This document shows positions 1 through 57,448 of a DNA stretch of 57,448 nucleotides, in pieces. Both the position numbers and the translations under genes were made by a program. The stretch lies in assembly GCA_019119835.1 (NCBI GenBank), contig DWWE01000007.1, forward strand, positions 1-57,448, written 5' to 3'. Under the pieces are notes generated by a model, which was not told the origin of the DNA, searched no databases, and saw nothing but the letters and a program-made list of their open reading frames with translations. The stretch is from Candidatus Gemmiger stercoravium (lineage in GTDB: Bacteria > Bacillota > Clostridia > Oscillospirales > Ruminococcaceae). How positions within the stretch are numbered: the stretch's first letter is position 1; each line of letters begins with the position of its first letter.

Positions 1-1239
1 ATGGCCCAGTATATCCGGATCCACGAACTGAACGCCTATGTCCGGCAGCTCCTGGAGCAAAGCGAACCCCTCAGCCAGCTGATCGTCTGCGGAGAGGTAT
101 CCAACTTTACCCGCCACTACAAAAGCGGCCACCTGTATTTTACCCTGAAAGACGAGACCGCCTCGGTCAAGGCGGTCATGTTCCGGGACAAGGCCCGGCT
201 GCTGGGGTTTCAACCCCAGAACGGGATGCAGGTGCTGGCCTACGGGCGTGCCACGCTGTATGAGCGGGACGGCGCCTTCCAGATCTATGTGGACTTTATG
301 CGTCCGTTTGGCGCAGGCGCGGCGCAGATGGCCTTTGACGCGCTGCGCAAAAAGCTGGAAGCGGAAGGTCTGTTTGCGCCCGAGCACAAACGGCCGCTGC
401 CGGCTATGCCCCGCTGCATCGGCGTGGTCACCTCCAAGACCGGCGCGGCGCTGCAGGATGTCTGCCATGTGATCACCCGCCGCTGGCCGCTGACCCGGCT
501 GCTGCTGGCCCCGGTGAGCGTGCAGGGGCTGGAAGCGGAGCAGAGCATCGTGGACGGCATCCGGGCGCTGGATGCCGATGCACGGCCGGAGGTGATCCTC
601 GTCACACGGGGCGGGGGCAGCAAGGAGGATCTGTGGGTCTTCAACAGCGAACGGATCGCCCGGGCGGCTTACGGATGCCGCAAACCGGTGGTCTCGGCTG
701 TCGGGCATGAGATCGACTACACGATCCTTGACTATGTGGCGGATGTTCGGGCCCCGACGCCCTCCGCTGCCGCGGAACTGTGTGTGCCGGATCGCCGGCA
801 GGTCATACAGGAACTATGCAGTTTTCGCCAAAATATTCAAAGCAGTATACAGTCTCGGCTGCAATTGTGCTATAATAAAATGGATGGCCTGGGGGCGGGC
901 ACCGTGCTTCGCGGTTTCCATACCGGCATGCAGGCACGCGCCCAGCTGACCGACCGGCTGGCAAGCGACATCGGCGCACAGACGCAGGCGCTGTGGCAGC
1001 GCCGCCGGCAGCGGCTGCAGAGTGCGGCGGCGCTGGCTTCTTCGCTGGATCCGTACCGGGTACTGGCGCGGGGATACGCGCTCGTGCAGGACGGCAAGGG
1101 CGAGTGCCTGCGGGTGGAAAGCCTGCAGCCGGGCGAAACCATCCGCCTGCGCGGCGCCGCGGCGCAGGCAGACTGCACGGTAAGATCGGTCATGCCGATG
1201 GCTGGGGAGGAACACCATGAAAACACCCAAGAACTTTGA
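1..1239 (+). CDS. xseA: Exodeoxyribonuclease VII large subunit
   Basis: Catalytic large subunit of exonuclease VII, which degrades single-stranded DNA to oligonucleotides in the cytoplasm together with XseB. The 412-residue product has the family layout: an N-terminal OB-fold (about residues 1-100, with CGEVSNF and GHLYFTLKD), then the nuclease core (GVVTSKTGAALQDV, VTRGGGSKEDLWVFN, SAVGHEIDYTILDYVAD and APTPSAAAEL) and a helical C-terminal part. The ATG is the first base of the window, so the promoter and ribosome site lie outside, but the N-terminus matches the family's usual start and the protein looks complete. Its 3' end overlaps xseB by 23 nt, so translation is probably coupled. Confidence 0.96.
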   Translation: MAQYIRIHELNAYVRQLLEQSEPLSQLIVCGEVSNFTRHYKSGHLYFTLKDETASVKAVMFRDKARLLGFQPQNGMQVLAYGRATLYERDGAFQIYVDFMRPFGAGAAQMAFDALRKKLEAEGLFAPEHKRPLPAMPRCIGVVTSKTGAALQDVCHVITRRWPLTRLLLAPVSVQGLEAEQSIVDGIRALDADARPEVILVTRGGGSKEDLWVFNSERIARAAYGCRKPVVSAVGHEIDYTILDYVADVRAPTPSAAAELCVPDRRQVIQELCSFRQNIQSSIQSRLQLCYNKMDGLGAGTVLRGFHTGMQARAQLTDRLASDIGAQTQALWQRRRQRLQSAAALASSLDPYRVLARGYALVQDGKGECLRVESLQPGETIRLRGAAAQADCTVRSVMPMAGEEHHENTQEL

Positions 1240-1435
1240 GGACGGGATCGCCCGGCTGCAGGCCATTCTGGCCCAGATGCAGGACGAGGATACCCCGCTG
1301 GACAAGGCGGTCAAGCTGTATGCGGAAGCCGCCCAGCTGATCGATTACTGCAACACCACCCTGCAAAATGCAAAACTGCAGATCGACGAAATCGACCATG
1401 CGCTGCAGGCAGGGACAAACGATACGCAGGAATGA
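1217..1435 (+). CDS. xseB: Exodeoxyribonuclease VII small subunit
   Basis: Small helical subunit (72 residues) that assembles in several copies on XseA to form exonuclease VII. The FEDGIARLQAIL start and the charged, entirely helical composition are typical, and the length matches the family. A GGGGAGG ribosome site precedes the ATG while still inside xseA. It is the second gene of the plus-strand operon; ispA follows 10 nt after the stop. Confidence 0.95.
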   Translation: MKTPKNFEDGIARLQAILAQMQDEDTPLDKAVKLYAEAAQLIDYCNTTLQNAKLQIDEIDHALQAGTNDTQE

Positions 1436-1445
1436 GGGAATCGCC

Positions 1446-2333
1446 ATGGACAAAGTTACCTATCAGGCCCGGTACGCCGAGTACGCCGCTGCGACCGAGC
1501 GCCGGCTGGAAGAACTGTGCGATCTGTATCTGCCCGGGGAAGCCCGGATCAGCCGGGCCGCCCGCTACAGCCTTTTGGGCGGCGGCAAGCGGGTGCGCGC
1601 CGTGCTGGCCCTGGCGGGCTGTGCGCTGGCCGGCCAGCCGGCCGAACGGGCGCTGGACTATGCCTGTGCGGTGGAGATGCTGCACTGCTATTCGCTGATT
1701 CAGGATGACCTGCCCTGCATGGATGACGACGATTACCGCCGCGGGCGTCCCAGCTGTCACCGCCAGTTCGATGAATGCACCGCGCTGCTGGCGTCGGACG
1801 CGCTGCTGACCGCAGCCTTCGAAGTCATTGCCCGGGCCGACGCTTCCGCCCAGAGCCGGGTGGAAGCCTGCGCGGCGCTGGCCGAGGGCGGCGGCGCCCG
1901 CGGGATGATCTATGGCCAGGAGTTGGATATGCGCTACGAGGCGGAGCCGGCCGGCGTGGCGGAGCTGCTGGCACTGCACCGCCATAAGACCGGTGCGTTG
2001 ATCCGGGCGGCGGCCGCGATGGGCTGTGCCGCGGCGCAGGCCCCGCAGCCGGTGCGTCAGGCGATGGACCGGTATGCGGCGGAACTGGGGCTGGTCTTCC
2101 AGATCGTGGACGATATCCTGGATGTGACCGCTACCACCGAGGAACTGGGCAAACCGGCCGGCAGCGACGCCAGCAACGAGAAAACGACCTTTGTCACCCT
2201 GTACGGGCTGGAGGGGGCGCAGAAGCTGGCCCGCCAGCACAACGAGGAAGCGCTGGCCGCGCTGAACGGCCTGGGCGAAGAAGCGGAATTTTTGCGGGAA
2301 ATGGCCCTGGAACTGCTGGAACGCAAGAAATAA
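1446..2333 (+). CDS. ispA: Polyprenyl (farnesyl/geranyl) diphosphate synthase
   Basis: Class I trans-prenyltransferase that condenses isopentenyl diphosphate with allylic diphosphates to give C10-C15 precursors for undecaprenol and other isoprenoids. The 295-residue protein shows GGGKRVRAVL, the first aspartate-rich motif DDLPCMDDDDYRRGRP, GQELDM and the second aspartate-rich motif FQIVDDILDV. An in-frame ATG 78 nt upstream exists, but the start at 1446 has a GAGGGA site and matches the family N-terminus. It lies directly before DUF212 and dxs, so two steps of isoprenoid supply are encoded together. Confidence 0.94.
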   Translation: MDKVTYQARYAEYAAATERRLEELCDLYLPGEARISRAARYSLLGGGKRVRAVLALAGCALAGQPAERALDYACAVEMLHCYSLIQDDLPCMDDDDYRRGRPSCHRQFDECTALLASDALLTAAFEVIARADASAQSRVEACAALAEGGGARGMIYGQELDMRYEAEPAGVAELLALHRHKTGALIRAAAAMGCAAAQAPQPVRQAMDRYAAELGLVFQIVDDILDVTATTEELGKPAGSDASNEKTTFVTLYGLEGAQKLARQHNEEALAALNGLGEEAEFLREMALELLERKK

Positions 2334-2373
2334 GGCGGCAGGGGCTTTCCTGCCGTAAGGAGTGGTTACCACA

Positions 2374-2841
2374 ATGAATTTGCTGATGCAGGCGTTGAGC
2401 TGGAACTATGTGCTGGTCACAGCCCTGATAAGTTCGCTTTCCGCCCAGATGATCAAGGTCATCATCAATCTCATTCTGGTAGGAAAATTCATCCCCGAAC
2501 GCATGTGGGGGGCCGGCGGTATGCCCAGCGCCCATTCGGCCACCGTCTGCGCCATGGTCGTGGCCACCGGGCGGTACTGCGGCACGCACTCCACCCTGTT
2601 TGCCATCGCCCTGATCGTATCCATCATCGTCATGTACGACGCCATGGGGGTGCGGCGGGAAACCGGCGAACAGGCCAAGGTGCTCAACCGCCTGCTGAAT
2701 GAGTGGATGGATCAGGAATCGGAGATTCTGCCCATTCTCGGAGACAAAAAACTCAAGGAGATGGTGGGCCATACCCCGATCCAGGTGGTGACCGGCGCGG
2801 CCTTCGGCGCCGTAATCGGCTTTGCCATGCCGATGGTCTGA
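2374..2841 (+). CDS. Divergent PAP2 family (DUF212) membrane protein
   Basis: Small integral membrane protein of the DUF212 / divergent PAP2 family (155 residues). Visible family signatures are SAQMIKVIIN near the N-terminus, GGMPSAHSATVCAMV (related to the PAP2 SGH/SAH phosphatase signature), MYDAMGVRRETGEQAK and a C-terminal LKEMVGHTPIQVVTGAAFG. A phosphatase role on a lipid diphosphate is plausible from the fold and the ispA/dxs neighbours but is not demonstrated. The ATG at 2374 is preferred to a GTG 12 nt upstream because AAGGAG at 2357-2362 overlaps that GTG and is well spaced for the ATG. Confidence 0.9.
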   Translation: MNLLMQALSWNYVLVTALISSLSAQMIKVIINLILVGKFIPERMWGAGGMPSAHSATVCAMVVATGRYCGTHSTLFAIALIVSIIVMYDAMGVRRETGEQAKVLNRLLNEWMDQESEILPILGDKKLKEMVGHTPIQVVTGAAFGAVIGFAMPMV

Positions 2842-2876
2842 ACGGCCGTCATCTTTTGTAAAGAGGTGCAAAAACT

Positions 2877-4751
2877 ATGACCTATCCTTTGCTGGATCAA
2901 ATCAAGCAGGCGGGGGATGTCAAGCGTCTGGCGCTGCGGGACCTGCCCGCCCTGTGCGCCGAAGTCCGCAATTTTCTGATCGAGAGCGTTTCCGCCACCG
3001 GCGGCCACCTGTCCTCCAATCTGGGGGTGGTGGAACTGACGGTGGCGCTGCATCGCGCCCTGGATCTTCCCCAGGACAAGATCCTGTTCGACGTGGGGCA
3101 TCAGTGCTACACCCACAAGCTGCTCACCGGCCGGCGGGCCGGCTTTGCCGGTTTGCGCGGCAAGGACGGCCTTTCCGGGTTCCCCAGTCCGAAGGAAAGC
3201 CCGTGCGATACCTTTATCGCCGGCCACGGCAGCACGGCGCTGTCCACCGCCATCGGCGTGGCGCAGGCGAAAAAGATCAAGGGCGAGCCCGGCAAGGTGG
3301 TCGCCATCATCGGCGACGGTGCGTTTACCGGCGGCATGGTCTATGAGGGTATGAACAATGTGGGGATGCTCAATAACCTCATCGTGATCCTCAACGACAA
3401 CAAAATGTCCATCTCCAAAAACGTGGGGGAGATGGCCAATTACCTGACCAAGCTGCGCACCGATCCCAAATATTTCCACGCCAAGGCCCACATGGAAACC
3501 GTGCTGGAACGGATCCCGGTCGTAGGCAGCGGGGTGGTTCGGGCGCTGCAGGGCGGCAAACAGCTGATTCGCCGGGGAATCTATCACTCCACCATGTTTG
3601 AGGAGATGGGGTTCCAGTACATCGGCCCGGTGGATGGTCACAATGTACTGGAGCTGACCCGCCTGTTCGTCAACCTGAAAGAACAGTTTGCGCCGGTCTT
3701 TCTGCATGTTGTCACCCAAAAAGGCAAGGGCCTCAAACCGGCCGAGGACAACCCCGGTGAATTCCACAGTGTTTCGGCGCTGGACCTGGACCATCTGACC
3801 AACCCGGAAATGTCGCCGCGGGATTCCTTCTCCACCTGCTTCGGCACCACGCTGGCCGAGCTGGGCGGCAGGGAAAAGCGGCTGTGCGCGATCACGGCGG
3901 CCATGAAGTACGGAACCGGCCTCAACTTCTTCAAAAAAGCGCATCCCGACCGGTTCTTTGATGTGGGGATGGCGGAAGAACACGCCGTCACCTTTGCGGC
4001 CGGGCTGGCCAGCCAGGGACTGCTGCCGGTGGTGGCCATCTACTCTACTTTTTTTCAGCGCGCCTACGATCAGATGATCCACGATGTCTGGCTGATGCAG
4101 CTGGATGTCCTGTTTGCGGTGGACCGGGCCGGCCTGGTCCCCGGCGACGGGGAGACCCATCAGGGCATCTATGACCCCGGTTATTTCAGCCAGATCGGCA
4201 TTCGCACCTACTCGCCGGCCAACTACGCCGAGCTTGTGCATTGGCTGAAAAAGCTGGCAGGACCCGGCCAGGGTCCGCGGGCGATCCGCTACCCGCGGGG
4301 GGAAGAAACGCCCGCCCTGGCGGCGCTCGGCTGCAGCGGGCAACCCTTTGACTGCATCCAGCCGCATACCGGCGCCCGGGTGGCCCTGGTCAGCTATGGC
4401 GCCGAAAGTGAGGAGATCCTTGCCGCCCGGGACCTGCTGGCACAGAACGGCCTGACGGCGGATTGCTACAAGCTCGTCCAGATCTGCCCGATCCCGGAGG
4501 GGCTGTGTGAGGCCCTGCGCGCCTATGACACGGTCCTGTTTGCCGAGGAAGCGGTACGCAACGGCGGCATCGGGGAACAGCTGGCCTTCCGGCTGCAGCA
4601 GGTAGGCTGGCGGGGGCGTTTCCTGCTCCATGCGGTGGACAACACCCACCTGCTGCACGCCAATGTGCCCCAGCTTCGGCGGGACCAGAAGCTGGACGCG
4701 GCTTCGCTGACTCAGAGCGTTTTACAAAACCGAAAGGCGGTTGAGGAATGA
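2877..4751 (+). CDS. dxs: 1-deoxy-D-xylulose-5-phosphate synthase
   Basis: Thiamine-diphosphate enzyme that condenses pyruvate and glyceraldehyde 3-phosphate to DXP, the first step of the MEP isoprenoid pathway. At 624 residues it is full length. Visible motifs are TGGHLSSNLGVVELTVALH (His44), GHGSTALSTAIG, the ThDP-binding IGDGAFTGGM with its downstream LNDNKMSIS, GMAEEHAVTFAAGLA (catalytic Glu) and VDRAGLVPGDGETHQG. The ATG at 2877 follows AAGAGGTG. The stop overlaps the tlyA start (ATGA), so the two are translationally coupled. DXP can also feed thiamine and pyridoxal synthesis. Confidence 0.97.
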   Translation: MTYPLLDQIKQAGDVKRLALRDLPALCAEVRNFLIESVSATGGHLSSNLGVVELTVALHRALDLPQDKILFDVGHQCYTHKLLTGRRAGFAGLRGKDGLSGFPSPKESPCDTFIAGHGSTALSTAIGVAQAKKIKGEPGKVVAIIGDGAFTGGMVYEGMNNVGMLNNLIVILNDNKMSISKNVGEMANYLTKLRTDPKYFHAKAHMETVLERIPVVGSGVVRALQGGKQLIRRGIYHSTMFEEMGFQYIGPVDGHNVLELTRLFVNLKEQFAPVFLHVVTQKGKGLKPAEDNPGEFHSVSALDLDHLTNPEMSPRDSFSTCFGTTLAELGGREKRLCAITAAMKYGTGLNFFKKAHPDRFFDVGMAEEHAVTFAAGLASQGLLPVVAIYSTFFQRAYDQMIHDVWLMQLDVLFAVDRAGLVPGDGETHQGIYDPGYFSQIGIRTYSPANYAELVHWLKKLAGPGQGPRAIRYPRGEETPALAALGCSGQPFDCIQPHTGARVALVSYGAESEEILAARDLLAQNGLTADCYKLVQICPIPEGLCEALRAYDTVLFAEEAVRNGGIGEQLAFRLQQVGWRGRFLLHAVDNTHLLHANVPQLRRDQKLDAASLTQSVLQNRKAVEE

Positions 4752-5566
4752 AGATCCGCTTGGACCAGTATCTTTGCCAGAACGGATATGCGCAAAGCCG
4801 GGAGCGGGCCAAGGCCCTTATCATGTCCGGCATCGTCTTTGTGGACGAGCAGAAGGTGGACAAGGCCGGCGAGATGATCCGGGAAGATGCCCGGGTGGAA
4901 GTCCGCGGCCATGACATCGGGTATGTCAGCCGGGGCGGCCTCAAGCTGGAAAAGGCGATGCAGGTTTTTCCGATGCACCCCAACGGCAAAGTCTGCATGG
5001 ACATCGGCGCATCCACCGGCGGCTTCACCGACTGTATGCTGCAAAACGGCGCGGTCAAGGTCTATGCGGTGGATGTGGGGTACGGCCAGCTGGCCTGGAG
5101 TCTGCGGACCGATGCCCGGGTCGTCAATATGGAGCGCACCAACATCCGCAGCGTCACGCCGGAAGATCTGGCCGAACCGATCGAGTTTTTCAGCGTGGAT
5201 GTCTCCTTCATCTCGCTTAAGCACATCTTCCCGGTGGCGGACGCCATCTGCACCCCGCAGGCCTGCGGGGTCTGCCTGGTCAAACCCCAGTTTGAAGCCG
5301 GGCGGGAAAAGGTCGGCAAAAAGGGGGTTGTCCGGGACCCGGCCACCCATCGGGAGGTCCTGCAGGCTGCGGTCAGCTATGCCAACGCCCATCACTTCAG
5401 CGCCGAAGGGCTGGATTTTTCCCCCATCAAGGGGCCGGAGGGCAACATTGAATTTCTGCTGTTTGTCCGCCACGACCCGGCCCCGGTCGCTCTGCCGGAC
5501 GGCCTGATCGAACAGACCGTCCAGGCTGCCCACGACGCTTTGGACAAGGCGCCCAATCTCCACTGA
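4748..5566 (+). CDS. tlyA: TlyA family RNA methyltransferase (S4 + FtsJ domains)
   Basis: 272-residue protein with an N-terminal S4 RNA-binding domain (about residues 1-60: MKIRLDQYLCQNGYAQSRER, then IVFVDEQKVDKAGE) and a Rossmann-fold FtsJ-like methyltransferase domain with the SAM-binding DIGASTGGFTDCML, DVGYGQLAW, VDVSFISL and VKPQFEAGR. TlyA of mycobacteria 2'-O-methylates 16S and 23S rRNA; members of the family have also been annotated as haemolysins. It overlaps dxs by 4 nt within the dxs-tlyA-nadK-argR-recN block. rRNA methylation is the likely role, but the target nucleotides cannot be read from sequence. Confidence 0.93.
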   Translation: MKIRLDQYLCQNGYAQSRERAKALIMSGIVFVDEQKVDKAGEMIREDARVEVRGHDIGYVSRGGLKLEKAMQVFPMHPNGKVCMDIGASTGGFTDCMLQNGAVKVYAVDVGYGQLAWSLRTDARVVNMERTNIRSVTPEDLAEPIEFFSVDVSFISLKHIFPVADAICTPQACGVCLVKPQFEAGREKVGKKGVVRDPATHREVLQAAVSYANAHHFSAEGLDFSPIKGPEGNIEFLLFVRHDPAPVALPDGLIEQTVQAAHDALDKAPNLH

Positions 5567-5610
5567 ACCTGCGCAGGGAGCAATCCTGACAACACATACG
5601 AGGAACCACC

Positions 5611-6456
5611 ATGGCTGTTTTTCTGTTTCCCAACCGAATGAAAGACACAGACCTGGCTGTGACCCGCCACGCGGCGCAGCAGCTGCGGTCGCTCTCGGTC
5701 CCGGTGATCTCGGTGACCGGAAACGAAAGGGAACTGGACGGCCTGGGGGTGACCTTCCTCCCCGAAGCCGAAGCGTTCACCGCCGCCGACCATGTCGTTA
5801 CAGTGGGAGGGGACGGTACGCTGCTGCGTGCGGCGCCCTCCTGCGTGCGGGCCAACAAACCTGTGCTGGGCATCAACCTGGGGCGGACCGGCTTTTTGGC
5901 CACCTGCGAGGTGGAGGAAATGCCGGAGAAGCTGAGCCTTCTGGCCAGAGGGGACTACCGGCTGGCGCAGCGCAGTCTGCTGCAGGCGGCCGCGCCCGGG
6001 TGCGGCTGGCAGGGGCTGGCCCTCAATGACGTGGCCATCTTCGGTGCCTCCCGCCTGCACCCGATGGACTATGCGGTTTTCTGCGACGGGATGCCGGTCA
6101 GCCGCTTCCGCAGCGACGGCCTGATCATCGCAACCCCCACCGGCTCGACGGCCTATTCCTTCTCGGCCGGCGGCCCGATCCTGGATGCGGAGGTTCGGGC
6201 CATGGTGCTGACGCCGGTCTGCGCCCACGGGATGCGCACGGCGCCCCTCGTTTTCTCGGCGGGGCGGCGGCTCTGCATCCAGGCCGAAGCGGAGAACCGC
6301 ACCGATGTGTCGGCCTGCACCGACAGCCAGAATTCCTGCATCCTGCCGCCCGGCGCACGGGTCGAGGTGGAGGTTGCCAAACAGACACTGCAGCTGATCG
6401 TTTTCAGCCAGGCCGAACAGTTCCGTGCGATCGAAAACAAACTGATGAGGAGATGA
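5611..6456 (+). CDS. nadK: NAD kinase
   Basis: Phosphorylates NAD to NADP using ATP or polyphosphate. The 281-residue protein has GGDGT at residues 66-70, NLGRTGFLAT, a GLALNDVAIF segment equivalent to the NE/ND substrate motif, and TPTGSTAYSFSAGGPI, all diagnostic of the family. The start follows a GAGGAACC site. It stands 44 nt after tlyA and 10 nt before argR, in a gene order conserved across Clostridia. Confidence 0.96.
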   Translation: MAVFLFPNRMKDTDLAVTRHAAQQLRSLSVPVISVTGNERELDGLGVTFLPEAEAFTAADHVVTVGGDGTLLRAAPSCVRANKPVLGINLGRTGFLATCEVEEMPEKLSLLARGDYRLAQRSLLQAAAPGCGWQGLALNDVAIFGASRLHPMDYAVFCDGMPVSRFRSDGLIIATPTGSTAYSFSAGGPILDAEVRAMVLTPVCAHGMRTAPLVFSAGRRLCIQAEAENRTDVSACTDSQNSCILPPGARVEVEVAKQTLQLIVFSQAEQFRAIENKLMRR

Positions 6457-6466
6457 AAGCTTCGCA

Positions 6467-6931
6467 ATGAAAAGTGCGCGTCACCAGGCCATTCTGCGCC
6501 TGATTGAACAATATCCGATCGACCGGCAGGAGGACCTTCTGGCCCATCTGCGCCAGGAAGGCTTCGATGTGACACAGGCCACCGTGTCCCGGGATATCCG
6601 GGAACTTCGCCTGATCAAGACGGCGGCCGGCGACGGCAGCTACCGGTACATGGTGGCGTCCGGCAGCGGCAAGGTGGCCCATTCCCCCAGCCGGTTCGAG
6701 ACGATCTTCCGCGAATCGGTGATCGGGGTGGACTACGCCGGGCACATGGTCCTGGTCAAATGTTTTTCCGGCATGGCCAACGCCGCCTGCGAAGTGTTTG
6801 ACGCCAAACCCTGGGAAAATGTGGTGGGGACCCTGTCCGGCGACGATACGTTCTTTATCCTCATGCGCTCCGAGGAGGCAGCGGCCGAAATCTGCCGCCA
6901 GCTGCAGCAGTATACGGGGCGCAGGGGCTGA
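6467..6931 (+). CDS. argR: Arginine repressor
   Basis: 154-residue ArgR/AhrC regulator: an N-terminal winged helix (ARHQAILRLIEQYPIDRQED, then TQATVSRDIRELRLIK) and a C-terminal oligomerisation/arginine-binding domain with VGTLSGDDTFFILM. When arginine binds, the hexamer represses arginine synthesis and activates catabolism in other bacteria. No arginine gene lies in this window, so the location reflects the conserved nadK-argR-recN order rather than local regulation. GAGGAG overlapping the nadK stop serves as the ribosome site with rather long spacing. Confidence 0.95.
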   Translation: MKSARHQAILRLIEQYPIDRQEDLLAHLRQEGFDVTQATVSRDIRELRLIKTAAGDGSYRYMVASGSGKVAHSPSRFETIFRESVIGVDYAGHMVLVKCFSGMANAACEVFDAKPWENVVGTLSGDDTFFILMRSEEAAAEICRQLQQYTGRRG

Positions 6932-6963
6932 GCCAAATTGCTTGAGCAGGGGAGGAAAGCCGC

Positions 6964-8649
6964 ATGCTGGCAGAGCTGAAAATCGAAAATGTGGCGGTGA
7001 TCGAAAAGGCCGGGGTTCGCTTTACCCCCGGCCTTAACGTGTTGACCGGCGAAACCGGCGCCGGCAAGTCGATCCTCATTGATTCCATCAACGCGATCCT
7101 CGGCAACCGCACCTCCCGGGAACTTGTGCGCAGCGGTGCACACAAGGCCGCTATCTGGGCCACCTTTGAACAGATCCCGGCATCCGTCCGTGCCCAGCTG
7201 GAAGCCTGCGGCTACGAGGCCACCGAGGACCTGCTGCTTTACCGCGAGATCAGCGCCGACGGCAAGGGAGCCTGCCGGGTCAACGGAATGCCGGCCACTG
7301 CCGCCGTGGTGCGGGACATCTCGGCCGGGCTGCTGAGCATCCATGGCCAGCACGACAGCCAGAGCCTGACAAATCCCGCCACCCACCTCGGGATCCTGGA
7401 CCAGTATGCCCGCAATCAGGCGCTGTACCGCCGGTATTACCAGATCTACCGCCAACTTGTGGATGTGAAACGCCAGCTGGAAAGCCGGTTGGCGGGGGAG
7501 GCCAACAAGCAGCGCCGGATGGAGGAACTGCAGGAGGAGATCGACCGGATCGACGCCGCGGCCCTTGTCAGCGGCGAGGAAGCCCGGCTGGAGGAGCGGC
7601 GCAGCCTCATCACCCACGCCCAAGGGATCCTGGACGGGCTGAACGCCGCCCATGCGGCGCTGGCCGGCGACGAGGAAGGCGAGACCGCCGGCGCGGCTGA
7701 TTTGCTGGGTGGCGCCCTCGACCAGCTGCAGAATTCCGCCCGGCTGGACGAAAGCCTGGCCCCGCTTACCGAGCGTCTCAGCGAACTGTACTATGGCGCC
7801 CGGGAACTGGCCACCGACCTGGCCGACCGACTGGACGGCTACGGATTCGACCCCGAGGAACTGGACCAGATCGAAGGGCGGCTGGATACGATCTACAGGC
7901 TGAAAAAGCGGTTCGGACTGGATGTGGAGGAGCTGCTGGCCCGCCGGGAAGCCGATGCGGCCGAGCTGGAAACCATTCAGACATCGGGCGAGGCCATCGA
8001 AAAGCTGCGCGGGCAGATGCAGGCGCTGTACAAGCAGGCGCGAGAGGCGGCCGATGAGCTGACCCAGAGCCGGCTGAAAGCCTTCACCGCAATGAACCGC
8101 CAGATGAAAGAAGCGCTGGAATTTTTGAATATGCCTGGGATCCGGTTTGCCCTCAAGCATACCAGGGGGGCGCTGTCTTCCCACGGGCAGGACACGGTGG
8201 AGTTCCTGATCTCCACGAACCCGGGCGAAGACCCCAAACCGCTGGCCAAGATCGCTTCGGGGGGCGAGCTGTCCCGCATTATGCTGGCCTTCAAAAGCGC
8301 CCTGGCGGATCGGGATGAACTGCCCACCGTCATCTATGACGAAATCGACACCGGGGTTTCCGGCCTGGCGGCCGGGCGCATCGGGCAGCTGCTGCACAAG
8401 ACCGCAGCCGGGCATCAGGTGCTTTGCATCACCCACACCCCTCAGGTGGCCGCCTTTGCGGACAATCAGCTGCTGATCCAGAAAAATGTCCGGGACGGCC
8501 GCACCTATACCGAGATTCATACCCTTGATATGGAGGGGCGGGTCCGGGTGCTGGCCAATATGATCTTCGGGGACAAAATTTCGGATCTGGCACTGGAAAA
8601 TGCCAGAGAGCTGATCGAAAAATCGCAGGATATTCCTGCAAAAGAATGA
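6964..8649 (+). CDS. recN: DNA repair protein RecN
   Basis: SMC-like ATPase acting in double-strand break repair. The 561-residue protein has an N-terminal Walker A (GETGAGKS, residues 29-36), a GQHDSQSL motif, a central region rich in Glu, Leu and Arg predicted to form coiled coil (about 155-370), the ABC signature ASGGELSRIMLAFK and the Walker B-like VIYDEIDTGVSG, ending with CITHTPQVAAFAD. A GGGGAGGA site precedes the ATG. Last large gene of the operon; its stop overlaps an upstream in-frame start of the MazG-like gene. Confidence 0.96.
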   Translation: MLAELKIENVAVIEKAGVRFTPGLNVLTGETGAGKSILIDSINAILGNRTSRELVRSGAHKAAIWATFEQIPASVRAQLEACGYEATEDLLLYREISADGKGACRVNGMPATAAVVRDISAGLLSIHGQHDSQSLTNPATHLGILDQYARNQALYRRYYQIYRQLVDVKRQLESRLAGEANKQRRMEELQEEIDRIDAAALVSGEEARLEERRSLITHAQGILDGLNAAHAALAGDEEGETAGAADLLGGALDQLQNSARLDESLAPLTERLSELYYGARELATDLADRLDGYGFDPEELDQIEGRLDTIYRLKKRFGLDVEELLARREADAAELETIQTSGEAIEKLRGQMQALYKQAREAADELTQSRLKAFTAMNRQMKEALEFLNMPGIRFALKHTRGALSSHGQDTVEFLISTNPGEDPKPLAKIASGGELSRIMLAFKSALADRDELPTVIYDEIDTGVSGLAAGRIGQLLHKTAAGHQVLCITHTPQVAAFADNQLLIQKNVRDGRTYTEIHTLDMEGRVRVLANMIFGDKISDLALENARELIEKSQDIPAKE

Positions 8650-8660
8650 GGCGGACGCCT

Positions 8661-8999
8661 ATGACCGCAAATGAATACCAGCGTGAGGCTATGCGCACGT
8701 TAAACCCGGAACTCGACCGGCACGACGTTTTAATAAACGGTGTGATGGGCCTTTGCGGCGAAGCGGGGGAAGCCATCAACCTTGTAAAAAAGCATTTGGC
8801 ACAGGGGCATCCTCTGGACCGCGAAGCGCTGATCCGTGAACTGGGCGATGTGGCCTGGTATTTGGCCGAGACGGCCACAGCCCTGGATTTAGACTTGGAT
8901 ACGGTGCTTACCCAAAATCTTGCGAAGCTGCGTGCGCGTTATCCCGAAGGATTTTCGGCTGAGAAGTCAATGCACCGGGAAAGCAGCGCCGGCGCTTGA
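8661..8999 (+). CDS. MazG-like nucleotide pyrophosphohydrolase
   Basis: 112-residue single-domain all-alpha NTP-PPase of the MazG-like superfamily. The metal-binding signature is visible as GLCGEAGEAINLVKK (EAGE) followed by ELGDVAWYL (E..D). These enzymes hydrolyse nucleoside triphosphates to monophosphates and may clean up non-canonical nucleotides; the actual substrate is unknown. I chose the ATG at 8661, preceded by GAGGCGG, over an ATG 15 nt upstream that overlaps the recN stop. The tyrS promoter -35 begins within the stop codon of this gene. Confidence 0.85.
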   Translation: MTANEYQREAMRTLNPELDRHDVLINGVMGLCGEAGEAINLVKKHLAQGHPLDREALIRELGDVAWYLAETATALDLDLDTVLTQNLAKLRARYPEGFSAEKSMHRESSAGA

Positions 9000-9024
9000 C
9001 AAATACCCCCCGAAACGCTACAAT
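8996..9024 (+). promoter_or_regulatory. Sigma-A promoter of the tyrS leader
   Basis: TTGACA at 8996-9001 and TACAAT at 9019-9024 with exactly 17 bp between, a near-consensus housekeeping promoter. Transcription should begin around 9031, immediately upstream of the T-box leader. The -35 overlaps the stop codon of the MazG-like gene. Confidence 0.88.
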
Positions 9025-9030
9025 AATAGC

Positions 9031-9326
9031 CATGAAATGCAATGACGGGGACCAGTACCCGCCATGGCGCACGGCAGAGAGGCCCCGGTTTGGTGAAAGG
9101 GGCTGGTGCGGCGGGCGGCGAATACACCCCTAAGCAGCAGGCTGAACGCCCGTGGGGCCAGTAGGCTGTGCCGTGTGCGCACGTTACAGCGCTTGGGTAT
9201 CGGAGGTCACATCTGCCGCCCGTACCCGCGAAGGCCCGCCGCCGTGAGGCGCGGGTGAACAGAGGTGGTACCGCGTGTTTCTCGCCCTCTGCCAAATTTT
9301 ACATTTGGCAGGGGGCGTTTTGTTTT
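9031..9326 (+). promoter_or_regulatory. T-box leader (tyrosine-specific) controlling tyrS
   Basis: tRNA-sensing T-box riboswitch. Stem I carries the AGTA element (near 9054), the CAGAGAGG and TTTGGTGAAAG distal elements, and the specifier-loop sequence GAATACACC, whose codon TAC (9123-9125) reads tyrosine. The canonical T-box AGGTGGTACCGCG lies at 9263-9275. It is followed by a terminator hairpin with arms at 9283-9297 and 9303-9317 (one G-U pair) and a T-rich run to 9326. Uncharged tRNA-Tyr should stabilise the antiterminator and let transcription into tyrS. Confidence 0.95.
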
Positions 9327-9357
9327 GCCCCTTGCCGCCAACCAAGGAGGAACCCCT

Positions 9358-10578
9358 ATGCAGATCTACGAAGAACTGAAAGCCCGCGGCCTGATTGCGC
9401 AGGTGACGGATGAGGAGGAGATCCGGGAAGTCATCAACAGCGGCAAGGCCACCTTTTACATCGGCTTTGACTGCACGGCCGACAGCCTGACCGCCGGCCA
9501 CTTCATGGCCCTGACCCTGATGAAGCGGCTGCAGATGGCCGGCAACAAGCCCATCGCCCTGATCGGCGGCGGAACCACGCTGATCGGTGACCCGTCCGGC
9601 CGCACCGACATGCGCAAGATGCTGACCAAGGAAGACATCGCCCACAATGCCGAATGCTTCAAGCGCCAGATGGAGCGGTTCATCGAATTCGGCGAAGGCA
9701 AGGCCCAGATGCTCAACAACGCCGACTGGCTGCTGAACCTGAACTATGTGGAACTGCTGCGCGAGGTGGGCGCCTGTTTCAGCGTCAACAACATGCTGCG
9801 CGCCGAGTGCTACAAACAGCGGATGGAAAAGGGCCTGTCCTTCCTTGAATTCAACTACATGATCATGCAGAGCTACGACTTCTACTACATGTTCCAGCAC
9901 TACGGCTGCAACATGCAGTTCGGCGGCGACGATCAGTGGTCCAACATGCTGGGCGGCACTGAGCTGATCCGCCGCAAGCTCGGCAAGGACGCCTATGCCA
10001 TGACCATCACGCTGCTGACCGATTCCCAGGGCAAAAAGATGGGCAAGACCGCCGGCAACGCGGTCTGGCTGGACCCCAACAAGACCAGTCCCTTCGAATT
10101 CTATCAGTACTGGCGCAATGTGGATGACGCCGACGTGCTCAAGTGCATCCGGATGCTGACCTTCCTGCCGCTGGAGCAGATTGACGAGATGGATCACTGG
10201 CAGGGCGAACAGCTGAACCGGGCCAAGGAGATCCTGGCTTACGAGCTCACCAAGATGGTCCACGGCGCCGAGGAGGCTGAAAAGGCCCAGGCGACGGCCC
10301 GGGGGCTGTTCAGCGGCGCAGCCGATCAGGAGCACATGCCCTCCACCGTGCTGGATGCCGCGCTGGTGAAGGACGGCAAGGTCGGCCTGCTGGCTGCGAT
10401 GGTGGCCGCCAAGCTCTGCTCCTCCAACCGGGAGGCCCGCCAGCTGGTACAGCAGGGTGGCGTTCTGCTGGACGGCGAAAAGGTCACCGACCCCGCCACC
10501 GCGCTGAGCGTTGAGCAGCTGCAGCAGGGTGTGGTCATCAAAAAGGGCAAAAAGACCTACCACAAGGTAACGCTGTAA
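9358..10578 (+). CDS. tyrS: Tyrosyl-tRNA synthetase
   Basis: Class I aminoacyl-tRNA synthetase charging tRNA-Tyr. The 406-residue protein has YIGFDCTADSLTAGHF (HIGH-equivalent), GGGTTLIGDPSGR, the FGGDDQWSNMLGG tyrosine-binding motif, KMGKTAGNAVWL (KMSKS-equivalent) and a C-terminal S4-type domain (NREARQLVQQGGVLLDG). A longer in-frame reading from a GTG at 9265 lies inside the T-box terminator and is discarded. The ATG at 9358 has AAGGAGG 8 nt upstream. Expression is governed by the tyrosine T-box. Confidence 0.97.
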   Translation: MQIYEELKARGLIAQVTDEEEIREVINSGKATFYIGFDCTADSLTAGHFMALTLMKRLQMAGNKPIALIGGGTTLIGDPSGRTDMRKMLTKEDIAHNAECFKRQMERFIEFGEGKAQMLNNADWLLNLNYVELLREVGACFSVNNMLRAECYKQRMEKGLSFLEFNYMIMQSYDFYYMFQHYGCNMQFGGDDQWSNMLGGTELIRRKLGKDAYAMTITLLTDSQGKKMGKTAGNAVWLDPNKTSPFEFYQYWRNVDDADVLKCIRMLTFLPLEQIDEMDHWQGEQLNRAKEILAYELTKMVHGAEEAEKAQATARGLFSGAADQEHMPSTVLDAALVKDGKVGLLAAMVAAKLCSSNREARQLVQQGGVLLDGEKVTDPATALSVEQLQQGVVIKKGKKTYHKVTL

Positions 10579-10584
10579 AGAAAG

Positions 10585-10628
10585 CGGACCACATCACCCG
10601 GGCACTGCCCGGGTGGTGTGGTCCGTTT
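10585..10628 (+). terminator. Rho-independent terminator after tyrS
   Basis: A 19-bp stem (10585-10603 with 10607-10625, one G-U pair) closes on a 3-nt loop and is followed by TTT. It sits 6 nt after the tyrS stop and ends the tyrS transcript. Confidence 0.85.
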
Positions 10629-10659
10629 GCGGTCAACGAACAAAACGGAGGAACAAACC

Positions 10660-11067
10660 ATGGCCACTTTGGAGGATACCCTGCATTTTTTTGACGCCAT
10701 GCCGGGGGCTTTGCCCTGGTATGAGCAGCTGCTGGCGCGGGCCAGGGCCGAACTGGGGCCCTTTGATGTGCGGGTGCAGAAAACACAGATTACCTGGGTG
10801 AACCCCCATGTTTTTGCCTGCGTATCCTTTGCCAAGGTGCGCAAGGCAAAAGACCGCCCCAAAACCTATATGGTGGTCACCTTCGGGCTGGAACACCGGG
10901 CCGAGTCCCCGCGCATCGACATCGCCACCGAACCCTACCCCAACCGATGGACCCATCATCTGCTGCTGTCCGGGCCGGAGGAGATCGACGCCGAGCTGAT
11001 GGGCTGGCTGCGGGAAGCCTATCTTTTTTCGGCCGAAAAGGGCGGGCGCCGCAGGAAGGGGAGATGA
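10660..11067 (+). CDS. DUF5655 domain protein
   Basis: 135-residue cytoplasmic protein matching the DUF5655 pattern: TLEDTLHFFDAMPGALPWYE, DVRVQKTQITW, FACVSFAKVR, then the characteristic PYPNRWTHHLLL and a C-terminal DAELMGWLREAYLFS. The family has no established function; members occur as stand-alone domains or attached to DUF4287. The start at 10660 has GGAGGAAC upstream; an in-frame ATG at 10618 lies in the tyrS terminator. It stands alone between the tyrS terminator and the radA promoter. No promoter of its own was identified with confidence. Confidence 0.72.
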   Translation: MATLEDTLHFFDAMPGALPWYEQLLARARAELGPFDVRVQKTQITWVNPHVFACVSFAKVRKAKDRPKTYMVVTFGLEHRAESPRIDIATEPYPNRWTHHLLLSGPEEIDAELMGWLREAYLFSAEKGGRRRKGR

Positions 11068-11148
11068 CGGCCCGTTCTTCGGCCGGTGCGGCCTCTACCG
11101 GGGCTGACGGGAAGGAGCCGGCTGCCGGCGGGCGGGTCAGAATTCCCC

Positions 11149-11177
11149 TTGCCCGGGCGCCGCTTTTGGGCTATAAT
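11149..11177 (+). promoter_or_regulatory. Probable promoter of the radA operon
   Basis: TTGCCC at 11149-11154 and a perfect TATAAT at 11172-11177 with 17 bp between. It predicts a transcript starting near 11184 and an untranslated leader of about 185 nt ahead of radA. Confidence 0.75.
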
Positions 11178-11183
11178 AGGTAA

Positions 11184-11368
11184 AGTGTATCTGACAGATC
11201 CCCGGCACTGTCCGGCTCTGCTAAAAAGCAGCGTCTGCAGCGCTGCTCAGCCTGGGAATACCAAAGGATTCCTGCGGTTTCGCGCCGTGAATTCGCTGTT
11301 TTTTGGCGATTTTCCGGCACTTTTGATTTGTCCGATACATCCTGGGACTGAAAACAGGGGGAGAGGGC
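11184..11368 (+). other. Long 5' leader of radA, function unknown
   Basis: No gene is visible between 11068 and 11368. Downstream of the probable promoter, two small hairpins can be drawn: GCAGCG/CGCTGC at 11228-11233 and 11241-11246, and GGAAT/ATTCC at 11255-11259 and 11268-11272. No known riboswitch motif was recognised. Confidence 0.35.
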
Positions 11369-12769
11369 ATGGCGAAAGATAAACTGAAAACCGTCTATGT
11401 GTGCACCCAATGCGGGGAGACCAGCCCCCGGTGGCTGGGGCGCTGCCCTTCCTGCGGGGCCTGGAACACCATGGTGGAGGATGTGGTCGCGGAGCCGGCC
11501 AAGACATCCGCCAAAGCGGCGGGACAAAGCCGCACCCCGGGGCAGACCAGCCTCAAGCCGCTGAAACTAAACCTGGTCAGCACGACCGAAGAAAAAAGCC
11601 GGATCGTCACCGGCATCGGGGAGCTGGACCGGGTCCTGGGTGGCGGCATCGTGCTGGGCAGCGTGACCCTGATCGGCGGTGAGCCGGGCATCGGAAAATC
11701 GACGATCCTGCTGCAGCTTTGCGGCGAGGTCAGCCGTTCGCTGGATGTGCTGTATGTCACCGGGGAGGAATCGGTGCGGCAGATCAAGCTGCGGGCTGTC
11801 CGGCTGAACGTCCCGCAGGAGAACATCTCCCTGGTGGCCGAAAGTGATGTGGACGAGATCTGCGGCCTGATCGAAGCGACCAAGCCCGGTCTGGTGGTCA
11901 TTGATTCCATCCAGACCATGCGCTGTGCGGACATTGCCTCCTCGTCTGGCACAGTGTCCCAGGTCAAGGAAAGCACCGCCCGTTTTTTGAATGTGGCCAA
12001 AACCTACGAGATCCCCACCTTCATTGTGGGCCACGTCAACAAGGACGGCGCCATCGCCGGCCCCAAGGTCATGGAACACATCGTGGACACGGTGCTGTAT
12101 TTCGAAGGGGATAAGACCCTGCCGTACCGGGTGCTGCGGGCGGTCAAGAACCGATACGGTTCCACCAACGAGATCGGTATGTTCGATATGACCGGCCGCG
12201 GGCTGGAACAGATCGAAAACCCTTCCCAGGTCATGCTGGAAGGCCGGCCGCTGGGGATCAGCGGCACCTGCGTGGCCTGCGTGATGGAGGGCACACGCCC
12301 GGTCCTGAGCGAACTGCAGGCGCTGGTCACCAAGACATCCTTCCCCAGCCCGCGGCGCACGGCCAGCGGGTTTGACTACAACCGCATGTATCTGCTGCTG
12401 GCTGTGCTGGAAAAGCGGACGGGACACTTTTTCGGCAACCAGGATGTCTACCTCAATGTGGTCGGCGGTCTCCGCCTGGAAGATACCGCCTGCGACCTGC
12501 CCGCCTGCCTGGCGATGGCGTCCAGTCTGCTGGATCTGCCGATCCCCGAAAAGACGCTTGCCATCGGGGAGGTGGGCCTGGGCGGGGAGATCCGCAGCGT
12601 GCCGCACCTGGAGACCCGCCTGCGGGAAGCCCAGCGCGTCGGGTTTGATACCGCCATTGTGCCCAAACACAACCTGCGGCTGATTGACCCCGGCCAATAC
12701 CCGGGGCTTCACCTGGTCGGCGTGGCGTATCTGCGCCAGGCCGTCAACGCCATCAAACTGAAAGATTAG
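11369..12769 (+). CDS. radA: DNA repair protein RadA/Sms
   Basis: Branch-migration helicase-like ATPase acting in recombination and transformation. The 466-residue protein has the N-terminal zinc finger (Cys12, 15, 26, 29: CTQCGETSPRWLGRCPSCG), Walker A GEPGIGKST (residues 104-112), Walker B LVVIDSIQTM, the RadA-specific KNRYGSTNEIG and a C-terminal Lon-protease-like domain with GGLRLEDTACDLP and GEVGLGGEIRSV. GGGGGAGAGG precedes the ATG. It probably heads an operon with the SseB-like and DUF7916 genes. Confidence 0.97.
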   Translation: MAKDKLKTVYVCTQCGETSPRWLGRCPSCGAWNTMVEDVVAEPAKTSAKAAGQSRTPGQTSLKPLKLNLVSTTEEKSRIVTGIGELDRVLGGGIVLGSVTLIGGEPGIGKSTILLQLCGEVSRSLDVLYVTGEESVRQIKLRAVRLNVPQENISLVAESDVDEICGLIEATKPGLVVIDSIQTMRCADIASSSGTVSQVKESTARFLNVAKTYEIPTFIVGHVNKDGAIAGPKVMEHIVDTVLYFEGDKTLPYRVLRAVKNRYGSTNEIGMFDMTGRGLEQIENPSQVMLEGRPLGISGTCVACVMEGTRPVLSELQALVTKTSFPSPRRTASGFDYNRMYLLLAVLEKRTGHFFGNQDVYLNVVGGLRLEDTACDLPACLAMASSLLDLPIPEKTLAIGEVGLGGEIRSVPHLETRLREAQRVGFDTAIVPKHNLRLIDPGQYPGLHLVGVAYLRQAVNAIKLKD

Positions 12770-12830
12770 CCGGCCGGCACCCGCAGACAGACCCGATCAA
12801 GCCCGTTTAAGAGAAAAGGAGCCAGAAACC

Positions 12831-13745
12831 ATGAGCCAAACCAAAAAGCAGCCCGGCAACGGCGCCAAGCCGGCGGCAGGCACCCCCATTCTGAACCCCA
12901 TAACCAAGCAGCCGGTGTCCAACCCGGCGCTGGATAAGGCCGGCAAGGCCCTGCGGGAAAACAACAACCCCCAGAACCTTAACCTTGTGATCAACGAGGT
13001 CACCCGTTCCTTTTTCCTGATCCCGGCAACGGTCAACTGGAACGGCAGCGCCCCCAAACCGGACCAGAACGGGCGGGTCGTTTTGCCTAAGGACACCAAA
13101 ATCACCTTTTCGGTGATCAAGTCGGACAGCGGCAAGGCGTACTTCCCGGCGTTCTCCTGCGAGGCAGAGCTGCGCAAGGGGAAGTTCCCCCATGCCAACC
13201 AGGTCATGCTGCTGCGTTTTGACGACTATGCGCGAATGCTGCAGCAGAATGAGCAGATCAGCGGTTTCGTGGTGGACCCTTTCGGAAACAATCTTCGGTT
13301 TGAATCGCCGATGGTGGCCTCCATCAAGCAGCAGCACGACGCCGCGGTGGCCCGCGCCAAGGCCGGGCTGCGCCCGACCCAGGTCAAGGCAGGGGACAAG
13401 GTCACCCTTGTCGAACCCAGCCTGTACCCGGACAAGCTGCTGGACCCGCTTTGCGAAACGCTGGCCGGTATTGACACGGTGGCCGCCGCCTACCTGCAGG
13501 TTATGCTGGTGAACGATACGACGCGGTATTACCTGGTCGTGCTGGATGCGCCGCGCAATGACCAGATGCTGCTGGCGGTGGCCAAAGCGGCCCACGCCTA
13601 CCTGACCGATCCGGAACGAAAAATGGAAATCAACTTTACAACGTCGGATTCCGTACTGGGCCGGCAGGGAATGCGGGACAGCGAACCCTTCTACATCCGC
13701 GGGAAAGGCCGTGTGGACAACCTGGATGAGGAGGAAGACGAATGA
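12831..13745 (+). CDS. SseB-like protein (enhanced serine sensitivity family)
   Basis: 304-residue soluble protein with an SseB N-terminal-type domain (about residues 20-160: NPALDKAGKAL, VNEVTRSFFLIPA-like stretch, FPAFSCEAEL, MLLRFDDYARML, GFVVDPFGNNL) and an SseB C-terminal-type domain (about 185-290: KVTLVEPSLYPDKLLDPL, YYLVVLDAPRN). The role is unknown; in E. coli sseB overexpression alters serine sensitivity. A proline/glycine-rich N-terminus and an acidic tail flank the domains. It has an AAAAGGAG site and overlaps the next gene by 4 nt, so they are co-translated. Confidence 0.75.
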   Translation: MSQTKKQPGNGAKPAAGTPILNPITKQPVSNPALDKAGKALRENNNPQNLNLVINEVTRSFFLIPATVNWNGSAPKPDQNGRVVLPKDTKITFSVIKSDSGKAYFPAFSCEAELRKGKFPHANQVMLLRFDDYARMLQQNEQISGFVVDPFGNNLRFESPMVASIKQQHDAAVARAKAGLRPTQVKAGDKVTLVEPSLYPDKLLDPLCETLAGIDTVAAAYLQVMLVNDTTRYYLVVLDAPRNDQMLLAVAKAAHAYLTDPERKMEINFTTSDSVLGRQGMRDSEPFYIRGKGRVDNLDEEEDE

Positions 13746-14668
13746 CCCGCCGCCTGCTTGACTGCACCGCCAGTGAGCTGCGCACCTTTCAGAAGGACCA
13801 GCTGCTGGAATCCATCGCCGGGTGCGAAGGCCGCGTGATGATGTGCGAGACCATCGGCATCACCCCGCCGCTGCTGGGCGATGTGACCAACGCTGAATAT
13901 GCGGCGGCGCTGGGGGCGGATATCCTGCTGCTGAACATGTTCGACGTGCAGAACCCGCGCCTGGAGGCCCTGCCTGAATCTTCGCCCCGGGAGACGATCC
14001 GCACCCTGAAACGCCTGACTGGCCGTGTGATCGGGATTAACCTGGAACCGGTCGATCCCCGGATCGCCGCCGGCAACGCGGGAACCTTGTGGGAGATGAC
14101 GCCCGGCCGGCTGGCCACGGCGGACAACGCCCGTCTGGCGGCCGATATGGGGGTGGACCTGATTCTGCTGACCGGCAACCCCGGAAACGGCGTTGCCAAC
14201 GAAGCGATCCTTGCCACCCTCAGCCAGCTCAAGGCGGCGGTGGGCGACCGGGTGATTTTGGCGGCCGGAAAGATGCACGCAGCCGGCCTGCCGGGTCAGG
14301 GCGGCGCAAACATCATGACGACCGAGGATGCGCAGGCATTTATGGAGGCTGGCGCCGATATTGTGCTTGTCCCGGCGCCCGGCACCGTTCCCGGCATTAC
14401 GGTCGAAATGGTTCACCGGCTGGGGGCGGTCATCCACCAGCACGGCCGGCTGATGCTGACCGCCATCGGTACCTCTCAGGAAGGGGCAGACCCTTCGACC
14501 ATCCGGCAGATCGCACTCTGGTGCAAGATGGCCGGGGCGGACCTGCACCACATCGGGGATACCGGTGTGCCGGGCATGGCCTTGCCGCAGAACATCCTGG
14601 CGTATTCCATTGCGATCCGCGGCGAGCGCCATACCTACCGCCGCATGGCAACGTCCATCAATCGCTGA
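13742..14668 (+). CDS. DUF7916 family TIM-barrel protein (PEP mutase-like), function unknown
   Basis: 308 residues, sometimes labelled haloacid dehalogenase-like in genomes but showing no HAD motifs. The sequence reads as a phosphate-binding TIM barrel: repeated strand/loop units such as GADILLLNMFDVQNP, GRVIGINLEPVDP, GVDLILLTGNPGNGV, RVILAAGKMHAAG, GADIVLVPAPGTVPG and GADLHHIGDTGVPGM. No catalytic assignment can be made. The start overlaps the SseB-like stop (ATGA), and a strong hairpin follows 26 nt after its own stop. Confidence 0.65.
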   Translation: MTRRLLDCTASELRTFQKDQLLESIAGCEGRVMMCETIGITPPLLGDVTNAEYAAALGADILLLNMFDVQNPRLEALPESSPRETIRTLKRLTGRVIGINLEPVDPRIAAGNAGTLWEMTPGRLATADNARLAADMGVDLILLTGNPGNGVANEAILATLSQLKAAVGDRVILAAGKMHAAGLPGQGGANIMTTEDAQAFMEAGADIVLVPAPGTVPGITVEMVHRLGAVIHQHGRLMLTAIGTSQEGADPSTIRQIALWCKMAGADLHHIGDTGVPGMALPQNILAYSIAIRGERHTYRRMATSINR

Positions 14669-14694
14669 CGACCGCCATTCTAGCTTAAAATGCA

Positions 14695-14743
14695 AAAGAC
14701 CTCCTGAGTAAGTCGGAATGAACCTGACTCTCGGGAGGTCTTT
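14695..14743 (+). terminator. Terminator hairpin after DUF7916
   Basis: A 14-bp stem (14695-14708 with 14730-14743, one G-U pair). On the plus strand it ends in TCTTTG; on the minus strand the following sequence is T-rich as well, so it may work in both directions. Confidence 0.7.
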
Positions 14744-14830
14744 GTCGCAGCTGCATCCGGATCTGTAACTATGTACGCACCGTATCCGTATCCAATCCCG
14801 GCCGCACATGGCCCGGATGGAGTGCCCGGC

Positions 14831-14859
14831 TTGACAGGGGATGGCGTATATGGTATGCT
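14831..14859 (+). promoter_or_regulatory. Promoter of the xerC-like leader region
   Basis: TTGACA at 14831-14836 and TATGCT at 14854-14859 with 17 bp between. Predicted start near 14866, giving an untranslated stretch of about 290 nt before the recombinase gene. Confidence 0.75.
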
Positions 14860-14865
14860 GATTGC

Positions 14866-15158
14866 GTTACCTGCAATTTCGCTAAATTGAAGTTTAGCGA
14901 AATACAGGGGAGTGCGAAGCGGGGGATTTCTGCTAAATGCCGTGTACGCCGCGATCTTAGCCGCCACACTGTACGGGCTGTAGCCGTAAGGGTTTGATTC
15001 GCAGGTACCTGGCAGATGCAGGTTCAGATTCGGAATCGGCTTTGTCTGCCAATGCGCACCACGAACAGTCATTGTGCGCAGATACCAATAGTGCCCGGTA
15101 ATGCGTCGTGCATCTCGTGCATCGCCAAAGCACACCACCTGATGAAAGGAGCCGTTTG
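14866..15158 (+). other. Structured non-coding leader or small RNA ahead of the recombinase
   Basis: No credible gene lies between 14669 and 15158. The stretch after the promoter contains a perfect 11-bp inverted repeat (ATTTCGCTAAA at 14876-14886, TTTAGCGAAAT at 14893-14903), a 7-bp dyad TGCGCAC/GTGCGCA (15053-15059, 15074-15080) and further short pairings. A 152-codon open frame covers the region on the opposite strand, but it has no ribosome site and runs through the terminator hairpin. The region could be a regulatory leader, an independent RNA, or a copy of a dispersed repeat. Confidence 0.45.
14876..14903. repeat. Perfect 11-bp inverted repeat, operator-like
   Basis: ATTTCGCTAAA and TTTAGCGAAAT separated by 6 nt, placed about 10-38 nt after the predicted transcription start. 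The position suits a repressor operator or a leader hairpin. Confidence 0.6.
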
Positions 15159-16250
15159 ATGAGCAGTTACATTGATGTGGCGCACCCTGACCGCCATGCG
15201 CCTTACCTGGACATTCCGGACACGGTGGTTGATTATCTGCATTATCTGGATTTTGTCCGCCAGAGCTCGCCCCGGACGATCAATGGATACTATCTGGATC
15301 TGCGCGGCTTTTTCCGGTATATGATGACGGTCTGGGATCTGGCAGATGAACAGACGCCGCCGGTCAGGATCGACCTGACGCAGATCGATCTGGAGCAGAT
15401 CAGAAAGATCAAAAAGAGCGACATCATCAACTACCTGGACTACGCCCGTTCCCATGACAACGGACCGCGGGCGCGGGCAAGAAAATTATCGTCTCTGCGC
15501 GGATATTTCGGATACCTGTGCAATCAGGTCTATCTGTTGCAGGAGGACCCGACCGCCAATCTCAGCACAGGCACCCCGAAGAAATCACTGCCGAAATATC
15601 TGACCGAGTCGGAATGTCTTCGCTTGTTAAATAATATACAAAGTGACTTTTATGAGCGGGACTACTGTATGATCACCCTGTTCTTGAACTGCGGGATGCG
15701 GCTGGCGGAGCTTGTCACGATGAATCTGGGGGATTTCCGCGACAACACCATCCGGATCACCGGCAAAGGCAACAAGGAACGGCTGGTTTATCTCAACCAG
15801 GCTTGTCTGGACGCACTGGGCCACTATCTTCCGGCACGGTCCGCGCTGCCCAACTTAAAGGATCGGGAGGCGCTGTTCGTCTCCAAGCGGACCGGCAACC
15901 GGCTGACGGCGCGGCGGGTTCAGCAGATCGTGGAGCGGTGTCTGCAGAACGCCGGGTTATCCGGCCGCGGGTATTCACCGCACAAACTGCGGCACACGGC
16001 GGCCACGCTTTTGTATCAAAACGGCGTGGACATGCTGGCACTGAAGGAGATTCTGGGACATGAGAACGTGTCCACCACCCAGATCTACACCCACATCAAC
16101 CAGCGTCAACTGCAGGAGGCGGTGGAGGCCTCTCCCCTTTCCCGGCAGAAATACCATCCGCCCCGGTCGCAGCAGGACGATTTACAGCAGGACACCGGCG
16201 AAGATGACAGCCAGGGCGGCGCCCAGGGCGCTGAGCAGGGCGGCCAGTAA
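15159..16250 (+). CDS. XerC/XerD-type tyrosine recombinase
   Basis: 363-residue tyrosine recombinase. An N-terminal core-binding domain (YLHYLDFVRQSSPRTINGYY, KLSSLRGYFGYL) precedes a catalytic domain with Arg in CGMRLAEL, Lys in GKGNKERLVY, HKLRHTAATLLY, LGHENVSTTQIYTHI (His and nucleophilic Tyr). These enzymes resolve chromosome dimers or act on mobile DNA; the lack of nearby mobile genes favours a Xer-like role, though a dedicated local target cannot be excluded. The ATG at 15159 follows AAAGGAG and is preferred to one 51 nt upstream. The last ~40 residues are a Gln/Asp/Gly-rich tail that runs antisense into the SpoIIM-like gene for 69 nt. Confidence 0.85.
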   Translation: MSSYIDVAHPDRHAPYLDIPDTVVDYLHYLDFVRQSSPRTINGYYLDLRGFFRYMMTVWDLADEQTPPVRIDLTQIDLEQIRKIKKSDIINYLDYARSHDNGPRARARKLSSLRGYFGYLCNQVYLLQEDPTANLSTGTPKKSLPKYLTESECLRLLNNIQSDFYERDYCMITLFLNCGMRLAELVTMNLGDFRDNTIRITGKGNKERLVYLNQACLDALGHYLPARSALPNLKDREALFVSKRTGNRLTARRVQQIVERCLQNAGLSGRGYSPHKLRHTAATLLYQNGVDMLALKEILGHENVSTTQIYTHINQRQLQEAVEASPLSRQKYHPPRSQQDDLQQDTGEDDSQGGAQGAEQGGQ

Positions 16251-16850
16251 AAGGGCCAGTCCATAATCGAGAAGGAGTTTTCCCACCGGCATTGTGCGCC
16301 GCAGACGGGAACCGCCCTGCAGGCAGCGGCCCAGGTCCTCTGCCATCGTCTTGGCCCGCAGGGCGAACCAGAGCAGCACGAACAGCAGGAACAAATCCGG
16401 CAGGCTGTTGATGAGCCAATGCACGACCAGGCCCCTGGCGCCGCCCTGCAGGTAGACGCTGGCGGCGCCAAGGCCGCAGAACGCTCCCTTGGCCAGAAAA
16501 AATACCGGCAGCAGCCCGACCCCCAAGGCGCTGAAGCCCATCAGCAGCACCGTCGTCAACTGCAAAAAGGAACCGCTGAACAGACTGCCGAAAACACCGC
16601 CATACGCAAGATACTGGGAACTGTCCATGTAAAAGAGGGCCAGCGAACGGCCGAATTCCGGTTCCTGCGTGCGCCCGGCCCACAGTCCACCCAGGTAGCC
16701 GGCGAGAAAGACCGACCCAAGCAGGAAGTGCCAGAAAATCCGGCGCTGTTCCCGCTCAGCCTCGCCGGGCACGGCGGGCCGGGACGGCGTGCGGTCCTTC
16801 TGAGGCAAACGCCATGAAAATGGAAATATCGTTGCTTTTGTTGTACGCAT
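16182..16850 (-). CDS. SpoIIM-like (stage II sporulation protein M family) membrane protein
   Basis: 222-residue membrane protein with several hydrophobic segments (for example FLLGSVFLAGYLGGLWAG, LTTVLLMGFSALGVGLLPV, FLLFVLLWFAL and a hydrophobic C-terminus). The central GFSALGVGLLPVFFLAKG and glycine-rich loops resemble SpoIIM, a component of the engulfment machinery in endospore formers; the assignment is by pattern and is not certain. GGAGGGACTG lies upstream of the ATG at 16850, whose bases overlap the stop of the TIGR04086 gene. The 3' end overlaps the convergent recombinase gene by 69 nt. Confidence 0.62.
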   Translation of the reverse strand: MRTTKATIFPFSWRLPQKDRTPSRPAVPGEAEREQRRIFWHFLLGSVFLAGYLGGLWAGRTQEPEFGRSLALFYMDSSQYLAYGGVFGSLFSGSFLQLTTVLLMGFSALGVGLLPVFFLAKGAFCGLGAASVYLQGGARGLVVHWLINSLPDLFLLFVLLWFALRAKTMAEDLGRCLQGGSRLRRTMPVGKLLLDYGLALLLAALLSALGAALAVIFAGVLL

Positions 16851-17299
16851 CAGTCCCTCCGCGATGAAACCGGCTGCCGCAGCGCCGCCGTGGCGCCGCC
16901 GGCCATGCCGCTCAGCAGGATGGCCGCCGCCAGCGACAGGTTGCCGGTCGTGGGGCTGGCGATTCCGCCGGCAAACAAGGCGGCGGCCACCAGGCACAGG
17001 CAGTAAAAGGCGCCGCAGCCCAGCCCGATCAGGAGCTTGTAGCGGGCAAATCCCCGCGCAAGGTCCCAGCCGGACAGGTACACACCCACCGAGGCGGCCA
17101 GGCAGGCGGCCGGTCGGACCAGTGTGAGCGGCAGGGTTGTCTTTTCAAAGATCAGAGAGAGGATGCACAGCAGCAGCGCGCAGCTTACGGTCCCCAGCAA
17201 AAAGCTGCGGACAATGCAAAACATCAGCCGGGTCTTGGGATCGGCCGGCCGGCCCCGCTTGCGGGCGGTGGTCCGGCTGCGAACGGTTCGACTCTTCAT
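16850..17299 (-). CDS. TIGR04086 family membrane protein
   Basis: 149-residue membrane protein with a basic N-terminus (KSRTVRSRTTARKRGR) and about four hydrophobic segments, including LLLCILSLIF, AACLAASVGVYLSG, FYCLCLVAAALFAGG and LAAAILLSGMAGGATAAL. It fits the TIGR04086 family of uncharacterised clostridial membrane proteins, typically encoded near yajC and tgt. Its ribosome site AAGGGGG is contained in the 3' arm of the hairpin at 17301-17342. The stop overlaps the next start (TGATG). Confidence 0.72.
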   Translation of the reverse strand: MKSRTVRSRTTARKRGRPADPKTRLMFCIVRSFLLGTVSCALLLCILSLIFEKTTLPLTLVRPAACLAASVGVYLSGWDLARGFARYKLLIGLGCGAFYCLCLVAAALFAGGIASPTTGNLSLAAAILLSGMAGGATAALRQPVSSRRD

Positions 17300-17300
17300 A

Positions 17301-17342
17301 CAAAACGCCCCCTTGCATGGTAAAACCTATGCGAAGGGGCGT
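17301..17342 (-). terminator. Hairpin between yajC and the TIGR04086 gene, terminator-like and covering a ribosome site
   Basis: On the minus strand ACGCCCC (17336-17342) pairs with GGGGCGT (17305-17311), with an inner GCAT/ATGC and GG/CC, followed by GTTTTG. The AAGGGGG that should start translation of the downstream gene is within the 3' arm, so folding could both terminate transcription and hide the ribosome site. Confidence 0.6.
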
Positions 17343-17381
17343 CTGCTTATGAATTATGAAATCAAATGCCGGCCGGCGGGA

Positions 17382-17753
17382 TCATTTTTTCAGGGCGGAG
17401 GTGTCCTTCTTTTTACCGGCATCCTCCTTGGCATCCTTGCTGTTGCCCATATCCAGCTTCTCCACCGAGGAGATCGCGCTGCGGCGGAAGCGGATCTTGA
17501 CGCGGTCGCTGGTGGTCTCCAGCACAAAAGTATCGTCCTTGATGGAGGCGACCCGGCCCACAATGCCGCCGATCGTGGTCACTTCGTCCCCCACATCGAT
17601 GGAATTGCGCATCTGGGTATCCTTCTTCTCCTGTCGCTTCTGGGGAATGTACAGGATCAGGTACATAAAGATGATCACAATGATCATCGGCAGGACCAGG
17701 GTAACGATGTTGCCGGCCCCGGCAGACGAGGCGGTCTCCAAAAACTGAATCAT
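17382..17753 (-). CDS. yajC: Preprotein translocase subunit YajC
   Basis: 123-residue single-pass membrane protein that joins SecDF at the Sec translocon. One transmembrane helix (IVTLVLPMIIVIIFMYLILY), then RQEKKDTQMRNSIDVGDEV, the TIGGIVGRV signature and a basic, lysine-rich tail. AAGGAG precedes the ATG at 17753 with 9-nt spacing; in-frame starts further upstream lie beyond the promoter. tgt-yajC order is conserved widely. secDF itself is 12 kb away on the same strand. Confidence 0.93.
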   Translation of the reverse strand: MIQFLETASSAGAGNIVTLVLPMIIVIIFMYLILYIPQKRQEKKDTQMRNSIDVGDEVTTIGGIVGRVASIKDDTFVLETTSDRVKIRFRRSAISSVEKLDMGNSKDAKEDAGKKKDTSALKK

Positions 17754-17793
17754 GGTACATGGCTCCTTGTTGCAAAATAATTGGCATAAAAAG

Positions 17794-17822
17794 ATTATAG
17801 CGAATTTATCCGTGTTGTGCAA
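17794..17822 (-). promoter_or_regulatory. Promoter of yajC
   Basis: Minus strand: TTGCAC (17817-17822), 17-bp spacer, TATAAT (17794-17799). It gives yajC its own transcript in addition to read-through from tgt. Confidence 0.82.
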
Positions 17823-17853
17823 GGGCTTACGGGAAAAAATCCGCCGCAGCGGG

Positions 17854-19113
<1,260 letters not shown>

Positions 19114-19119
19114 TTAGCT

Positions 19120-19149
19120 ATTATATCGCGTTGCGGCGCGGCTTGTCAA
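19120..19149 (-). promoter_or_regulatory. Promoter of tgt
   Basis: Minus strand: TTGACA (19144-19149), 18-bp spacer, TATAAT (19120-19125), both hexamers consensus. The leader to the tgt ATG is about 125 nt. Confidence 0.85.
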
Positions 19150-19162
19150 CAAGGCCGGCAGC

Positions 19163-19194
19163 AAAAGTCCCCCGGTGCAGCCACACCGGGGGAC
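19163..19194 (-). terminator. Terminator after rubrerythrin
   Basis: Minus strand: perfect 11-bp GC stem (19184-19194 with 19167-19177) and a 6-nt loop, followed by TTTT. It ends the rubrerythrin transcript just upstream of the tgt promoter. Confidence 0.88.
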
Positions 19195-19228
19195 GATTCA
19201 GTTCAAACGCAGCAGACGAAGGGACGAA

Positions 19229-19765
19229 TTACTTGAAGTAACGGTCCAGCAGGCCCTGCATGCCGCGGCCATGGCGGGCTTCGTCCTTCGCCATCTCATG
19301 AACGGTGTCATGGATCGCATCCAGGTTCAGCTCCTTGGCCTTCTTGGCCAGGTCCATCTTGCCGGCGCAGGCGCCGCACTCGGCATCCACACGCATCTGC
19401 AGGTTCTTCTTGGTGCTGTCGGTCAGCACTTCGCCCAGCAGTTCGGCAAACTTGGAGGCGTGCTCGGCTTCCTCAAACGCATAGCGCTTCCAGGCTTCCG
19501 CGATCTCGGGGTAGCCTTCACGGTCAGCCACGCGGCTCATGGCCAGGTACATGCCGACCTCGCTGCATTCGCCGTTGAAGTTCTCACGCAGGCCCTGGAT
19601 GATGTCTTCCGGGGCGTCCTTCGCAATGCCGACCACATGCTCGGTGACGTAGGTGTTGTCCTTCTTTTCGATGAACTTGGAAGCCGGAGCCTTGCAGACC
19701 GGGCAGAACTCGGGGATGCTGCCTTCCGCAATGTAGCCGCAGACGGTGCAAACATACTTAGCCAT
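19229..19765 (-). CDS. Rubrerythrin of the reverse (N-terminal rubredoxin) type
   Basis: Non-haem diiron peroxidase that protects anaerobes by reducing hydrogen peroxide. The 178-residue protein has a rubredoxin-like domain at the N-terminus (Cys6, 9, 21, 24: [10 protein letters not shown] and CPVCKAP) followed by a ferritin-like four-helix domain with iron-ligand motifs [32 protein letters not shown] and [12 protein letters not shown]. This order is that of clostridial reverse rubrerythrin / NADH peroxidase. GGAGG precedes the ATG at 19765. Single-gene transcript with its own promoter and terminator. Confidence 0.93.
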
Positions 19766-19831
19766 TTGTAATACCTCCGAATCAGAATGAGTTTTGTCAT
19801 ATCCTGAGACACATTCCTGTGCCATGACACA

Positions 19832-19860
19832 ATGATAGCATAGTATTCCCATAAAGTCAA
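19832..19860 (-). promoter_or_regulatory. Promoter of rubrerythrin
   Basis: Minus strand: TTGACT (19855-19860), 17-bp spacer, TATCAT (19832-19837). No PerR-like box was recognised in the leader. Confidence 0.75.
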
Positions 19861-19891
19861 GGGATGAACAGAGAATATTTAAGATTTTATC

Positions 19892-20428
19892 TTAAAAATG
19901 AATTCGACTTTCCCGCTGCCCCGCCAGCCCGGTTTTCCCGAGCGCCGGGAAGACAGCCCGGGAAACTCCCCAGGTCAAAGACCCGACCGCCACCCCGGCG
20001 GCCAGAAGGACCGGCGCGTAGCTCAGCGCCATACGGTCGGACAAAAGAACGGCGGCGCCGCACAGCTGCCCGACATTGTGAGCCAGTGCCCCGCTGACAG
20101 AAAAGATATAGCCGGTGACCGAAAAGGGCAGAAGCAGCAGCAGGCACAAAACGCCCCAGGAAACCAGCCCGCCGCACAAAGACAGAAAACCAGCCGAAGC
20201 CCCGCGGGTCAGCAGCGCGAAAAGGGCCTTGAGCAGAACCAGCGCCAGGGCCTGTCTTTTGGACAAATACAACAATGCGTACATGACGACGATGTTGGAA
20301 AGCCCCAGTTTCATGGCCGGCATCAGACCCAGCAGCGGCGTCAGGCAGGATTCGCAAAACGAGAGGGCGATGGCCAGGGCGAACAGCATCCCCAGCCGGG
20401 CGACATTTTTTGCTTTCTCGCTGCGCAT
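19892..20428 (-). CDS. Gx transporter family / heptaprenyl diphosphate synthase component I-like membrane protein
   Basis: 178-residue membrane protein of the Hpre_diP_synt_I / Gx transporter family. Typical features are the N-terminal RLGMLFALAIALSFCES, PAMKLGLSNIVVMYALL and the glycine-rich RGASAGFLSLCGGLVSW, with about five hydrophobic segments. Despite the historic name, these proteins resemble ECF-type substrate-binding membrane components and the substrate is unknown. In other Firmicutes the gene often stands with an FMN-binding protein; here it is alone behind a strong promoter. Confidence 0.82.
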   Translation of the reverse strand: MRSEKAKNVARLGMLFALAIALSFCESCLTPLLGLMPAMKLGLSNIVVMYALLYLSKRQALALVLLKALFALLTRGASAGFLSLCGGLVSWGVLCLLLLLPFSVTGYIFSVSGALAHNVGQLCGAAVLLSDRMALSYAPVLLAAGVAVGSLTWGVSRAVFPALGKTGLAGQRESRIHF

Positions 20429-20460
20429 AGTTTTGTTTCCTCATACCTTCGTATAATTAA

Positions 20461-20489
20461 AGTATACGGCCCGCCCAGGGCTTTGTCAA
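20461..20489 (-). promoter_or_regulatory. Promoter of the Gx transporter gene
   Basis: Minus strand: TTGACA (20484-20489), 17-bp spacer, TATACT (20461-20466), near consensus. Confidence 0.85.
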
Positions 20490-20581
20490 GCCCAATCGGC
20501 GGGGACCGCGGGGCGGCGGGCGGCCGGGATGCCGCCATGGAAATTTTACATTCTTCGGGCGTTTTCCCGCTTCCTCCCCTC

Positions 20582-20610
20582 TTGAAAAAAGGGGGCAAAT
20601 GGTGTATCTT
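20582..20610 (+). promoter_or_regulatory. Probable promoter of the envelope cluster
   Basis: TTGAAA at 20582-20587 and TATCTT at 20605-20610 with 17 bp between; an overlapping TATAAG is an alternative -10. The leader to the lipoprotein ATG is about 100 nt. Confidence 0.6.
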
Positions 20611-20717
20611 ATAAGAGTATTCCTTTTTGCGAAAATTGCAGGCGCCCTGTATGGGGACAATGCCTGCATCGCCATACTATCAACGAACGATACAATCCAT
20701 GCAAAGGAGAACTTTCC

Positions 20718-21311
20718 ATGAAAAAGATGCTCTCGATTCTGTGTGTGGCCGGGCTGGCGCTGACTCTGCTGGTTGGCTGCGGTAACTCGTCCTCTTCTTC
20801 CAGCGCTGCCAGCTCGGAAGACACCTCTGCCGTTTCCAGCGAAGCGGCCGGCTCGGAGGCGGCTTCTTCTGAGGCGGCTTCCTCCGAAGACACCGCGGCC
20901 GCCCAGGAAGCGGACACCGAAAAGCTGTCCTCCATCGTTTCAGCGATCGAAGCGGTCAACGAAGTGCCCAACTCGATCCCGCTGGAAGAGTTTGCGCTGG
21001 AAAACGACCTGGGCCTGACGATGGACAACATCCTCGGCTGGGCCGGCGATGTGACCAACAACCAGGCGGATTGCGCCCTGGTGCTGGCCGTCCAGGCCAA
21101 GAGCGGCATGGCGGATGCCGTGAAGACCGAACTGGAAGCGTATAAGGAGGCCATCAGCAGCAACCTGTACGCCGAATTTGCGGACAAGGTTGCCAAGGCT
21201 CAGGATTCCCGGATCGTTGTGAGCGGTGATTATGTGGTCATGGTCATCGCCGGCGTGGATGGTCCCGACTATTCCGAGATCGATTCGGCCATCGAAAGCG
21301 CTCTGGCCTGA
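20718..21311 (+). CDS. DUF4358 lipoprotein
   Basis: 197-residue secreted lipoprotein: signal peptide MKKMLSILCVAGLALTLLVG ending in lipobox Cys21, a low-complexity Ser/Ala/Glu linker (about residues 23-66) and a globular DUF4358 domain (about 70-197, with GDYVVMVIAGVDGPDY). It should be anchored to the outer face of the membrane. The function is unknown, but DUF4358 genes frequently neighbour MBOAT and DHHW genes in Clostridia, as here, which suggests a role in acylation of an extracellular polymer. Confidence 0.85.
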   Translation: MKKMLSILCVAGLALTLLVGCGNSSSSSSAASSEDTSAVSSEAAGSEAASSEAASSEDTAAAQEADTEKLSSIVSAIEAVNEVPNSIPLEEFALENDLGLTMDNILGWAGDVTNNQADCALVLAVQAKSGMADAVKTELEAYKEAISSNLYAEFADKVAKAQDSRIVVSGDYVVMVIAGVDGPDYSEIDSAIESALA

Positions 21312-21461
21312 CACGAGCATAATCTGAAAATTGATCACGGCAGGCCGCTGCCCGCCGCGCTTTGATTTGAATGCTGCCGTTTCAGGCGGCAGGCGGCGCG
21401 GTTGGGGCACGGCCTGTTGCTTTGTCTGCAAAGAGATGCAAAGAGTAAGGAGGAACCCGGC

Positions 21462-22859
21462 ATGGTCTTCAACAGTGTGGTATTCTTGTTCTGCTTTTTG
21501 CCGCTGGCGCTGTTGGTGTACTACCTGGTCCCGGGAAAAGGCAAAAACGCGGTGCTGCTGCTGGAAAGCCTGATTTTCTACTGCTGGACCGGGATCACTT
21601 GGCTGCCGCTGATCGCTGTCCTGATCGCGGTGAATTACCTGGCCGGGCTGTTTCTGGGGCGGCGCAAGGGCGGCGGCAGGAAGCTGGTCCTGGTTCTGGC
21701 CGTTGTTGTGAGCGCGGCCGCCCTGATTTTCTTCAAGTATACAAATTTCCTGATCGACACCCTCAACCAGATCGCCGGGCTGGGCCTTTCTTCCCTGAGT
21801 TTTCTGTCCGTCCTGCCCTTGGGGATCAGCTATTACATCTTCAAACTCATCAGCTATGTGGCCGATGTGTACACCCGCAAGATCGAGCCGGAAAAAAATC
21901 TGATTGATTTTTCCGCCTACGTCCTCTTCTTCCCGCAGCTTATCGTCGGGCCGATCGTGCGTTACCGGGATATGGCGCAGACCCTGCACACCGGCAAGGG
22001 CCGCTGCACGCTGCAGAAAGCGGAGGACGGTGCGGTCCAGTTTGTGTTCGGCCTGGCCAAAAAGGTGATCCTGGCGGACTCCATCGGGATGCTGTGGCAG
22101 GACATCATCGCACCGGACGGAGGCGTCGGGTTGGCCAACGCCTCCACCCCGCTGGCCTGGCTGGGCATCCTTGCCTATTCGCTGCAGCTGTATTTCGACT
22201 TTGCCGGCTATTCGGAGATGAGCAACGGGCTGAGCCGGATGATGGGCTTTGAATGTCCGGCCAACTTCAACCTGCCCTACATGGCCACCAGCATCACCGA
22301 CTTCTGGCGCCGGTGGCACATCTCGCTGTCCATGTGGTTCCGCGACTATGTGTACATCCCCTTGGGGGGCAACCGCTGCAGCAAGGGCCGGCAGATCCTG
22401 AACATGCTGGTCGTCTGGGCGCTGACCGGCTTCTGGCATGGCGCCAACTGGAATTTCCTGTGCTGGGGGCTGTACTACTTTGTCCTGCTGGTGATCGAAA
22501 AGTATCTGCTGCGCGGCGTGCTGCAAAAAGGCAGGGGCTGGCAGCGGGTCTACACCCTCTTCTTTGTGGTGCTGGGCTGGGGCATCTTTACAGCCAACGC
22601 CGCCGGCGCGCCGCTGGGGCTGCTGATGAGCCGGCTTTTCCTGCCCCAGGGCGGCGTCTCACCGCTGTACTTCTTGCGCAATTACGGGGTCCTTTTGCTG
22701 CTGGGCTGCCTGTTCTCCACCAGCCTGCCGGGCTGGCTGTGGGAGAAGACCCGCCGCATCCTTCCGCTGCGCCTGCTGCTTTTCGCCGGGGTGATGCTGC
22801 TTTCCATCGCATTTGTTGTGGCTTCCACCGGTTCCACCGCGCTGTATGCCGATTTCTGA
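21462..22859 (+). CDS. MBOAT family O-acyltransferase (AlgI-like)
   Basis: 465-residue polytopic membrane acyltransferase of the AlgI/DltB group, which passes acyl (commonly acetyl) groups across the membrane to extracellular polymers. It starts with FNSVVFLFCFLPLALLVYYL, typical of AlgI, and contains ISYYIFKLISYVADVY, FFPQLIVGPIVRY, YSLQLYFDFAGYSEMSNG, ITDFWRRWHISLSMWFRDYV and the conserved-histidine segment LTGFWHGANWNFLCWG. AAGGAGG precedes the ATG at 21462. The following DHHW gene probably works with it. Confidence 0.93.
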   Translation: MVFNSVVFLFCFLPLALLVYYLVPGKGKNAVLLLESLIFYCWTGITWLPLIAVLIAVNYLAGLFLGRRKGGGRKLVLVLAVVVSAAALIFFKYTNFLIDTLNQIAGLGLSSLSFLSVLPLGISYYIFKLISYVADVYTRKIEPEKNLIDFSAYVLFFPQLIVGPIVRYRDMAQTLHTGKGRCTLQKAEDGAVQFVFGLAKKVILADSIGMLWQDIIAPDGGVGLANASTPLAWLGILAYSLQLYFDFAGYSEMSNGLSRMMGFECPANFNLPYMATSITDFWRRWHISLSMWFRDYVYIPLGGNRCSKGRQILNMLVVWALTGFWHGANWNFLCWGLYYFVLLVIEKYLLRGVLQKGRGWQRVYTLFFVVLGWGIFTANAAGAPLGLLMSRLFLPQGGVSPLYFLRNYGVLLLLGCLFSTSLPGWLWEKTRRILPLRLLLFAGVMLLSIAFVVASTGSTALYADF

Positions 22860-22878
22860 GAAAGGAGAAAGCGGATCC

Positions 22879-24081
22879 ATGTCAAACCAGTATGTATACC
22901 GCAAGGCCGGGCGGCCCAAACCATCGCGGCCGGGCGCCGTTCTTCTGCTCTTTGTGATCATTCTGGCCGGGTTGGCCGTGTATGGGATCTTTGCGCCCAA
23001 GCGGGAAACCTCGGACCTGGAAAACCGCCGCCTGGCCCAGATGCCTGCGTTCAGCGCCGAGGGGCTGCTGGATGGTTCCTGGGCGGAGGACTTCGCCAGC
23101 TATCTGCAGGACCAGATGCCCTTCCGGGACGGGTGGATCAACGCCGAAAGCGCGGTGAACAACCTGCTGTTCGGCAAGGTCGAAGAGAGCAACATCCTGC
23201 TTGGCAAGGACGGCTGGATGTTCACCCGGCTGTTTACGGTATCTTCCTCCACGCAGGACCAGCTGCAGCGGAACCTGAACGCCGTCACTGAATTCGCCTC
23301 CCGCTATCCCGGCCGGGTCACCTTCCTGCTGGCACCTTCCGCCAGCGTGATCTATCCGGAAATGCTGCCGCTGGGGGCCCCGATGGTGGACGAAAACACC
23401 ATGCTGGATGAGATCTTTGCCACGGTGGGCAGTGCGGCGGAGGTGATCGATCTGCGCCAGACCTTTACCGATGCCAAAGACCAGTATCTCTACTTCAAGA
23501 CCGACCACCACTGGACACCCCAGGGGGCCTACCTTGCCTATGAACAGTTCTGCCAGCGCAAGGGGCTGACGCCGTTTGACTGCAGCGCCCATGAGTCAGT
23601 GACCATCCCGGATTTTTACGGCACCCATTATTCGGCGGCGCGGCGCTGGAACGTCCAGCCGGATTCCATCACCTACTATCCGTTGGACAACCCCATGACC
23701 GTCTATCAGATCGACAGCGAAGCCCAGTATACCCCGCTGTATACCGAGCCGATGATCAACACCGAGAAGTTTGCTACCCGCGATAAGTACGCCGCCTTTC
23801 TGGATGGCAACAACGGGTATTCCGTCATTGAAGGCAACGGCGAGGGCAGCATTCTTGTGGTCAAGGACAGTTACGCCAACTCCTTTGTCCCCTACCTGAC
23901 CGAGAACTACGCCAAGATCGGCGTGGTGGACCTGCGCAACTTCAATTACGGGCTGGATTCCACCATCGAGGCGGAAGGGTATGACCAGATCCTGGTGCTT
24001 TACAACTTCCAGACCTTCATTGCCGACAACCGTGTGGTGTACATCAACCGGCCCACCACACTGGAAACCCAGGCGGAATAA
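22879..24081 (+). CDS. DHHW family (AlgX/AlgJ-like, SGNH-fold) protein
   Basis: 400-residue protein with one N-terminal membrane anchor (about residues 19-38) and an extracellular SGNH-like domain. Features include ENRRLAQMPAF, LLGKDGWMF, LAPSASVIYPEMLP, the family's DHHW (residues 209-212, in FKTDHHWTPQGAYL) and the likely catalytic-serine block VVKDSYANSFVPYL. AlgX/AlgJ proteins accept acetyl groups from the MBOAT channel and transfer them to polymer; the tandem arrangement supports the same division of labour. The target polymer is unknown. Confidence 0.88.
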   Translation: MSNQYVYRKAGRPKPSRPGAVLLLFVIILAGLAVYGIFAPKRETSDLENRRLAQMPAFSAEGLLDGSWAEDFASYLQDQMPFRDGWINAESAVNNLLFGKVEESNILLGKDGWMFTRLFTVSSSTQDQLQRNLNAVTEFASRYPGRVTFLLAPSASVIYPEMLPLGAPMVDENTMLDEIFATVGSAAEVIDLRQTFTDAKDQYLYFKTDHHWTPQGAYLAYEQFCQRKGLTPFDCSAHESVTIPDFYGTHYSAARRWNVQPDSITYYPLDNPMTVYQIDSEAQYTPLYTEPMINTEKFATRDKYAAFLDGNNGYSVIEGNGEGSILVVKDSYANSFVPYLTENYAKIGVVDLRNFNYGLDSTIEAEGYDQILVLYNFQTFIADNRVVYINRPTTLETQAE

Positions 24082-24096
24082 AGAAAGCGTGGCCCC

Positions 24097-25227
24097 ATGA
24101 AAGCTGTGATCCTATCCTGCAACACCGGCGGCGGGCATAACGCCGCCGCAAAAGCTCTGTGCGAAGCGCTGACCCAAAGCGGGCACGATGCGCAGGTGCT
24201 GGACTACCTGGTCCTGGCGGGGGAACGGGTGTCCAAGACGGTGGGCGACAGTTATGTCGAACTTGTCAAGCACACCCCGAAGGCATTCGGCGCCGTGTAT
24301 GACCTGGGGATGGCTGTCAGCACCCGCGTCAAGCGTTCCCCCATCTACTACATCAACGCGGCCATGGCCACCCCGCTGCGCCGGTGGCTGACCGAACACC
24401 CGGTGGACGTGATCCTGATGACCCACCTGTATGCGGCCGAGACCCTGACCTGGATGAAACGCCATGGGGAATCGCTGCCGGTCACGATTCCGGTGGCGAC
24501 GGACTACACCTGCATCCCGTTTTGGGAGGAAACCGAGTGTACCGCCACGGTCATCCCCCATGAAACACTGCTGCCGCTGTTTGCGGCCCGCGGTATGAAA
24601 ACCGACACACTGCACCCGCTGGGGATCCCTGTCTCCCCCGCTTACCTGCAGGCACTGCCGAAGGAAGCGGCCAGAGAAGCGCTGGGGCTGCCCCAAAAGG
24701 CCAGAATCTACCTGATTGTGGGCGGCAGCATGGGGGCCGGCGACCTGGGCCGCCTGACATCGGCGCTGGCCCGCATGACCGGGCCGGACTGCCTGCTCTA
24801 TGTGGTCTGCGGTTCCAATGAGGACAAAATGCGGCGGCTGGCGGCCCGGTTCCGGCATGATGAGCGGGTCCTCATCCACGGGCAGACCAACGCCATGCGG
24901 CAGCTGCTGGCCGCCTGCGATATTGTGTATACCAAACCGGGCGGCCTGACCTCCACCGAGGCGGTGGCCGCCCGCATACCGCTGGTCCATACCGAGCCGA
25001 TCCCGGGCTGCGAAACAGAAAACCGCAGCTTCTTCCTGGCCCATGGGCTCAGCGTCAGCGGCCGCACCACAGTGGCGCAGGCACGGGCCGGCGTCGCGCT
25101 GCTGCAGGACCCCACGGCGCTGGCGGCGATGCGGCAGGCCCAGGCGTCCTTTTTGCATGTGGACGCCGCGTTCCGCATTGTCAGGCTGGCCGAACGGCTG
25201 GTGGAGCAGGCGGAGCAGAAAGGATGA
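24097..25227 (+). CDS. MGDG synthase-type glycosyltransferase (GT28-like)
   Basis: 376-residue cytoplasmic, membrane-associated transferase with a monogalactosyldiacylglycerol-synthase N-terminal domain (LSCNTGGGHNAAAKALCEAL, VDVILMTHLYAAETL) and a MurG/UgtP-like C-terminal domain (YLIVGGSMGAGDLGRL, DIVYTKPGGLTSTEAVAARIPLV). The family adds hexoses to diacylglycerol or related lipids using UDP-sugars. There is only a weak ribosome site. The next gene overlaps its stop and encodes a PlsY-like acyltransferase, so glycolipid synthesis is a reasonable inference. Confidence 0.87.
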   Translation: MKAVILSCNTGGGHNAAAKALCEALTQSGHDAQVLDYLVLAGERVSKTVGDSYVELVKHTPKAFGAVYDLGMAVSTRVKRSPIYYINAAMATPLRRWLTEHPVDVILMTHLYAAETLTWMKRHGESLPVTIPVATDYTCIPFWEETECTATVIPHETLLPLFAARGMKTDTLHPLGIPVSPAYLQALPKEAAREALGLPQKARIYLIVGGSMGAGDLGRLTSALARMTGPDCLLYVVCGSNEDKMRRLAARFRHDERVLIHGQTNAMRQLLAACDIVYTKPGGLTSTEAVAARIPLVHTEPIPGCETENRSFFLAHGLSVSGRTTVAQARAGVALLQDPTALAAMRQAQASFLHVDAAFRIVRLAERLVEQAEQKG

Positions 25228-25853
25228 GTGAAATGGAGGAGATCAGACCCTATCTTTTGTTTGCGGGTCTGGGATATTTTTCCGGAAGCGTGCTGTATGC
25301 GCAGATCTTTCTGCGCCTGTTCCGCGGCCGGGATGTGCGTACCGTCAGCGAGGATGAAAACCCCGGCACGGCCAATGCGTTTTGGGGCGGCGGGGCCGTA
25401 TGCGGCGTTCTCTCGCTGGCGGGGGACCTTTGCAAAGGGATGCTGCCGGTCCAGTGGGCCCTGCAGAACTGTGACATGCGCTGCCCCTGGTTCGCTCTTG
25501 TGCTGGCCGCGCCGGTCGTCGGCCATGCCTGGCCGATCTTTTTCCGCTTTCGCGGCGGAAAGGCCATCGCCGTATCCTTCGGCGTGCTGCTGGGGATCGC
25601 CCCGGTATGCCCGGTCCCGCTGGCGGCACTGGCTTTCTTTTATCTCTTTTTCAGCCTTGTGGTGCGGATCTCACCCCATGCCTGGCGCAGCATTGCCGCC
25701 TTCCTGGCGGCCGGCCTGGCCGGCCGCGCCCTGACTCTGCCCGCTTCGCTGGTGGGCGGGGTACGGCTGATCGTGCTGATCGTCTGCGGCAAACACCTGG
25801 CGGCGCTGCATCGAAATCCCGAACCGGTTCGGCTCCGCCTGTTCCACTCCTGA
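25224..25853 (+). CDS. PlsY-like glycerol-3-phosphate acyltransferase family membrane protein (divergent)
   Basis: 209-residue membrane protein related to PlsY, which acylates glycerol 3-phosphate from acyl-phosphate. Recognisable are GYFSGSVLYAQIFLR (motif 1 region), NPGTANAF (motif 2), GDLCKGMLP and GHAWPIFFRFRGGKAIA (motif 3). Motif 2 lacks the usual preceding Gly-Ser-Gly, and motif 3 reads GGKA rather than GGKG, so it is probably a paralogue specialised for the adjacent glycosyltransferase rather than the housekeeping PlsY. It overlaps the preceding gene by 4 nt. Its stop is 9 nt from the convergent gerC stop. Confidence 0.78.
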   Translation: MSEMEEIRPYLLFAGLGYFSGSVLYAQIFLRLFRGRDVRTVSEDENPGTANAFWGGGAVCGVLSLAGDLCKGMLPVQWALQNCDMRCPWFALVLAAPVVGHAWPIFFRFRGGKAIAVSFGVLLGIAPVCPVPLAALAFFYLFFSLVVRISPHAWRSIAAFLAAGLAGRALTLPASLVGGVRLIVLIVCGKHLAALHRNPEPVRLRLFHS

Positions 25854-25862
25854 AGGAGGAGC

Positions 25863-26816
25863 TCAGCTTTCCAGCACCAGTTCCAGTCGGGCCGCGGCCG
25901 TATCGGGGCGGGAGCCATCCAGGGCAAAGGTCCAGCTGTGCAGCCGCAGCGGGTCAAAACCATCTGCCGCAGTATCGGCCCGGATGCGCATAAAGGCGGC
26001 CTGTACGGCGCTTTCCAGTTTTTGGTGTGATTCCGCTTCCGGGGCGGCGGCACTGCCGGAACTCAGCTTGATGTCCCGAAGTGTCAACCGGAGCACGGCG
26101 CCCCCGGAAGGCTGCGCGTCGCACTGTACGGTAGCGTTTGCCCGCAACCGAAGGCCCTGTTCCGGGATCCGGCAGTCCAGTCGGTCGCTTTGGCGGCGCA
26201 GCAGGGCGGACAGCTGAGCGGTCAGCCCCGCCTCGTAGCGGACGGCTTCCCGGCCCTGCCGAAGAAAAACAAATCCAAATCCTGTGCCCTGCCATTCCGG
26301 CAGGGCATATTCCTTTTCCTGCACAAACAGCTGTTGTAACCCGCTGGAAAAATGAGCCCGCTTGCTGCCTGCCGTGATCTGCTCATACAATTCGCCGGTG
26401 CCCTGTTTCCAGTCCGCCGGCGCGGCTTCACTGTCCAAAAGCAGTGTCCGGATCCGTGGAACGGGGCGCAAGGTATCCCAGAGTTCCTTCCCGGCCGACC
26501 GGATCTCTTCGCAGGAGAAGGCGTCGGTGAAGACGGCCAGATCCATCAGCCCGTAAAACACATCCCCCTGCAGCCTGCGCTCCGCCTGCTGCAGGGCCTG
26601 CATCGGCGAAGGGCCCTCCGCCAGTACCGTCTCCGGTGCAGGCTCCTCGGCATTCTTGCCCTCCAGCAGCATCACTGCCCGCACCCCCGAGGTGCTTTTT
26701 TCAAAGAAGACCGCACGAACGATCTCCCGGTCGGAGAGCACCGGAGCGCCGCACCCGGCCAGCAGGCAGACCAGAAGAAGGCTCAGACAGACGAGGATCT
26801 TTTTGCAAACAACCAC
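25863..26816 (-). CDS. gerC: Ger(x)C family spore germination lipoprotein
   Basis: 317-residue lipoprotein component of a Ger nutrient receptor. Signal peptide with lipobox (LLLVCLLAGCG), then DREIVRAVFFEKS, LAEGPSPMQALQQAERRLQGDVFYG and a C-terminal Ger(x)C domain ending in LRLHSWTFALDGS. The start is a GTG at 26816 placed 4 nt after GGGAGGGG; the frame stays open much further upstream but there it is the shadow of gerB. The start lies inside the end of gerB (34-nt overlap). Its convergent neighbour leaves only 9 nt between stop codons, with no obvious terminator. Confidence 0.82.
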   Translation of the reverse strand: MVVCKKILVCLSLLLVCLLAGCGAPVLSDREIVRAVFFEKSTSGVRAVMLLEGKNAEEPAPETVLAEGPSPMQALQQAERRLQGDVFYGLMDLAVFTDAFSCEEIRSAGKELWDTLRPVPRIRTLLLDSEAAPADWKQGTGELYEQITAGSKRAHFSSGLQQLFVQEKEYALPEWQGTGFGFVFLRQGREAVRYEAGLTAQLSALLRRQSDRLDCRIPEQGLRLRANATVQCDAQPSGGAVLRLTLRDIKLSSGSAAAPEAESHQKLESAVQAAFMRIRADTAADGFDPLRLHSWTFALDGSRPDTAAARLELVLES

Positions 26817-27790
26817 TGTACCCCTCCCATCAGCAGGACCAGGCCGGCGAAAAGCCATGCCGCCAGATTGCGAAGCGCAAACAGCCGGTTCAGGTCGATG
26901 CCGCGCCAGAGCATACACAAAAACGCCATGCCCAGGAGATAGACCGGGAACCGGTCCAGACCGACCGCCGTGTTTTCTGTTTTGCTGTTGCGTCCCCCCA
27001 GCAGGCGGATGCCCGCATACAGATACAGCGCCAGCTTGATGGAGACCAGCATGGCCCACAGCAGCAGCTGGAGCCATTCCAGCCGATTGAAGATGGACAG
27101 CGCACCGCCCTGGGCCGCAGCGTGGACCGGGATCTCCTGTTCCGGCATAGTGGCCCCGAAATACAGCTCCAGGATCAGGTGCATCCCCACCGAAAAGGCC
27201 AGACTGTACCCAACCAGCCGGATCACGGTATGAGGGCTCCGCTTTTCCTGATCGGGCCAGAGCGCCGGCAGCAGAAATTCCGGGTACAGCAGGCATTGAC
27301 CGCGCAGCGCCTGCAGCCATTGCCTGTCATGCGCAGGGACCGGCTGCAGATTGGCCACCTGCAGGTCGCCGGCAATGGAAAGGATCAGCAGCCCGCCGGC
27401 GATCAGCAGCGCGGCCAGGACCACGTTGGCGGTCTGGGCAATGGCCGACACGCGCCGCAGGTAGAGCACCGGGAGGAGCAGCAGCAGGCAAACTTCCAGC
27501 AGGTTCTGGCTGTCCGGGGCGACACGCTCCAGAAGCCTCCAGAAGCGAAGCACTTCCAGCGCAGAGCTGGCCCCCAGCAGGCAGCCCAGGGCAAAGCGGA
27601 GCCAACGGCGGCGTTCGACGCCGCGCCAGGCCCAGGCAAACAGCAGCGCCGCCGAGATCAGCAACCCGGCAGACAGCGGGTACGCCAGCAGTCCGACCCG
27701 GGCCCAGTAAGCGGTCTGGCTGCTGAGCAGCGTGTTGAGCAGCAGCCCCAGCAGCAGCGCCCCGAACAGATTGGGATTTTCACGTTTCAT
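26783..27790 (-). CDS. gerB: GerAB-like spore germination permease
   Basis: 335-residue polytopic membrane protein of the amino-acid permease-like GerAB family; about ten hydrophobic segments, with FGALLLGLLLNTLLSSQTAYW at the start and RNLAAWLFAGLVLLMGGV at the end. It would form the ligand-sensing/transport subunit of a germinant receptor. AAGGAG precedes the ATG. It sits 9 nt after gerA and overlaps gerC, giving the usual A-B-C operon. Identification rests on context as much as on sequence. Confidence 0.75.
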   Translation of the reverse strand: MKRENPNLFGALLLGLLLNTLLSSQTAYWARVGLLAYPLSAGLLISAALLFAWAWRGVERRRWLRFALGCLLGASSALEVLRFWRLLERVAPDSQNLLEVCLLLLLPVLYLRRVSAIAQTANVVLAALLIAGGLLILSIAGDLQVANLQPVPAHDRQWLQALRGQCLLYPEFLLPALWPDQEKRSPHTVIRLVGYSLAFSVGMHLILELYFGATMPEQEIPVHAAAQGGALSIFNRLEWLQLLLWAMLVSIKLALYLYAGIRLLGGRNSKTENTAVGLDRFPVYLLGMAFLCMLWRGIDLNRLFALRNLAAWLFAGLVLLMGGVQWLFAKRSSSV

Positions 27791-27799
27791 AGCCGCTCC

Positions 27800-29227
27800 T
27801 TACCCGTCGCCCTGCGCCAGCCGCGACCAGATGCTGCGCACAAACCCGTCGCGCCAGCTGGCGCGGCTGGGAGGCATCAGCGGGTAGAGATAGTCGTACC
27901 CGAAGGGGTCGCTTCCGCAGGCCATCGCCAGGATCAGCAGTGCACAGCAGGCGATCCCCGGCACACCGAACAGCCCGGCCAGCAAGATTGCGGCAAAGCG
28001 GAACAGGATCGACTGTTCGTACAGCGAAGGGACTGCCAGGGTGGCGATGGTGGCAGCCGCCGCCATGGTCAGCACCGGTACACTGACGATTCCGGCGGAA
28101 ACGGCAGTCTCCCCGATGATCAGCGCCCCCACGATGCTCACGGTATGGCTGATCGATTTGGGGGCGCGCAGCCCGGCTTCCCGGACGATCTCGAGCAGCA
28201 GGGTGACGGTCAGCATCTCAAGCATCGGCGGCAGCGGCGTCCGGCTTTCCGCTTCAGCCAGGCTGGCCAGCAGCTTGATCGGGATGATCTCGGGGGTGAA
28301 GGTCATGGCCATCACATAAAATCCCGGTCCGAAAACAGCCACTGTGAACGCCAGGTATTTCAGCAGCCGGATCAACCCGGCAAACACAGCGCCGGAGGAA
28401 TAGTCGTCCAGACATTCAAAGTGTTCCGCGAAAAAACTGGGGATCACCATGGCGCAGGGGCTCCCTGCCACCAGGATCACCACCTTCCCCTCGCACAGCC
28501 GGGCGCAGGCGGTCGCCGGCCGCACCGTGTAGGCGGCCGCCGGAAAAAGATTGAGCTTGTCCTGTTTCAGAAAGGAGGCAAAGTAGGAACTGTCCAGCAA
28601 AACCGGCAGGTGCGCCGCGTCGAGTTTGCGGCGCAGCATGTCCACCGTATCCGCGGGGGCGCGGGCCCGGTCATAGCAGAGGCAATACTCGGTGCGGGCA
28701 TGGTTGTGGGCGTCGTGGCGCTCCACCACCAGGGTGCCGGTGCGGAACTGACGGCGCAGCAGCGAGATGTTGGTGCGCAGCTGCTCGGTGAACGCTTCCT
28801 GCGGGCCGTACATATTCCCTTCCCCGTCCGGTTCGGACACCGAGCGCTGGGGCATCTCCTGGGAGGAAACGGTCACGGCGACCGGACATCCTTCGATGAG
28901 CAAAAGGGTCAGTCCGTTGGCCAGGCGCTCGATCATCTCCTCCCGGGTCGTGATGGGGGCGCTCTCGGTGGGAATGAGGCTTTCCCGCAGCAGATGGCGG
29001 GCCAGCGCCGGCCCATCGGCGAAGGCTTCCCGCTGCTGGCTGAGGATGGACAGCATCATCACGGTGAGTTTTTCCGGCGAAGACAGGCCGGTGAACAGGA
29101 CGATCCGGCAGTCGATCCCGCCGATGTTCAGCGGCTTGCTGTAAAAATCCGTGGAGGTGCCAAAGGTGTCCTGTAAAAAGCGGACGTTCTCGGCCAGTGA
29201 AAGACTGATCGGTCCCGAGGCGGTCAT
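27800..29227 (-). CDS. gerA: GerA family spore germination protein
   Basis: 475-residue receptor subunit. An N-terminal soluble domain (about residues 1-245, with LFTGLSSPEKL, LLIEGCPVAVTVS and SEPDGEGNMYGPQEAFTEQL, the family's PxRGPxExF-like element) is followed by a membrane domain with AVFGPGFYVMAMTF, EIIPIKLLASLAEAES, LPPMLEMLTVTLLLEIVREA and HTVSIVGALIIGETAVSAG, which are diagnostic of GerA. The ATG at 29227 has AGGAG 8 nt upstream. The operon implies that the organism, or its recent ancestor, forms endospores. Confidence 0.92.
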   Translation of the reverse strand: MTASGPISLSLAENVRFLQDTFGTSTDFYSKPLNIGGIDCRIVLFTGLSSPEKLTVMMLSILSQQREAFADGPALARHLLRESLIPTESAPITTREEMIERLANGLTLLLIEGCPVAVTVSSQEMPQRSVSEPDGEGNMYGPQEAFTEQLRTNISLLRRQFRTGTLVVERHDAHNHARTEYCLCYDRARAPADTVDMLRRKLDAAHLPVLLDSSYFASFLKQDKLNLFPAAAYTVRPATACARLCEGKVVILVAGSPCAMVIPSFFAEHFECLDDYSSGAVFAGLIRLLKYLAFTVAVFGPGFYVMAMTFTPEIIPIKLLASLAEAESRTPLPPMLEMLTVTLLLEIVREAGLRAPKSISHTVSIVGALIIGETAVSAGIVSVPVLTMAAAATIATLAVPSLYEQSILFRFAAILLAGLFGVPGIACCALLILAMACGSDPFGYDYLYPLMPPSRASWRDGFVRSIWSRLAQGDG

Positions 29228-29284
29228 GGTCACCACTCCTTTCCGGCTACATCATGCCCCGGGGGCGGCAGTTTTATCAGCCGG

Positions 29285-29314
29285 AAAAGAAAAAGCCGCC
29301 CCAAACGGGGCGGC
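29285..29314 (-). terminator. Terminator after nrdR
   Basis: Minus strand: 8-bp GC stem GCCGCCCC/GGGGCGGC (29307-29314 with 29295-29302), loop GTTT, then TTTTTCTTTT. It separates nrdR from the ger operon. Confidence 0.88.
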
Positions 29315-29336
29315 GCAGAAGGATCAAAGGCAAGGC

Positions 29337-29816
29337 TCAGAGGGTGGAATCGCCGCGCTTCGAACGGGAATCCAGCATCTCCTTCAATTCTTCCATAAAA
29401 GTATTCACATCGCTGAACTGGCGATATACCGAGGCAAAACGCACATAGGCAACGTCGTCAATCTGTTTGAGCTGCTCCATGGCCAGGTCGCCGATGTGGA
29501 TCGAAGAAACCTCCCTGTCATAGGAGTTGAGCAGGGTCTGCTCGATGCGGTTCACGGCGTCATCCAGCTGCTGGTAGCTGACCGGACGCTTTTCGCAGGC
29601 GCGCAGCATCCCGTTGAGCAGCTTCTGGCGGTCGAACACCTCCCGGGAATGGTCCTTCTTGACGACCATCAGCGGAACCGTCTCCACGATCTCATAGGTG
29701 GTGAACCGCTTTTTGCAGCTCAGGCATTCACGGCGGCGGCGGATCTTCTCGCCATCCTCAGTGGGGCGGGAGTCGATGACTCTGGAGTCAATCGCGCCGC
29801 AATACGGGCATTTCAT
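29337..29816 (-). CDS. nrdR: Transcriptional repressor NrdR
   Basis: 159-residue repressor of ribonucleotide reductase genes that senses ATP/dATP. The N-terminal zinc ribbon (Cys3, 6, 31, 34: [34 protein letters not shown]) and the ATP-cone ([20 protein letters not shown]) are textbook. AAGGAGG lies before the ATG. No nrd genes are in the window. It is probably transcribed with secDF just upstream. Confidence 0.97.
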
Positions 29817-29851
29817 GGCAGAACCTCCTTGTCAGATTGCCGGGCGGCGCA

Positions 29852-32182
29852 TCACTTCCGGGCCTTGCGGGCCGGAAGTGCTTTTTCCTTGTGCTGCTGC
29901 AGATCCAGCCAGAGCTGGCTGGCGATGCAGACCGTGCTGTAAACGCCGCTGATCATACCGAACAGAAGCGGCAGCGCAAAGGTGAAGATGCTGTCCAGCT
30001 TGAAGACGATGGACACAATGCAGACGATGCCCAGGGCCACGCAGGTGGTGATGGAGGTCATCAGCGAGCGGCCGAAGCTCTGGTTGATGGAAAGGTTCAC
30101 AAGCTCGGCACGGCTCATCTTGCGCTTGCCGTACAGTGCGCTGTTCTCCCGGATACGGTCGTAGATCACGACAGTGTCGTTGATGGAGTAGCCGAGGATG
30201 GTCAGCATGGCGGCGATGAAGTTGCCGTTGAGGGGGATGCGCAGCAGCACAAACACGCCGTACACGATCAGCATGTCGTGCAAAAGCGCGACGATCGCGG
30301 TGGCGCCGCCTTCCAGGCCGCCGACCTTGCGGAATCGATACGCCACATAAATCAGGATCAGCAGGCAGGCGGTGGCAACGGCCACAACGCTCTTGAGCAG
30401 GAACTCACGGCCGATGGTGGGGTTCACGTTGTTGATCTCGTTTTCGGTGAAGGCGTTGTCCGGGTACTGCTCGTTCAGAGTAGACAGCAGCGAGGCAAGC
30501 TCGTCGGTAGTCATGTTCTCACTGCCGGGCATCGTGACAGTCAGGGTCTGGTTGCCGGTGATGTCGGTGCCGGTCTGCAGCGTCAGGTCGGACTGGCCCA
30601 CCGCCGTGCCGATGGTGTCCTCCAGTTCATTCAGGTCAACTGTGCCCTGGTAGCCAAGGGTTAGCATGGTGCCGCCCCGGAACTCCACGTCCATCTTGAC
30701 GCCGAACAGGAAGGAGAACGCCACGATCACGGCGATCAGCACACCGGAAATCGCATAATACTTTTTGCGGTTGCCCACAAAGTTGATCTTCGGGATCTTG
30801 TACGGCGGTGTTTCGCCGGTCTTGGCGCCGCCATACAGCCAGGGGCTGCGCAGCGCCTTGAAACGGGAAGCACCCCGGATCATGACCCGGGTGGCGAACA
30901 CGCCGAAGATGAAGTTGAGCAGAACGCTGGTGAGCAAGGTGAATCCGAAGGAATACACTGTGCCCGCGGTGGAAGCGCCGAACCAGCGGAACACCGGGCT
31001 GAACACCGTCGCCCAGAAGCCGTCGGTGGGACCGAAGGCGCCCATAAGGATGGCCGCCACAATGACGATGGTGACATTGCCGTCGATGATCGGCGTCAGC
31101 CCCATCTTCAAGCCGTTGGCGATGGCGCCGTCCAGCGTCTTTTTCTTGCCAAGTTCTTCCCGGATGCGTTCGGAGGTGATCACGTTGGCGTCAACGCCCA
31201 TGCCGATACCCAGGATGATGCCGGCGATGCCGGGCAGGGTCAGGGTGGAGCCGGAGAACACCGGGAAATACCCCGACACGACCGCCAGGGTGGCCGCCAC
31301 CTGCCCGAACAGGGACAAAACGGCGATGGTGCCGGGCAGGCGGTAGCGGATCACCATGATCAGCGCCACCGCGATAAAGGCGATGATACCCGCCAGCACC
31401 ATCACTTCCAGGCTGCGGGTGCCCAGGGTGGGGCTGATGGTGGAGTAGCTCTCCGCCGACAGGGCGAAGGGCAGCGCGCCCGAGTTGATCTGGTTGGCCA
31501 GCGTGGTGACTTCCTCCTGGGTGAAGTCGCCGGTGATGATGGCGTTGCCGTCGGTGATGGCCGACTGGACCGTGGCGGTGCTGATGTTCTCGTCATCCAG
31601 CCAGATGCTGATGACCCCATTGTCCGGGGCCAGTTCGGTGGTGGCGGCAGAGAACTTTTCGGTGCCGGCGCTGGTGAAGGACAGCTGCACCACATAGCCC
31701 TGGGTCTGGTCATACCCGGCCGTGGCGGACTGCACATCGTCGCCGGTCAGGATCTCCTCCCCATCGGCGGTGCTGCCTTTGCGGAAGACCATCTCGGCCG
31801 TGGTGCCGATCTCGTCGATGGCCTGCTGCGGGTCAAAGTCCGTCTCATCGCTCTTCCAGGGGAAGCGGACGATGATGCGGTCCTTGTTGTAGTCCACATA
31901 GTCCTCGTAATCGGTGATGCCAAGGCCCACCAGACGATCTTCGATGACGGTGCGGGCGGCCGCCATCTGCTCGTCGGTAGCGTCCATGTCGTCGGCCGGC
32001 ATGAAGGTCACGTCCACGCCGCCGCGGATGTCAATGCCGAAGCGGATGTCGCCGGCGCCTTTGATGTAGGTCGTTTTGGTGTCGCCATACTGATAGCTGA
32101 AGCCAAGCAATGCTGACAAGGAGAACAGTATGATCAGAAGCGCCACGACAACAAAATGCCATGACTTCCCTCTCTTGTTCAT
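29852..32182 (-). CDS. secDF: Fused protein translocase SecDF
   Basis: 776-residue single polypeptide joining SecD and SecF, the proton-driven partner of SecYEG in late protein export. The SecD half begins with a transmembrane helix followed by GIDIRGGVDVTFMP, has a large periplasmic-type P1 domain and membrane motifs GTRSLEVMVLAGIIAF and GIAGIILGIGMGVDANVI; the SecF half (from about residue 465) has VEFRGGTMLTLGY, GREFLLKSVVAVATA, TILGYSINDTVVIYDRIREN and SINQSFGRSLMTSITT. GGGAGG precedes the ATG. The last codons and stop form a GC hairpin (29847-29882) that may stabilise the message. Confidence 0.96.
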   Translation of the reverse strand: MNKRGKSWHFVVVALLIILFSLSALLGFSYQYGDTKTTYIKGAGDIRFGIDIRGGVDVTFMPADDMDATDEQMAAARTVIEDRLVGLGITDYEDYVDYNKDRIIVRFPWKSDETDFDPQQAIDEIGTTAEMVFRKGSTADGEEILTGDDVQSATAGYDQTQGYVVQLSFTSAGTEKFSAATTELAPDNGVISIWLDDENISTATVQSAITDGNAIITGDFTQEEVTTLANQINSGALPFALSAESYSTISPTLGTRSLEVMVLAGIIAFIAVALIMVIRYRLPGTIAVLSLFGQVAATLAVVSGYFPVFSGSTLTLPGIAGIILGIGMGVDANVITSERIREELGKKKTLDGAIANGLKMGLTPIIDGNVTIVIVAAILMGAFGPTDGFWATVFSPVFRWFGASTAGTVYSFGFTLLTSVLLNFIFGVFATRVMIRGASRFKALRSPWLYGGAKTGETPPYKIPKINFVGNRKKYYAISGVLIAVIVAFSFLFGVKMDVEFRGGTMLTLGYQGTVDLNELEDTIGTAVGQSDLTLQTGTDITGNQTLTVTMPGSENMTTDELASLLSTLNEQYPDNAFTENEINNVNPTIGREFLLKSVVAVATACLLILIYVAYRFRKVGGLEGGATAIVALLHDMLIVYGVFVLLRIPLNGNFIAAMLTILGYSINDTVVIYDRIRENSALYGKRKMSRAELVNLSINQSFGRSLMTSITTCVALGIVCIVSIVFKLDSIFTFALPLLFGMISGVYSTVCIASQLWLDLQQHKEKALPARKARK

Positions 32183-32237
32183 AGGAACCTCCCAAATACT
32201 GCCCTGCGGGCAGAACTTTCACTCAAAAATGATCCGC

Positions 32238-33518
32238 TCAGGCTGCCTCGGCCAAAAGCTTTTCCACCACAGCCAGCCGGACGCAGACCGTCAGCAGCAT
32301 CGAGGCGGTCTCCACTTCGGACAGGCTCGGATAGGTCGGGGCGATGCGCAGGTGCGAATCCTCGGGGTCGCGGCCGTAGGGGTAGGCCGCCCCGGCGCCG
32401 GTCAGGATCAAACCGGCCTCCTTGCACAGCTGGGCAACGCGCCGGGCGCAGCCGGGCATTACATACAGGCTGATGAAGTAGCCGCCCTTGGGGTTCGTCC
32501 AGTGGGCGATCTGCCCGCAGGGGGTCAGCTCCTGGGCAAAGGTGGTCTTGACGGCGTCAAAGCAGGGCACCAGGCGGCGGCGATGCTTGAGCATGTGGGA
32601 CAGAACGCCGGCCTTGTCGCGCAGGAACCGCACATGGCGCAGCTGGTTCATCTTGTCATAGCTGATGATCATGACCGCGAAGCGCTTGCAGATATACTTC
32701 ATCGAGTTTTCGCTGCAGGCCAGGGCCGAGACGCCGGCCCCGGGGAAGGTGATCTTGCTGGTGGAGGTGAACATGAAGACGCGGTCCTCATGGCCATATT
32801 TGCGGGCTTCCTCCAGCAGCACCGGCGTTTCGATGATTTCGTCGGTCAAATGGTGGACGATGTAGGCTTCGTCCCAGAAGATCTTGAAGTCGGGGGCCGC
32901 GGTCTTCATGGCGGCAAAGCGGCGCACGGTTTCGTCGCTGTAAGTATAGCCGTCGGGGTTGGAATACTGCGGCACGCACCAGACGCCCTTGATGGTGGGG
33001 TCCTCCGCCACGAGCTTCTCGATCATGTCCATATCCGGGCCTTCCGGGCTCATAGGAATGTTGATCATGTCAATGCCGAATTCCTCGGTGATGGCAAAAT
33101 GCCGGTCGTACCCGGGCACCGGGCACAGGAATTTCGGATGATCCACCTTGCTCCAGGGGCAGGGCGAGTCCTGGAACCCGAAGGTATACCCGATGGCCAC
33201 CAGATTGTACATCAGCTGCAGGCTGGAATTGCCGCCCACAAAGACGTTTTCCGGCTTGACACCCATGATGTCGCCAAACAGTTCCCGCGCCTCATACAGC
33301 CCTTCCAGGTCGCCGTAGTTGCGGGCGTCCGTACCGTTGGCGGTGGTGTAGTCCTCCATCTTCAGCAGGTCCATCGCCAGGTCCATCTGGTGCGGGCCCG
33401 GTTTTCCGCGGGCCATATTGAGCTTGAGGCCCATGGCCTTGTAGTCGTTATAGCGCTTTTCCAGTCTTTCCTTTTCCGCTGACAATTCTTCTTTGCTCAT
33501 CTTGCGGTAATCGGACAT
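32238..33518 (-). CDS. PLP-dependent aminotransferase, aspartate type (class I/II, AspT-like)
   Basis: 426-residue fold-type I aminotransferase resembling the type Ic aspartate aminotransferases of the MocR-like Pfam family. Visible are KLNMARGKPGPHQMDL (substrate site), GGNSSLQLMYNLV, PVPGYDRHF, the PLP-binding WDEAYIVHHL, the Schiff-base lysine in FTSTSKITFPGAG and the carboxylate-binding arginine in LRIAPTYPS. It probably interconverts aspartate and oxaloacetate, although other dicarboxylate substrates are possible. Its stop lies 55 nt upstream of secDF. Confidence 0.88.
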   Translation of the reverse strand: MSDYRKMSKEELSAEKERLEKRYNDYKAMGLKLNMARGKPGPHQMDLAMDLLKMEDYTTANGTDARNYGDLEGLYEARELFGDIMGVKPENVFVGGNSSLQLMYNLVAIGYTFGFQDSPCPWSKVDHPKFLCPVPGYDRHFAITEEFGIDMINIPMSPEGPDMDMIEKLVAEDPTIKGVWCVPQYSNPDGYTYSDETVRRFAAMKTAAPDFKIFWDEAYIVHHLTDEIIETPVLLEEARKYGHEDRVFMFTSTSKITFPGAGVSALACSENSMKYICKRFAVMIISYDKMNQLRHVRFLRDKAGVLSHMLKHRRRLVPCFDAVKTTFAQELTPCGQIAHWTNPKGGYFISLYVMPGCARRVAQLCKEAGLILTGAGAAYPYGRDPEDSHLRIAPTYPSLSEVETASMLLTVCVRLAVVEKLLAEAA

Positions 33519-33603
33519 ATCGTGTTTCCCCCTCAGTCGTATTTATCTCTACCGGGGCATCTCTGTGACCAGCCAGGTCTAAAGATCTCCAGACATACCA
33601 ATA

Positions 33604-33632
33604 AGTATAAACGAAATGTGCGAAATATACAA
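33604..33632 (-). promoter_or_regulatory. Promoter of the aminotransferase gene
   Basis: Minus strand: TTGTAT (33627-33632), 17-bp spacer, TATACT (33604-33609). The leader to the ATG is about 80 nt. Confidence 0.7.
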
Positions 33633-33737
33633 GTCTCTTTGACATTTTTCAGCATCATTTCTGCCCGGAGCCCTCTTCCGGGGCCAAAACAGGGGCTATG
33701 CGGGGCCGGCCGGGCCTTTACGGCAGGATTCTGGCAG

Positions 33738-33776
33738 AAAGAAAACCGGCGCCCCGGCAAAGCGCCCGGGCGCCGG
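33738..33776 (-). terminator. Terminator downstream of the 21-codon ORF
   Basis: Minus strand: 9-bp stem CCGGCGCCC/GGGCGCCGG (33768-33776 with 33746-33754) followed by TTTTCTTT. The only upstream candidates are the small ORF at 33853-33918 and, beyond it, traX. Confidence 0.8.
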
Positions 33777-33852
33777 CATATTCCTGATGGAAGCGGCAGA
33801 CAACACCCCCTGCAAAGCGAACCGGCCGCGCATCGCGCCCAAGGGAGCCCGC

Positions 33853-33918
33853 TTATTCGTCGATGCGCTCAATGCGGAAGATGACCGGCCGGGTCCCGTC
33901 GGAGCAGCAGGCGATCAT
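33853..33918 (-). CDS. Candidate 21-residue microprotein
   Basis: A short open frame in a 500-nt stretch otherwise empty of genes. It begins with an ATG placed 8 nt after a perfect AGGAGG (33927-33932) and encodes MIACCSDGTRPVIF followed by RIERIDE. No alternative start exists upstream before an in-frame stop. A strong terminator follows 77 nt after the stop. A paired Cys-Cys and an amphipathic charged tail are the only visible features; no family was recognised. It may be the last gene of the XRE-traX transcript, since no clear promoter lies between. Confidence 0.45.
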   Translation of the reverse strand: MIACCSDGTRPVIFRIERIDE

Positions 33919-34042
33919 GGTATTTTCCTCCTGGTCGGATTGAAAAATGCGGTCCGGATGCTACCATCCCGTACCCAGCATACATCCCGGGCGGCGGGGC
34001 GTCTGCTTCAAATGATGCACAAAAGCGCCTTGCCGGCCCGAT

Positions 34043-34873
34043 TCACTGCACCAGGGCGGACAGAAGGTATAAAACGGCGATGTGCGCCGGATAGAACAGG
34101 TAAAAGAAATTGCGCATTCCCCTGCCCCGCTCACCGTTATACAAAAGCATCGGGATCGCCGCCAGCCCCATCAGGCTCTGGACCTTGTCCCCGGAAAGGT
34201 ACACCACGCCGGACAAAAGCAGCAGGGCTGCAATCTGCGCGGCCCGGTGGGCCCGGAACATGTAGAAAAGAACGCCCAGCGCCACCATAAAAACGCCGCC
34301 TTCCACCGTCAGAATGTTGGGGACCAGCAGCGCGGCGGCGGCAAGCAGCCGAATCAGCGCCGGGGAGACATCCTCCCGAAAGGAGAGCAGGGCCACAAGA
34401 TAGATGGGCAGCGCACAGAGGACCGGCACCAATCCCCCGCCGACCGCCTGCAGAATCATTCGCGGGCTGCGGGTGCGGATGCCTTCCCGCAGCCAATCCC
34501 AAAACAGCATATAGAGCCCTGCCACAAAAAAGGTGCTGAAGGCGTTGTTCATCAGCACCACCTGCTCGTTGGGGACCAGGCGCTGCAGAATAAAGGTCAG
34601 GAGAGTCATTCCCCAGCTGGCCAAAAGCAGGCGGCCGAGATAGCGCCGGCGGCTGTGGGTATAGTGGAAGCTCTCGGCCGCGGCGAACAAAAAGATCGGA
34701 AAGACGAGCCGCCCTGCCATGGTCAGCCACAGCGGCGCGCCGGCAAAGACGAACATCTGATGGATGTGGTCCATCACCATCAGCACGACCGCCAGCAGTT
34801 TCAGGGCGGTCGCGCTCAGGCACTGCCAGCCGGGGCGCACCCGGGCAGCGGTTCGGATTGCTTGGGGTTCCAT
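34043..34873 (-). CDS. TraX family membrane protein
   Basis: 276-residue polytopic membrane protein of the TraX family. Typical signatures are the first helix LKLLAVVLMVMDHIHQMFVF, GRLVFPIFLFAAAESFHYTHS, RRRYLGRLLLASWGMTLL and the C-terminal NFFYLFYPAHIAVLYLL. F-plasmid TraX acetylates pilin; chromosomal homologues are acyltransferase-3-like proteins of unknown substrate. The ATG at 34873 overlaps the stop of the XRE gene (TGATG) after GGGGGGAG, so the two are translationally coupled. Confidence 0.88.
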   Translation of the reverse strand: MEPQAIRTAARVRPGWQCLSATALKLLAVVLMVMDHIHQMFVFAGAPLWLTMAGRLVFPIFLFAAAESFHYTHSRRRYLGRLLLASWGMTLLTFILQRLVPNEQVVLMNNAFSTFFVAGLYMLFWDWLREGIRTRSPRMILQAVGGGLVPVLCALPIYLVALLSFREDVSPALIRLLAAAALLVPNILTVEGGVFMVALGVLFYMFRAHRAAQIAALLLLSGVVYLSGDKVQSLMGLAAIPMLLYNGERGRGMRNFFYLFYPAHIAVLYLLSALVQ

Positions 34874-35268
34874 CAGTTCTCCCCCCTTCCGGTGCTGTCT
34901 TCTGCCTTCCCCGCCCGGGGTTCGACGTTCTGCAGGAGCTCTTCGGCCGAGATGCCGTAGAGCTTGGCCAGGGACAGCAGGTTGGAGGTGCTGGGGTCCA
35001 CCACACCGTTTTCCCATTTGGATACAGCCTGCCGGCTGACCCCCAGCGTTTCGGCAACGAATTCCTGGGTCATTTTGCAGCGCAGCCGCTGCGCTTTGAG
35101 CTCCTCCCCCAGTGTGCGCTTGATGACCTTCTTTTCCTCCCGGACTTCCTTGGAATGAATGTACTTCCTCAATGCCTTGATGACCAGCACGAGGAGATAG
35201 ATCCCGACGCCGATCACCGCTGCCATGAACAGCAGGTACAGGACGGCCGCCAATCGTATGAACGCCAT
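34873..35268 (-). CDS. Membrane-anchored XRE-family regulator
   Basis: 131-residue protein with an N-terminal transmembrane helix (FIRLAAVLYLLFMAAVIGVG, continuing to IYLLVLVI), a short basic/charged coil (about residues 32-55) and a C-terminal XRE helix-turn-helix (TLGEELKAQRLRCKMTQEFV, then LGVSRQAVSKWENG). The DNA-binding domain should face the cytoplasm, tethered to the membrane. AAAGGAG precedes the ATG at 35268. It is coupled to traX by a TGATG overlap, which suggests control of or by that membrane protein. Confidence 0.85.
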   Translation of the reverse strand: MAFIRLAAVLYLLFMAAVIGVGIYLLVLVIKALRKYIHSKEVREEKKVIKRTLGEELKAQRLRCKMTQEFVAETLGVSRQAVSKWENGVVDPSTSNLLSLAKLYGISAEELLQNVEPRAGKAEDSTGRGEN

Positions 35269-35299
35269 GTGTCTGACTCCTTTCAAATTGGATGTCTCC

Positions 35300-35328
35300 A
35301 TTGTAGCGGCAAAGAGGTGTTGCGTCCA
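35300..35328 (-). promoter_or_regulatory. Possible promoter of the XRE-traX operon
   Basis: Minus strand: TGGACG (35323-35328), 17-bp spacer, TACAAT (35300-35305). Confidence 0.55.
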
Positions 35329-35344
35329 GCATCTATCGCGCACT

Positions 35345-35732
35345 TATCGGTTGCCATGCGGTTTCCCTGCGTGTTTTTGCCGTCCGGGCACTGTTTTGCT
35401 GCGTGGCCGCCGCCCCTTGTGCGCACAGCCGATGAAGGGCGGCAGACGCACCCCGGTCAGACATAAACACGGTTGAAATCCCGCATGCCTCCTGCCGGCG
35501 TTCGCCCGACAAGTTTGGCGGACACCATGATTATAAATTCCGGTAGCATCAACCGGTCAAGCCCGCCTTTTTGAATTTTTTGTAAAACGAACGTGAGTTT
35601 TATGCGCTTTTGTATTGTTGGGGTGCAGGTCTGCCGGGGGAAGGCAGCATCACTTCAGCAAGGTAAGCCGGGCAGAGGCACCGGATGTCCCGCATGGTCG
35701 AAGAGCAGGCTGCAAAGAGACGATTGACAGCA
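35345..35732. other. Intergenic stretch with no gene seen
   Basis: From the XRE promoter to the terminator of the flavin reductase no reading frame has a ribosome site or a recognisable product. An AT-rich patch lies near 35,571-35,625 and includes a short CCGGT/ACCGG hairpin upstream (about 35,541-35,558). No tRNA or known RNA motif was identified. Confidence 0.4.
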
Positions 35733-35770
35733 AAGCACCTCGCCGAACAGTCATCCGACGGGGTGCTTTG
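35733..35770 (-). terminator. Probable terminator after the flavin reductase
   Basis: Minus strand: AAAGCACC arms with wobble-extended pairing across a short loop, ending in GCTTTGCTG; the T-run is weak. Located 20 nt after the stop. Confidence 0.5.
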
Positions 35771-35789
35771 GGTTTGCCTGGCAGGCTGC

Positions 35790-36347
35790 TTATTTCAGTT
35801 TTGCGCCATCATAGAAGGCCTGGCCGACATTCTCACCCAGGACCCGGTAGGTGTTGGCCACCGGATCAAAGGAGATCGGGCGCAGCTTGGCAGCGTCCGG
35901 TTTGCCGTCTGCGTCAAGGATGCTTTCGTCGGCGGTGACGTTGACGATCTCACCGATGATATTGCCATCCTCGTTGTGCTTGAGATAACGGCATTCCAGG
36001 GTCAGCGGCAGCTCGTCGAACAGCGGGGCGTCCACCTTGCTGCTTTTGGTCACATGCCAGCCGGTCTTTGCGAGCTTGTCGGACGTATCGTTGCCCGAGA
36101 CCATCCCCACATAGTCGCAGGCAGCCATCTGGTCGGCGGTGGCAAAGCTGACGGTGAAGGCTTCCCGTTCCTCAATGTTGTGGGTGGTCTTGTGCCCGGC
36201 GCTCAGGCAGAGCACCACCTGGTCGCTGTCGTACAACCCGCCCCAGGCCGCGTTCATTGCGTTGGGGGTGCCGTCGGGGTTATAGGTGCCTACAATCAAC
36301 ACCGGCAGCGGATACAGCCAGGGCTTTTTGCCAAAATCTTTGCGCAT
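35790..36347 (-). CDS. Flavin reductase-like (flavoredoxin) protein
   Basis: 185-residue FMN-binding split-barrel protein. Family features include VLIVGTYNPDGTPNAMNAAW, HKTTHNIEEREAFTVSFAT, GMVSGNDTSDKLAKTGWHV and PLTLECRYLKHNEDG. Such proteins bind FMN and move electrons in anaerobes; the partner is not known. The ATG at 36347 has AAGGAG 9 nt upstream, better than a TTG that abuts the same site. It stands 38 nt after the aldo/keto reductase remnant and was probably transcribed with it. Confidence 0.87.
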   Translation of the reverse strand: MRKDFGKKPWLYPLPVLIVGTYNPDGTPNAMNAAWGGLYDSDQVVLCLSAGHKTTHNIEEREAFTVSFATADQMAACDYVGMVSGNDTSDKLAKTGWHVTKSSKVDAPLFDELPLTLECRYLKHNEDGNIIGEIVNVTADESILDADGKPDAAKLRPISFDPVANTYRVLGENVGQAFYDGAKLK

Positions 36348-36385
36348 AACAGACAACTCCTTTTCTGTGTTATCATCCGGACGCT

Positions 36386-36904
36386 TTACGGCTGGGCGTC
36401 GAGATCGATCTTCATCCCGGCGTAGGCAGCTTCCTGCTCAGGGTTCGGATTGTAATAGCGGACATTCTTGTTGATCTTTTCGACCGCAGCCATCTCGTCG
36501 GCCGTCAGCTCAAAGTCGAAGATGTCGGCATTCGCCTTGATGTGGTCGGGGTTGGTGGAACCGGGGATGACGGTGGTGCCCCGCTGCACATGCCAGCGCA
36601 GGATGATCTGGGCGTTGGATTTGCCGTACTTTTTGGCCAGTTCGGTGAACACCGGCTCATTCAGCAGCGCCTTATCGCCGTGGCCGAGGGGATACCAGGC
36701 CACCATCCGGGTACCGTATTCCTTCAAGCGATCCCTCGTTTTGGTGTCGGTGTAATAGGGGTGGCTTTCCAGCTGGATGACATGGGGCTTGATCTCGGCG
36801 TGAGCCAGCAGGTCTTCGAGCTTTTCGTCGTGGAAGTTGGAGATGCCGATGGCCTTGACTTTGCCCGCCTTGCAGGCTGCTTCCAGCAGCTTGTATATGA
36901 TCGA
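36386..36904 (-). pseudogene. Aldo/keto reductase remnant, 5' end missing
   Basis: About 170 residues of an aldo/keto reductase, from the segment LLEAACKAGKVKAIGISNFH through QLESHPYYTDTKTRDRLKEY, RGTTVIPGSTNPDHIKANAD and a short C-terminus. Family members are about 270-320 residues, and here the N-terminal third that carries the catalytic Asp, Tyr and Lys is absent. The reading frame runs a few codons upstream into sequence that, on the other strand, codes for an AraC regulator. No ribosome site precedes the first available ATG. It cannot be a functional reductase unless the join is an assembly artefact. Confidence 0.82.
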
Positions 36905-36911
36905 ATTCGGG

Positions 36912-37952
36912 CGCACCCACACCCGTCCCCTGCTGCTGGGGGCGCCGCTGGGCCTGATGTGGTGCGCCGCCTTTGAATACCAGGAAGGTTCGCTCTACCG
37001 CAGCCATCTGATCGGCCCGGTGTTCAATACCGAGATTACCCGACATGCATTGGAGGAGCAGTTCAAGCAGTATGAGATCTCTGTCAGCTTCAAGATCCGC
37101 ATTTTCAATGTACTGCCCACCCTGCCCATTCTGTCCACGGTTTTGATGCTGCAATATGGTCTGATGCTGCATTACTGTGTCACCGGCAAAAAGCTGCAGC
37201 GCAGCGATATCGAGATGCAGCAGGCTGATTTGGCAAACACCAGGCGCAGCCTGAAGCCGGAATATATCCCCCGTGACCGGCACAAGGTCTATGAAGGGGA
37301 ACGCGCATTGCTGCGGATGGTGCGGGAGGGGGATCTCGACTACCGCAAAGTGCTGGAGAAGGCCACCCAACTCTCCCCCGGCGTGCGGGTGAGCAACGGC
37401 CAGCCGGTCATGCAGGCGCTGGTCACCGGCGTGACCTTTGCCGCACTGTGTACGCGGGCGGCCATTGAGGGCGGGTTATCCCCCGACGCGGCCTACACGG
37501 TGGGGGACGGTTACGTCCAGAGTATGATCCAGTGCGACAATGTGGCCGAGATGGGGAGCCTGATCAATACGATGTACGCCGATTTTATCGAAAGGGTCCA
37601 CAAAAGCCGCCAGAACCCAGCGATTTCGCCGCTTGTCCGCCGATGCTGCGATTACATTGAACTGCACCTGGAAGAACCGTTGACCCTGGCGGTTCTGGCC
37701 AAAGAGATGGGATATACCGAGTACTATCTTTCCCGCCGGTTCAAACAGGAAATGAAGGTCAACATCAACGAATACGTTCGCTTTGCCCGCATCGAGCGGG
37801 CCAAAACGCTGCTGGAAGCCAGCGAACTTTCGGTGGCCGAGGTCGCAGCACGGCTGCAATTTTGTTCCGGCAGCCATTTTTCCCAGGTGTTCCAGCAGGT
37901 GGCTGGCTGCACGCCGCGCCAGTGGCGCGGCAAGAACAGCGCAAACACATGA
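36912..37952 (+). pseudogene. AraC family regulator remnant, 5' end missing
   Basis: Frame homologous to the complete regulator at 52152-53363: for example LLLGAPLGLMWCAAFEYQEG aligns with LLLGTSLGLVWGAAFERED-type sequence there, and the C-terminus has a full AraC helix-turn-helix pair (DYIELHLEEPLTLAVLAKEM, YYLSRRFKQEMKVNINEYVR, CSGSHFSQVFQQVAG). Roughly the first 65-70 residues of the sensor domain are lost where the sequence switches to antisense aldo/keto reductase. The frame is open further upstream (ATG at 36837), but that part is unrelated and lacks a ribosome site. Confidence 0.8.
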
Positions 37953-38040
37953 CAGTTTTGCAATTTTTGACTTCACTGCCAAGGTCGTACAGGGCGTGTA
38001 ATCCCACAAAGTGGAGGTCTGCATCAAATCCTGTACATGG

Positions 38041-38067
38041 TGGCGCAGACGATGGAATGCTGCGCCA
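38041..38067 (+). terminator. Hairpin after the AraC remnant
   Basis: Perfect 8-bp TGGCGCAG/CTGCGCCA stem with an 11-nt loop, without a clear T-run. Function as a plus-strand terminator is uncertain. Confidence 0.35.
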
Positions 38068-38074
38068 TAGCAAA

Positions 38075-38119
38075 CCAAAACACCCCCTGGCGCAGTGTTT
38101 GTCTGCGTCAGGGGGTGTT
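38075..38119 (-). terminator. Terminator of the rhamnose operon
   Basis: Minus strand: a long stem built from ACACCCCCTG(A)CGCAG and CTGCGCCAGGGGGTGT, followed by TTTTGGTTTG. It lies 50 nt after the fucO stop. Confidence 0.88.
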
Positions 38120-38169
38120 GATTGGCTACGTTTTTGTCCGCTCATTCACAGCGGCCGCACCCGCCAGGC

Positions 38170-39318
38170 TTACAGCAGGCTGCGGTACAGCGCGGCGATC
38201 TCCTCCACGCTGGTGTCGCGGGGGTTGCCGGGGCAGCAGGCATCGGCAAAGGCGGACTCGGACAGGAACTGCACGTCCTCCTCCTTCAAAATGCCCTTCA
38301 GGTCGGTGGGGATGCCCACGTCGGCGCTCAGCTGCTTGACAGCGGCGATGGCGGCGTCGGCGGCTTCCTCGTCGCTCATGGCGTCGATGCCCGCAACCCC
38401 CATGGCCTTGCCGATGGCACGGTAGCGGCCGCCCGCCACGCTCTTGTTATATTCCAGGCCGGTGGGCAGGATGATGGCGCAGGCCACGCCGTGGGGCGTG
38501 TCATACAGGGCGCTCAGACCGTGGGCCATGCTGTGGACGATGCCCAGGCCCACGTTGGAGAAGCCCATGCCCGCGATGTACTGGCCCAGCGCCATGCCCT
38601 CGCGGCCCTCGGGGGTGTTCTGGACGGCGCCGCGCAGATTCTCGGAGATCAGGCGGATGGCCTCCAGGTGGAACATGTCGGAAATGACGCAGGCGCCCTT
38701 GGTGATATATCCCTCAATGGCGTGGGTCAGCGCGTCCATGCCGGTGGCGGCGGTCAGCCCTTTGGGCATCGAAGCCATCATATCGGGGTCCACCACGGCA
38801 ATCTCGGGGATGTCGTTGGTGTCCACGCAGACGAACTTGCGCTTTTTCTCCACGTCGGTGATGACGTAGTTGATGGTGACCTCGGCGGCGGTGCCGGCGG
38901 TGGTGGGCACCGCGATGGTGAACACCGCGTGCTTTTTGGTGGGGGCGACGCCTTCCAGGCTGCGCACATCGGCAAACTCCGGGTTGTTGGCGATGATGCC
39001 GATGGCTTTGGCGGTATCCATGGCGGAGCCGCCGCCGATGGCGATGATGCAATCGGCGCCGGAGTTGTTGAAGGCAGCCACGCCGGTCTGCACGTTCTCA
39101 ATGGTGGGGTTGGCCTTGATGTTGGAGTAGACCTCGTAGGGGAACGCGGCGGCATCCAGCAGAGCGGTGACTTTGCCGGTGACGCCGAACTTGATCAGGT
39201 CAGGGTCCGAGCAGACGAACGCCTTCTTGTACCCGCGGGCGTTCAGCTCAGGCAGGATGTTTTCGATGGCGCCGTGGCCATGGTAGGAGATGGTGTTGAG
39301 GACGATGCGGCTTACCAT
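38170..39318 (-). CDS. fucO: Lactaldehyde reductase (iron-containing alcohol dehydrogenase)
   Basis: 382-residue group III iron-dependent alcohol dehydrogenase that reduces L-lactaldehyde to L-1,2-propanediol with NADH. Seen are the nucleotide-binding IAIGGGSAMDTAKAIG, AVPTTAGTAAEVT, and the metal ligands in TGMDALTHAIEGY and GIVHSMAHGLSALYDTPHG. The first residues (MVSRIVLNTISYHGHGAI) match FucO proteins. Position after rhaD fits disposal of the lactaldehyde produced from rhamnulose 1-phosphate. It has its own promoter in a 154-nt gap and a strong terminator. Confidence 0.93.
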   Translation of the reverse strand: MVSRIVLNTISYHGHGAIENILPELNARGYKKAFVCSDPDLIKFGVTGKVTALLDAAAFPYEVYSNIKANPTIENVQTGVAAFNNSGADCIIAIGGGSAMDTAKAIGIIANNPEFADVRSLEGVAPTKKHAVFTIAVPTTAGTAAEVTINYVITDVEKKRKFVCVDTNDIPEIAVVDPDMMASMPKGLTAATGMDALTHAIEGYITKGACVISDMFHLEAIRLISENLRGAVQNTPEGREGMALGQYIAGMGFSNVGLGIVHSMAHGLSALYDTPHGVACAIILPTGLEYNKSVAGGRYRAIGKAMGVAGIDAMSDEEAADAAIAAVKQLSADVGIPTDLKGILKEEDVQFLSESAFADACCPGNPRDTSVEEIAALYRSLL

Positions 39319-39401
39319 AATGATACGCTCCTTTAATAAAGTGTAGGGTATGGAACGGACGAGACTGCACCCGCGCAGACAGGGAAACAGCTGTTATTGT
39401 C

Positions 39402-39430
39402 AGCTTACCATGCCGCGGGCGAAAAGGCAA
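39402..39430 (-). promoter_or_regulatory. Promoter of fucO
   Basis: Minus strand: TTGCCT (39425-39430), 17-bp spacer, TAAGCT (39402-39407). It may let fucO be expressed separately from rhaB. Confidence 0.65.
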
Positions 39431-39472
39431 CCATTCCCATGATAAATTTGCGTAAGGCGGTCCGGACCCGGC

Positions 39473-40300
39473 TCAGTCGAGAAATCCTTCATTCAGCTGC
39501 ACGCCGAAATCCCGGGCGATGGCACGCAGGTCATCGTCCTCGATGGTCTGGCGGATCAGGCCGCCGCCCATGGACAGCACCTTGACATAAATTTCGGCGC
39601 TTTTCTCAATGGTGTGGGCCAGGCCGAAGGTGGTGTCGAAGTCGGGGCCGGAGGCGAACAGCCCGTGCTGGGCCCAGACGGCCGCCTGATAGGTTTTCAT
39701 CTTTTCGCTGGTGGCCATGGCGATGTCTGCGCCGCCGGGCACCATCCAGGGGCAGACGCCCACGCCCTCGGGGAAGACGACCGGGCACTCGGTGGCGGAC
39801 TTCCATAACGCGCGGGTGAAATCCCGGTCGGTCAGCGGCAGGATGTAGGTCAGCGCGATGACGTTGGTGGCGTGGCAGTGGTAGATGACCCGGTTGGCGC
39901 CGTTCGTGGCCGCCTTGCGGACGCTGTGATTCATGAAGTGGCTGGGGAACTCGGATGTGGGGCGTGCGCCATCGGCCAGGCCCCAGACGATGCGCCAGCT
40001 GTCGCCGGCGGCGTTGATCTCGACAATGCCGATGGAGTGGATGGGGTCGGGCTGAACATTGCGGAAGAATTTGCCGGAACCGGTGGTGATGAAGTACTCG
40101 CCGGCCAGGTTGTCGGCCTGGACCCCCATCTTGACCCACTCCCGCGGGGTCTCGTCAAACCAGGGGCGGCAGGCTGCCACATCCTCCCCGGTCATGCGGT
40201 AGGTCAAGTTGCCGCCGTTGCGCTCGTGCCAGCCCTGCAGCCAGCCGTCGTTGCACATGCGGATAAAGCCTTTGACGCAAGGGATATCGTAGAGTTCCAT
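39473..40300 (-). CDS. rhaD: Rhamnulose-1-phosphate aldolase
   Basis: 275-residue zinc class II aldolase that splits L-rhamnulose 1-phosphate into dihydroxyacetone phosphate and L-lactaldehyde. It aligns residue for residue with E. coli RhaD at the active site: zinc ligands His141 and His143 (YHCHATN) and His212 (WAQHGLF), with Glu117 and Glu171 in place. N-terminal CNDGWLQGWHERNGGNLTYR and FITTGSGKFFRN are also typical. Third gene of the rhamnose block. Confidence 0.96.
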   Translation of the reverse strand: MELYDIPCVKGFIRMCNDGWLQGWHERNGGNLTYRMTGEDVAACRPWFDETPREWVKMGVQADNLAGEYFITTGSGKFFRNVQPDPIHSIGIVEINAAGDSWRIVWGLADGARPTSEFPSHFMNHSVRKAATNGANRVIYHCHATNVIALTYILPLTDRDFTRALWKSATECPVVFPEGVGVCPWMVPGGADIAMATSEKMKTYQAAVWAQHGLFASGPDFDTTFGLAHTIEKSAEIYVKVLSMGGGLIRQTIEDDDLRAIARDFGVQLNEGFLD

Positions 40301-40358
40301 GGGATGTCCTTCCTTTCGTGACGTTTCAATCGTTTTTGCTGCGGATGGGAAACGGTCT

Positions 40359-41786
40359 TTATCTTGTGATCACGTCCACCGGCACGTTGAAGATTTTCGC
40401 CACTTTCAAAATGGTGTCGATGTGGCGGCCGGAGGCGGCGGCCATGTGGTGGGTGGGGCCGGCTTCGCTCCAGCGGTTGACAAACTCCCGGGCGCCGCAG
40501 GCAAAGCGGGTGCGCATGTTGGTGTCGCCGAAGGTGAAGATGGGGCCGGCCTCGTTGATGCCCTCCGCCGCCACAAACTTGAAGCGGCCGTCCCTGTCCT
40601 GGGTGATGGCCAGGTAGGTCACGGGGCCGAGATGCGGGTAGAACTGGGTCAGGTAACCGCCGCCAGTCTTGCCGTGGAACACCGGCACGATCTTCATGGT
40701 AGGCTTTTGGGCGGAAATATCGGCATCGCCGGAGCCGGAATGGCCGATGATGCAGATGTCCTTGTCAAAGTCGATGGAATACATCTCGGACAGCTGGCCG
40801 GTGCCCGCGATGGTCTTGAGGATGGACATGGCCATGGCGACCTTAATGTCGCCCTCCACGGCGCAGGCCACCCCCTGCTTGATGAGCATGGAGAAGGCAG
40901 GGATCAGCATGGAATCCAGCACACCGGCCTGGCCCTTGGCAAAGCCATCATAGTGGGAGGCGATGAGGGCGATCTTTTCCTGCTTGACCCAGGCTTCAAA
41001 GGCGACCACATACTTTGCCATCTCCCAGACTTTCTCCACCGTGCCGCCGCCCTCGACGTCGAAGGTGTCCAGGATGTCCTGGGCCTTGGCACGGATGGCT
41101 TCCTTATCGGTGATGTTGTCGGCAATGGCCCACATCTTCTCCCAGTCAAACTGCTTGGTATACAGCCACATGCGGTGGTAGAGGTTGGTCTCGTCGATGT
41201 AGAGGTCCATCATGCCGGGGTAGGGGCGGCCGATCTGGGCGAGGTTCAGGTCCCGGAAGCGGCGGCGCACCTGGGCGGCCCTGCACCAGCTTTCGATCTC
41301 GGTCTGCACGGCGGGGTCGCCGCCCTCCACCACGCCGGTGATAACGGCATGGCGCTTGCCGGCGCGCTCCAGGTCAGCCACCATCTCGCCCACAGCGCCG
41401 CAGGCATACAGCTCACCCAGCCAGGTGGGGGTGTCGGTGTTGGCATAATCGGGGGCGCGGCGCTTCTGGACGTTCACCAGCACCACCGGCACGTCCAGAT
41501 CCCGCACGGCGGGCAGCATGTTGTAGCTGGTGGCGTAGGTCAAAAGCTGCAAAACCACCAGGTCCACATCGGCGGCGCGGAACTTGTCCCCCGCCGTCTG
41601 GGCCAGCTCCTTGGTGGTGACGATGCCGCCGTCCACGATCTCGACGGTGTCAGGAATGATCTTTTTGAAATCGGCATATTGGGCCTGGAACTCCGGCACC
41701 AGGCTGGGGAACTGGGGCAGATAGGCGCCCAGCGCGATGGCGAACACGCCCACGCGGGCTTTGGTCTCTACAAGTGGTTGGGTCAT
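40359..41786 (-). CDS. L-fucose/L-arabinose isomerase family protein, probably the rhamnose isomerase of this operon
   Basis: 475-residue member of the AraA/FucI fold family, not of the TIM-barrel RhaA family. The N-terminal Rossmann-like half has ADVDLVVLQLLTYATSYNML and PVVLVNVQ; the C-terminal half holds likely metal ligands in ACAVEGDIKVAMAM, DICIIGHSG and GPTHHMAAASGRH. Its place between rhaB and rhaD and the absence of RhaA make L-rhamnose to L-rhamnulose isomerisation the expected reaction, but this is inferred from context; arabinose or fucose isomerisation cannot be excluded. The start overlaps the rhaB stop (ATGA) behind AGGAGG. Confidence 0.82.
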   Translation of the reverse strand: MTQPLVETKARVGVFAIALGAYLPQFPSLVPEFQAQYADFKKIIPDTVEIVDGGIVTTKELAQTAGDKFRAADVDLVVLQLLTYATSYNMLPAVRDLDVPVVLVNVQKRRAPDYANTDTPTWLGELYACGAVGEMVADLERAGKRHAVITGVVEGGDPAVQTEIESWCRAAQVRRRFRDLNLAQIGRPYPGMMDLYIDETNLYHRMWLYTKQFDWEKMWAIADNITDKEAIRAKAQDILDTFDVEGGGTVEKVWEMAKYVVAFEAWVKQEKIALIASHYDGFAKGQAGVLDSMLIPAFSMLIKQGVACAVEGDIKVAMAMSILKTIAGTGQLSEMYSIDFDKDICIIGHSGSGDADISAQKPTMKIVPVFHGKTGGGYLTQFYPHLGPVTYLAITQDRDGRFKFVAAEGINEAGPIFTFGDTNMRTRFACGAREFVNRWSEAGPTHHMAAASGRHIDTILKVAKIFNVPVDVITR

Positions 41787-43204
41787 TGGGGAAGCACCTC
41801 CTGGATCGCAAAACTCTGTTTGATCGCATCGCGGGCGGCCTGCAGATCGGTGTATTCGCCCGCCGCGATAAACTGGACCATCAGGTTGCCGAGGGCGGTG
41901 CCCTCGGTGGGGCCGGCGTAGACCGGCAGACCGGTGACGTTGGCGGCCATCTGGTTCAGGTATCCGTCCTGGCTGCCGCCGCCCACAATGTTGACGCTTT
42001 CGTAGGTTTTGCCGGTCAGGCTTTGCAGGGCGGCAATGGCGCGGCGGTAATCGTCCGCCAGCGAATTGTAAATGGCCTGCATCACCGCGCCGGTGGTGGC
42101 AGGAGCTGGGTACCCGGCCTCGGCGCAGGCGGCAGTGATCTCGCCGATCATGCTCTTTGGCGCAAGGAAGCGGTCATCGTCCGCGTTCACCAGGCCGGGG
42201 TAGCCGCCGGCTTCCTTCGCCGCAGCGATCAGCTCCGGGAAGGCGGGGCGGGTGCCATTGGGGGCGTGCTCGCCCAGCTCCCGCCGCACGGACTGGATCA
42301 TCCACAAGCCCATGATGTTTTTTAAGTAGCGGTAGGTGCCGCCGTAGCCGCCCTCGTTGGTAAAGTTGGCGGCGGCGCTGGCGGCGCTGGTGATGGGGAC
42401 GGTGTTCTCCACCCCCAGCAGGCTCCAGGTGCCGCTGGACAGGTAGACGGCCCGGTCATCCCTGGCGGGCACGGCCAGCCAGGCGGAGCCGGTGTCGTGG
42501 GTGGCGGGCAGCACTACGGTGCAGTCGAAGCCGACTTCGGCCTGCACTTCCGGCGTCAGACGGCCAAGAACCGTGCCGGGCTGGCAGATGGGCTGGAAAA
42601 TGCCCCGCGGCAGGCCCAGCCTGGCGATGAGTTCATCGTCCCAGTCCCGGCTTGCGGCCCCCACCAGGGCGGTGGTGGAAGCGTTGGTATACTCGTTGGC
42701 GGCCACACCGGTCAGCTTGTAGTTCAGGTAGTCCGGCACCATCAAAAAGGTCTTGGCCGCGTCCAGCTGGTCCGGGTGCTCCTTTTGCAGGGCGGCAAGC
42801 TGGTAGGCAGTGTTGAAGGGCTGGTACTGGATGCCGGTGCGGGCGTAGTGCTCGGCAAATGGCAGCACCGGCTCCAGCGCCTGGCGCACGCCCTCGGTGC
42901 GGCTGTCCCGGTAGGCCACCGTATCGCCCAGGATCTTCCCTGCCGCGTCCAGCAGCACAAAGTCCACGGCCCAGGTGTCAATGCCCACCGTTTCGGGCGT
43001 ATACCCGGCGTCCTTGCAGGCTTTCAGCCCGGCCAGGACGTTCTGCCACAGGCGGTCCATCTCCCAGCAGAGATGGCCGTTTTTCTCCGCCAGGCGGTTT
43101 TCAAAGCGGTAGACCTCTTTCAGGTGCATGCGGCCATCCTCCACCCAGCCCAGGATGTGCCGGCCGGAAGATGCGCCGATATCAATGGCAAGATGATAGG
43201 TCAA
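41783..43204 (-). CDS. rhaB: Rhamnulokinase
   Basis: 473-residue FGGY-family kinase phosphorylating L-rhamnulose at O1. RhaB-type features are the N-terminal LAIDIGASSGRHILGWV, GIDTWAVDFVLLD, AYRDSRT, TGIQYQPFNTAYQL, LPATHDTGSAWLAVPA, YLSSGTWSLLGVE and the C-terminal VNIVGGGSQDGYLNQMAAN. The start is a TTG (43204) with GGAGAGG upstream; no ATG fits the family N-terminus. First gene of the catabolic block, coupled by ATGA overlap to the isomerase. Confidence 0.95.
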   Translation of the reverse strand: MTYHLAIDIGASSGRHILGWVEDGRMHLKEVYRFENRLAEKNGHLCWEMDRLWQNVLAGLKACKDAGYTPETVGIDTWAVDFVLLDAAGKILGDTVAYRDSRTEGVRQALEPVLPFAEHYARTGIQYQPFNTAYQLAALQKEHPDQLDAAKTFLMVPDYLNYKLTGVAANEYTNASTTALVGAASRDWDDELIARLGLPRGIFQPICQPGTVLGRLTPEVQAEVGFDCTVVLPATHDTGSAWLAVPARDDRAVYLSSGTWSLLGVENTVPITSAASAAANFTNEGGYGGTYRYLKNIMGLWMIQSVRRELGEHAPNGTRPAFPELIAAAKEAGGYPGLVNADDDRFLAPKSMIGEITAACAEAGYPAPATTGAVMQAIYNSLADDYRRAIAALQSLTGKTYESVNIVGGGSQDGYLNQMAANVTGLPVYAGPTEGTALGNLMVQFIAAGEYTDLQAARDAIKQSFAIQEVLPQ

Positions 43205-43242
43205 TGCGCTACGCCTCTCCTTTCCGTTTGGGTTCTGCCTTT

Positions 43243-43271
43243 ATTATAACGAAGGCCGGCATATAAAATAA
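43243..43271 (-). promoter_or_regulatory. Promoter of rhaB
   Basis: Minus strand: perfect TATAAT (43243-43248) with a poor -35, TTATTT (43266-43271), 17 bp upstream. The -35 is the last part of a 17-bp inverted repeat, as expected for a promoter that needs an activator. Confidence 0.65.
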
Positions 43272-43305
43272 GCGCGTGATTTACAATAAAATCACGCGCT
43301 TATTT
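43266..43305. repeat. 17-bp perfect inverted repeat between araC-type gene and rhaB (terminator and possible operator)
   Basis: Arms 43266-43282 and 43289-43305 (core AAGCGCGTGATTT) separated by 6 nt. Read on the minus strand it lies 14 nt after the regulator stop and ends in TTATTTTATA, so it can serve as a terminator; its last bases also form the rhaB -35. Confidence 0.8.
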
Positions 43306-43318
43306 AAGCGTTATCCTA

Positions 43319-44293
43319 TTATTTGTCAGAATTGCACAAATGGTCCCGATACTCTTTTGGCGTTATGCCAAATTGTTTTTTATAAATGTTGTAAAAGTAG
43401 CTGGTGGTATCGTACCCCACCGTCTCGGCAACGGCCTGCACCGGCAGTTTGGTGGTGCGCAGCAGCTGCTGCGCACGGTCCAGCCGCTTTTGCTGCAGCA
43501 GTTCCTTGAAGGTGCTGCCGGTGGCCCGGCGGATCAGCGCACTCAGGTAGGGCAGCGAAACATGGTACGTTTGCGCCACGCGGGTCAGGCTGGCCGAGCG
43601 GCAGTCGTCCTCGATCTCCCGCAGGGCAGCCAGCACCAGCGGGCTGCCCTGGCCCGGTTCGCCCTGCACCTCGATGCAGTCGGGGTGGTTGAGCAGGTCC
43701 AGAAGCAGCAGAGCCATGCGCATCTGGTTGGCACGACGGGCGCCCGGCTCGTTGTTCAAAAGGCTCCAGACCATGCTTTCCACCAGGTTCTGCACCGGCA
43801 GCAGCCCCGCAGTGCGGCAGAGCAGGTGGGTGATCTCGGCGCCGCCGGTCTTCAGCGTGCCCAGCAGAAACCGCCCCAGCAGATTGGAGGTGCCCACGAT
43901 CTGGAAGGCAAAGTCAAAGAACTGGGGCAGCACAATAAAGTTGACCGCCACATCCCCGACCTCGGCCCGCTGGATGGCATGGCTGGCCCGCTGGTTCAAA
44001 AACAGCAGTTCCCCGGCCTGCAGACGCACCGGCGTGCCGCCGCCAATGATATGCGTAGTGTGCCCTGCACACACATACATGATCTCCACATAATCGTGGC
44101 TGTGGCGGGGGAACGCCACAAACCGGGTATGGGGCCGTATGGTGATGAGCTGCCCCTGCCGCAGCAGCTTGGCGGCCTCGATCTCAAAGCCATGGCCGGT
44201 GGCGTACAGCGTGCGGTCCAGCGGTTCACCGTCCCGCAGTTTCTGCTCCTCCGGCGTGATGCGGGAAAGCTGTTCCAAGATCTCTGCGTTCAA
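43319..44293 (-). CDS. AraC family regulator of the rhamnose genes
   Basis: 324-residue regulator with an N-terminal cupin-type sugar-binding domain (about residues 50-140: FVAFPRHSHDYVEIMYVCAG, GELLFLNQRASHAI) and a C-terminal pair of AraC helix-turn-helices (SLTRVAQTYHVSLPYLSALI, LDRAQQLLRTTKLPVQAVAE, GYDTTSYFYNIYKKQFGITP). This is the architecture of RhaS/RhaR-like activators. The start is TTG (44293) after AAAGGGGG. Located directly upstream of rhaB, it is the natural candidate for rhamnose-dependent activation. Confidence 0.88.
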   Translation of the reverse strand: MNAEILEQLSRITPEEQKLRDGEPLDRTLYATGHGFEIEAAKLLRQGQLITIRPHTRFVAFPRHSHDYVEIMYVCAGHTTHIIGGGTPVRLQAGELLFLNQRASHAIQRAEVGDVAVNFIVLPQFFDFAFQIVGTSNLLGRFLLGTLKTGGAEITHLLCRTAGLLPVQNLVESMVWSLLNNEPGARRANQMRMALLLLDLLNHPDCIEVQGEPGQGSPLVLAALREIEDDCRSASLTRVAQTYHVSLPYLSALIRRATGSTFKELLQQKRLDRAQQLLRTTKLPVQAVAETVGYDTTSYFYNIYKKQFGITPKEYRDHLCNSDK

Positions 44294-44315
44294 AGCCCTG
44301 CCCCCTTTCGTTTGT

Positions 44316-44345
44316 ATCTTACCAAAATGGGGGACCGGCTGTCCA
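44316..44345 (-). promoter_or_regulatory. Probable promoter of the rhamnose regulator
   Basis: Minus strand: TGGACA (44340-44345), 18-bp spacer, TAAGAT (44316-44321). Confidence 0.55.
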
Positions 44346-44357
44346 GTGTCAGGGCAT

Positions 44358-47015
44358 TCAGGCGCGGTACAGCGCCACTGAGCCCGTCAGACCGCTGCCG
44401 CCGGTGGGTTTGGGGGCCAGCATTTTGCGGTAGCCGTCCAGCAGCGGGTAGCATTGGCGCTCGAGGGTGGTGGCGACCTCGATGGCAAGGATGTTCTCCC
44501 CCGCCCGGCCCGCGAGGTCGCAGGCGAAGGGCGGGGCGATCTGGATGCCGGCGCTCTGCCCGTTCAGGAACACCTCCACGCCCTCGGCGGCATCGGTGAT
44601 CGTCAGGCGCAGCGCGGCGGGCGCGTCCAGTGTGAAGGCCGTCTCATACCGTACAAAGCCGGAAAATTCGGGCTGCTCTTCGGCCAGGGCATCGGGCAGC
44701 GTGACCGGCACAGCGGGGCCGAAGGCCGGGTAGGCGGCCCCCTCGCAGGTGGCGCGGGTCCAGCCGGTCAGGGGGATGCTTTCCCCGGCCTGCGGGGCGG
44801 TGTAAAGCGCCGCGCCGGCCGGCGGCTCGCCCAGGACCAGGACACGCGGCTGCAGCGGCAGGATGTGAACCTTCACCTGCAGGCCCGCGTCCGTGTCGGC
44901 GGCGTCGGCAGGCTCGCAGCGGTTGGCCCAGGGGTCGTACCAACAGCAGGGACCGGAAAGCCCTGGCAGCGTCAGCGTGCCAACGCAGGGGGCGGTGCCC
45001 TCGTTGACGGCCAGCACCATCGTGGTATCGCCTTGCACGGTCAACAGACGCAGCCGGTCGTTTTGGGGTTCTAGCACCGGGGCCGCTACCCCGGCGGCGC
45101 GGATGGCCGCAGCCAGGTCGGCCGGGGCCACCACCGGGCAAGCGGCAAGCGCAGCCGGCAGCGGACCACCCTCGCACAGGGCTGCCGGCCGGCTGCCGGC
45201 AAAAACTACCGGCAGCCCCTTTTGGGACAGTTCCGCCAGGGCGTTGGCCGCAGCAGCAGGCATACGAGCCGCCCCCGGCACCACAAAGGCGCGGTAAGGC
45301 TGGCCGTTGACGATGAGCGGGTTGCCGAGCTCGGTCTTGTACCGGGCCGGTTCGCCGAACACATCGGCGGGCAGCGTGCGGCAGGCGATCTGGTCGTCGT
45401 ACAGCGGGCGCACGACCTGTTCAAAGGGCATCGCGCCGGGGTCGCACCACTCGGCCTCGCCGTGGTAGAGCACCGCCACCGGCGCCTCGTGCGCACCCGC
45501 ACTGGTCAGCGTGGCGACGCGGTTCATATAGGCCATGAGGCAGCCGAAGTGCCGGTACTGCGGGTTGTGGCCGTGGGCGTAGAAATGCGGCGGGCAGTCG
45601 GGGTCGGGGAACGCCTTGCCCGAGAACGCGTGCGGCACGAACCAGTTGACGCCGCGCACGAGGAAATGGTCGGCCAGATACTTTTCCAGCCGGACGCCCT
45701 CGGCCCAGCCGTAGTTGCCGAAGATCTCGCACATCGCGTTGCCGCCCTTGCCCGGCTCGATGGCCGCGGCGCTCTCGGCCAGCGTGGCGAGGCCGTAGTG
45801 GTAGAAGGTGCCGTTGCGGGGCTGGTGCATGTTGTTGACGCGGGGTTCATCCTCGCCCTGGGGCAGCACCTGGCCGCCGATGTCGTCGATGCCCGCCATG
45901 TCCTGGCCCTGCAGGCCGCGGAAATAGTGGCCGAGGCTTGCGCCGGTGCGGCAGTGCTGGCCGTCGTCCTCGATCAGGTGGCCGATGTAGCGCACGCCGT
46001 GGTCGTGGCACCAGGCGGCGAGCTGTTCGCTGAAATTGGCCCGCACAAGCCGGGTCAGGCAGTCCATGTAAACGGTGTGGATGCGGGCGGTGCCGGCGCC
46101 GGCGTCCTGATGGAACAGGCGAGGCAGCGCGGCGGCGAATCCCGGGCCGTACATGGCGGCGACAGCGGCTTCGAGCGGGGCGCTCCAGGGCAGGTCCTGG
46201 CCACAGCCCAGCGTGTTGCCCTTCTGGTACAAAAGGCCGTTGCCGAGTTCCGGCTCGTCGGAGAAGAAGCCCGCGATGGTCTTGCCGAAATCGGCGGCAT
46301 AGTGGGCCCAGTGGGGTTCGTACACCGCGTCGATGAGCAGCCGCACGCTGGCGGGGTCGGTCATGTTGATGTAGTCCCGGTGGCAGCCTGCGTTGCGGCT
46401 GACCGTGACCACCTGCAGCGTATACGCCCCGGCGGGCTTGTCCCAGTGCAACACGGTGCCCTGGACAAAGGGCAGAAGGTCGGTCACGGTGCCGTCCCCG
46501 GCCACGGCCTGCACGGTCAGCAGGCGGTCGGTGGCGGCATCAAAGCTGCGGGCGGGCGGCACCTTGGCCGCGAAAGCCTGCATCGGGTCGCGCGGGTCGA
46601 GCTTGGGCGGGTCCATGAGACCCTCGGCGCGCAGGTCGAGCGTCAGCGGCCCGGCGGCGGCGTCCAGCGGCTTCTCGTTGCCGAGGATGCTCTGGCGGCA
46701 CAGCGCGTCGGGGGCGGTCTTGACCGCGCCGTTGGCGAAGCCGGTCGGGAAGTGGCTGTCGTCCAGAATCCAGACCTGCATCCCGCGGCGGCGGGCCTCG
46801 TCCAGAATCACATCCATATCGGCCCACCACTTGGGGCCGCAGAAGTCGGGGTGGGGGCGGCTCTCAACGCAGACAGCCTTGCAGCTGGCCCCGTCTATAG
46901 CCGCCATCAGTTCCCGCAGGGTGGCTTCGTCCTCGCCGTGCTGCCAGAAAAAGGGCAGGATGTGGTTGTCGCTTTCCCCGGCCAGCAGCCGGGCAATGGT
47001 TCTATTTTGGGGCAT
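44358..47015 (-). CDS. GH106-like alpha-L-rhamnosidase
   Basis: 885-residue glycoside hydrolase resembling GH106. The N-terminal barrel begins with ILPFFWQHGEDEATLRELM and has VILDEARRRGMQVWILDDSH plus FPTGFANG, the layout seen in GH106 rhamnosidases; GFFSDEPEL and IGHLIEDDGQH are candidate acidic active-site segments, though I cannot assign catalytic residues. A C-terminal galactose-binding-like jelly roll follows (FVRYETAFTLDAPAALRLTI, VEVFLNGQSAGIQI). There is no signal peptide, so the enzyme is cytoplasmic. GGGGGAGAG precedes the ATG at 47015. It would release L-rhamnose for the adjacent catabolic genes. Confidence 0.78.
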   Translation of the reverse strand: MPQNRTIARLLAGESDNHILPFFWQHGEDEATLRELMAAIDGASCKAVCVESRPHPDFCGPKWWADMDVILDEARRRGMQVWILDDSHFPTGFANGAVKTAPDALCRQSILGNEKPLDAAAGPLTLDLRAEGLMDPPKLDPRDPMQAFAAKVPPARSFDAATDRLLTVQAVAGDGTVTDLLPFVQGTVLHWDKPAGAYTLQVVTVSRNAGCHRDYINMTDPASVRLLIDAVYEPHWAHYAADFGKTIAGFFSDEPELGNGLLYQKGNTLGCGQDLPWSAPLEAAVAAMYGPGFAAALPRLFHQDAGAGTARIHTVYMDCLTRLVRANFSEQLAAWCHDHGVRYIGHLIEDDGQHCRTGASLGHYFRGLQGQDMAGIDDIGGQVLPQGEDEPRVNNMHQPRNGTFYHYGLATLAESAAAIEPGKGGNAMCEIFGNYGWAEGVRLEKYLADHFLVRGVNWFVPHAFSGKAFPDPDCPPHFYAHGHNPQYRHFGCLMAYMNRVATLTSAGAHEAPVAVLYHGEAEWCDPGAMPFEQVVRPLYDDQIACRTLPADVFGEPARYKTELGNPLIVNGQPYRAFVVPGAARMPAAAANALAELSQKGLPVVFAGSRPAALCEGGPLPAALAACPVVAPADLAAAIRAAGVAAPVLEPQNDRLRLLTVQGDTTMVLAVNEGTAPCVGTLTLPGLSGPCCWYDPWANRCEPADAADTDAGLQVKVHILPLQPRVLVLGEPPAGAALYTAPQAGESIPLTGWTRATCEGAAYPAFGPAVPVTLPDALAEEQPEFSGFVRYETAFTLDAPAALRLTITDAAEGVEVFLNGQSAGIQIAPPFACDLAGRAGENILAIEVATTLERQCYPLLDGYRKMLAPKPTGGSGLTGSVALYRA

Positions 47016-47127
47016 TGTCTCTCCCCCGCCTTTCTTACAAATGTGCAGAAAAACTTTTGCTTCTTCTGTCCTGTGGCGCACGCTGTGCGCTGCTACGGTC
47101 TCCATACTTTTGAGGCACGCATCGTCA

Positions 47128-47982
47128 TTATAAATGTTCGTGCAGCCAGCGGGCGCTGACCTGTGCGCTCTTGACCGGGTCTTTGTCCACCCAGTTGCGG
47201 TGGCTTTCGAGCACGACGGCCTCAACGCCGTTTTCCTTGGCAATTTCGGCCCAGTGTTCGAGCGGCAGGTTGCCGGTGCCCAGTTCCATGCTGTCGGTTT
47301 TTAAGATTGGGGTCATCGCCGGTTTGCCGGCGGCAAGGCGAGTGCCGCGGTCGTTGATGTGCCAGAGCTTCATGCGATTTCCAAGGGTTTTCATCACGGC
47401 GGCCACATCGGCACCGCCCTCGGCAAACCAATAAGAGTCAAACTCAAAGTTGACGGCGTCGGGCTCGGTCTCAGCCAGCAGGATGTCATACCCGCGCTTT
47501 TCGCCCTCCACCCGCTGCAGTTCGCAGTTGTGGTTGTGGTAGAGCAGCCGCACCCCCTGCTCCACCAGCGCCGCGCCGGCTTTGTTCAGGCGTTTTGCCA
47601 GGTCGTGCCAGGCGGCTGCGTCGGCGTAGGCGAAGCGGTACATACCGGTGATGACCGCATAGCTTGTGCCGAAACTCTTGGCCTCGGCTGCGACGGCCGC
47701 GGCGTCCCGCTCGACACTGCCGAGATCGGTGTGCAGGCTGACGACCGAAAGACCCGATTCCCGCACGAGTTTGTGCCAGTCCAGTTTGCCGCCGTTGCCG
47801 GTGGGCATACCGGCGGCGCGGGTCAGCAGCCGCACCATGAGCCCGGTGGGGTGGATCATAAACCCGCAGAGCTCAATACCGGTGTACCCGGCATTCTTGA
47901 GGGCGGCCAGCGTCTGCCGGGCCTGGGTTTCATTGTTGAGGGCGTTGCCCAGCATGAACTGCTGTACGCCGGTTTGGATCAT
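47128..47982 (-). CDS. Sugar phosphate isomerase/epimerase (xylose isomerase-like TIM barrel)
   Basis: 284-residue AP-endonuclease-2/xylose-isomerase-like barrel. Characteristic strands and metal ligands are LAALKNAGYTGIELCGF, VVSLHTDLGSV, VRLLYHNHNCELQR, VNFEFDSYWFAEGG, KLWHINDRG and VEAVVLESHRNW. Members isomerise or epimerise free or phosphorylated sugars; the substrate is unknown here, but the neighbours suggest a plant-glycan sugar or inositol-like compound. It lies between the GH43 and GH106 genes in one minus-strand run. Confidence 0.85.
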   Translation of the reverse strand: MIQTGVQQFMLGNALNNETQARQTLAALKNAGYTGIELCGFMIHPTGLMVRLLTRAAGMPTGNGGKLDWHKLVRESGLSVVSLHTDLGSVERDAAAVAAEAKSFGTSYAVITGMYRFAYADAAAWHDLAKRLNKAGAALVEQGVRLLYHNHNCELQRVEGEKRGYDILLAETEPDAVNFEFDSYWFAEGGADVAAVMKTLGNRMKLWHINDRGTRLAAGKPAMTPILKTDSMELGTGNLPLEHWAEIAKENGVEAVVLESHRNWVDKDPVKSAQVSARWLHEHL

Positions 47983-47997
47983 GGGGAAGCCTCCTTC

Positions 47998-49809
47998 TTA
48001 TAAGGCAAACACGGTGCCGGGGGTCACGCCGTTTTCGTTGAAGCTGTCCACGGCGATGTAATAGGTCTGCCCGGCGACCAGGGTACTCAGGGTCGCTTCG
48101 CTTGCGCCGTAGACAAGATGGCTGAGGTAGAGCTTATCCGGCGCGGTGCCATAGCGGATGTTGACGCCCTGCGCGCCCATCTCAGAAAGCGGCTGCCAGC
48201 GCACTACCGCGTCCAGTTCACCGACGCGCTCGGCCGCAGCTTTGGCCGGGGCGGGTTTGGCCCTGCCGCCGTTGCCGAACACCCGCAGCCCGGCAATGCG
48301 CAGTGGCTGGCCGTAGGGCAATGCGACGCCCACCACCCGCACATAGCGGGCGGTGACACCGGTTTCGTACTCGTAATACCCGTTGGAGCATTCCCGCGCC
48401 ACCGTTTCCAGCGCATGCCAGGCTTCGCCATCGGCGCTGATCTCAAGGGTATAGCGGGAAATCTGGGGTTCCAGCTCGATGTGGCGGGTGCGGCGGTCGT
48501 CGCCGTAGGCTTCGAGTGGGAACTCCACCGCCACATCCTGGTCGGCCAGGTTGACCTGCACGGCGCGCACGTCCATGACCCGCCCGAGGTCGACGGCCAG
48601 CCACTGGCCGGGGAAGGCATCGGCCGCGCTCCACCAGGTGCGGATGTTCTCATCGACGGCCAGCGCCGGGTCGCTGCCCGCCGCAGTGGACGAGGCAAAC
48701 GCCGGTTTGGCGTAGGAGAGCAGCATCCATTCGGGCTGCCAGGCCGCCGGGTCGAACCGCCCGGCCGGGATGCGGTGGGGGTACGAGGCAAAGTTCTGGT
48801 TGCAGTAGAGCACGCCGTCGGCGTCGAACCCGGCCGGGAACAGCCCGACGCGGCGCTCGAAGTCGTGGTTGACCGAGATACGCATCGTGGTGGCGTGCCA
48901 GAAATTGCCGTGTCTGTCGGCAACCGTGCTGCCGTGGCCCGCACCGGTGATGAACCCGCCGGTCACGGCCGAGAACGGGTTGGCCGCCTGCCGCGTGAAG
49001 GGGCCCAGGGGGCTCCCGCCCACATAGACGCCGTCGGCGTAGGTGTTGTACTGGGTGCCGGGGCAGGCGTACTGCAGGTAATATTTGCCGCCGTGCTTGG
49101 TCATGTAGGCCCCCTCGAGGTAGGGCTGGCCCACGGCCAGGAAGATTTTGGTCAGCGCCTCCACCGGGTAGCCGCCCAGGTCGGTGACGCCCGCGGGCAG
49201 TTTGAGGGTCTTGGTCTCGGGGTCGAACAGGGGGGCCAGGCTGCGGTACATGACGCTGGACTCCTTGTCCACCACGCCGTTCTCCCCCGGGCGCTCGTAG
49301 CCCAGGTGTTCAGGGTCGCCGTGGATCAGCGCCGTTTTCTCGCCGATGGGCTCCAGGGTCTCCCGGTCCAGCTCCACGCCCCAGATCGGCTCGGTGTTGG
49401 TGCAGCCCCAGTAGAAATAGAGGCGGCCGTCGTCATCGAGAAAGAGGTCGGGATCCCAGAACGGGAAAGGTGCGGCCACCTGCTCGAATTTTTCATGCAG
49501 CGGGTCGGCGCTGCGCAAAATCGGGCAGTCCTTGCTGCGGCTGGACGCGCAGAAGTAGAGGTACTCCCCCACCTGCCGCACATCGGGGGCATAGTCGTAG
49601 ATCATCAGGTCGGGATCGGCGTGGAAGCGCCAGCCGAGCAGATCATCCGAATAGAAAAAGCCCGCCGACATCGAGACAAACAGGTAGTAGGTGCCCTTGA
49701 AATACACGAGCGTCGGGTCGGCCCCTTCGCGGAAGGCGTAGCGGCGGCCCTGCTCGTTCATGTGCTGGTAGCGGTAGGGCAGATCCAGCGGGTTGCAGTA
49801 GGTGTTCAT
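47998..49809 (-). CDS. GH43 glycosidase with discoidin-like and FN3-like domains
   Basis: 603-residue enzyme. A five-bladed propeller (about residues 1-340) has the GH43 acidic triad: Asp31 (EGADPTLVYF), Asp121 (FWDPDLFLDDDG) and Glu232 (LEGAYMTKHGGKYYLQYA). It is followed by an F5/8-type (discoidin/CBM32-like) domain (about 360-505, ALAVDENIRTWWSAADAFPG) and a fibronectin type III-like C-terminus. Likely beta-xylosidase or alpha-L-arabinofuranosidase. No signal peptide. The start overlaps the GH2 stop by 4 nt. Confidence 0.9.
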   Translation of the reverse strand: MNTYCNPLDLPYRYQHMNEQGRRYAFREGADPTLVYFKGTYYLFVSMSAGFFYSDDLLGWRFHADPDLMIYDYAPDVRQVGEYLYFCASSRSKDCPILRSADPLHEKFEQVAAPFPFWDPDLFLDDDGRLYFYWGCTNTEPIWGVELDRETLEPIGEKTALIHGDPEHLGYERPGENGVVDKESSVMYRSLAPLFDPETKTLKLPAGVTDLGGYPVEALTKIFLAVGQPYLEGAYMTKHGGKYYLQYACPGTQYNTYADGVYVGGSPLGPFTRQAANPFSAVTGGFITGAGHGSTVADRHGNFWHATTMRISVNHDFERRVGLFPAGFDADGVLYCNQNFASYPHRIPAGRFDPAAWQPEWMLLSYAKPAFASSTAAGSDPALAVDENIRTWWSAADAFPGQWLAVDLGRVMDVRAVQVNLADQDVAVEFPLEAYGDDRRTRHIELEPQISRYTLEISADGEAWHALETVARECSNGYYEYETGVTARYVRVVGVALPYGQPLRIAGLRVFGNGGRAKPAPAKAAAERVGELDAVVRWQPLSEMGAQGVNIRYGTAPDKLYLSHLVYGASEATLSTLVAGQTYYIAVDSFNENGVTPGTVFAL

Positions 49810-52025
49810 GCGTTGGCCTCCGTCTTTTTGATGCCCTGCAAAATCCGGTTGAGCTGCTTGATACTCTCCTCGTCGGCGCCGCTCTGTTTGAGCAGGCTGA
49901 CCAGCGTGATCCGGTTCATCATCCGCTGTAAAGCCGGGTTGTCCTTGACCGTCTCGGCGATTTCGCCGTGGCTCTCGGCGCCCTTGGCCATCATCTGGTC
50001 AATGATTGCGGCGGCCTCGGGGTTCTGGCGGATCTCGCCCAGCGTATCCAGGATGGAATAGCAGTTCGGGTCGGCTTCCCCCTTGTCGAACCAGTTGGTC
50101 ACGCCGGTGGAAGCCGCCCGGCCGGGCTTGCGGTAGGCCGGGTTGGGCTCGGCCACCTTGCGCACCAGCATGACGCTGGTGCAGTCCTCGGCCCGCGCTT
50201 CAATCGTGTGCTCACCCGAAATGGGCACCTGGAAGCTGAACACCACATGTCCCTGCGCGGTGCCGAACAGCTTGCCGTCGACATACAGACTGACCTCGTT
50301 CTGGTTGGAGTACACCTTGATCTCGGTGACCTCCTCGGTGCGGTCCACATACCGGCTGCCGCAGAGGTGAACAAACGGATCGGTGTGGTTCCAGGCCGCT
50401 TTGTACAGATAAAAAGCATCCTTCTTGAGCTGGCGGTCGAAGGTGACAAGGCCCTTCTGATTCTCACCGTTCTTGCCGCCCTCGTCCCGGCCGTCCGCGC
50501 CAAAATCGAACAGGTTCCACACATGGGTGGCCCACAGCCAGGGGCGGGCTTCGATCATGCGCAGCATATGCTCGTGGTAGACGCACTGGTAGCTCTCGGT
50601 GTAGTCGCCCTTCTCCGGCGTCGGGCTCTGATACGCCGGGTTGGCGTCGGCGCCATACTCCGAAAAGCCGATGCAGCGGTCGGGGAATTTGGCGTGGTAT
50701 TCGTCAAAGAACTCGTCGTTCTGTTCCAGTTCGCCCAGGTACCAGCCGAAGTAGAGGTTGTAGCTGTTGACATCGGGAATTTCGAGGATCGGGCTGTCGA
50801 TGTCCAGCATAAAGACATTGGCCATCGTGGTGGGGCGGGTGGTGTCGAGTGTATGGCACAGGTCATTGAGGGCGCGGTGGTTTTCCAGCAGTTCTTCGTT
50901 GACGGCGGAGGCGGCCGTGATCTCGTTGGAGAGCCCCCACACCGCGATGCAGGGGTGGTTGTAATTCTGCACGATCAATTCGGTCATCTGGGAAAGGGTG
51001 TTTTCCCGCCCATCGTGCATGTGCATCGTGATATAGGGGATCTCGGCCCAGACAATGAGACCATTTTCATCGCAGAGGTCGTAGAAGTATTGGGTGTGCT
51101 GGTAATGAGCCAGACGCAGCGTGTTGGCCCCCAGTTCCTTGATGATGGCCATATCCTCCTCCATCATGGCGGGGGTCAGCGCGTTGCCGGCGCCCTTACG
51201 GTCCTGGTGGCGGGAGACCCCGCGCAAAGGATAGCTGCGGCCGTTGAGCAGAAAGCCCTTCTGCGGGTCGATCTCAAATTTCCGGCAGCCGAACCGGGCA
51301 CTGACCGCGTCCCCGCTGGACAGGCTGGCGGTGGCCGTGTAGAGGTAAGGGTCGTTCAGGCCGTCCCAGAGGTGCACATTCTCGATCGTAAAGTCGGCGC
51401 GGGCGTAGCCGTCCGCAACCGGCACGGTTTGGGTCTGGCCTGCCAGGGCAAAGGTGACCTCGGCATCATGGGCCGGGCCTTCTACCCACGCCTCGGCCAT
51501 GACGGTGGCGGTGCGTGTTTCCAGATCCACCACCGGTGTGATCTTCAGCCCCGGTCCGCCGTGATACCCCAGCGCAAAATGGGTCTCAGGCACCAAAATC
51601 AGGCGTACTTCCCGGTACAGCCCGCCGTAGAAGGTGAAATCCGCCTGCTGCGGGTAGACAGTCCGGCTGCGGGCATTGCTGACCGAGACCGCCAATTTGT
51701 TGTGGTCCTTCAAGTGATCGGTCAGATCCACCCGGAAGGTCGAATACCCGCCGGCGTGCTCGGCCAGCTTTTCGCCGTTCAAATAGACTTCGGCTGTCAT
51801 GGCCGCGCCCTCAAATTCCAGCCAGACCCGGCTGTTTTCCGTCGTTTCCGGCCGGTCCAGGTCGCGGAGATACCAGCATTTGCCCCGGTAATAGTCGTCG
51901 CCGCCGTCCTGGCCGTCCTCGGCGTTCCAGGTGTGGGGCAGGGTGACGGGCACGCCCGCACCGTCGGCGGGGTGTTCGGCCTTGATGAAGGTCCAATCCT
52001 GATTCAGAGAATGAATGGTACGCAT
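49806..52025 (-). CDS. GH2 family beta-galactosidase/beta-glucuronidase
   Basis: 739-residue exo-glycosidase with the usual GH2 order: sugar-binding jelly roll (1-145, ending FYGGLYREVRL), immunoglobulin-like domain (150-250) and TIM barrel with acid/base Glu368 (AVWGLSNEI) and nucleophile Glu456 (CIGFSEYGAD). A C-terminal immunoglobulin-like region and a helical tail of about 100 residues (GEIRQNPEAAAIIDQMMAKG) extend the core. Cytoplasmic (no signal peptide). The ATG at 52025 follows AAAGGAA. First gene of the GH2-GH43-epimerase-GH106 run; divergent from an AraC regulator 126 bp away. Confidence 0.92.
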   Translation of the reverse strand: MRTIHSLNQDWTFIKAEHPADGAGVPVTLPHTWNAEDGQDGGDDYYRGKCWYLRDLDRPETTENSRVWLEFEGAAMTAEVYLNGEKLAEHAGGYSTFRVDLTDHLKDHNKLAVSVSNARSRTVYPQQADFTFYGGLYREVRLILVPETHFALGYHGGPGLKITPVVDLETRTATVMAEAWVEGPAHDAEVTFALAGQTQTVPVADGYARADFTIENVHLWDGLNDPYLYTATASLSSGDAVSARFGCRKFEIDPQKGFLLNGRSYPLRGVSRHQDRKGAGNALTPAMMEEDMAIIKELGANTLRLAHYQHTQYFYDLCDENGLIVWAEIPYITMHMHDGRENTLSQMTELIVQNYNHPCIAVWGLSNEITAASAVNEELLENHRALNDLCHTLDTTRPTTMANVFMLDIDSPILEIPDVNSYNLYFGWYLGELEQNDEFFDEYHAKFPDRCIGFSEYGADANPAYQSPTPEKGDYTESYQCVYHEHMLRMIEARPWLWATHVWNLFDFGADGRDEGGKNGENQKGLVTFDRQLKKDAFYLYKAAWNHTDPFVHLCGSRYVDRTEEVTEIKVYSNQNEVSLYVDGKLFGTAQGHVVFSFQVPISGEHTIEARAEDCTSVMLVRKVAEPNPAYRKPGRAASTGVTNWFDKGEADPNCYSILDTLGEIRQNPEAAAIIDQMMAKGAESHGEIAETVKDNPALQRMMNRITLVSLLKQSGADEESIKQLNRILQGIKKTEANA

Positions 52026-52151
52026 AGATGCTTTCCTTTCTTGGAAGATGAGAGTCAGCGAAAAAAAATGTAGGGAGTGCGGTGTTCTTTCCTGGCCGCA
52101 GCCGTCTTTCTGTGGTATGATAGGAGCAACCGCAGGAAAGGAGACCACCCC

Positions 52152-53363
52152 GTGGATATTCATGAAAAAGTATCGCTTTTGCAGGAACTTGTGGCCTGCT
52201 GTGACGCCATTTCCACCTGGTGCTATGACGCCAAGGGGGAACTGCTGTTTTCCAACTGTACCGACGAGACGGTGCTGAACACAGCCTTTTCGGCTTTCGG
52301 CTGCCGCAGTATTCTGATGGAGCACACAAACATTTGGAGTAATCCGTTCCTTTTGGGAACCTCGCTGGGGCTTGTCTGGGGCGCAGCATTTGAGCGGGAG
52401 GACGGTGTACTGCGGCGGTTCTGGCTGCTGGGGCCGGTGTTCTACGCCACCACCACCAAGGGGCAGATCGAGCTGGGGTACGACCTCTACCGCGGGCTGG
52501 AGCTGAGCATCGCCTGGAAGGAGCAATTCATGCAGGCGGCCTCCCGCCTGCCGGTCGTGACCAGCGAGCTGCTGGGGCGTTACCTGCTGATGCTGCACTA
52601 CTGCCTGACCGGGCAGACACTGCATTACAGCGACATCGTCATGCCCACCGAACTGCTTCGCCCCGCCAAACCTGCCGAGCCGACCAAGCGGGACCGGTAT
52701 CAGGTCTATGCAGCCGAGCGGGCGCTGCTGGACATGGTGCGCAACGGGGACCTCAACTATGCCGAGGCTTTCAGCAATTCCAGCCTGCTCAGCAGCGGGG
52801 TGCCGGTATCCGGTCCCGACCCGCTGCGCCAGGTAAAATCCAGCATCACGGTGTTCACCAGTCTTGTCTGCCGCGCCGCCATAGAGGGCGGCGTCAGCCC
52901 GGAAGAAGCCTATTCGCTGGGGGACGCCTACATCCAGCGGGCCGAAAATGCCCGCAGCCAGCAGGAACTGCTGAACCTGCCCGCCACGATGTACGACGAT
53001 TTCATCCATCGCGTCCATCGCTGCCGCACCAACCCGCGCTACAGCCAGGCCGTGCAGAAATGCATCGATTACATTGAGCTGCATCTGGAAGAGCGCATCC
53101 GCGCCGCCGACCTGGCCAGGCAGACCGGGTACGATGAATACTACCTGACCCACCGCTTCAAAAAGGAAACCGGATATGCGGTTTCCGATTATGTGCGGTT
53201 CGCCAAGATTGAGCGGGCCAAGGTCCTGCTGAGTTCCACCGCGCTGAGCGTGCAGGAGATCGCGGACAAGCTGGGCTTTTCCAGCCGAAGCTATTTCATC
53301 CGCAGCTTTCGCGGCGTGACCGGGCAGACGCCTTCTGCCTGGCGGGCCCAGGCGGACCAATGA
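52152..53363 (+). CDS. AraC family regulator with N-terminal sensor domain
   Basis: 403-residue regulator: N-terminal sensor-like domain (VSLLQELVACCDAISTWCYD, GTSLGLVWGAAFE, LLGPVFYAT), a helical middle region, and a C-terminal AraC DNA-binding domain (DYIELHLEERIRAADLARQ, YYLTHRFKKETGYAVSDYVR, GFSSRSYFIRSFRGVTGQTP). The start is a GTG (52152) after AAAGGAG; ATGs further upstream do not fit. It is divergent from the GH2 operon and is the best candidate to bind the paired motifs between the transporter and GH1 genes. The remnant at 36912-37952 is a paralogue. Confidence 0.87.
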   Translation: MDIHEKVSLLQELVACCDAISTWCYDAKGELLFSNCTDETVLNTAFSAFGCRSILMEHTNIWSNPFLLGTSLGLVWGAAFEREDGVLRRFWLLGPVFYATTTKGQIELGYDLYRGLELSIAWKEQFMQAASRLPVVTSELLGRYLLMLHYCLTGQTLHYSDIVMPTELLRPAKPAEPTKRDRYQVYAAERALLDMVRNGDLNYAEAFSNSSLLSSGVPVSGPDPLRQVKSSITVFTSLVCRAAIEGGVSPEEAYSLGDAYIQRAENARSQQELLNLPATMYDDFIHRVHRCRTNPRYSQAVQKCIDYIELHLEERIRAADLARQTGYDEYYLTHRFKKETGYAVSDYVRFAKIERAKVLLSSTALSVQEIADKLGFSSRSYFIRSFRGVTGQTPSAWRAQADQ

Positions 53364-53370
53364 CCACCAC

Positions 53371-53405
53371 GGGGAGGGACGGCGTGAGCCGCCCCTCCCT
53401 TTTTG
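53371..53405 (+). terminator. Terminator after the AraC regulator
   Basis: GGGAGGG...CCCTCCC with an inner GGC/GCC around a GTGA loop, followed by TTTTT. It separates the regulator from the convergent transporter gene. Confidence 0.88.
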
Positions 53406-53411
53406 GATGGG

Positions 53412-54881
53412 TCACTTGCTTTGCAGCGCCTGCTTCTTGGCGGCGATCCGTTTCTGCACGTCCACCATGTCCTTCTTGGTGAGCTTGTAGAACCGCATCG
53501 CGATCAGCGAGATCACATAGCCGATGATGGGCACGCCGAAGGTGAGGAACAGCGTCATCGCCTTGATGGCCGGGGTGGGCGCGTCGGTGGGCTGGGGCGT
53601 CGTGTGGACATAGCCGATCAGCGACACGCAGAAGGTCGCGATGGTGATGCCGAAGGAGGAGATCACCTGGTCGATGAAGTTGTAGGTGGCCGTGACAATG
53701 CCGGGGATGTACTTGCCGGAGGCGTCCAGCTCATAGTCGACAATGTCAGCGCGCATCGCGCCGTTGGCCGTCGTGATGCACATTTTGGAGCCGTTGTTCA
53801 GCAGCAGAATCGCAAAGAACAGGCACAGCAGCACCATGTTGGTGCGGATCGCGCTCATATCAATGGCGGCGCAGAACACGATGCCGAGCACCGAGATCAC
53901 CACGCACACCCAGGTCCAGGTGACGGTGGCCTCCTTGTTGCCGTGCTTGCCGCAGTACCGCGCGCCGAAGATCGCAAACACGATGCTGGGCAGCATCGAC
54001 AGCATGGACACGATGGTGCCGAACTGGATGTTGCCGATCAGGATGCCGAACATCATCGTCGAGATGATGGTCTGGCTGTTGACCTGCTGGGCCAGCTTGT
54101 CGGCCACGGCGGACAGCGTGTACAACTGGAACGGCCGGTTGGTCGCGAGGAAGTGGAACATATCCTTGAGGCCCACGTCGTCGCCGCCGGCCGTGATGCC
54201 TTCAAAGTTTTCGGGCTTGTCGACCGGCGTCAGGCCGATGCAGGCGATCAGCGTCAGCACCCAGGCCACCGCCACATAGACGATGCAGGTCAGGGACAGC
54301 ATATCCTTGGTGTACTGGTTGCCGAACATCGGCAGAATGACCATGGTGGAGACCAGAGACAGCGCCATCGGGAACGCGTAGTTGTACACGGTCGCCCAGA
54401 CCTGCACGGTCGGGCGCTGGCGCGGGTCGTTGGTCATGACGGCGGGCAGCATGTTGCCGGCAATGTCAAAGATCGAGTTGCCGACGATGTTGACCATGTA
54501 CAGGATGATAAACAGCACCACGCTCTGGGTCTTGCCCGAGAACCAGACAAACAGCATCAGCATGGCGATGCTGCGGATCGTAAGGCCCAGCAGCATCAGG
54601 ATGCGCAGTTTGCCGAAGCGGGTGTGCAGCTTGTCGATCCAGACGGCCAGAAACGGGTCGATGACGCCGTCGAACCAGCGGGTGGCTGTCAGGATCACGC
54701 CGGCCAGCGCCAGGGCGATGCCATAGCCCTCGTTGGCTACATAACTCATCAACCCCACCAGGGAGTAAAATGCCATCGCCGCGCCGCCCTGCATCTCGGC
54801 AATGGCGATGCACCAGGTGGGAACGCGGCGATACTGTACGCCGTCGATCTCACTCTGGGTCGGTTTCTTTGTCTGTGCCAT
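53412..54881 (-). CDS. GPH-family (MelB-like) sugar:cation symporter
   Basis: 489-residue MFS transporter of the glycoside-pentoside-hexuronide group with about 12 transmembrane helices. The family signature is visible as ATRWFDGVIDPFLAVWIDKL, then RFGKLRILMLLG; MANIVGNSIFD-type and DIVDYELDASGKYIPGIVTA segments are also typical. It probably imports the oligosaccharides cut by the locus hydrolases in symport with sodium or protons. AGGAGG precedes the ATG. Transcription should start from the activator-dependent promoter at 54935-54963. Confidence 0.9.
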   Translation of the reverse strand: MAQTKKPTQSEIDGVQYRRVPTWCIAIAEMQGGAAMAFYSLVGLMSYVANEGYGIALALAGVILTATRWFDGVIDPFLAVWIDKLHTRFGKLRILMLLGLTIRSIAMLMLFVWFSGKTQSVVLFIILYMVNIVGNSIFDIAGNMLPAVMTNDPRQRPTVQVWATVYNYAFPMALSLVSTMVILPMFGNQYTKDMLSLTCIVYVAVAWVLTLIACIGLTPVDKPENFEGITAGGDDVGLKDMFHFLATNRPFQLYTLSAVADKLAQQVNSQTIISTMMFGILIGNIQFGTIVSMLSMLPSIVFAIFGARYCGKHGNKEATVTWTWVCVVISVLGIVFCAAIDMSAIRTNMVLLCLFFAILLLNNGSKMCITTANGAMRADIVDYELDASGKYIPGIVTATYNFIDQVISSFGITIATFCVSLIGYVHTTPQPTDAPTPAIKAMTLFLTFGVPIIGYVISLIAMRFYKLTKKDMVDVQKRIAAKKQALQSK

Positions 54882-54934
54882 AGTTTTTTCCTCCTTTTGT
54901 CCGGGGTTGCGGTGCAGCCCCGCTCTCTGCCCTT

Positions 54935-54982
54935 ACTGTAGCACAGGCGTGCGCCTCAAGAAATGCAATAATTCAAGTCAAA
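54935..54982 (-). promoter_or_regulatory. Transporter promoter with adjacent 16-bp regulator motif
   Basis: Minus strand: TTTGACTTGAATTATT (54967-54982), 3 nt, weak -35 TTTCTT (54958-54963), 17-bp spacer, -10 TACAGT (54935-54940). The layout mirrors that of the GH1 promoter exactly. Confidence 0.7.
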
Positions 54983-55027
54983 ATTCATTTATTCATCATG
55001 TTGTGGCTGCGTATGTAATGATTGCAC

Positions 55028-55075
55028 TTTGTCTTGAATTATTACCTTTTTTCTTTGGGATCGGTGCGGTATGCT
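55028..55075 (+). promoter_or_regulatory. GH1 promoter with adjacent 16-bp regulator motif
   Basis: Plus strand: TTTGTCTTGAATTATT (55028-55043), 3 nt, weak -35 TTTTTT (55047-55052), 17-bp spacer, -10 TATGCT (55070-55075). A motif touching a poor -35 is the usual class II activator arrangement. Confidence 0.7.
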
Positions 55076-55144
55076 GTACACACAGCGGACCGCGAACCGC
55101 CTGGTCCGATGCAATTTGATGGTTTGGTTGGAAAGGAGTTTCCC

Positions 55145-56452
55145 ATGACACAGTTTACCCCCGGATTTTTGATCGGCGCCGCCACCGCCGCCCACCAGGT
55201 GGAGGGCAACAACATCCACAATGACTGCTGGGCGCAGGAACAGATGGAACACTCCAGCTATGTCGAGCCCTCGCTGGACGCCTGCGACCATTATCACAAG
55301 TATGCCGAGGACATCCGCCTGATGGCCGGGGCCGGGCTCAACGCCTACCGCTTTTCCATCGAGTGGGCCCGCATCGAGCCGGAGGAGGGCTGCTTTGACG
55401 CGGCGGAACTGGAACACTACCGGGATGTGATCCGCTGCTGCCAGGCACACGGCCTGGAACCCATCGTGACGCTGCACCACTTTTCCAGCCCGGTCTGGCT
55501 GATCGCCAAGGGCGGCTGGGAGGCCGAGACAACCCCGGCCGACTTCGCCCGCTATGTGCGGTATGTGATGGAGAACCTTGGCGGTGAGCTGCGATATGTC
55601 TGCACCATCAACGAGGCAAACATGGGCGTGCAGGTCGCGGCCATTGCCGAGCGGTATAGAAAACAGATGATGAAGATGGCCGCCCAGGCCCAGGCAGGCG
55701 GGCAGTCCCCCGATGGGTCGGTGCAGATGGGCATGAACTTCCAGAAGATGATGGCCAATCAGGCACGAATCGCCGCCGAAAACAAGGCCGTGTTCGGCAC
55801 CGAGACGCCCCAGTGTTTCACCAATCCCCGCACGCCTCACGGCGATGAGCTGGTCATGGAAGCCCACAAGGCTGCCCGCGCCGTCATCCGGGAGGTCTGT
55901 CCCGGTGTCAAGGTCGGCCTGACGCTGAGCCTGCACGACATCCAGGCCCTGCCCGGCGGTGAGGAAGAAGCCGCCAAGGTCTGGGAGGAGGAATTCACCC
56001 ACTACCTGCCCGCCATCGAGGGGGACGACTTCCTTGGCGTGCAGAACTACACCCGCGCCCGTTATGACCAAAACGGCAGCATGACCGCCCCCGAAGGCGC
56101 CGAGCTGACCCAGATGGACTATGAGTTCTACCCCGAAGCCCTCGAACATGTGCTCCGTCGGGTGGCCAAAGATTTTCATGGCGACCTGATCGTGACCGAG
56201 AACGGCATCGCCACCGCCGACGACGCCCGCCGTGTTGCCTTCATCGAGCGGGCGCTTGCCGGCGTACAGAACTGCCTGGCCGACGGCCTGCCGGTGCGCG
56301 GCTACTTCCACTGGAGCCTGATGGACAACTTTGAGTGGCAGAAGGGCTTTGCGATGCAGTTCGGTCTGATCGCCGTAGACCGCGCCCACGGCCAGACCCG
56401 CACCCCCAAGCCGAGTTTGGCGTTCCTGGGGCGCTATGCCGCCAAAGCCTGA
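55145..56452 (+). CDS. GH1 family beta-glycosidase
   Basis: 435-residue retaining beta-glycosidase of family GH1 (beta-glucosidase, 6-phospho-beta-glucosidase or beta-galactosidase). N-terminal FLIGAATAAHQVEGNN, YRFSIEWARIEP, acid/base Glu157 in CTINEAN, nucleophile Glu352 in LIVTENGIA and GYFHWSLMDNFEW are all present. The substrate cannot be told from sequence; no PTS genes are nearby, so an unphosphorylated substrate is likelier. Cytoplasmic. AAAGGAG precedes the ATG at 55145. Divergent from the transporter with a shared control region. Confidence 0.93.
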   Translation: MTQFTPGFLIGAATAAHQVEGNNIHNDCWAQEQMEHSSYVEPSLDACDHYHKYAEDIRLMAGAGLNAYRFSIEWARIEPEEGCFDAAELEHYRDVIRCCQAHGLEPIVTLHHFSSPVWLIAKGGWEAETTPADFARYVRYVMENLGGELRYVCTINEANMGVQVAAIAERYRKQMMKMAAQAQAGGQSPDGSVQMGMNFQKMMANQARIAAENKAVFGTETPQCFTNPRTPHGDELVMEAHKAARAVIREVCPGVKVGLTLSLHDIQALPGGEEEAAKVWEEEFTHYLPAIEGDDFLGVQNYTRARYDQNGSMTAPEGAELTQMDYEFYPEALEHVLRRVAKDFHGDLIVTENGIATADDARRVAFIERALAGVQNCLADGLPVRGYFHWSLMDNFEWQKGFAMQFGLIAVDRAHGQTRTPKPSLAFLGRYAAKA

Positions 56453-56475
56453 CCCCCCGGACCGCAGCAACCAAA

Positions 56476-56525
56476 CGCCCCGGCCGTCCGATTGCTTCTG
56501 CAGCCGGATAGCCGGGGCGCATTTT
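56476..56525. terminator. Bidirectional terminator between GH1 and the TetR gene
   Basis: Perfect 9-bp CGCCCCGGC/GCCGGGGCG stem (56476-56484, 56511-56519) with further pairing inside (TCCG/CGGA). It is followed by CATTTTG on the plus strand and TTTGG on the minus strand, and serves two convergent genes. Confidence 0.85.
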
Positions 56526-56537
56526 GTTCAAAACGGT

Positions 56538-57098
56538 TTATTGCGGCATGGCGGCCAGGGCGGCGCCCTCGCACAAGGCGGTAATCACGGCGGCCACCTG
56601 CCCGGGTTCGGTCTGCATCCCGCTGCGCAGCCAGTACTGGATGATGCCGCCCGCCCCGGCGGCCAGGAACACATTGCGCATCGTCTGCTGGGGTTCGCCT
56701 GCGGCCGGCGCCATATTCCCCTGCCGTGTATTCATATACCGGAAGCACCGCTCCACCATTGCGTACAGAAACCGCTCATCCTGGTTTTGCCGTGCCATGA
56801 CGCCCAGCAGACTGTCGTTGTCCCGCAGCGCGCAGAGCGCCGCCGTCATTGTCGCGGCGGTTCCCTGCGCCTGCGTTGCCTGCAGCAGTTCTTCCAGCAG
56901 CTCAAGCCCGCGCTGTTCCAGCTGTTCCATCAGGTCAAAGCAGTCCTTGTATTGGCGGTAAAAGGTGCTGCGGTTGATCTGCGCCAGGGCGCAGACCTCC
57001 TTGACCGTGATGCGCTCCACCGGTTTCTGGCGCAGCAGCTGCAAAAACGCGTCGGTGATCACCTGGCGGGTGTAGCGGGTCCGCAGGTCAGTTCGCAT
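56538..57098 (-). CDS. TetR/AcrR family regulator
   Basis: 186-residue repressor-type protein: N-terminal TetR helix-turn-helix (RYTRQVITDAFLQLLRQKPV, ITVKEVCALAQINRSTFYRQ, YKDCFDLMEQL) and a helical ligand-binding domain resembling TetR_C in clostridial regulators. The ATG at 57098 follows AAAGGAG; upstream in-frame codons belong to the intergenic region. Divergent from a MATE efflux gene, which it very likely represses, together with itself, through the shared control region. Confidence 0.9.
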   Translation of the reverse strand: MRTDLRTRYTRQVITDAFLQLLRQKPVERITVKEVCALAQINRSTFYRQYKDCFDLMEQLEQRGLELLEELLQATQAQGTAATMTAALCALRDNDSLLGVMARQNQDERFLYAMVERCFRYMNTRQGNMAPAAGEPQQTMRNVFLAAGAGGIIQYWLRSGMQTEPGQVAAVITALCEGAALAAMPQ

Positions 57099-57168
57099 GG
57101 CGGTGCTCCTTTCTGCAACAGATCCCGCCCCGGTGCCGCACAGCGGACACACGGGCGGAAAGTAACGG

Positions 57169-57226
57169 TTGTCTGCGGGGTCTGCTTTCAGTATACTGGG
57201 CACAGGGAAAAAATGCAACATATGTT
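57169..57226. promoter_or_regulatory. Back-to-back overlapping promoters and palindrome between tetR-type and MATE genes
   Basis: Plus strand: TTGTCT (57169-57174), 17 bp, TATACT (57192-57197). Minus strand: TTGCAT (57213-57218), 17 bp, TATACT (57190-57195). The two -10 elements share the palindrome AGTATACT. A second palindrome, AACATATGTT (57217-57226), overlaps the minus -35 and is a candidate operator. Confidence 0.72.
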
Positions 57227-57270
57227 TTTTATCGTTCACCCTGCTGCTTTTTGGGAAAGGAGGATCCCCT

Positions 57271-57448
57271 ATGCAAAACAGTGAAGTGTTGTTCCGGGAA
57301 AAGCCCATCTGGCGGGCGATCTTCTCGCTGGTAGGGCCGTCGATCCTGTCGGTGCTGGTCATGGTGATCTACAACATGACCGACCTGTTCTTCATCGGCC
57401 TGCTGCAGGACATGGCCCAGACCGCCGCGGTGTCGGTGGTGGGGCCGG
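57271..57448 (+). CDS. MATE family efflux transporter, cut by the window end
   Basis: First 59 codons of a multidrug and toxin extrusion transporter. After a short cytoplasmic lead the first helix reads WRAIFSLVGPSILSVLVMVI and continues YNMTDLFFIGLLQD, the usual MATE N-terminus. AAAGGAGG lies 7 nt before the ATG. The rest of the gene is outside the window. Divergent TetR gene suggests drug- or metabolite-inducible expression. Confidence 0.88.
   Translation, partial: MQNSEVLFREKPIWRAIFSLVGPSILSVLVMVIYNMTDLFFIGLLQDMAQTAAVSVVGP

Follow-up and report, generated by a model that had tools for sequence, protein, structure and literature searches.

Mirrored box-pair operators between divergent sugar transporter and GH1 glycoside hydrolase genes, predicted targets of an AraC-type activator

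The locus raises the question of how a sugar transporter gene and a divergently oriented GH1 glycoside hydrolase gene could be controlled together, and by which protein. In the window, by which we mean the whole stretch of 57,448 nucleotides analysed here, the two genes are separated by a control region of 141 bp (54935-55075) that holds two promoters placed back to back. The genes on which the argument depends are the following.

47128-47982, minus strand: xylose-isomerase-like TIM barrel protein (AP_endonuc_2, AP2 below), member of the conserved cluster; Pfam and gene neighbourhood
47998-49809, minus strand: GH43 enzyme with an F5/8 type C domain, member of the conserved cluster; Pfam and gene neighbourhood
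49806-52025, minus strand: GH2 enzyme, member of the conserved cluster; Pfam and gene neighbourhood
52152-53363, plus strand: AraC-type regulator of 403 aa, the proposed activator; Pfam, structure prediction and gene neighbourhood
53412-54881, minus strand: MFS_2 (GPH-like) sugar transporter, a proposed target; Pfam
55145-56452, plus strand: GH1 glycoside hydrolase, a proposed target; Pfam

An earlier note on this DNA described two copies of a 16-bp motif in the control region, each followed by 3 nt, a T-rich -35, 17 bp and a -10. Read from the sequence, this layout is right in both directions, and the two copies, TTTGACTTGAATTATT at 54967-54982 on the minus strand and TTTGTCTTGAATTATT at 55028-55043 on the plus strand, had been placed and oriented correctly to the base. 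The 3 nt between the 16-mer and the -35 are GCA on the minus side and ACC on the plus side. With up to three mismatches allowed, these are the only matches to the 16-mer in the window, where 0.20 would be expected by chance, and none of 100 shuffled windows reached two matches. The whole 2.36-Mb genome has no exact copies other than these two; there are 2 places with 2 mismatches and 16 with 3.

The 16-mer as such is not what related genomes keep. At up to three mismatches it is absent from the loci of 13 relatives, and no match at up to two mismatches was found across 1.3 Mb of loci of the wider set. Across 67 gaps from related loci, the closest match differs at 3 positions in 2 gaps, at 4 in 10 and at 5-7 in 55, which rules out the literal 16-mer as the conserved unit. 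The 16-mer consists of an inner box plus spacer, and its TTTGWCTT part falls in the poorly conserved spacer. What is conserved is its AATTATT end together with a second box 20 bp further out, an outer box that is absent, in each promoter, from the earlier note's description. A simple 36-bp inverted repeat in the region was considered as well; it is real, yet it is the sum of the two mirrored operators. The elements of the control region are then as follows.

54935-54940, minus strand: -10 of the transporter promoter (TACAGT, with TGC before it), the best -10 towards the transporter; from sequence
54958-54963, minus strand: weak -35-like TTTCTT, 17 bp from the -10; from sequence, little conserved among divergent loci
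54967-54973, minus strand: inner (promoter-proximal) box AATTATT, ending 26 bp before the -10, a putative activator box; from sequence and comparison
54987-54993, minus strand: outer (distal) box AATAAAT, 20 bp from the inner box, a putative activator box; from sequence and comparison
54994-55016, no strand: linker of 23 bp joining the outer boxes; constant in length in 17 of 26 divergent loci, mostly variable in sequence
55017-55023, plus strand: outer (distal) box AATGATT of the GH1 promoter, a putative activator box; from sequence and comparison
55037-55043, plus strand: inner (promoter-proximal) box AATTATT of the GH1 promoter, ending 26 bp before the -10, putative; from sequence and comparison
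55047-55052, plus strand: weak -35-like TTTTTT, 17 bp from the -10; from sequence
55070-55075, plus strand: -10 of the GH1 promoter (TATGCT), the best -10 towards GH1; from sequence

Neither promoter was listed by a generic sigma-70 scan of 53300-57448, in keeping with their weak -35 elements: the -10 boxes are fair, and the pair of near-consensus hexamers that defines a sigma-70 consensus promoter is lacking. The arrangement agrees instead with a class II operator, in which two direct-repeat half-sites lie about two turns apart (20 bp in both directions in the window) and the inner half-site adjoins or overlaps the -35 (the inner box ends 3 nt ahead of the -35 position in both directions in the window). 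AraC-type activators typically sit on such box pairs beside a weak -35.

The boxes were recognised by eye in the upstream regions of 12 gaps, the window included, anchored on the best -10; the GH1 orthologues in the relatives are 61-83% identical over their full length. In most of these gaps, both directions show a pair of AATWWTT boxes with a spacing of 20 bp, and the inner box stops 26 bp short of the -10. The boxes stand head to tail and are often followed by G. On the GH1 side of L090 the box pair was not seen, and the top-scoring -10 is not always the one with the boxes. The comparison was extended by a genome scan with the regulator alignment, from which 80 loci were kept, the best 80 of 174 confirmed relatives, out of records labelled Gemmiger, Subdoligranulum, Faecalibacterium, Fournierella, Acutalibacter, Oscillospiraceae, Lachnospiraceae and others. 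With 25 transporter|GH1 gaps taken in both directions, 42 transporter|AraC gaps taken towards the transporter, and the window, the upstream set came to 94 directions, or 90 once near-duplicates were removed.

Boxes paired at 20 bp and followed at 25-28 nt by a -10 are present in 74 of the 90 non-redundant upstream regions, against a mean of 1.0 and a maximum of 4 under 200 dinucleotide shuffles, a comparison that overstates the evidence because the regions are related by descent. The earlier expectation that the motif would be conserved beside orthologues of the regulator thus fails for the literal 16-mer and holds for the two-box operator. By group, the pair was found in 23 of 26 regions in the GH1 direction, 18 of 26 in the transporter direction and 33 of 38 of the transporter|AraC set; the transporter|GH1 groups are partly in-sample since the consensus was chosen by eye on those gaps; the transporter|AraC regions were not used for the consensus, though one of them, L132, had been seen earlier. 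The pair is missing in 16 of the 90 regions (8 of 26 towards the transporter, 3 of 26 towards GH1 and 5 of 38 transporter|AraC). A better argument than the shuffle count is the sharp optimum in spacing: a 20-bp spacing gives 74 regions, compared with 37 at 19 bp, 40 at 21, 9 at 18, 7 at 22 and 14 at 23. The position relative to the promoter is also fixed, as the gap from the inner box to the -10 peaks at 26 (48 regions) and 27 (25 regions). Comparison of the related loci therefore gives good support to the putative box-pair operator as a real element.

In the transporter|AraC group the sites extend to about GAATTTTTGTAACTTT and NATTWTTGGCTTTACG, and the G after the boxes carries 0.7-0.8 bits in divergent loci and 1.3-1.9 bits in distant loci. 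Such extended sites would be expected if each monomer reads two adjoining grooves, its second contact reaching the -35.

Profiles built from the operator gave a second line of evidence. Profile R1, made from 33 sites with the window's two among them, finds at E<=10 only these two sites in the 2.36-Mb genome and likewise within the window. Profile R2, made from 31 sites with those of the window left out, recovers the window's two sites at E 2.4e-4 and 2.2e-3 and has no other match at E<=1 in the genome. By computation the operator is thus rare in its own genome, and it also co-occurs with the regulator. We searched 35 genomes of the genus, counting the regulator as present on a match at E<=1e-60 and scoring 150 first-look candidates per genome. 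R2 matches at E<=0.005 occur in 11 of 13 genomes with this AraC and in 1 of 22 without it, a cut-off that was fixed only once the match list was known; the next matches, in G033 (0.0077) and G005 (0.0084), fall in genomes without the regulator, and at E<=1 some match is found in 31 of the 35. G019 is the sole regulator-less genome with a match at E<=0.005, and its contig stops 78 bases past the transporter match, at the place where the regulator would be expected. In G010 and G017 the regulator is present with no match at E<=0.005, and their promoters resemble the distant type by eye.

There are 27 matches at E<=0.005. Transporter|GH1 gaps account for 23, three others precede GH3-type genes, and the last is upstream of a gene for a GH78-type rhamnosidase. 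They arise partly by construction because many R2 training sites come from these genomes: many of the 23 belong to the training set or are closely related to it, and the loci of G019 and G004 are similar to training loci, so that the matches clearly outside the training set are those in G000 and G006 and the four extra sites. The latter precede a GH3 gene in G004, another in G001, and a GH3-type gene (275 nt upstream of the ORF) and the GH78-type rhamnosidase gene in G027. The profile search also covered 41 distant loci, 682 kb of sequence that had contributed nothing to training, and gave 15 matches at E<=0.1 there; all 15 lie between the regulator and the transporter and face the transporter; the other 26 loci gave no profile match at this threshold. 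A similar site thus stands directly between regulator and transporter in distant loci.

These data bear on whether a specific activator is needed at all. The boxes, of purely A/T consensus, could be UP elements for the alpha subunit of RNA polymerase, and the inner box, at about -45 to -39, occupies the expected position of a proximal UP subsite. We consider this very improbable. The 20-bp spacing and the G after the boxes are conserved, a general element would be expected at many promoters whereas in this genome the profiles recover the window's two sites alone, and across genomes the occurrence of sites largely follows that of the regulator gene (11/13 versus 1/22, at a cut-off chosen afterwards) instead of being general.

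The regulator at 52152-53363 is a clear member of the AraC/XylS family. Its C-terminal HTH_18 domain matches PF12833 at 78.1 bits against a cut-off of 33.6, and it also matches AraC-type domains in the PDB. The N-terminal half has no Pfam match; it is predicted to be mixed alpha/beta and weakly PAS/GAF-like, followed by a helical middle and then the HTH domain (mean pLDDT 85.2, pTM 0.49). Foldseek returned 19 matches at E<=0.001, which are AraC-type proteins, and otherwise only weak GAF/PAS-like matches (3eea, E 0.07; 3vol, E 0.22). The best-scoring NCBIfam model is TIGR04094, the YSIRK-targeted surface antigen transcriptional regulator family (residues 116-398, E 5.8e-40). The score of 137.4 bits is below the curated cut-off of 200, so the protein falls outside that family, and its gene, unlike those of TIGR04094, sits with glycoside hydrolases.

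Could another regulator bind the boxes? Two further candidates of AraC type are encoded in the window, the paralogous protein at 36837-37952, which is 45% identical to that at 52152-53363, and a cupin-AraC protein at 43319-44293. We regard either as a very unlikely owner of the boxes: at E<=10 profile R1 has no site in the window near either gene, while the family of 52152-53363 (the one family scanned) is found beside the target genes in distant loci. As an observation in its own right, the genes at 38170-43204 beside the second AraC-type regulator encode an Fe-dependent alcohol dehydrogenase, a class II aldolase, an isomerase-like protein and an FGGY kinase.

Our preferred reading is that the two promoters depend on an activator and that their box pairs are bound by dimers of the AraC-type protein at 52152-53363, leading to class II activation of both genes; judged from sequence and its conservation, we hold this to be highly probable. 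The regulator would sense a sugar derived from the substrate, a dimer would bind each box pair, the bound protein would contact RNA polymerase at the weak -35, and transcripts of the transporter and of GH1 would both be started. We infer binding by the protein, its dimeric state, activation as the direction of the effect and a sugar as the inducer from this pattern. The earlier note had named the same protein as the most likely single activator of uptake and GH1, and the comparison favours that assignment.

By analogy with known systems the operator would be ordinary in principle, a case of AraC-type class II activation of divergent sugar genes. E. coli araBAD I1-I2, melAB and rhaBAD are examples of class II activation in the AraC/XylS family. 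As in those systems, the half-sites lie about two helical turns apart with the inner one by a weak -35, and a local sugar regulator would serve divergent target promoters. Unlike them, the boxes of the window are 20 bp apart (the half-site spacing of araBAD is 21 bp) and A/T-only in consensus, there are two complete operators in a fixed mirror array, and the regulator gene does not lie between its targets. In Caldicellulosiruptor bescii, the consulted parts of one study list PecR, PecR2, HemR, AxuRS and XylQ as AraC-type regulators of carbohydrate loci; each of the four single-component AraC-type sugar regulators is reported there to have tandem sites ahead of candidate promoter elements, and all four are read as activators (PMC8579813). 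The resemblance lies in an AraC-type regulator of a sugar locus with tandem-repeat sites upstream of promoters; the genes and motifs are different, and a mirror array at fixed distance does not figure in those parts of the study (PMC8579813).

What is new at this locus is that two operators are held at a fixed mirror spacing despite differing leader lengths. The operators of a transporter|GH1 gap point in opposite directions, outwards from the middle, and 17 of 26 divergent loci have exactly 30 bp from outer box to outer box, giving boxes at 20-30-20 bp. Two of the other loci are without an array, and the rest have distances of 40, 41, 41, 32, 3, -20 and -20 bp. The three loci with 40 or 41 bp have about one helical turn more, but their minus-side boxes are weak (10/14). 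The search that required a -10 gave implausible arrays for L105, L110 and L141 (3, -20 and -20 bp). In a four-box scan over 8-70 bp that dropped this requirement, L110 gave 30 bp, L105 a tie that includes 30 and L141 47 bp; 30 bp was the unique best spacing in 18 of the 26 loci, tied best in 2, and neither in 6. The mean four-box score was 24.0 at 30 bp and 17.6-22.2 at every other spacing. We give these counts without a probability, the mirror loci being related by descent.

Around the array the sequence is free to vary. In the 17 mirror loci the whole gap measures 224-370 bp, and the leaders 29-133 nt on the GH1 side and 37-102 nt on the transporter side, lengths that are approximate because start codons were projected from the window's proteins; any one leader length is common to at most 2 of the 17 loci on the GH1 side and 3 on the transporter side. 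The varied leaders and gaps therefore indicate that the linker is held while its surroundings change. The length of the mirror array is kept across genomes labelled Oscillospiraceae and Lachnospiraceae, in which leaders and most of the linker sequence have diverged. We aligned the array cores of 19 of the 26 loci, taking every locus where 30 bp was best or tied best except L105; 14 of them were non-redundant, and these 14 cores, which share less than 65% identity (mean 43%), have a common layout. The boxes carry 1.09-1.25 bits per column, partly by construction because they were located by their match, and the linker and spacers about 0.35 (spacers 0.34-0.36). Within the linker, two positions with T stand out at 1.1 and 1.5 bits.

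The simplest reading of the fixed distance would be that the two box pairs lie on compatible helix faces and interact, so that the two activator pairs may act as one complex. As an extension of class II activation by the AraC-type protein, two dimers could touch across the 23-bp linker of the 20-30-20 bp array, and a tetramer-like complex would switch both promoters, firing uptake and hydrolysis as one locked, all-or-none event. We propose this tentatively, as a serious possibility that we nevertheless rate below even chances. It would account for the preference for 30 bp where leaders vary, for the extra turn of the 40/41-bp loci and for the layout common to divergent cores. On the other side, the two T positions could mark a further contact and so another cause of the kept linker, 6 of 26 loci prefer another spacing, and loci of common ancestry are not fully independent. 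Moreover, where the regulator adjoins the transporter, a single operator is kept and has no mirror partner at a fixed distance: 11 of 42 transporter|AraC loci gave any array, at scattered distances.

The same fixed distance between the outer boxes would suit a scheme like that of E. coli AraC, a light-switch in which a dimer without sugar bridges the two inverted outer boxes 30 bp apart and keeps both promoters off, and with sugar shifts to the direct pairs and activates. This we find unlikely, as nothing in the analysis points to repression and the loci with the regulator beside the transporter have no second outer box at a fixed mirror position. Activation from both box pairs by the protein at 52152-53363 remains our preferred reading.

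To our knowledge a fixed mirror geometry of two operators is unusual. A full-text literature search, judged by title and abstract start and covering few subscription papers, returned no report of this operator, its recognition pattern or a fixed mirror array. The box pair offers a candidate DNA recognition pattern for a family of regulators whose genes accompany, in many Clostridia, a conserved cluster of GH1, GH2, GH43 and GPH-like transporter genes; named carriers include Faecalibacterium prausnitzii ATCC 27768 and Gemmiger formicilis ATCC 27749. The pattern allows targets to be predicted, and the extra GH3 and GH78 sites in relatives widen the predicted regulon. The fixed mirror spacing provides a simple, testable case of divergent promoters that are perhaps coupled through one activator complex.

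A single conserved cluster of GH1, transporter, GH2, GH43 and AP2 recurs in the fourteen stretches that were mapped, and in 11 of them GH1 and the transporter diverge. The position of the AraC gene differs: it may follow GH1 immediately, precede GH1, or stand between the transporter and GH2 as it does in the window; the stretch of L094 is too short to place it. In the 80 regulator loci the transporter was seen in 74, GH2 in 70, AP2 in 57, GH1 in 56 and GH43 in 55, and 74 of the 80 have at least two of these five genes within the fetched flank, several contigs being short. The GH2 enzyme is nearest to a beta-glucuronidase model, below its cut-off.

In the window the AraC gene lies on the opposite strand between the transporter and GH2-GH43-AP2, genes that directly follow the transporter in several relatives. 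No operator was found ahead of the window's GH2 operon, and no sigma-70-like promoter in 51950-53500. Since none of the 19 loci that share the window's gene order carries an operator ahead of GH2, and the convergent ends of transporter and AraC are at most 6 bp apart in 8 of 22 loci, the transporter transcript may run antisense through the AraC gene into GH2 as a noncontiguous operon. The idea is weakened by a terminator-like site that lies within the AraC gene on the transporter strand, at 53186-53165 (chance expectation 1.1), and by hairpin-plus-T candidates of varying quality on the transporter strand in 10 of 22 loci, with none in the window's own gap.

Some minor observations may be added. 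The extra operator sites in relatives lie at L193:4575-4636, L194:2785-2847, L195:6031-6092 and L192:4393-4454, before GH78-type and GH3-type genes, and that of L194 is on a different contig from the main locus. At the cluster end, an ORF at 44358-47165 (about 935 aa) matches no Pfam family and resembles an alpha-L-rhamnosidase model only weakly (E 6.9e-13, well under the cut-off). Finally, the window's transporter is 93-99% identical in protein sequence to those of L072, L073 and L074, while their GH1 proteins are only 67-83% identical to that of the window and the intergenic region is very different, a contrast that suggests recombination or transfer within the cluster.
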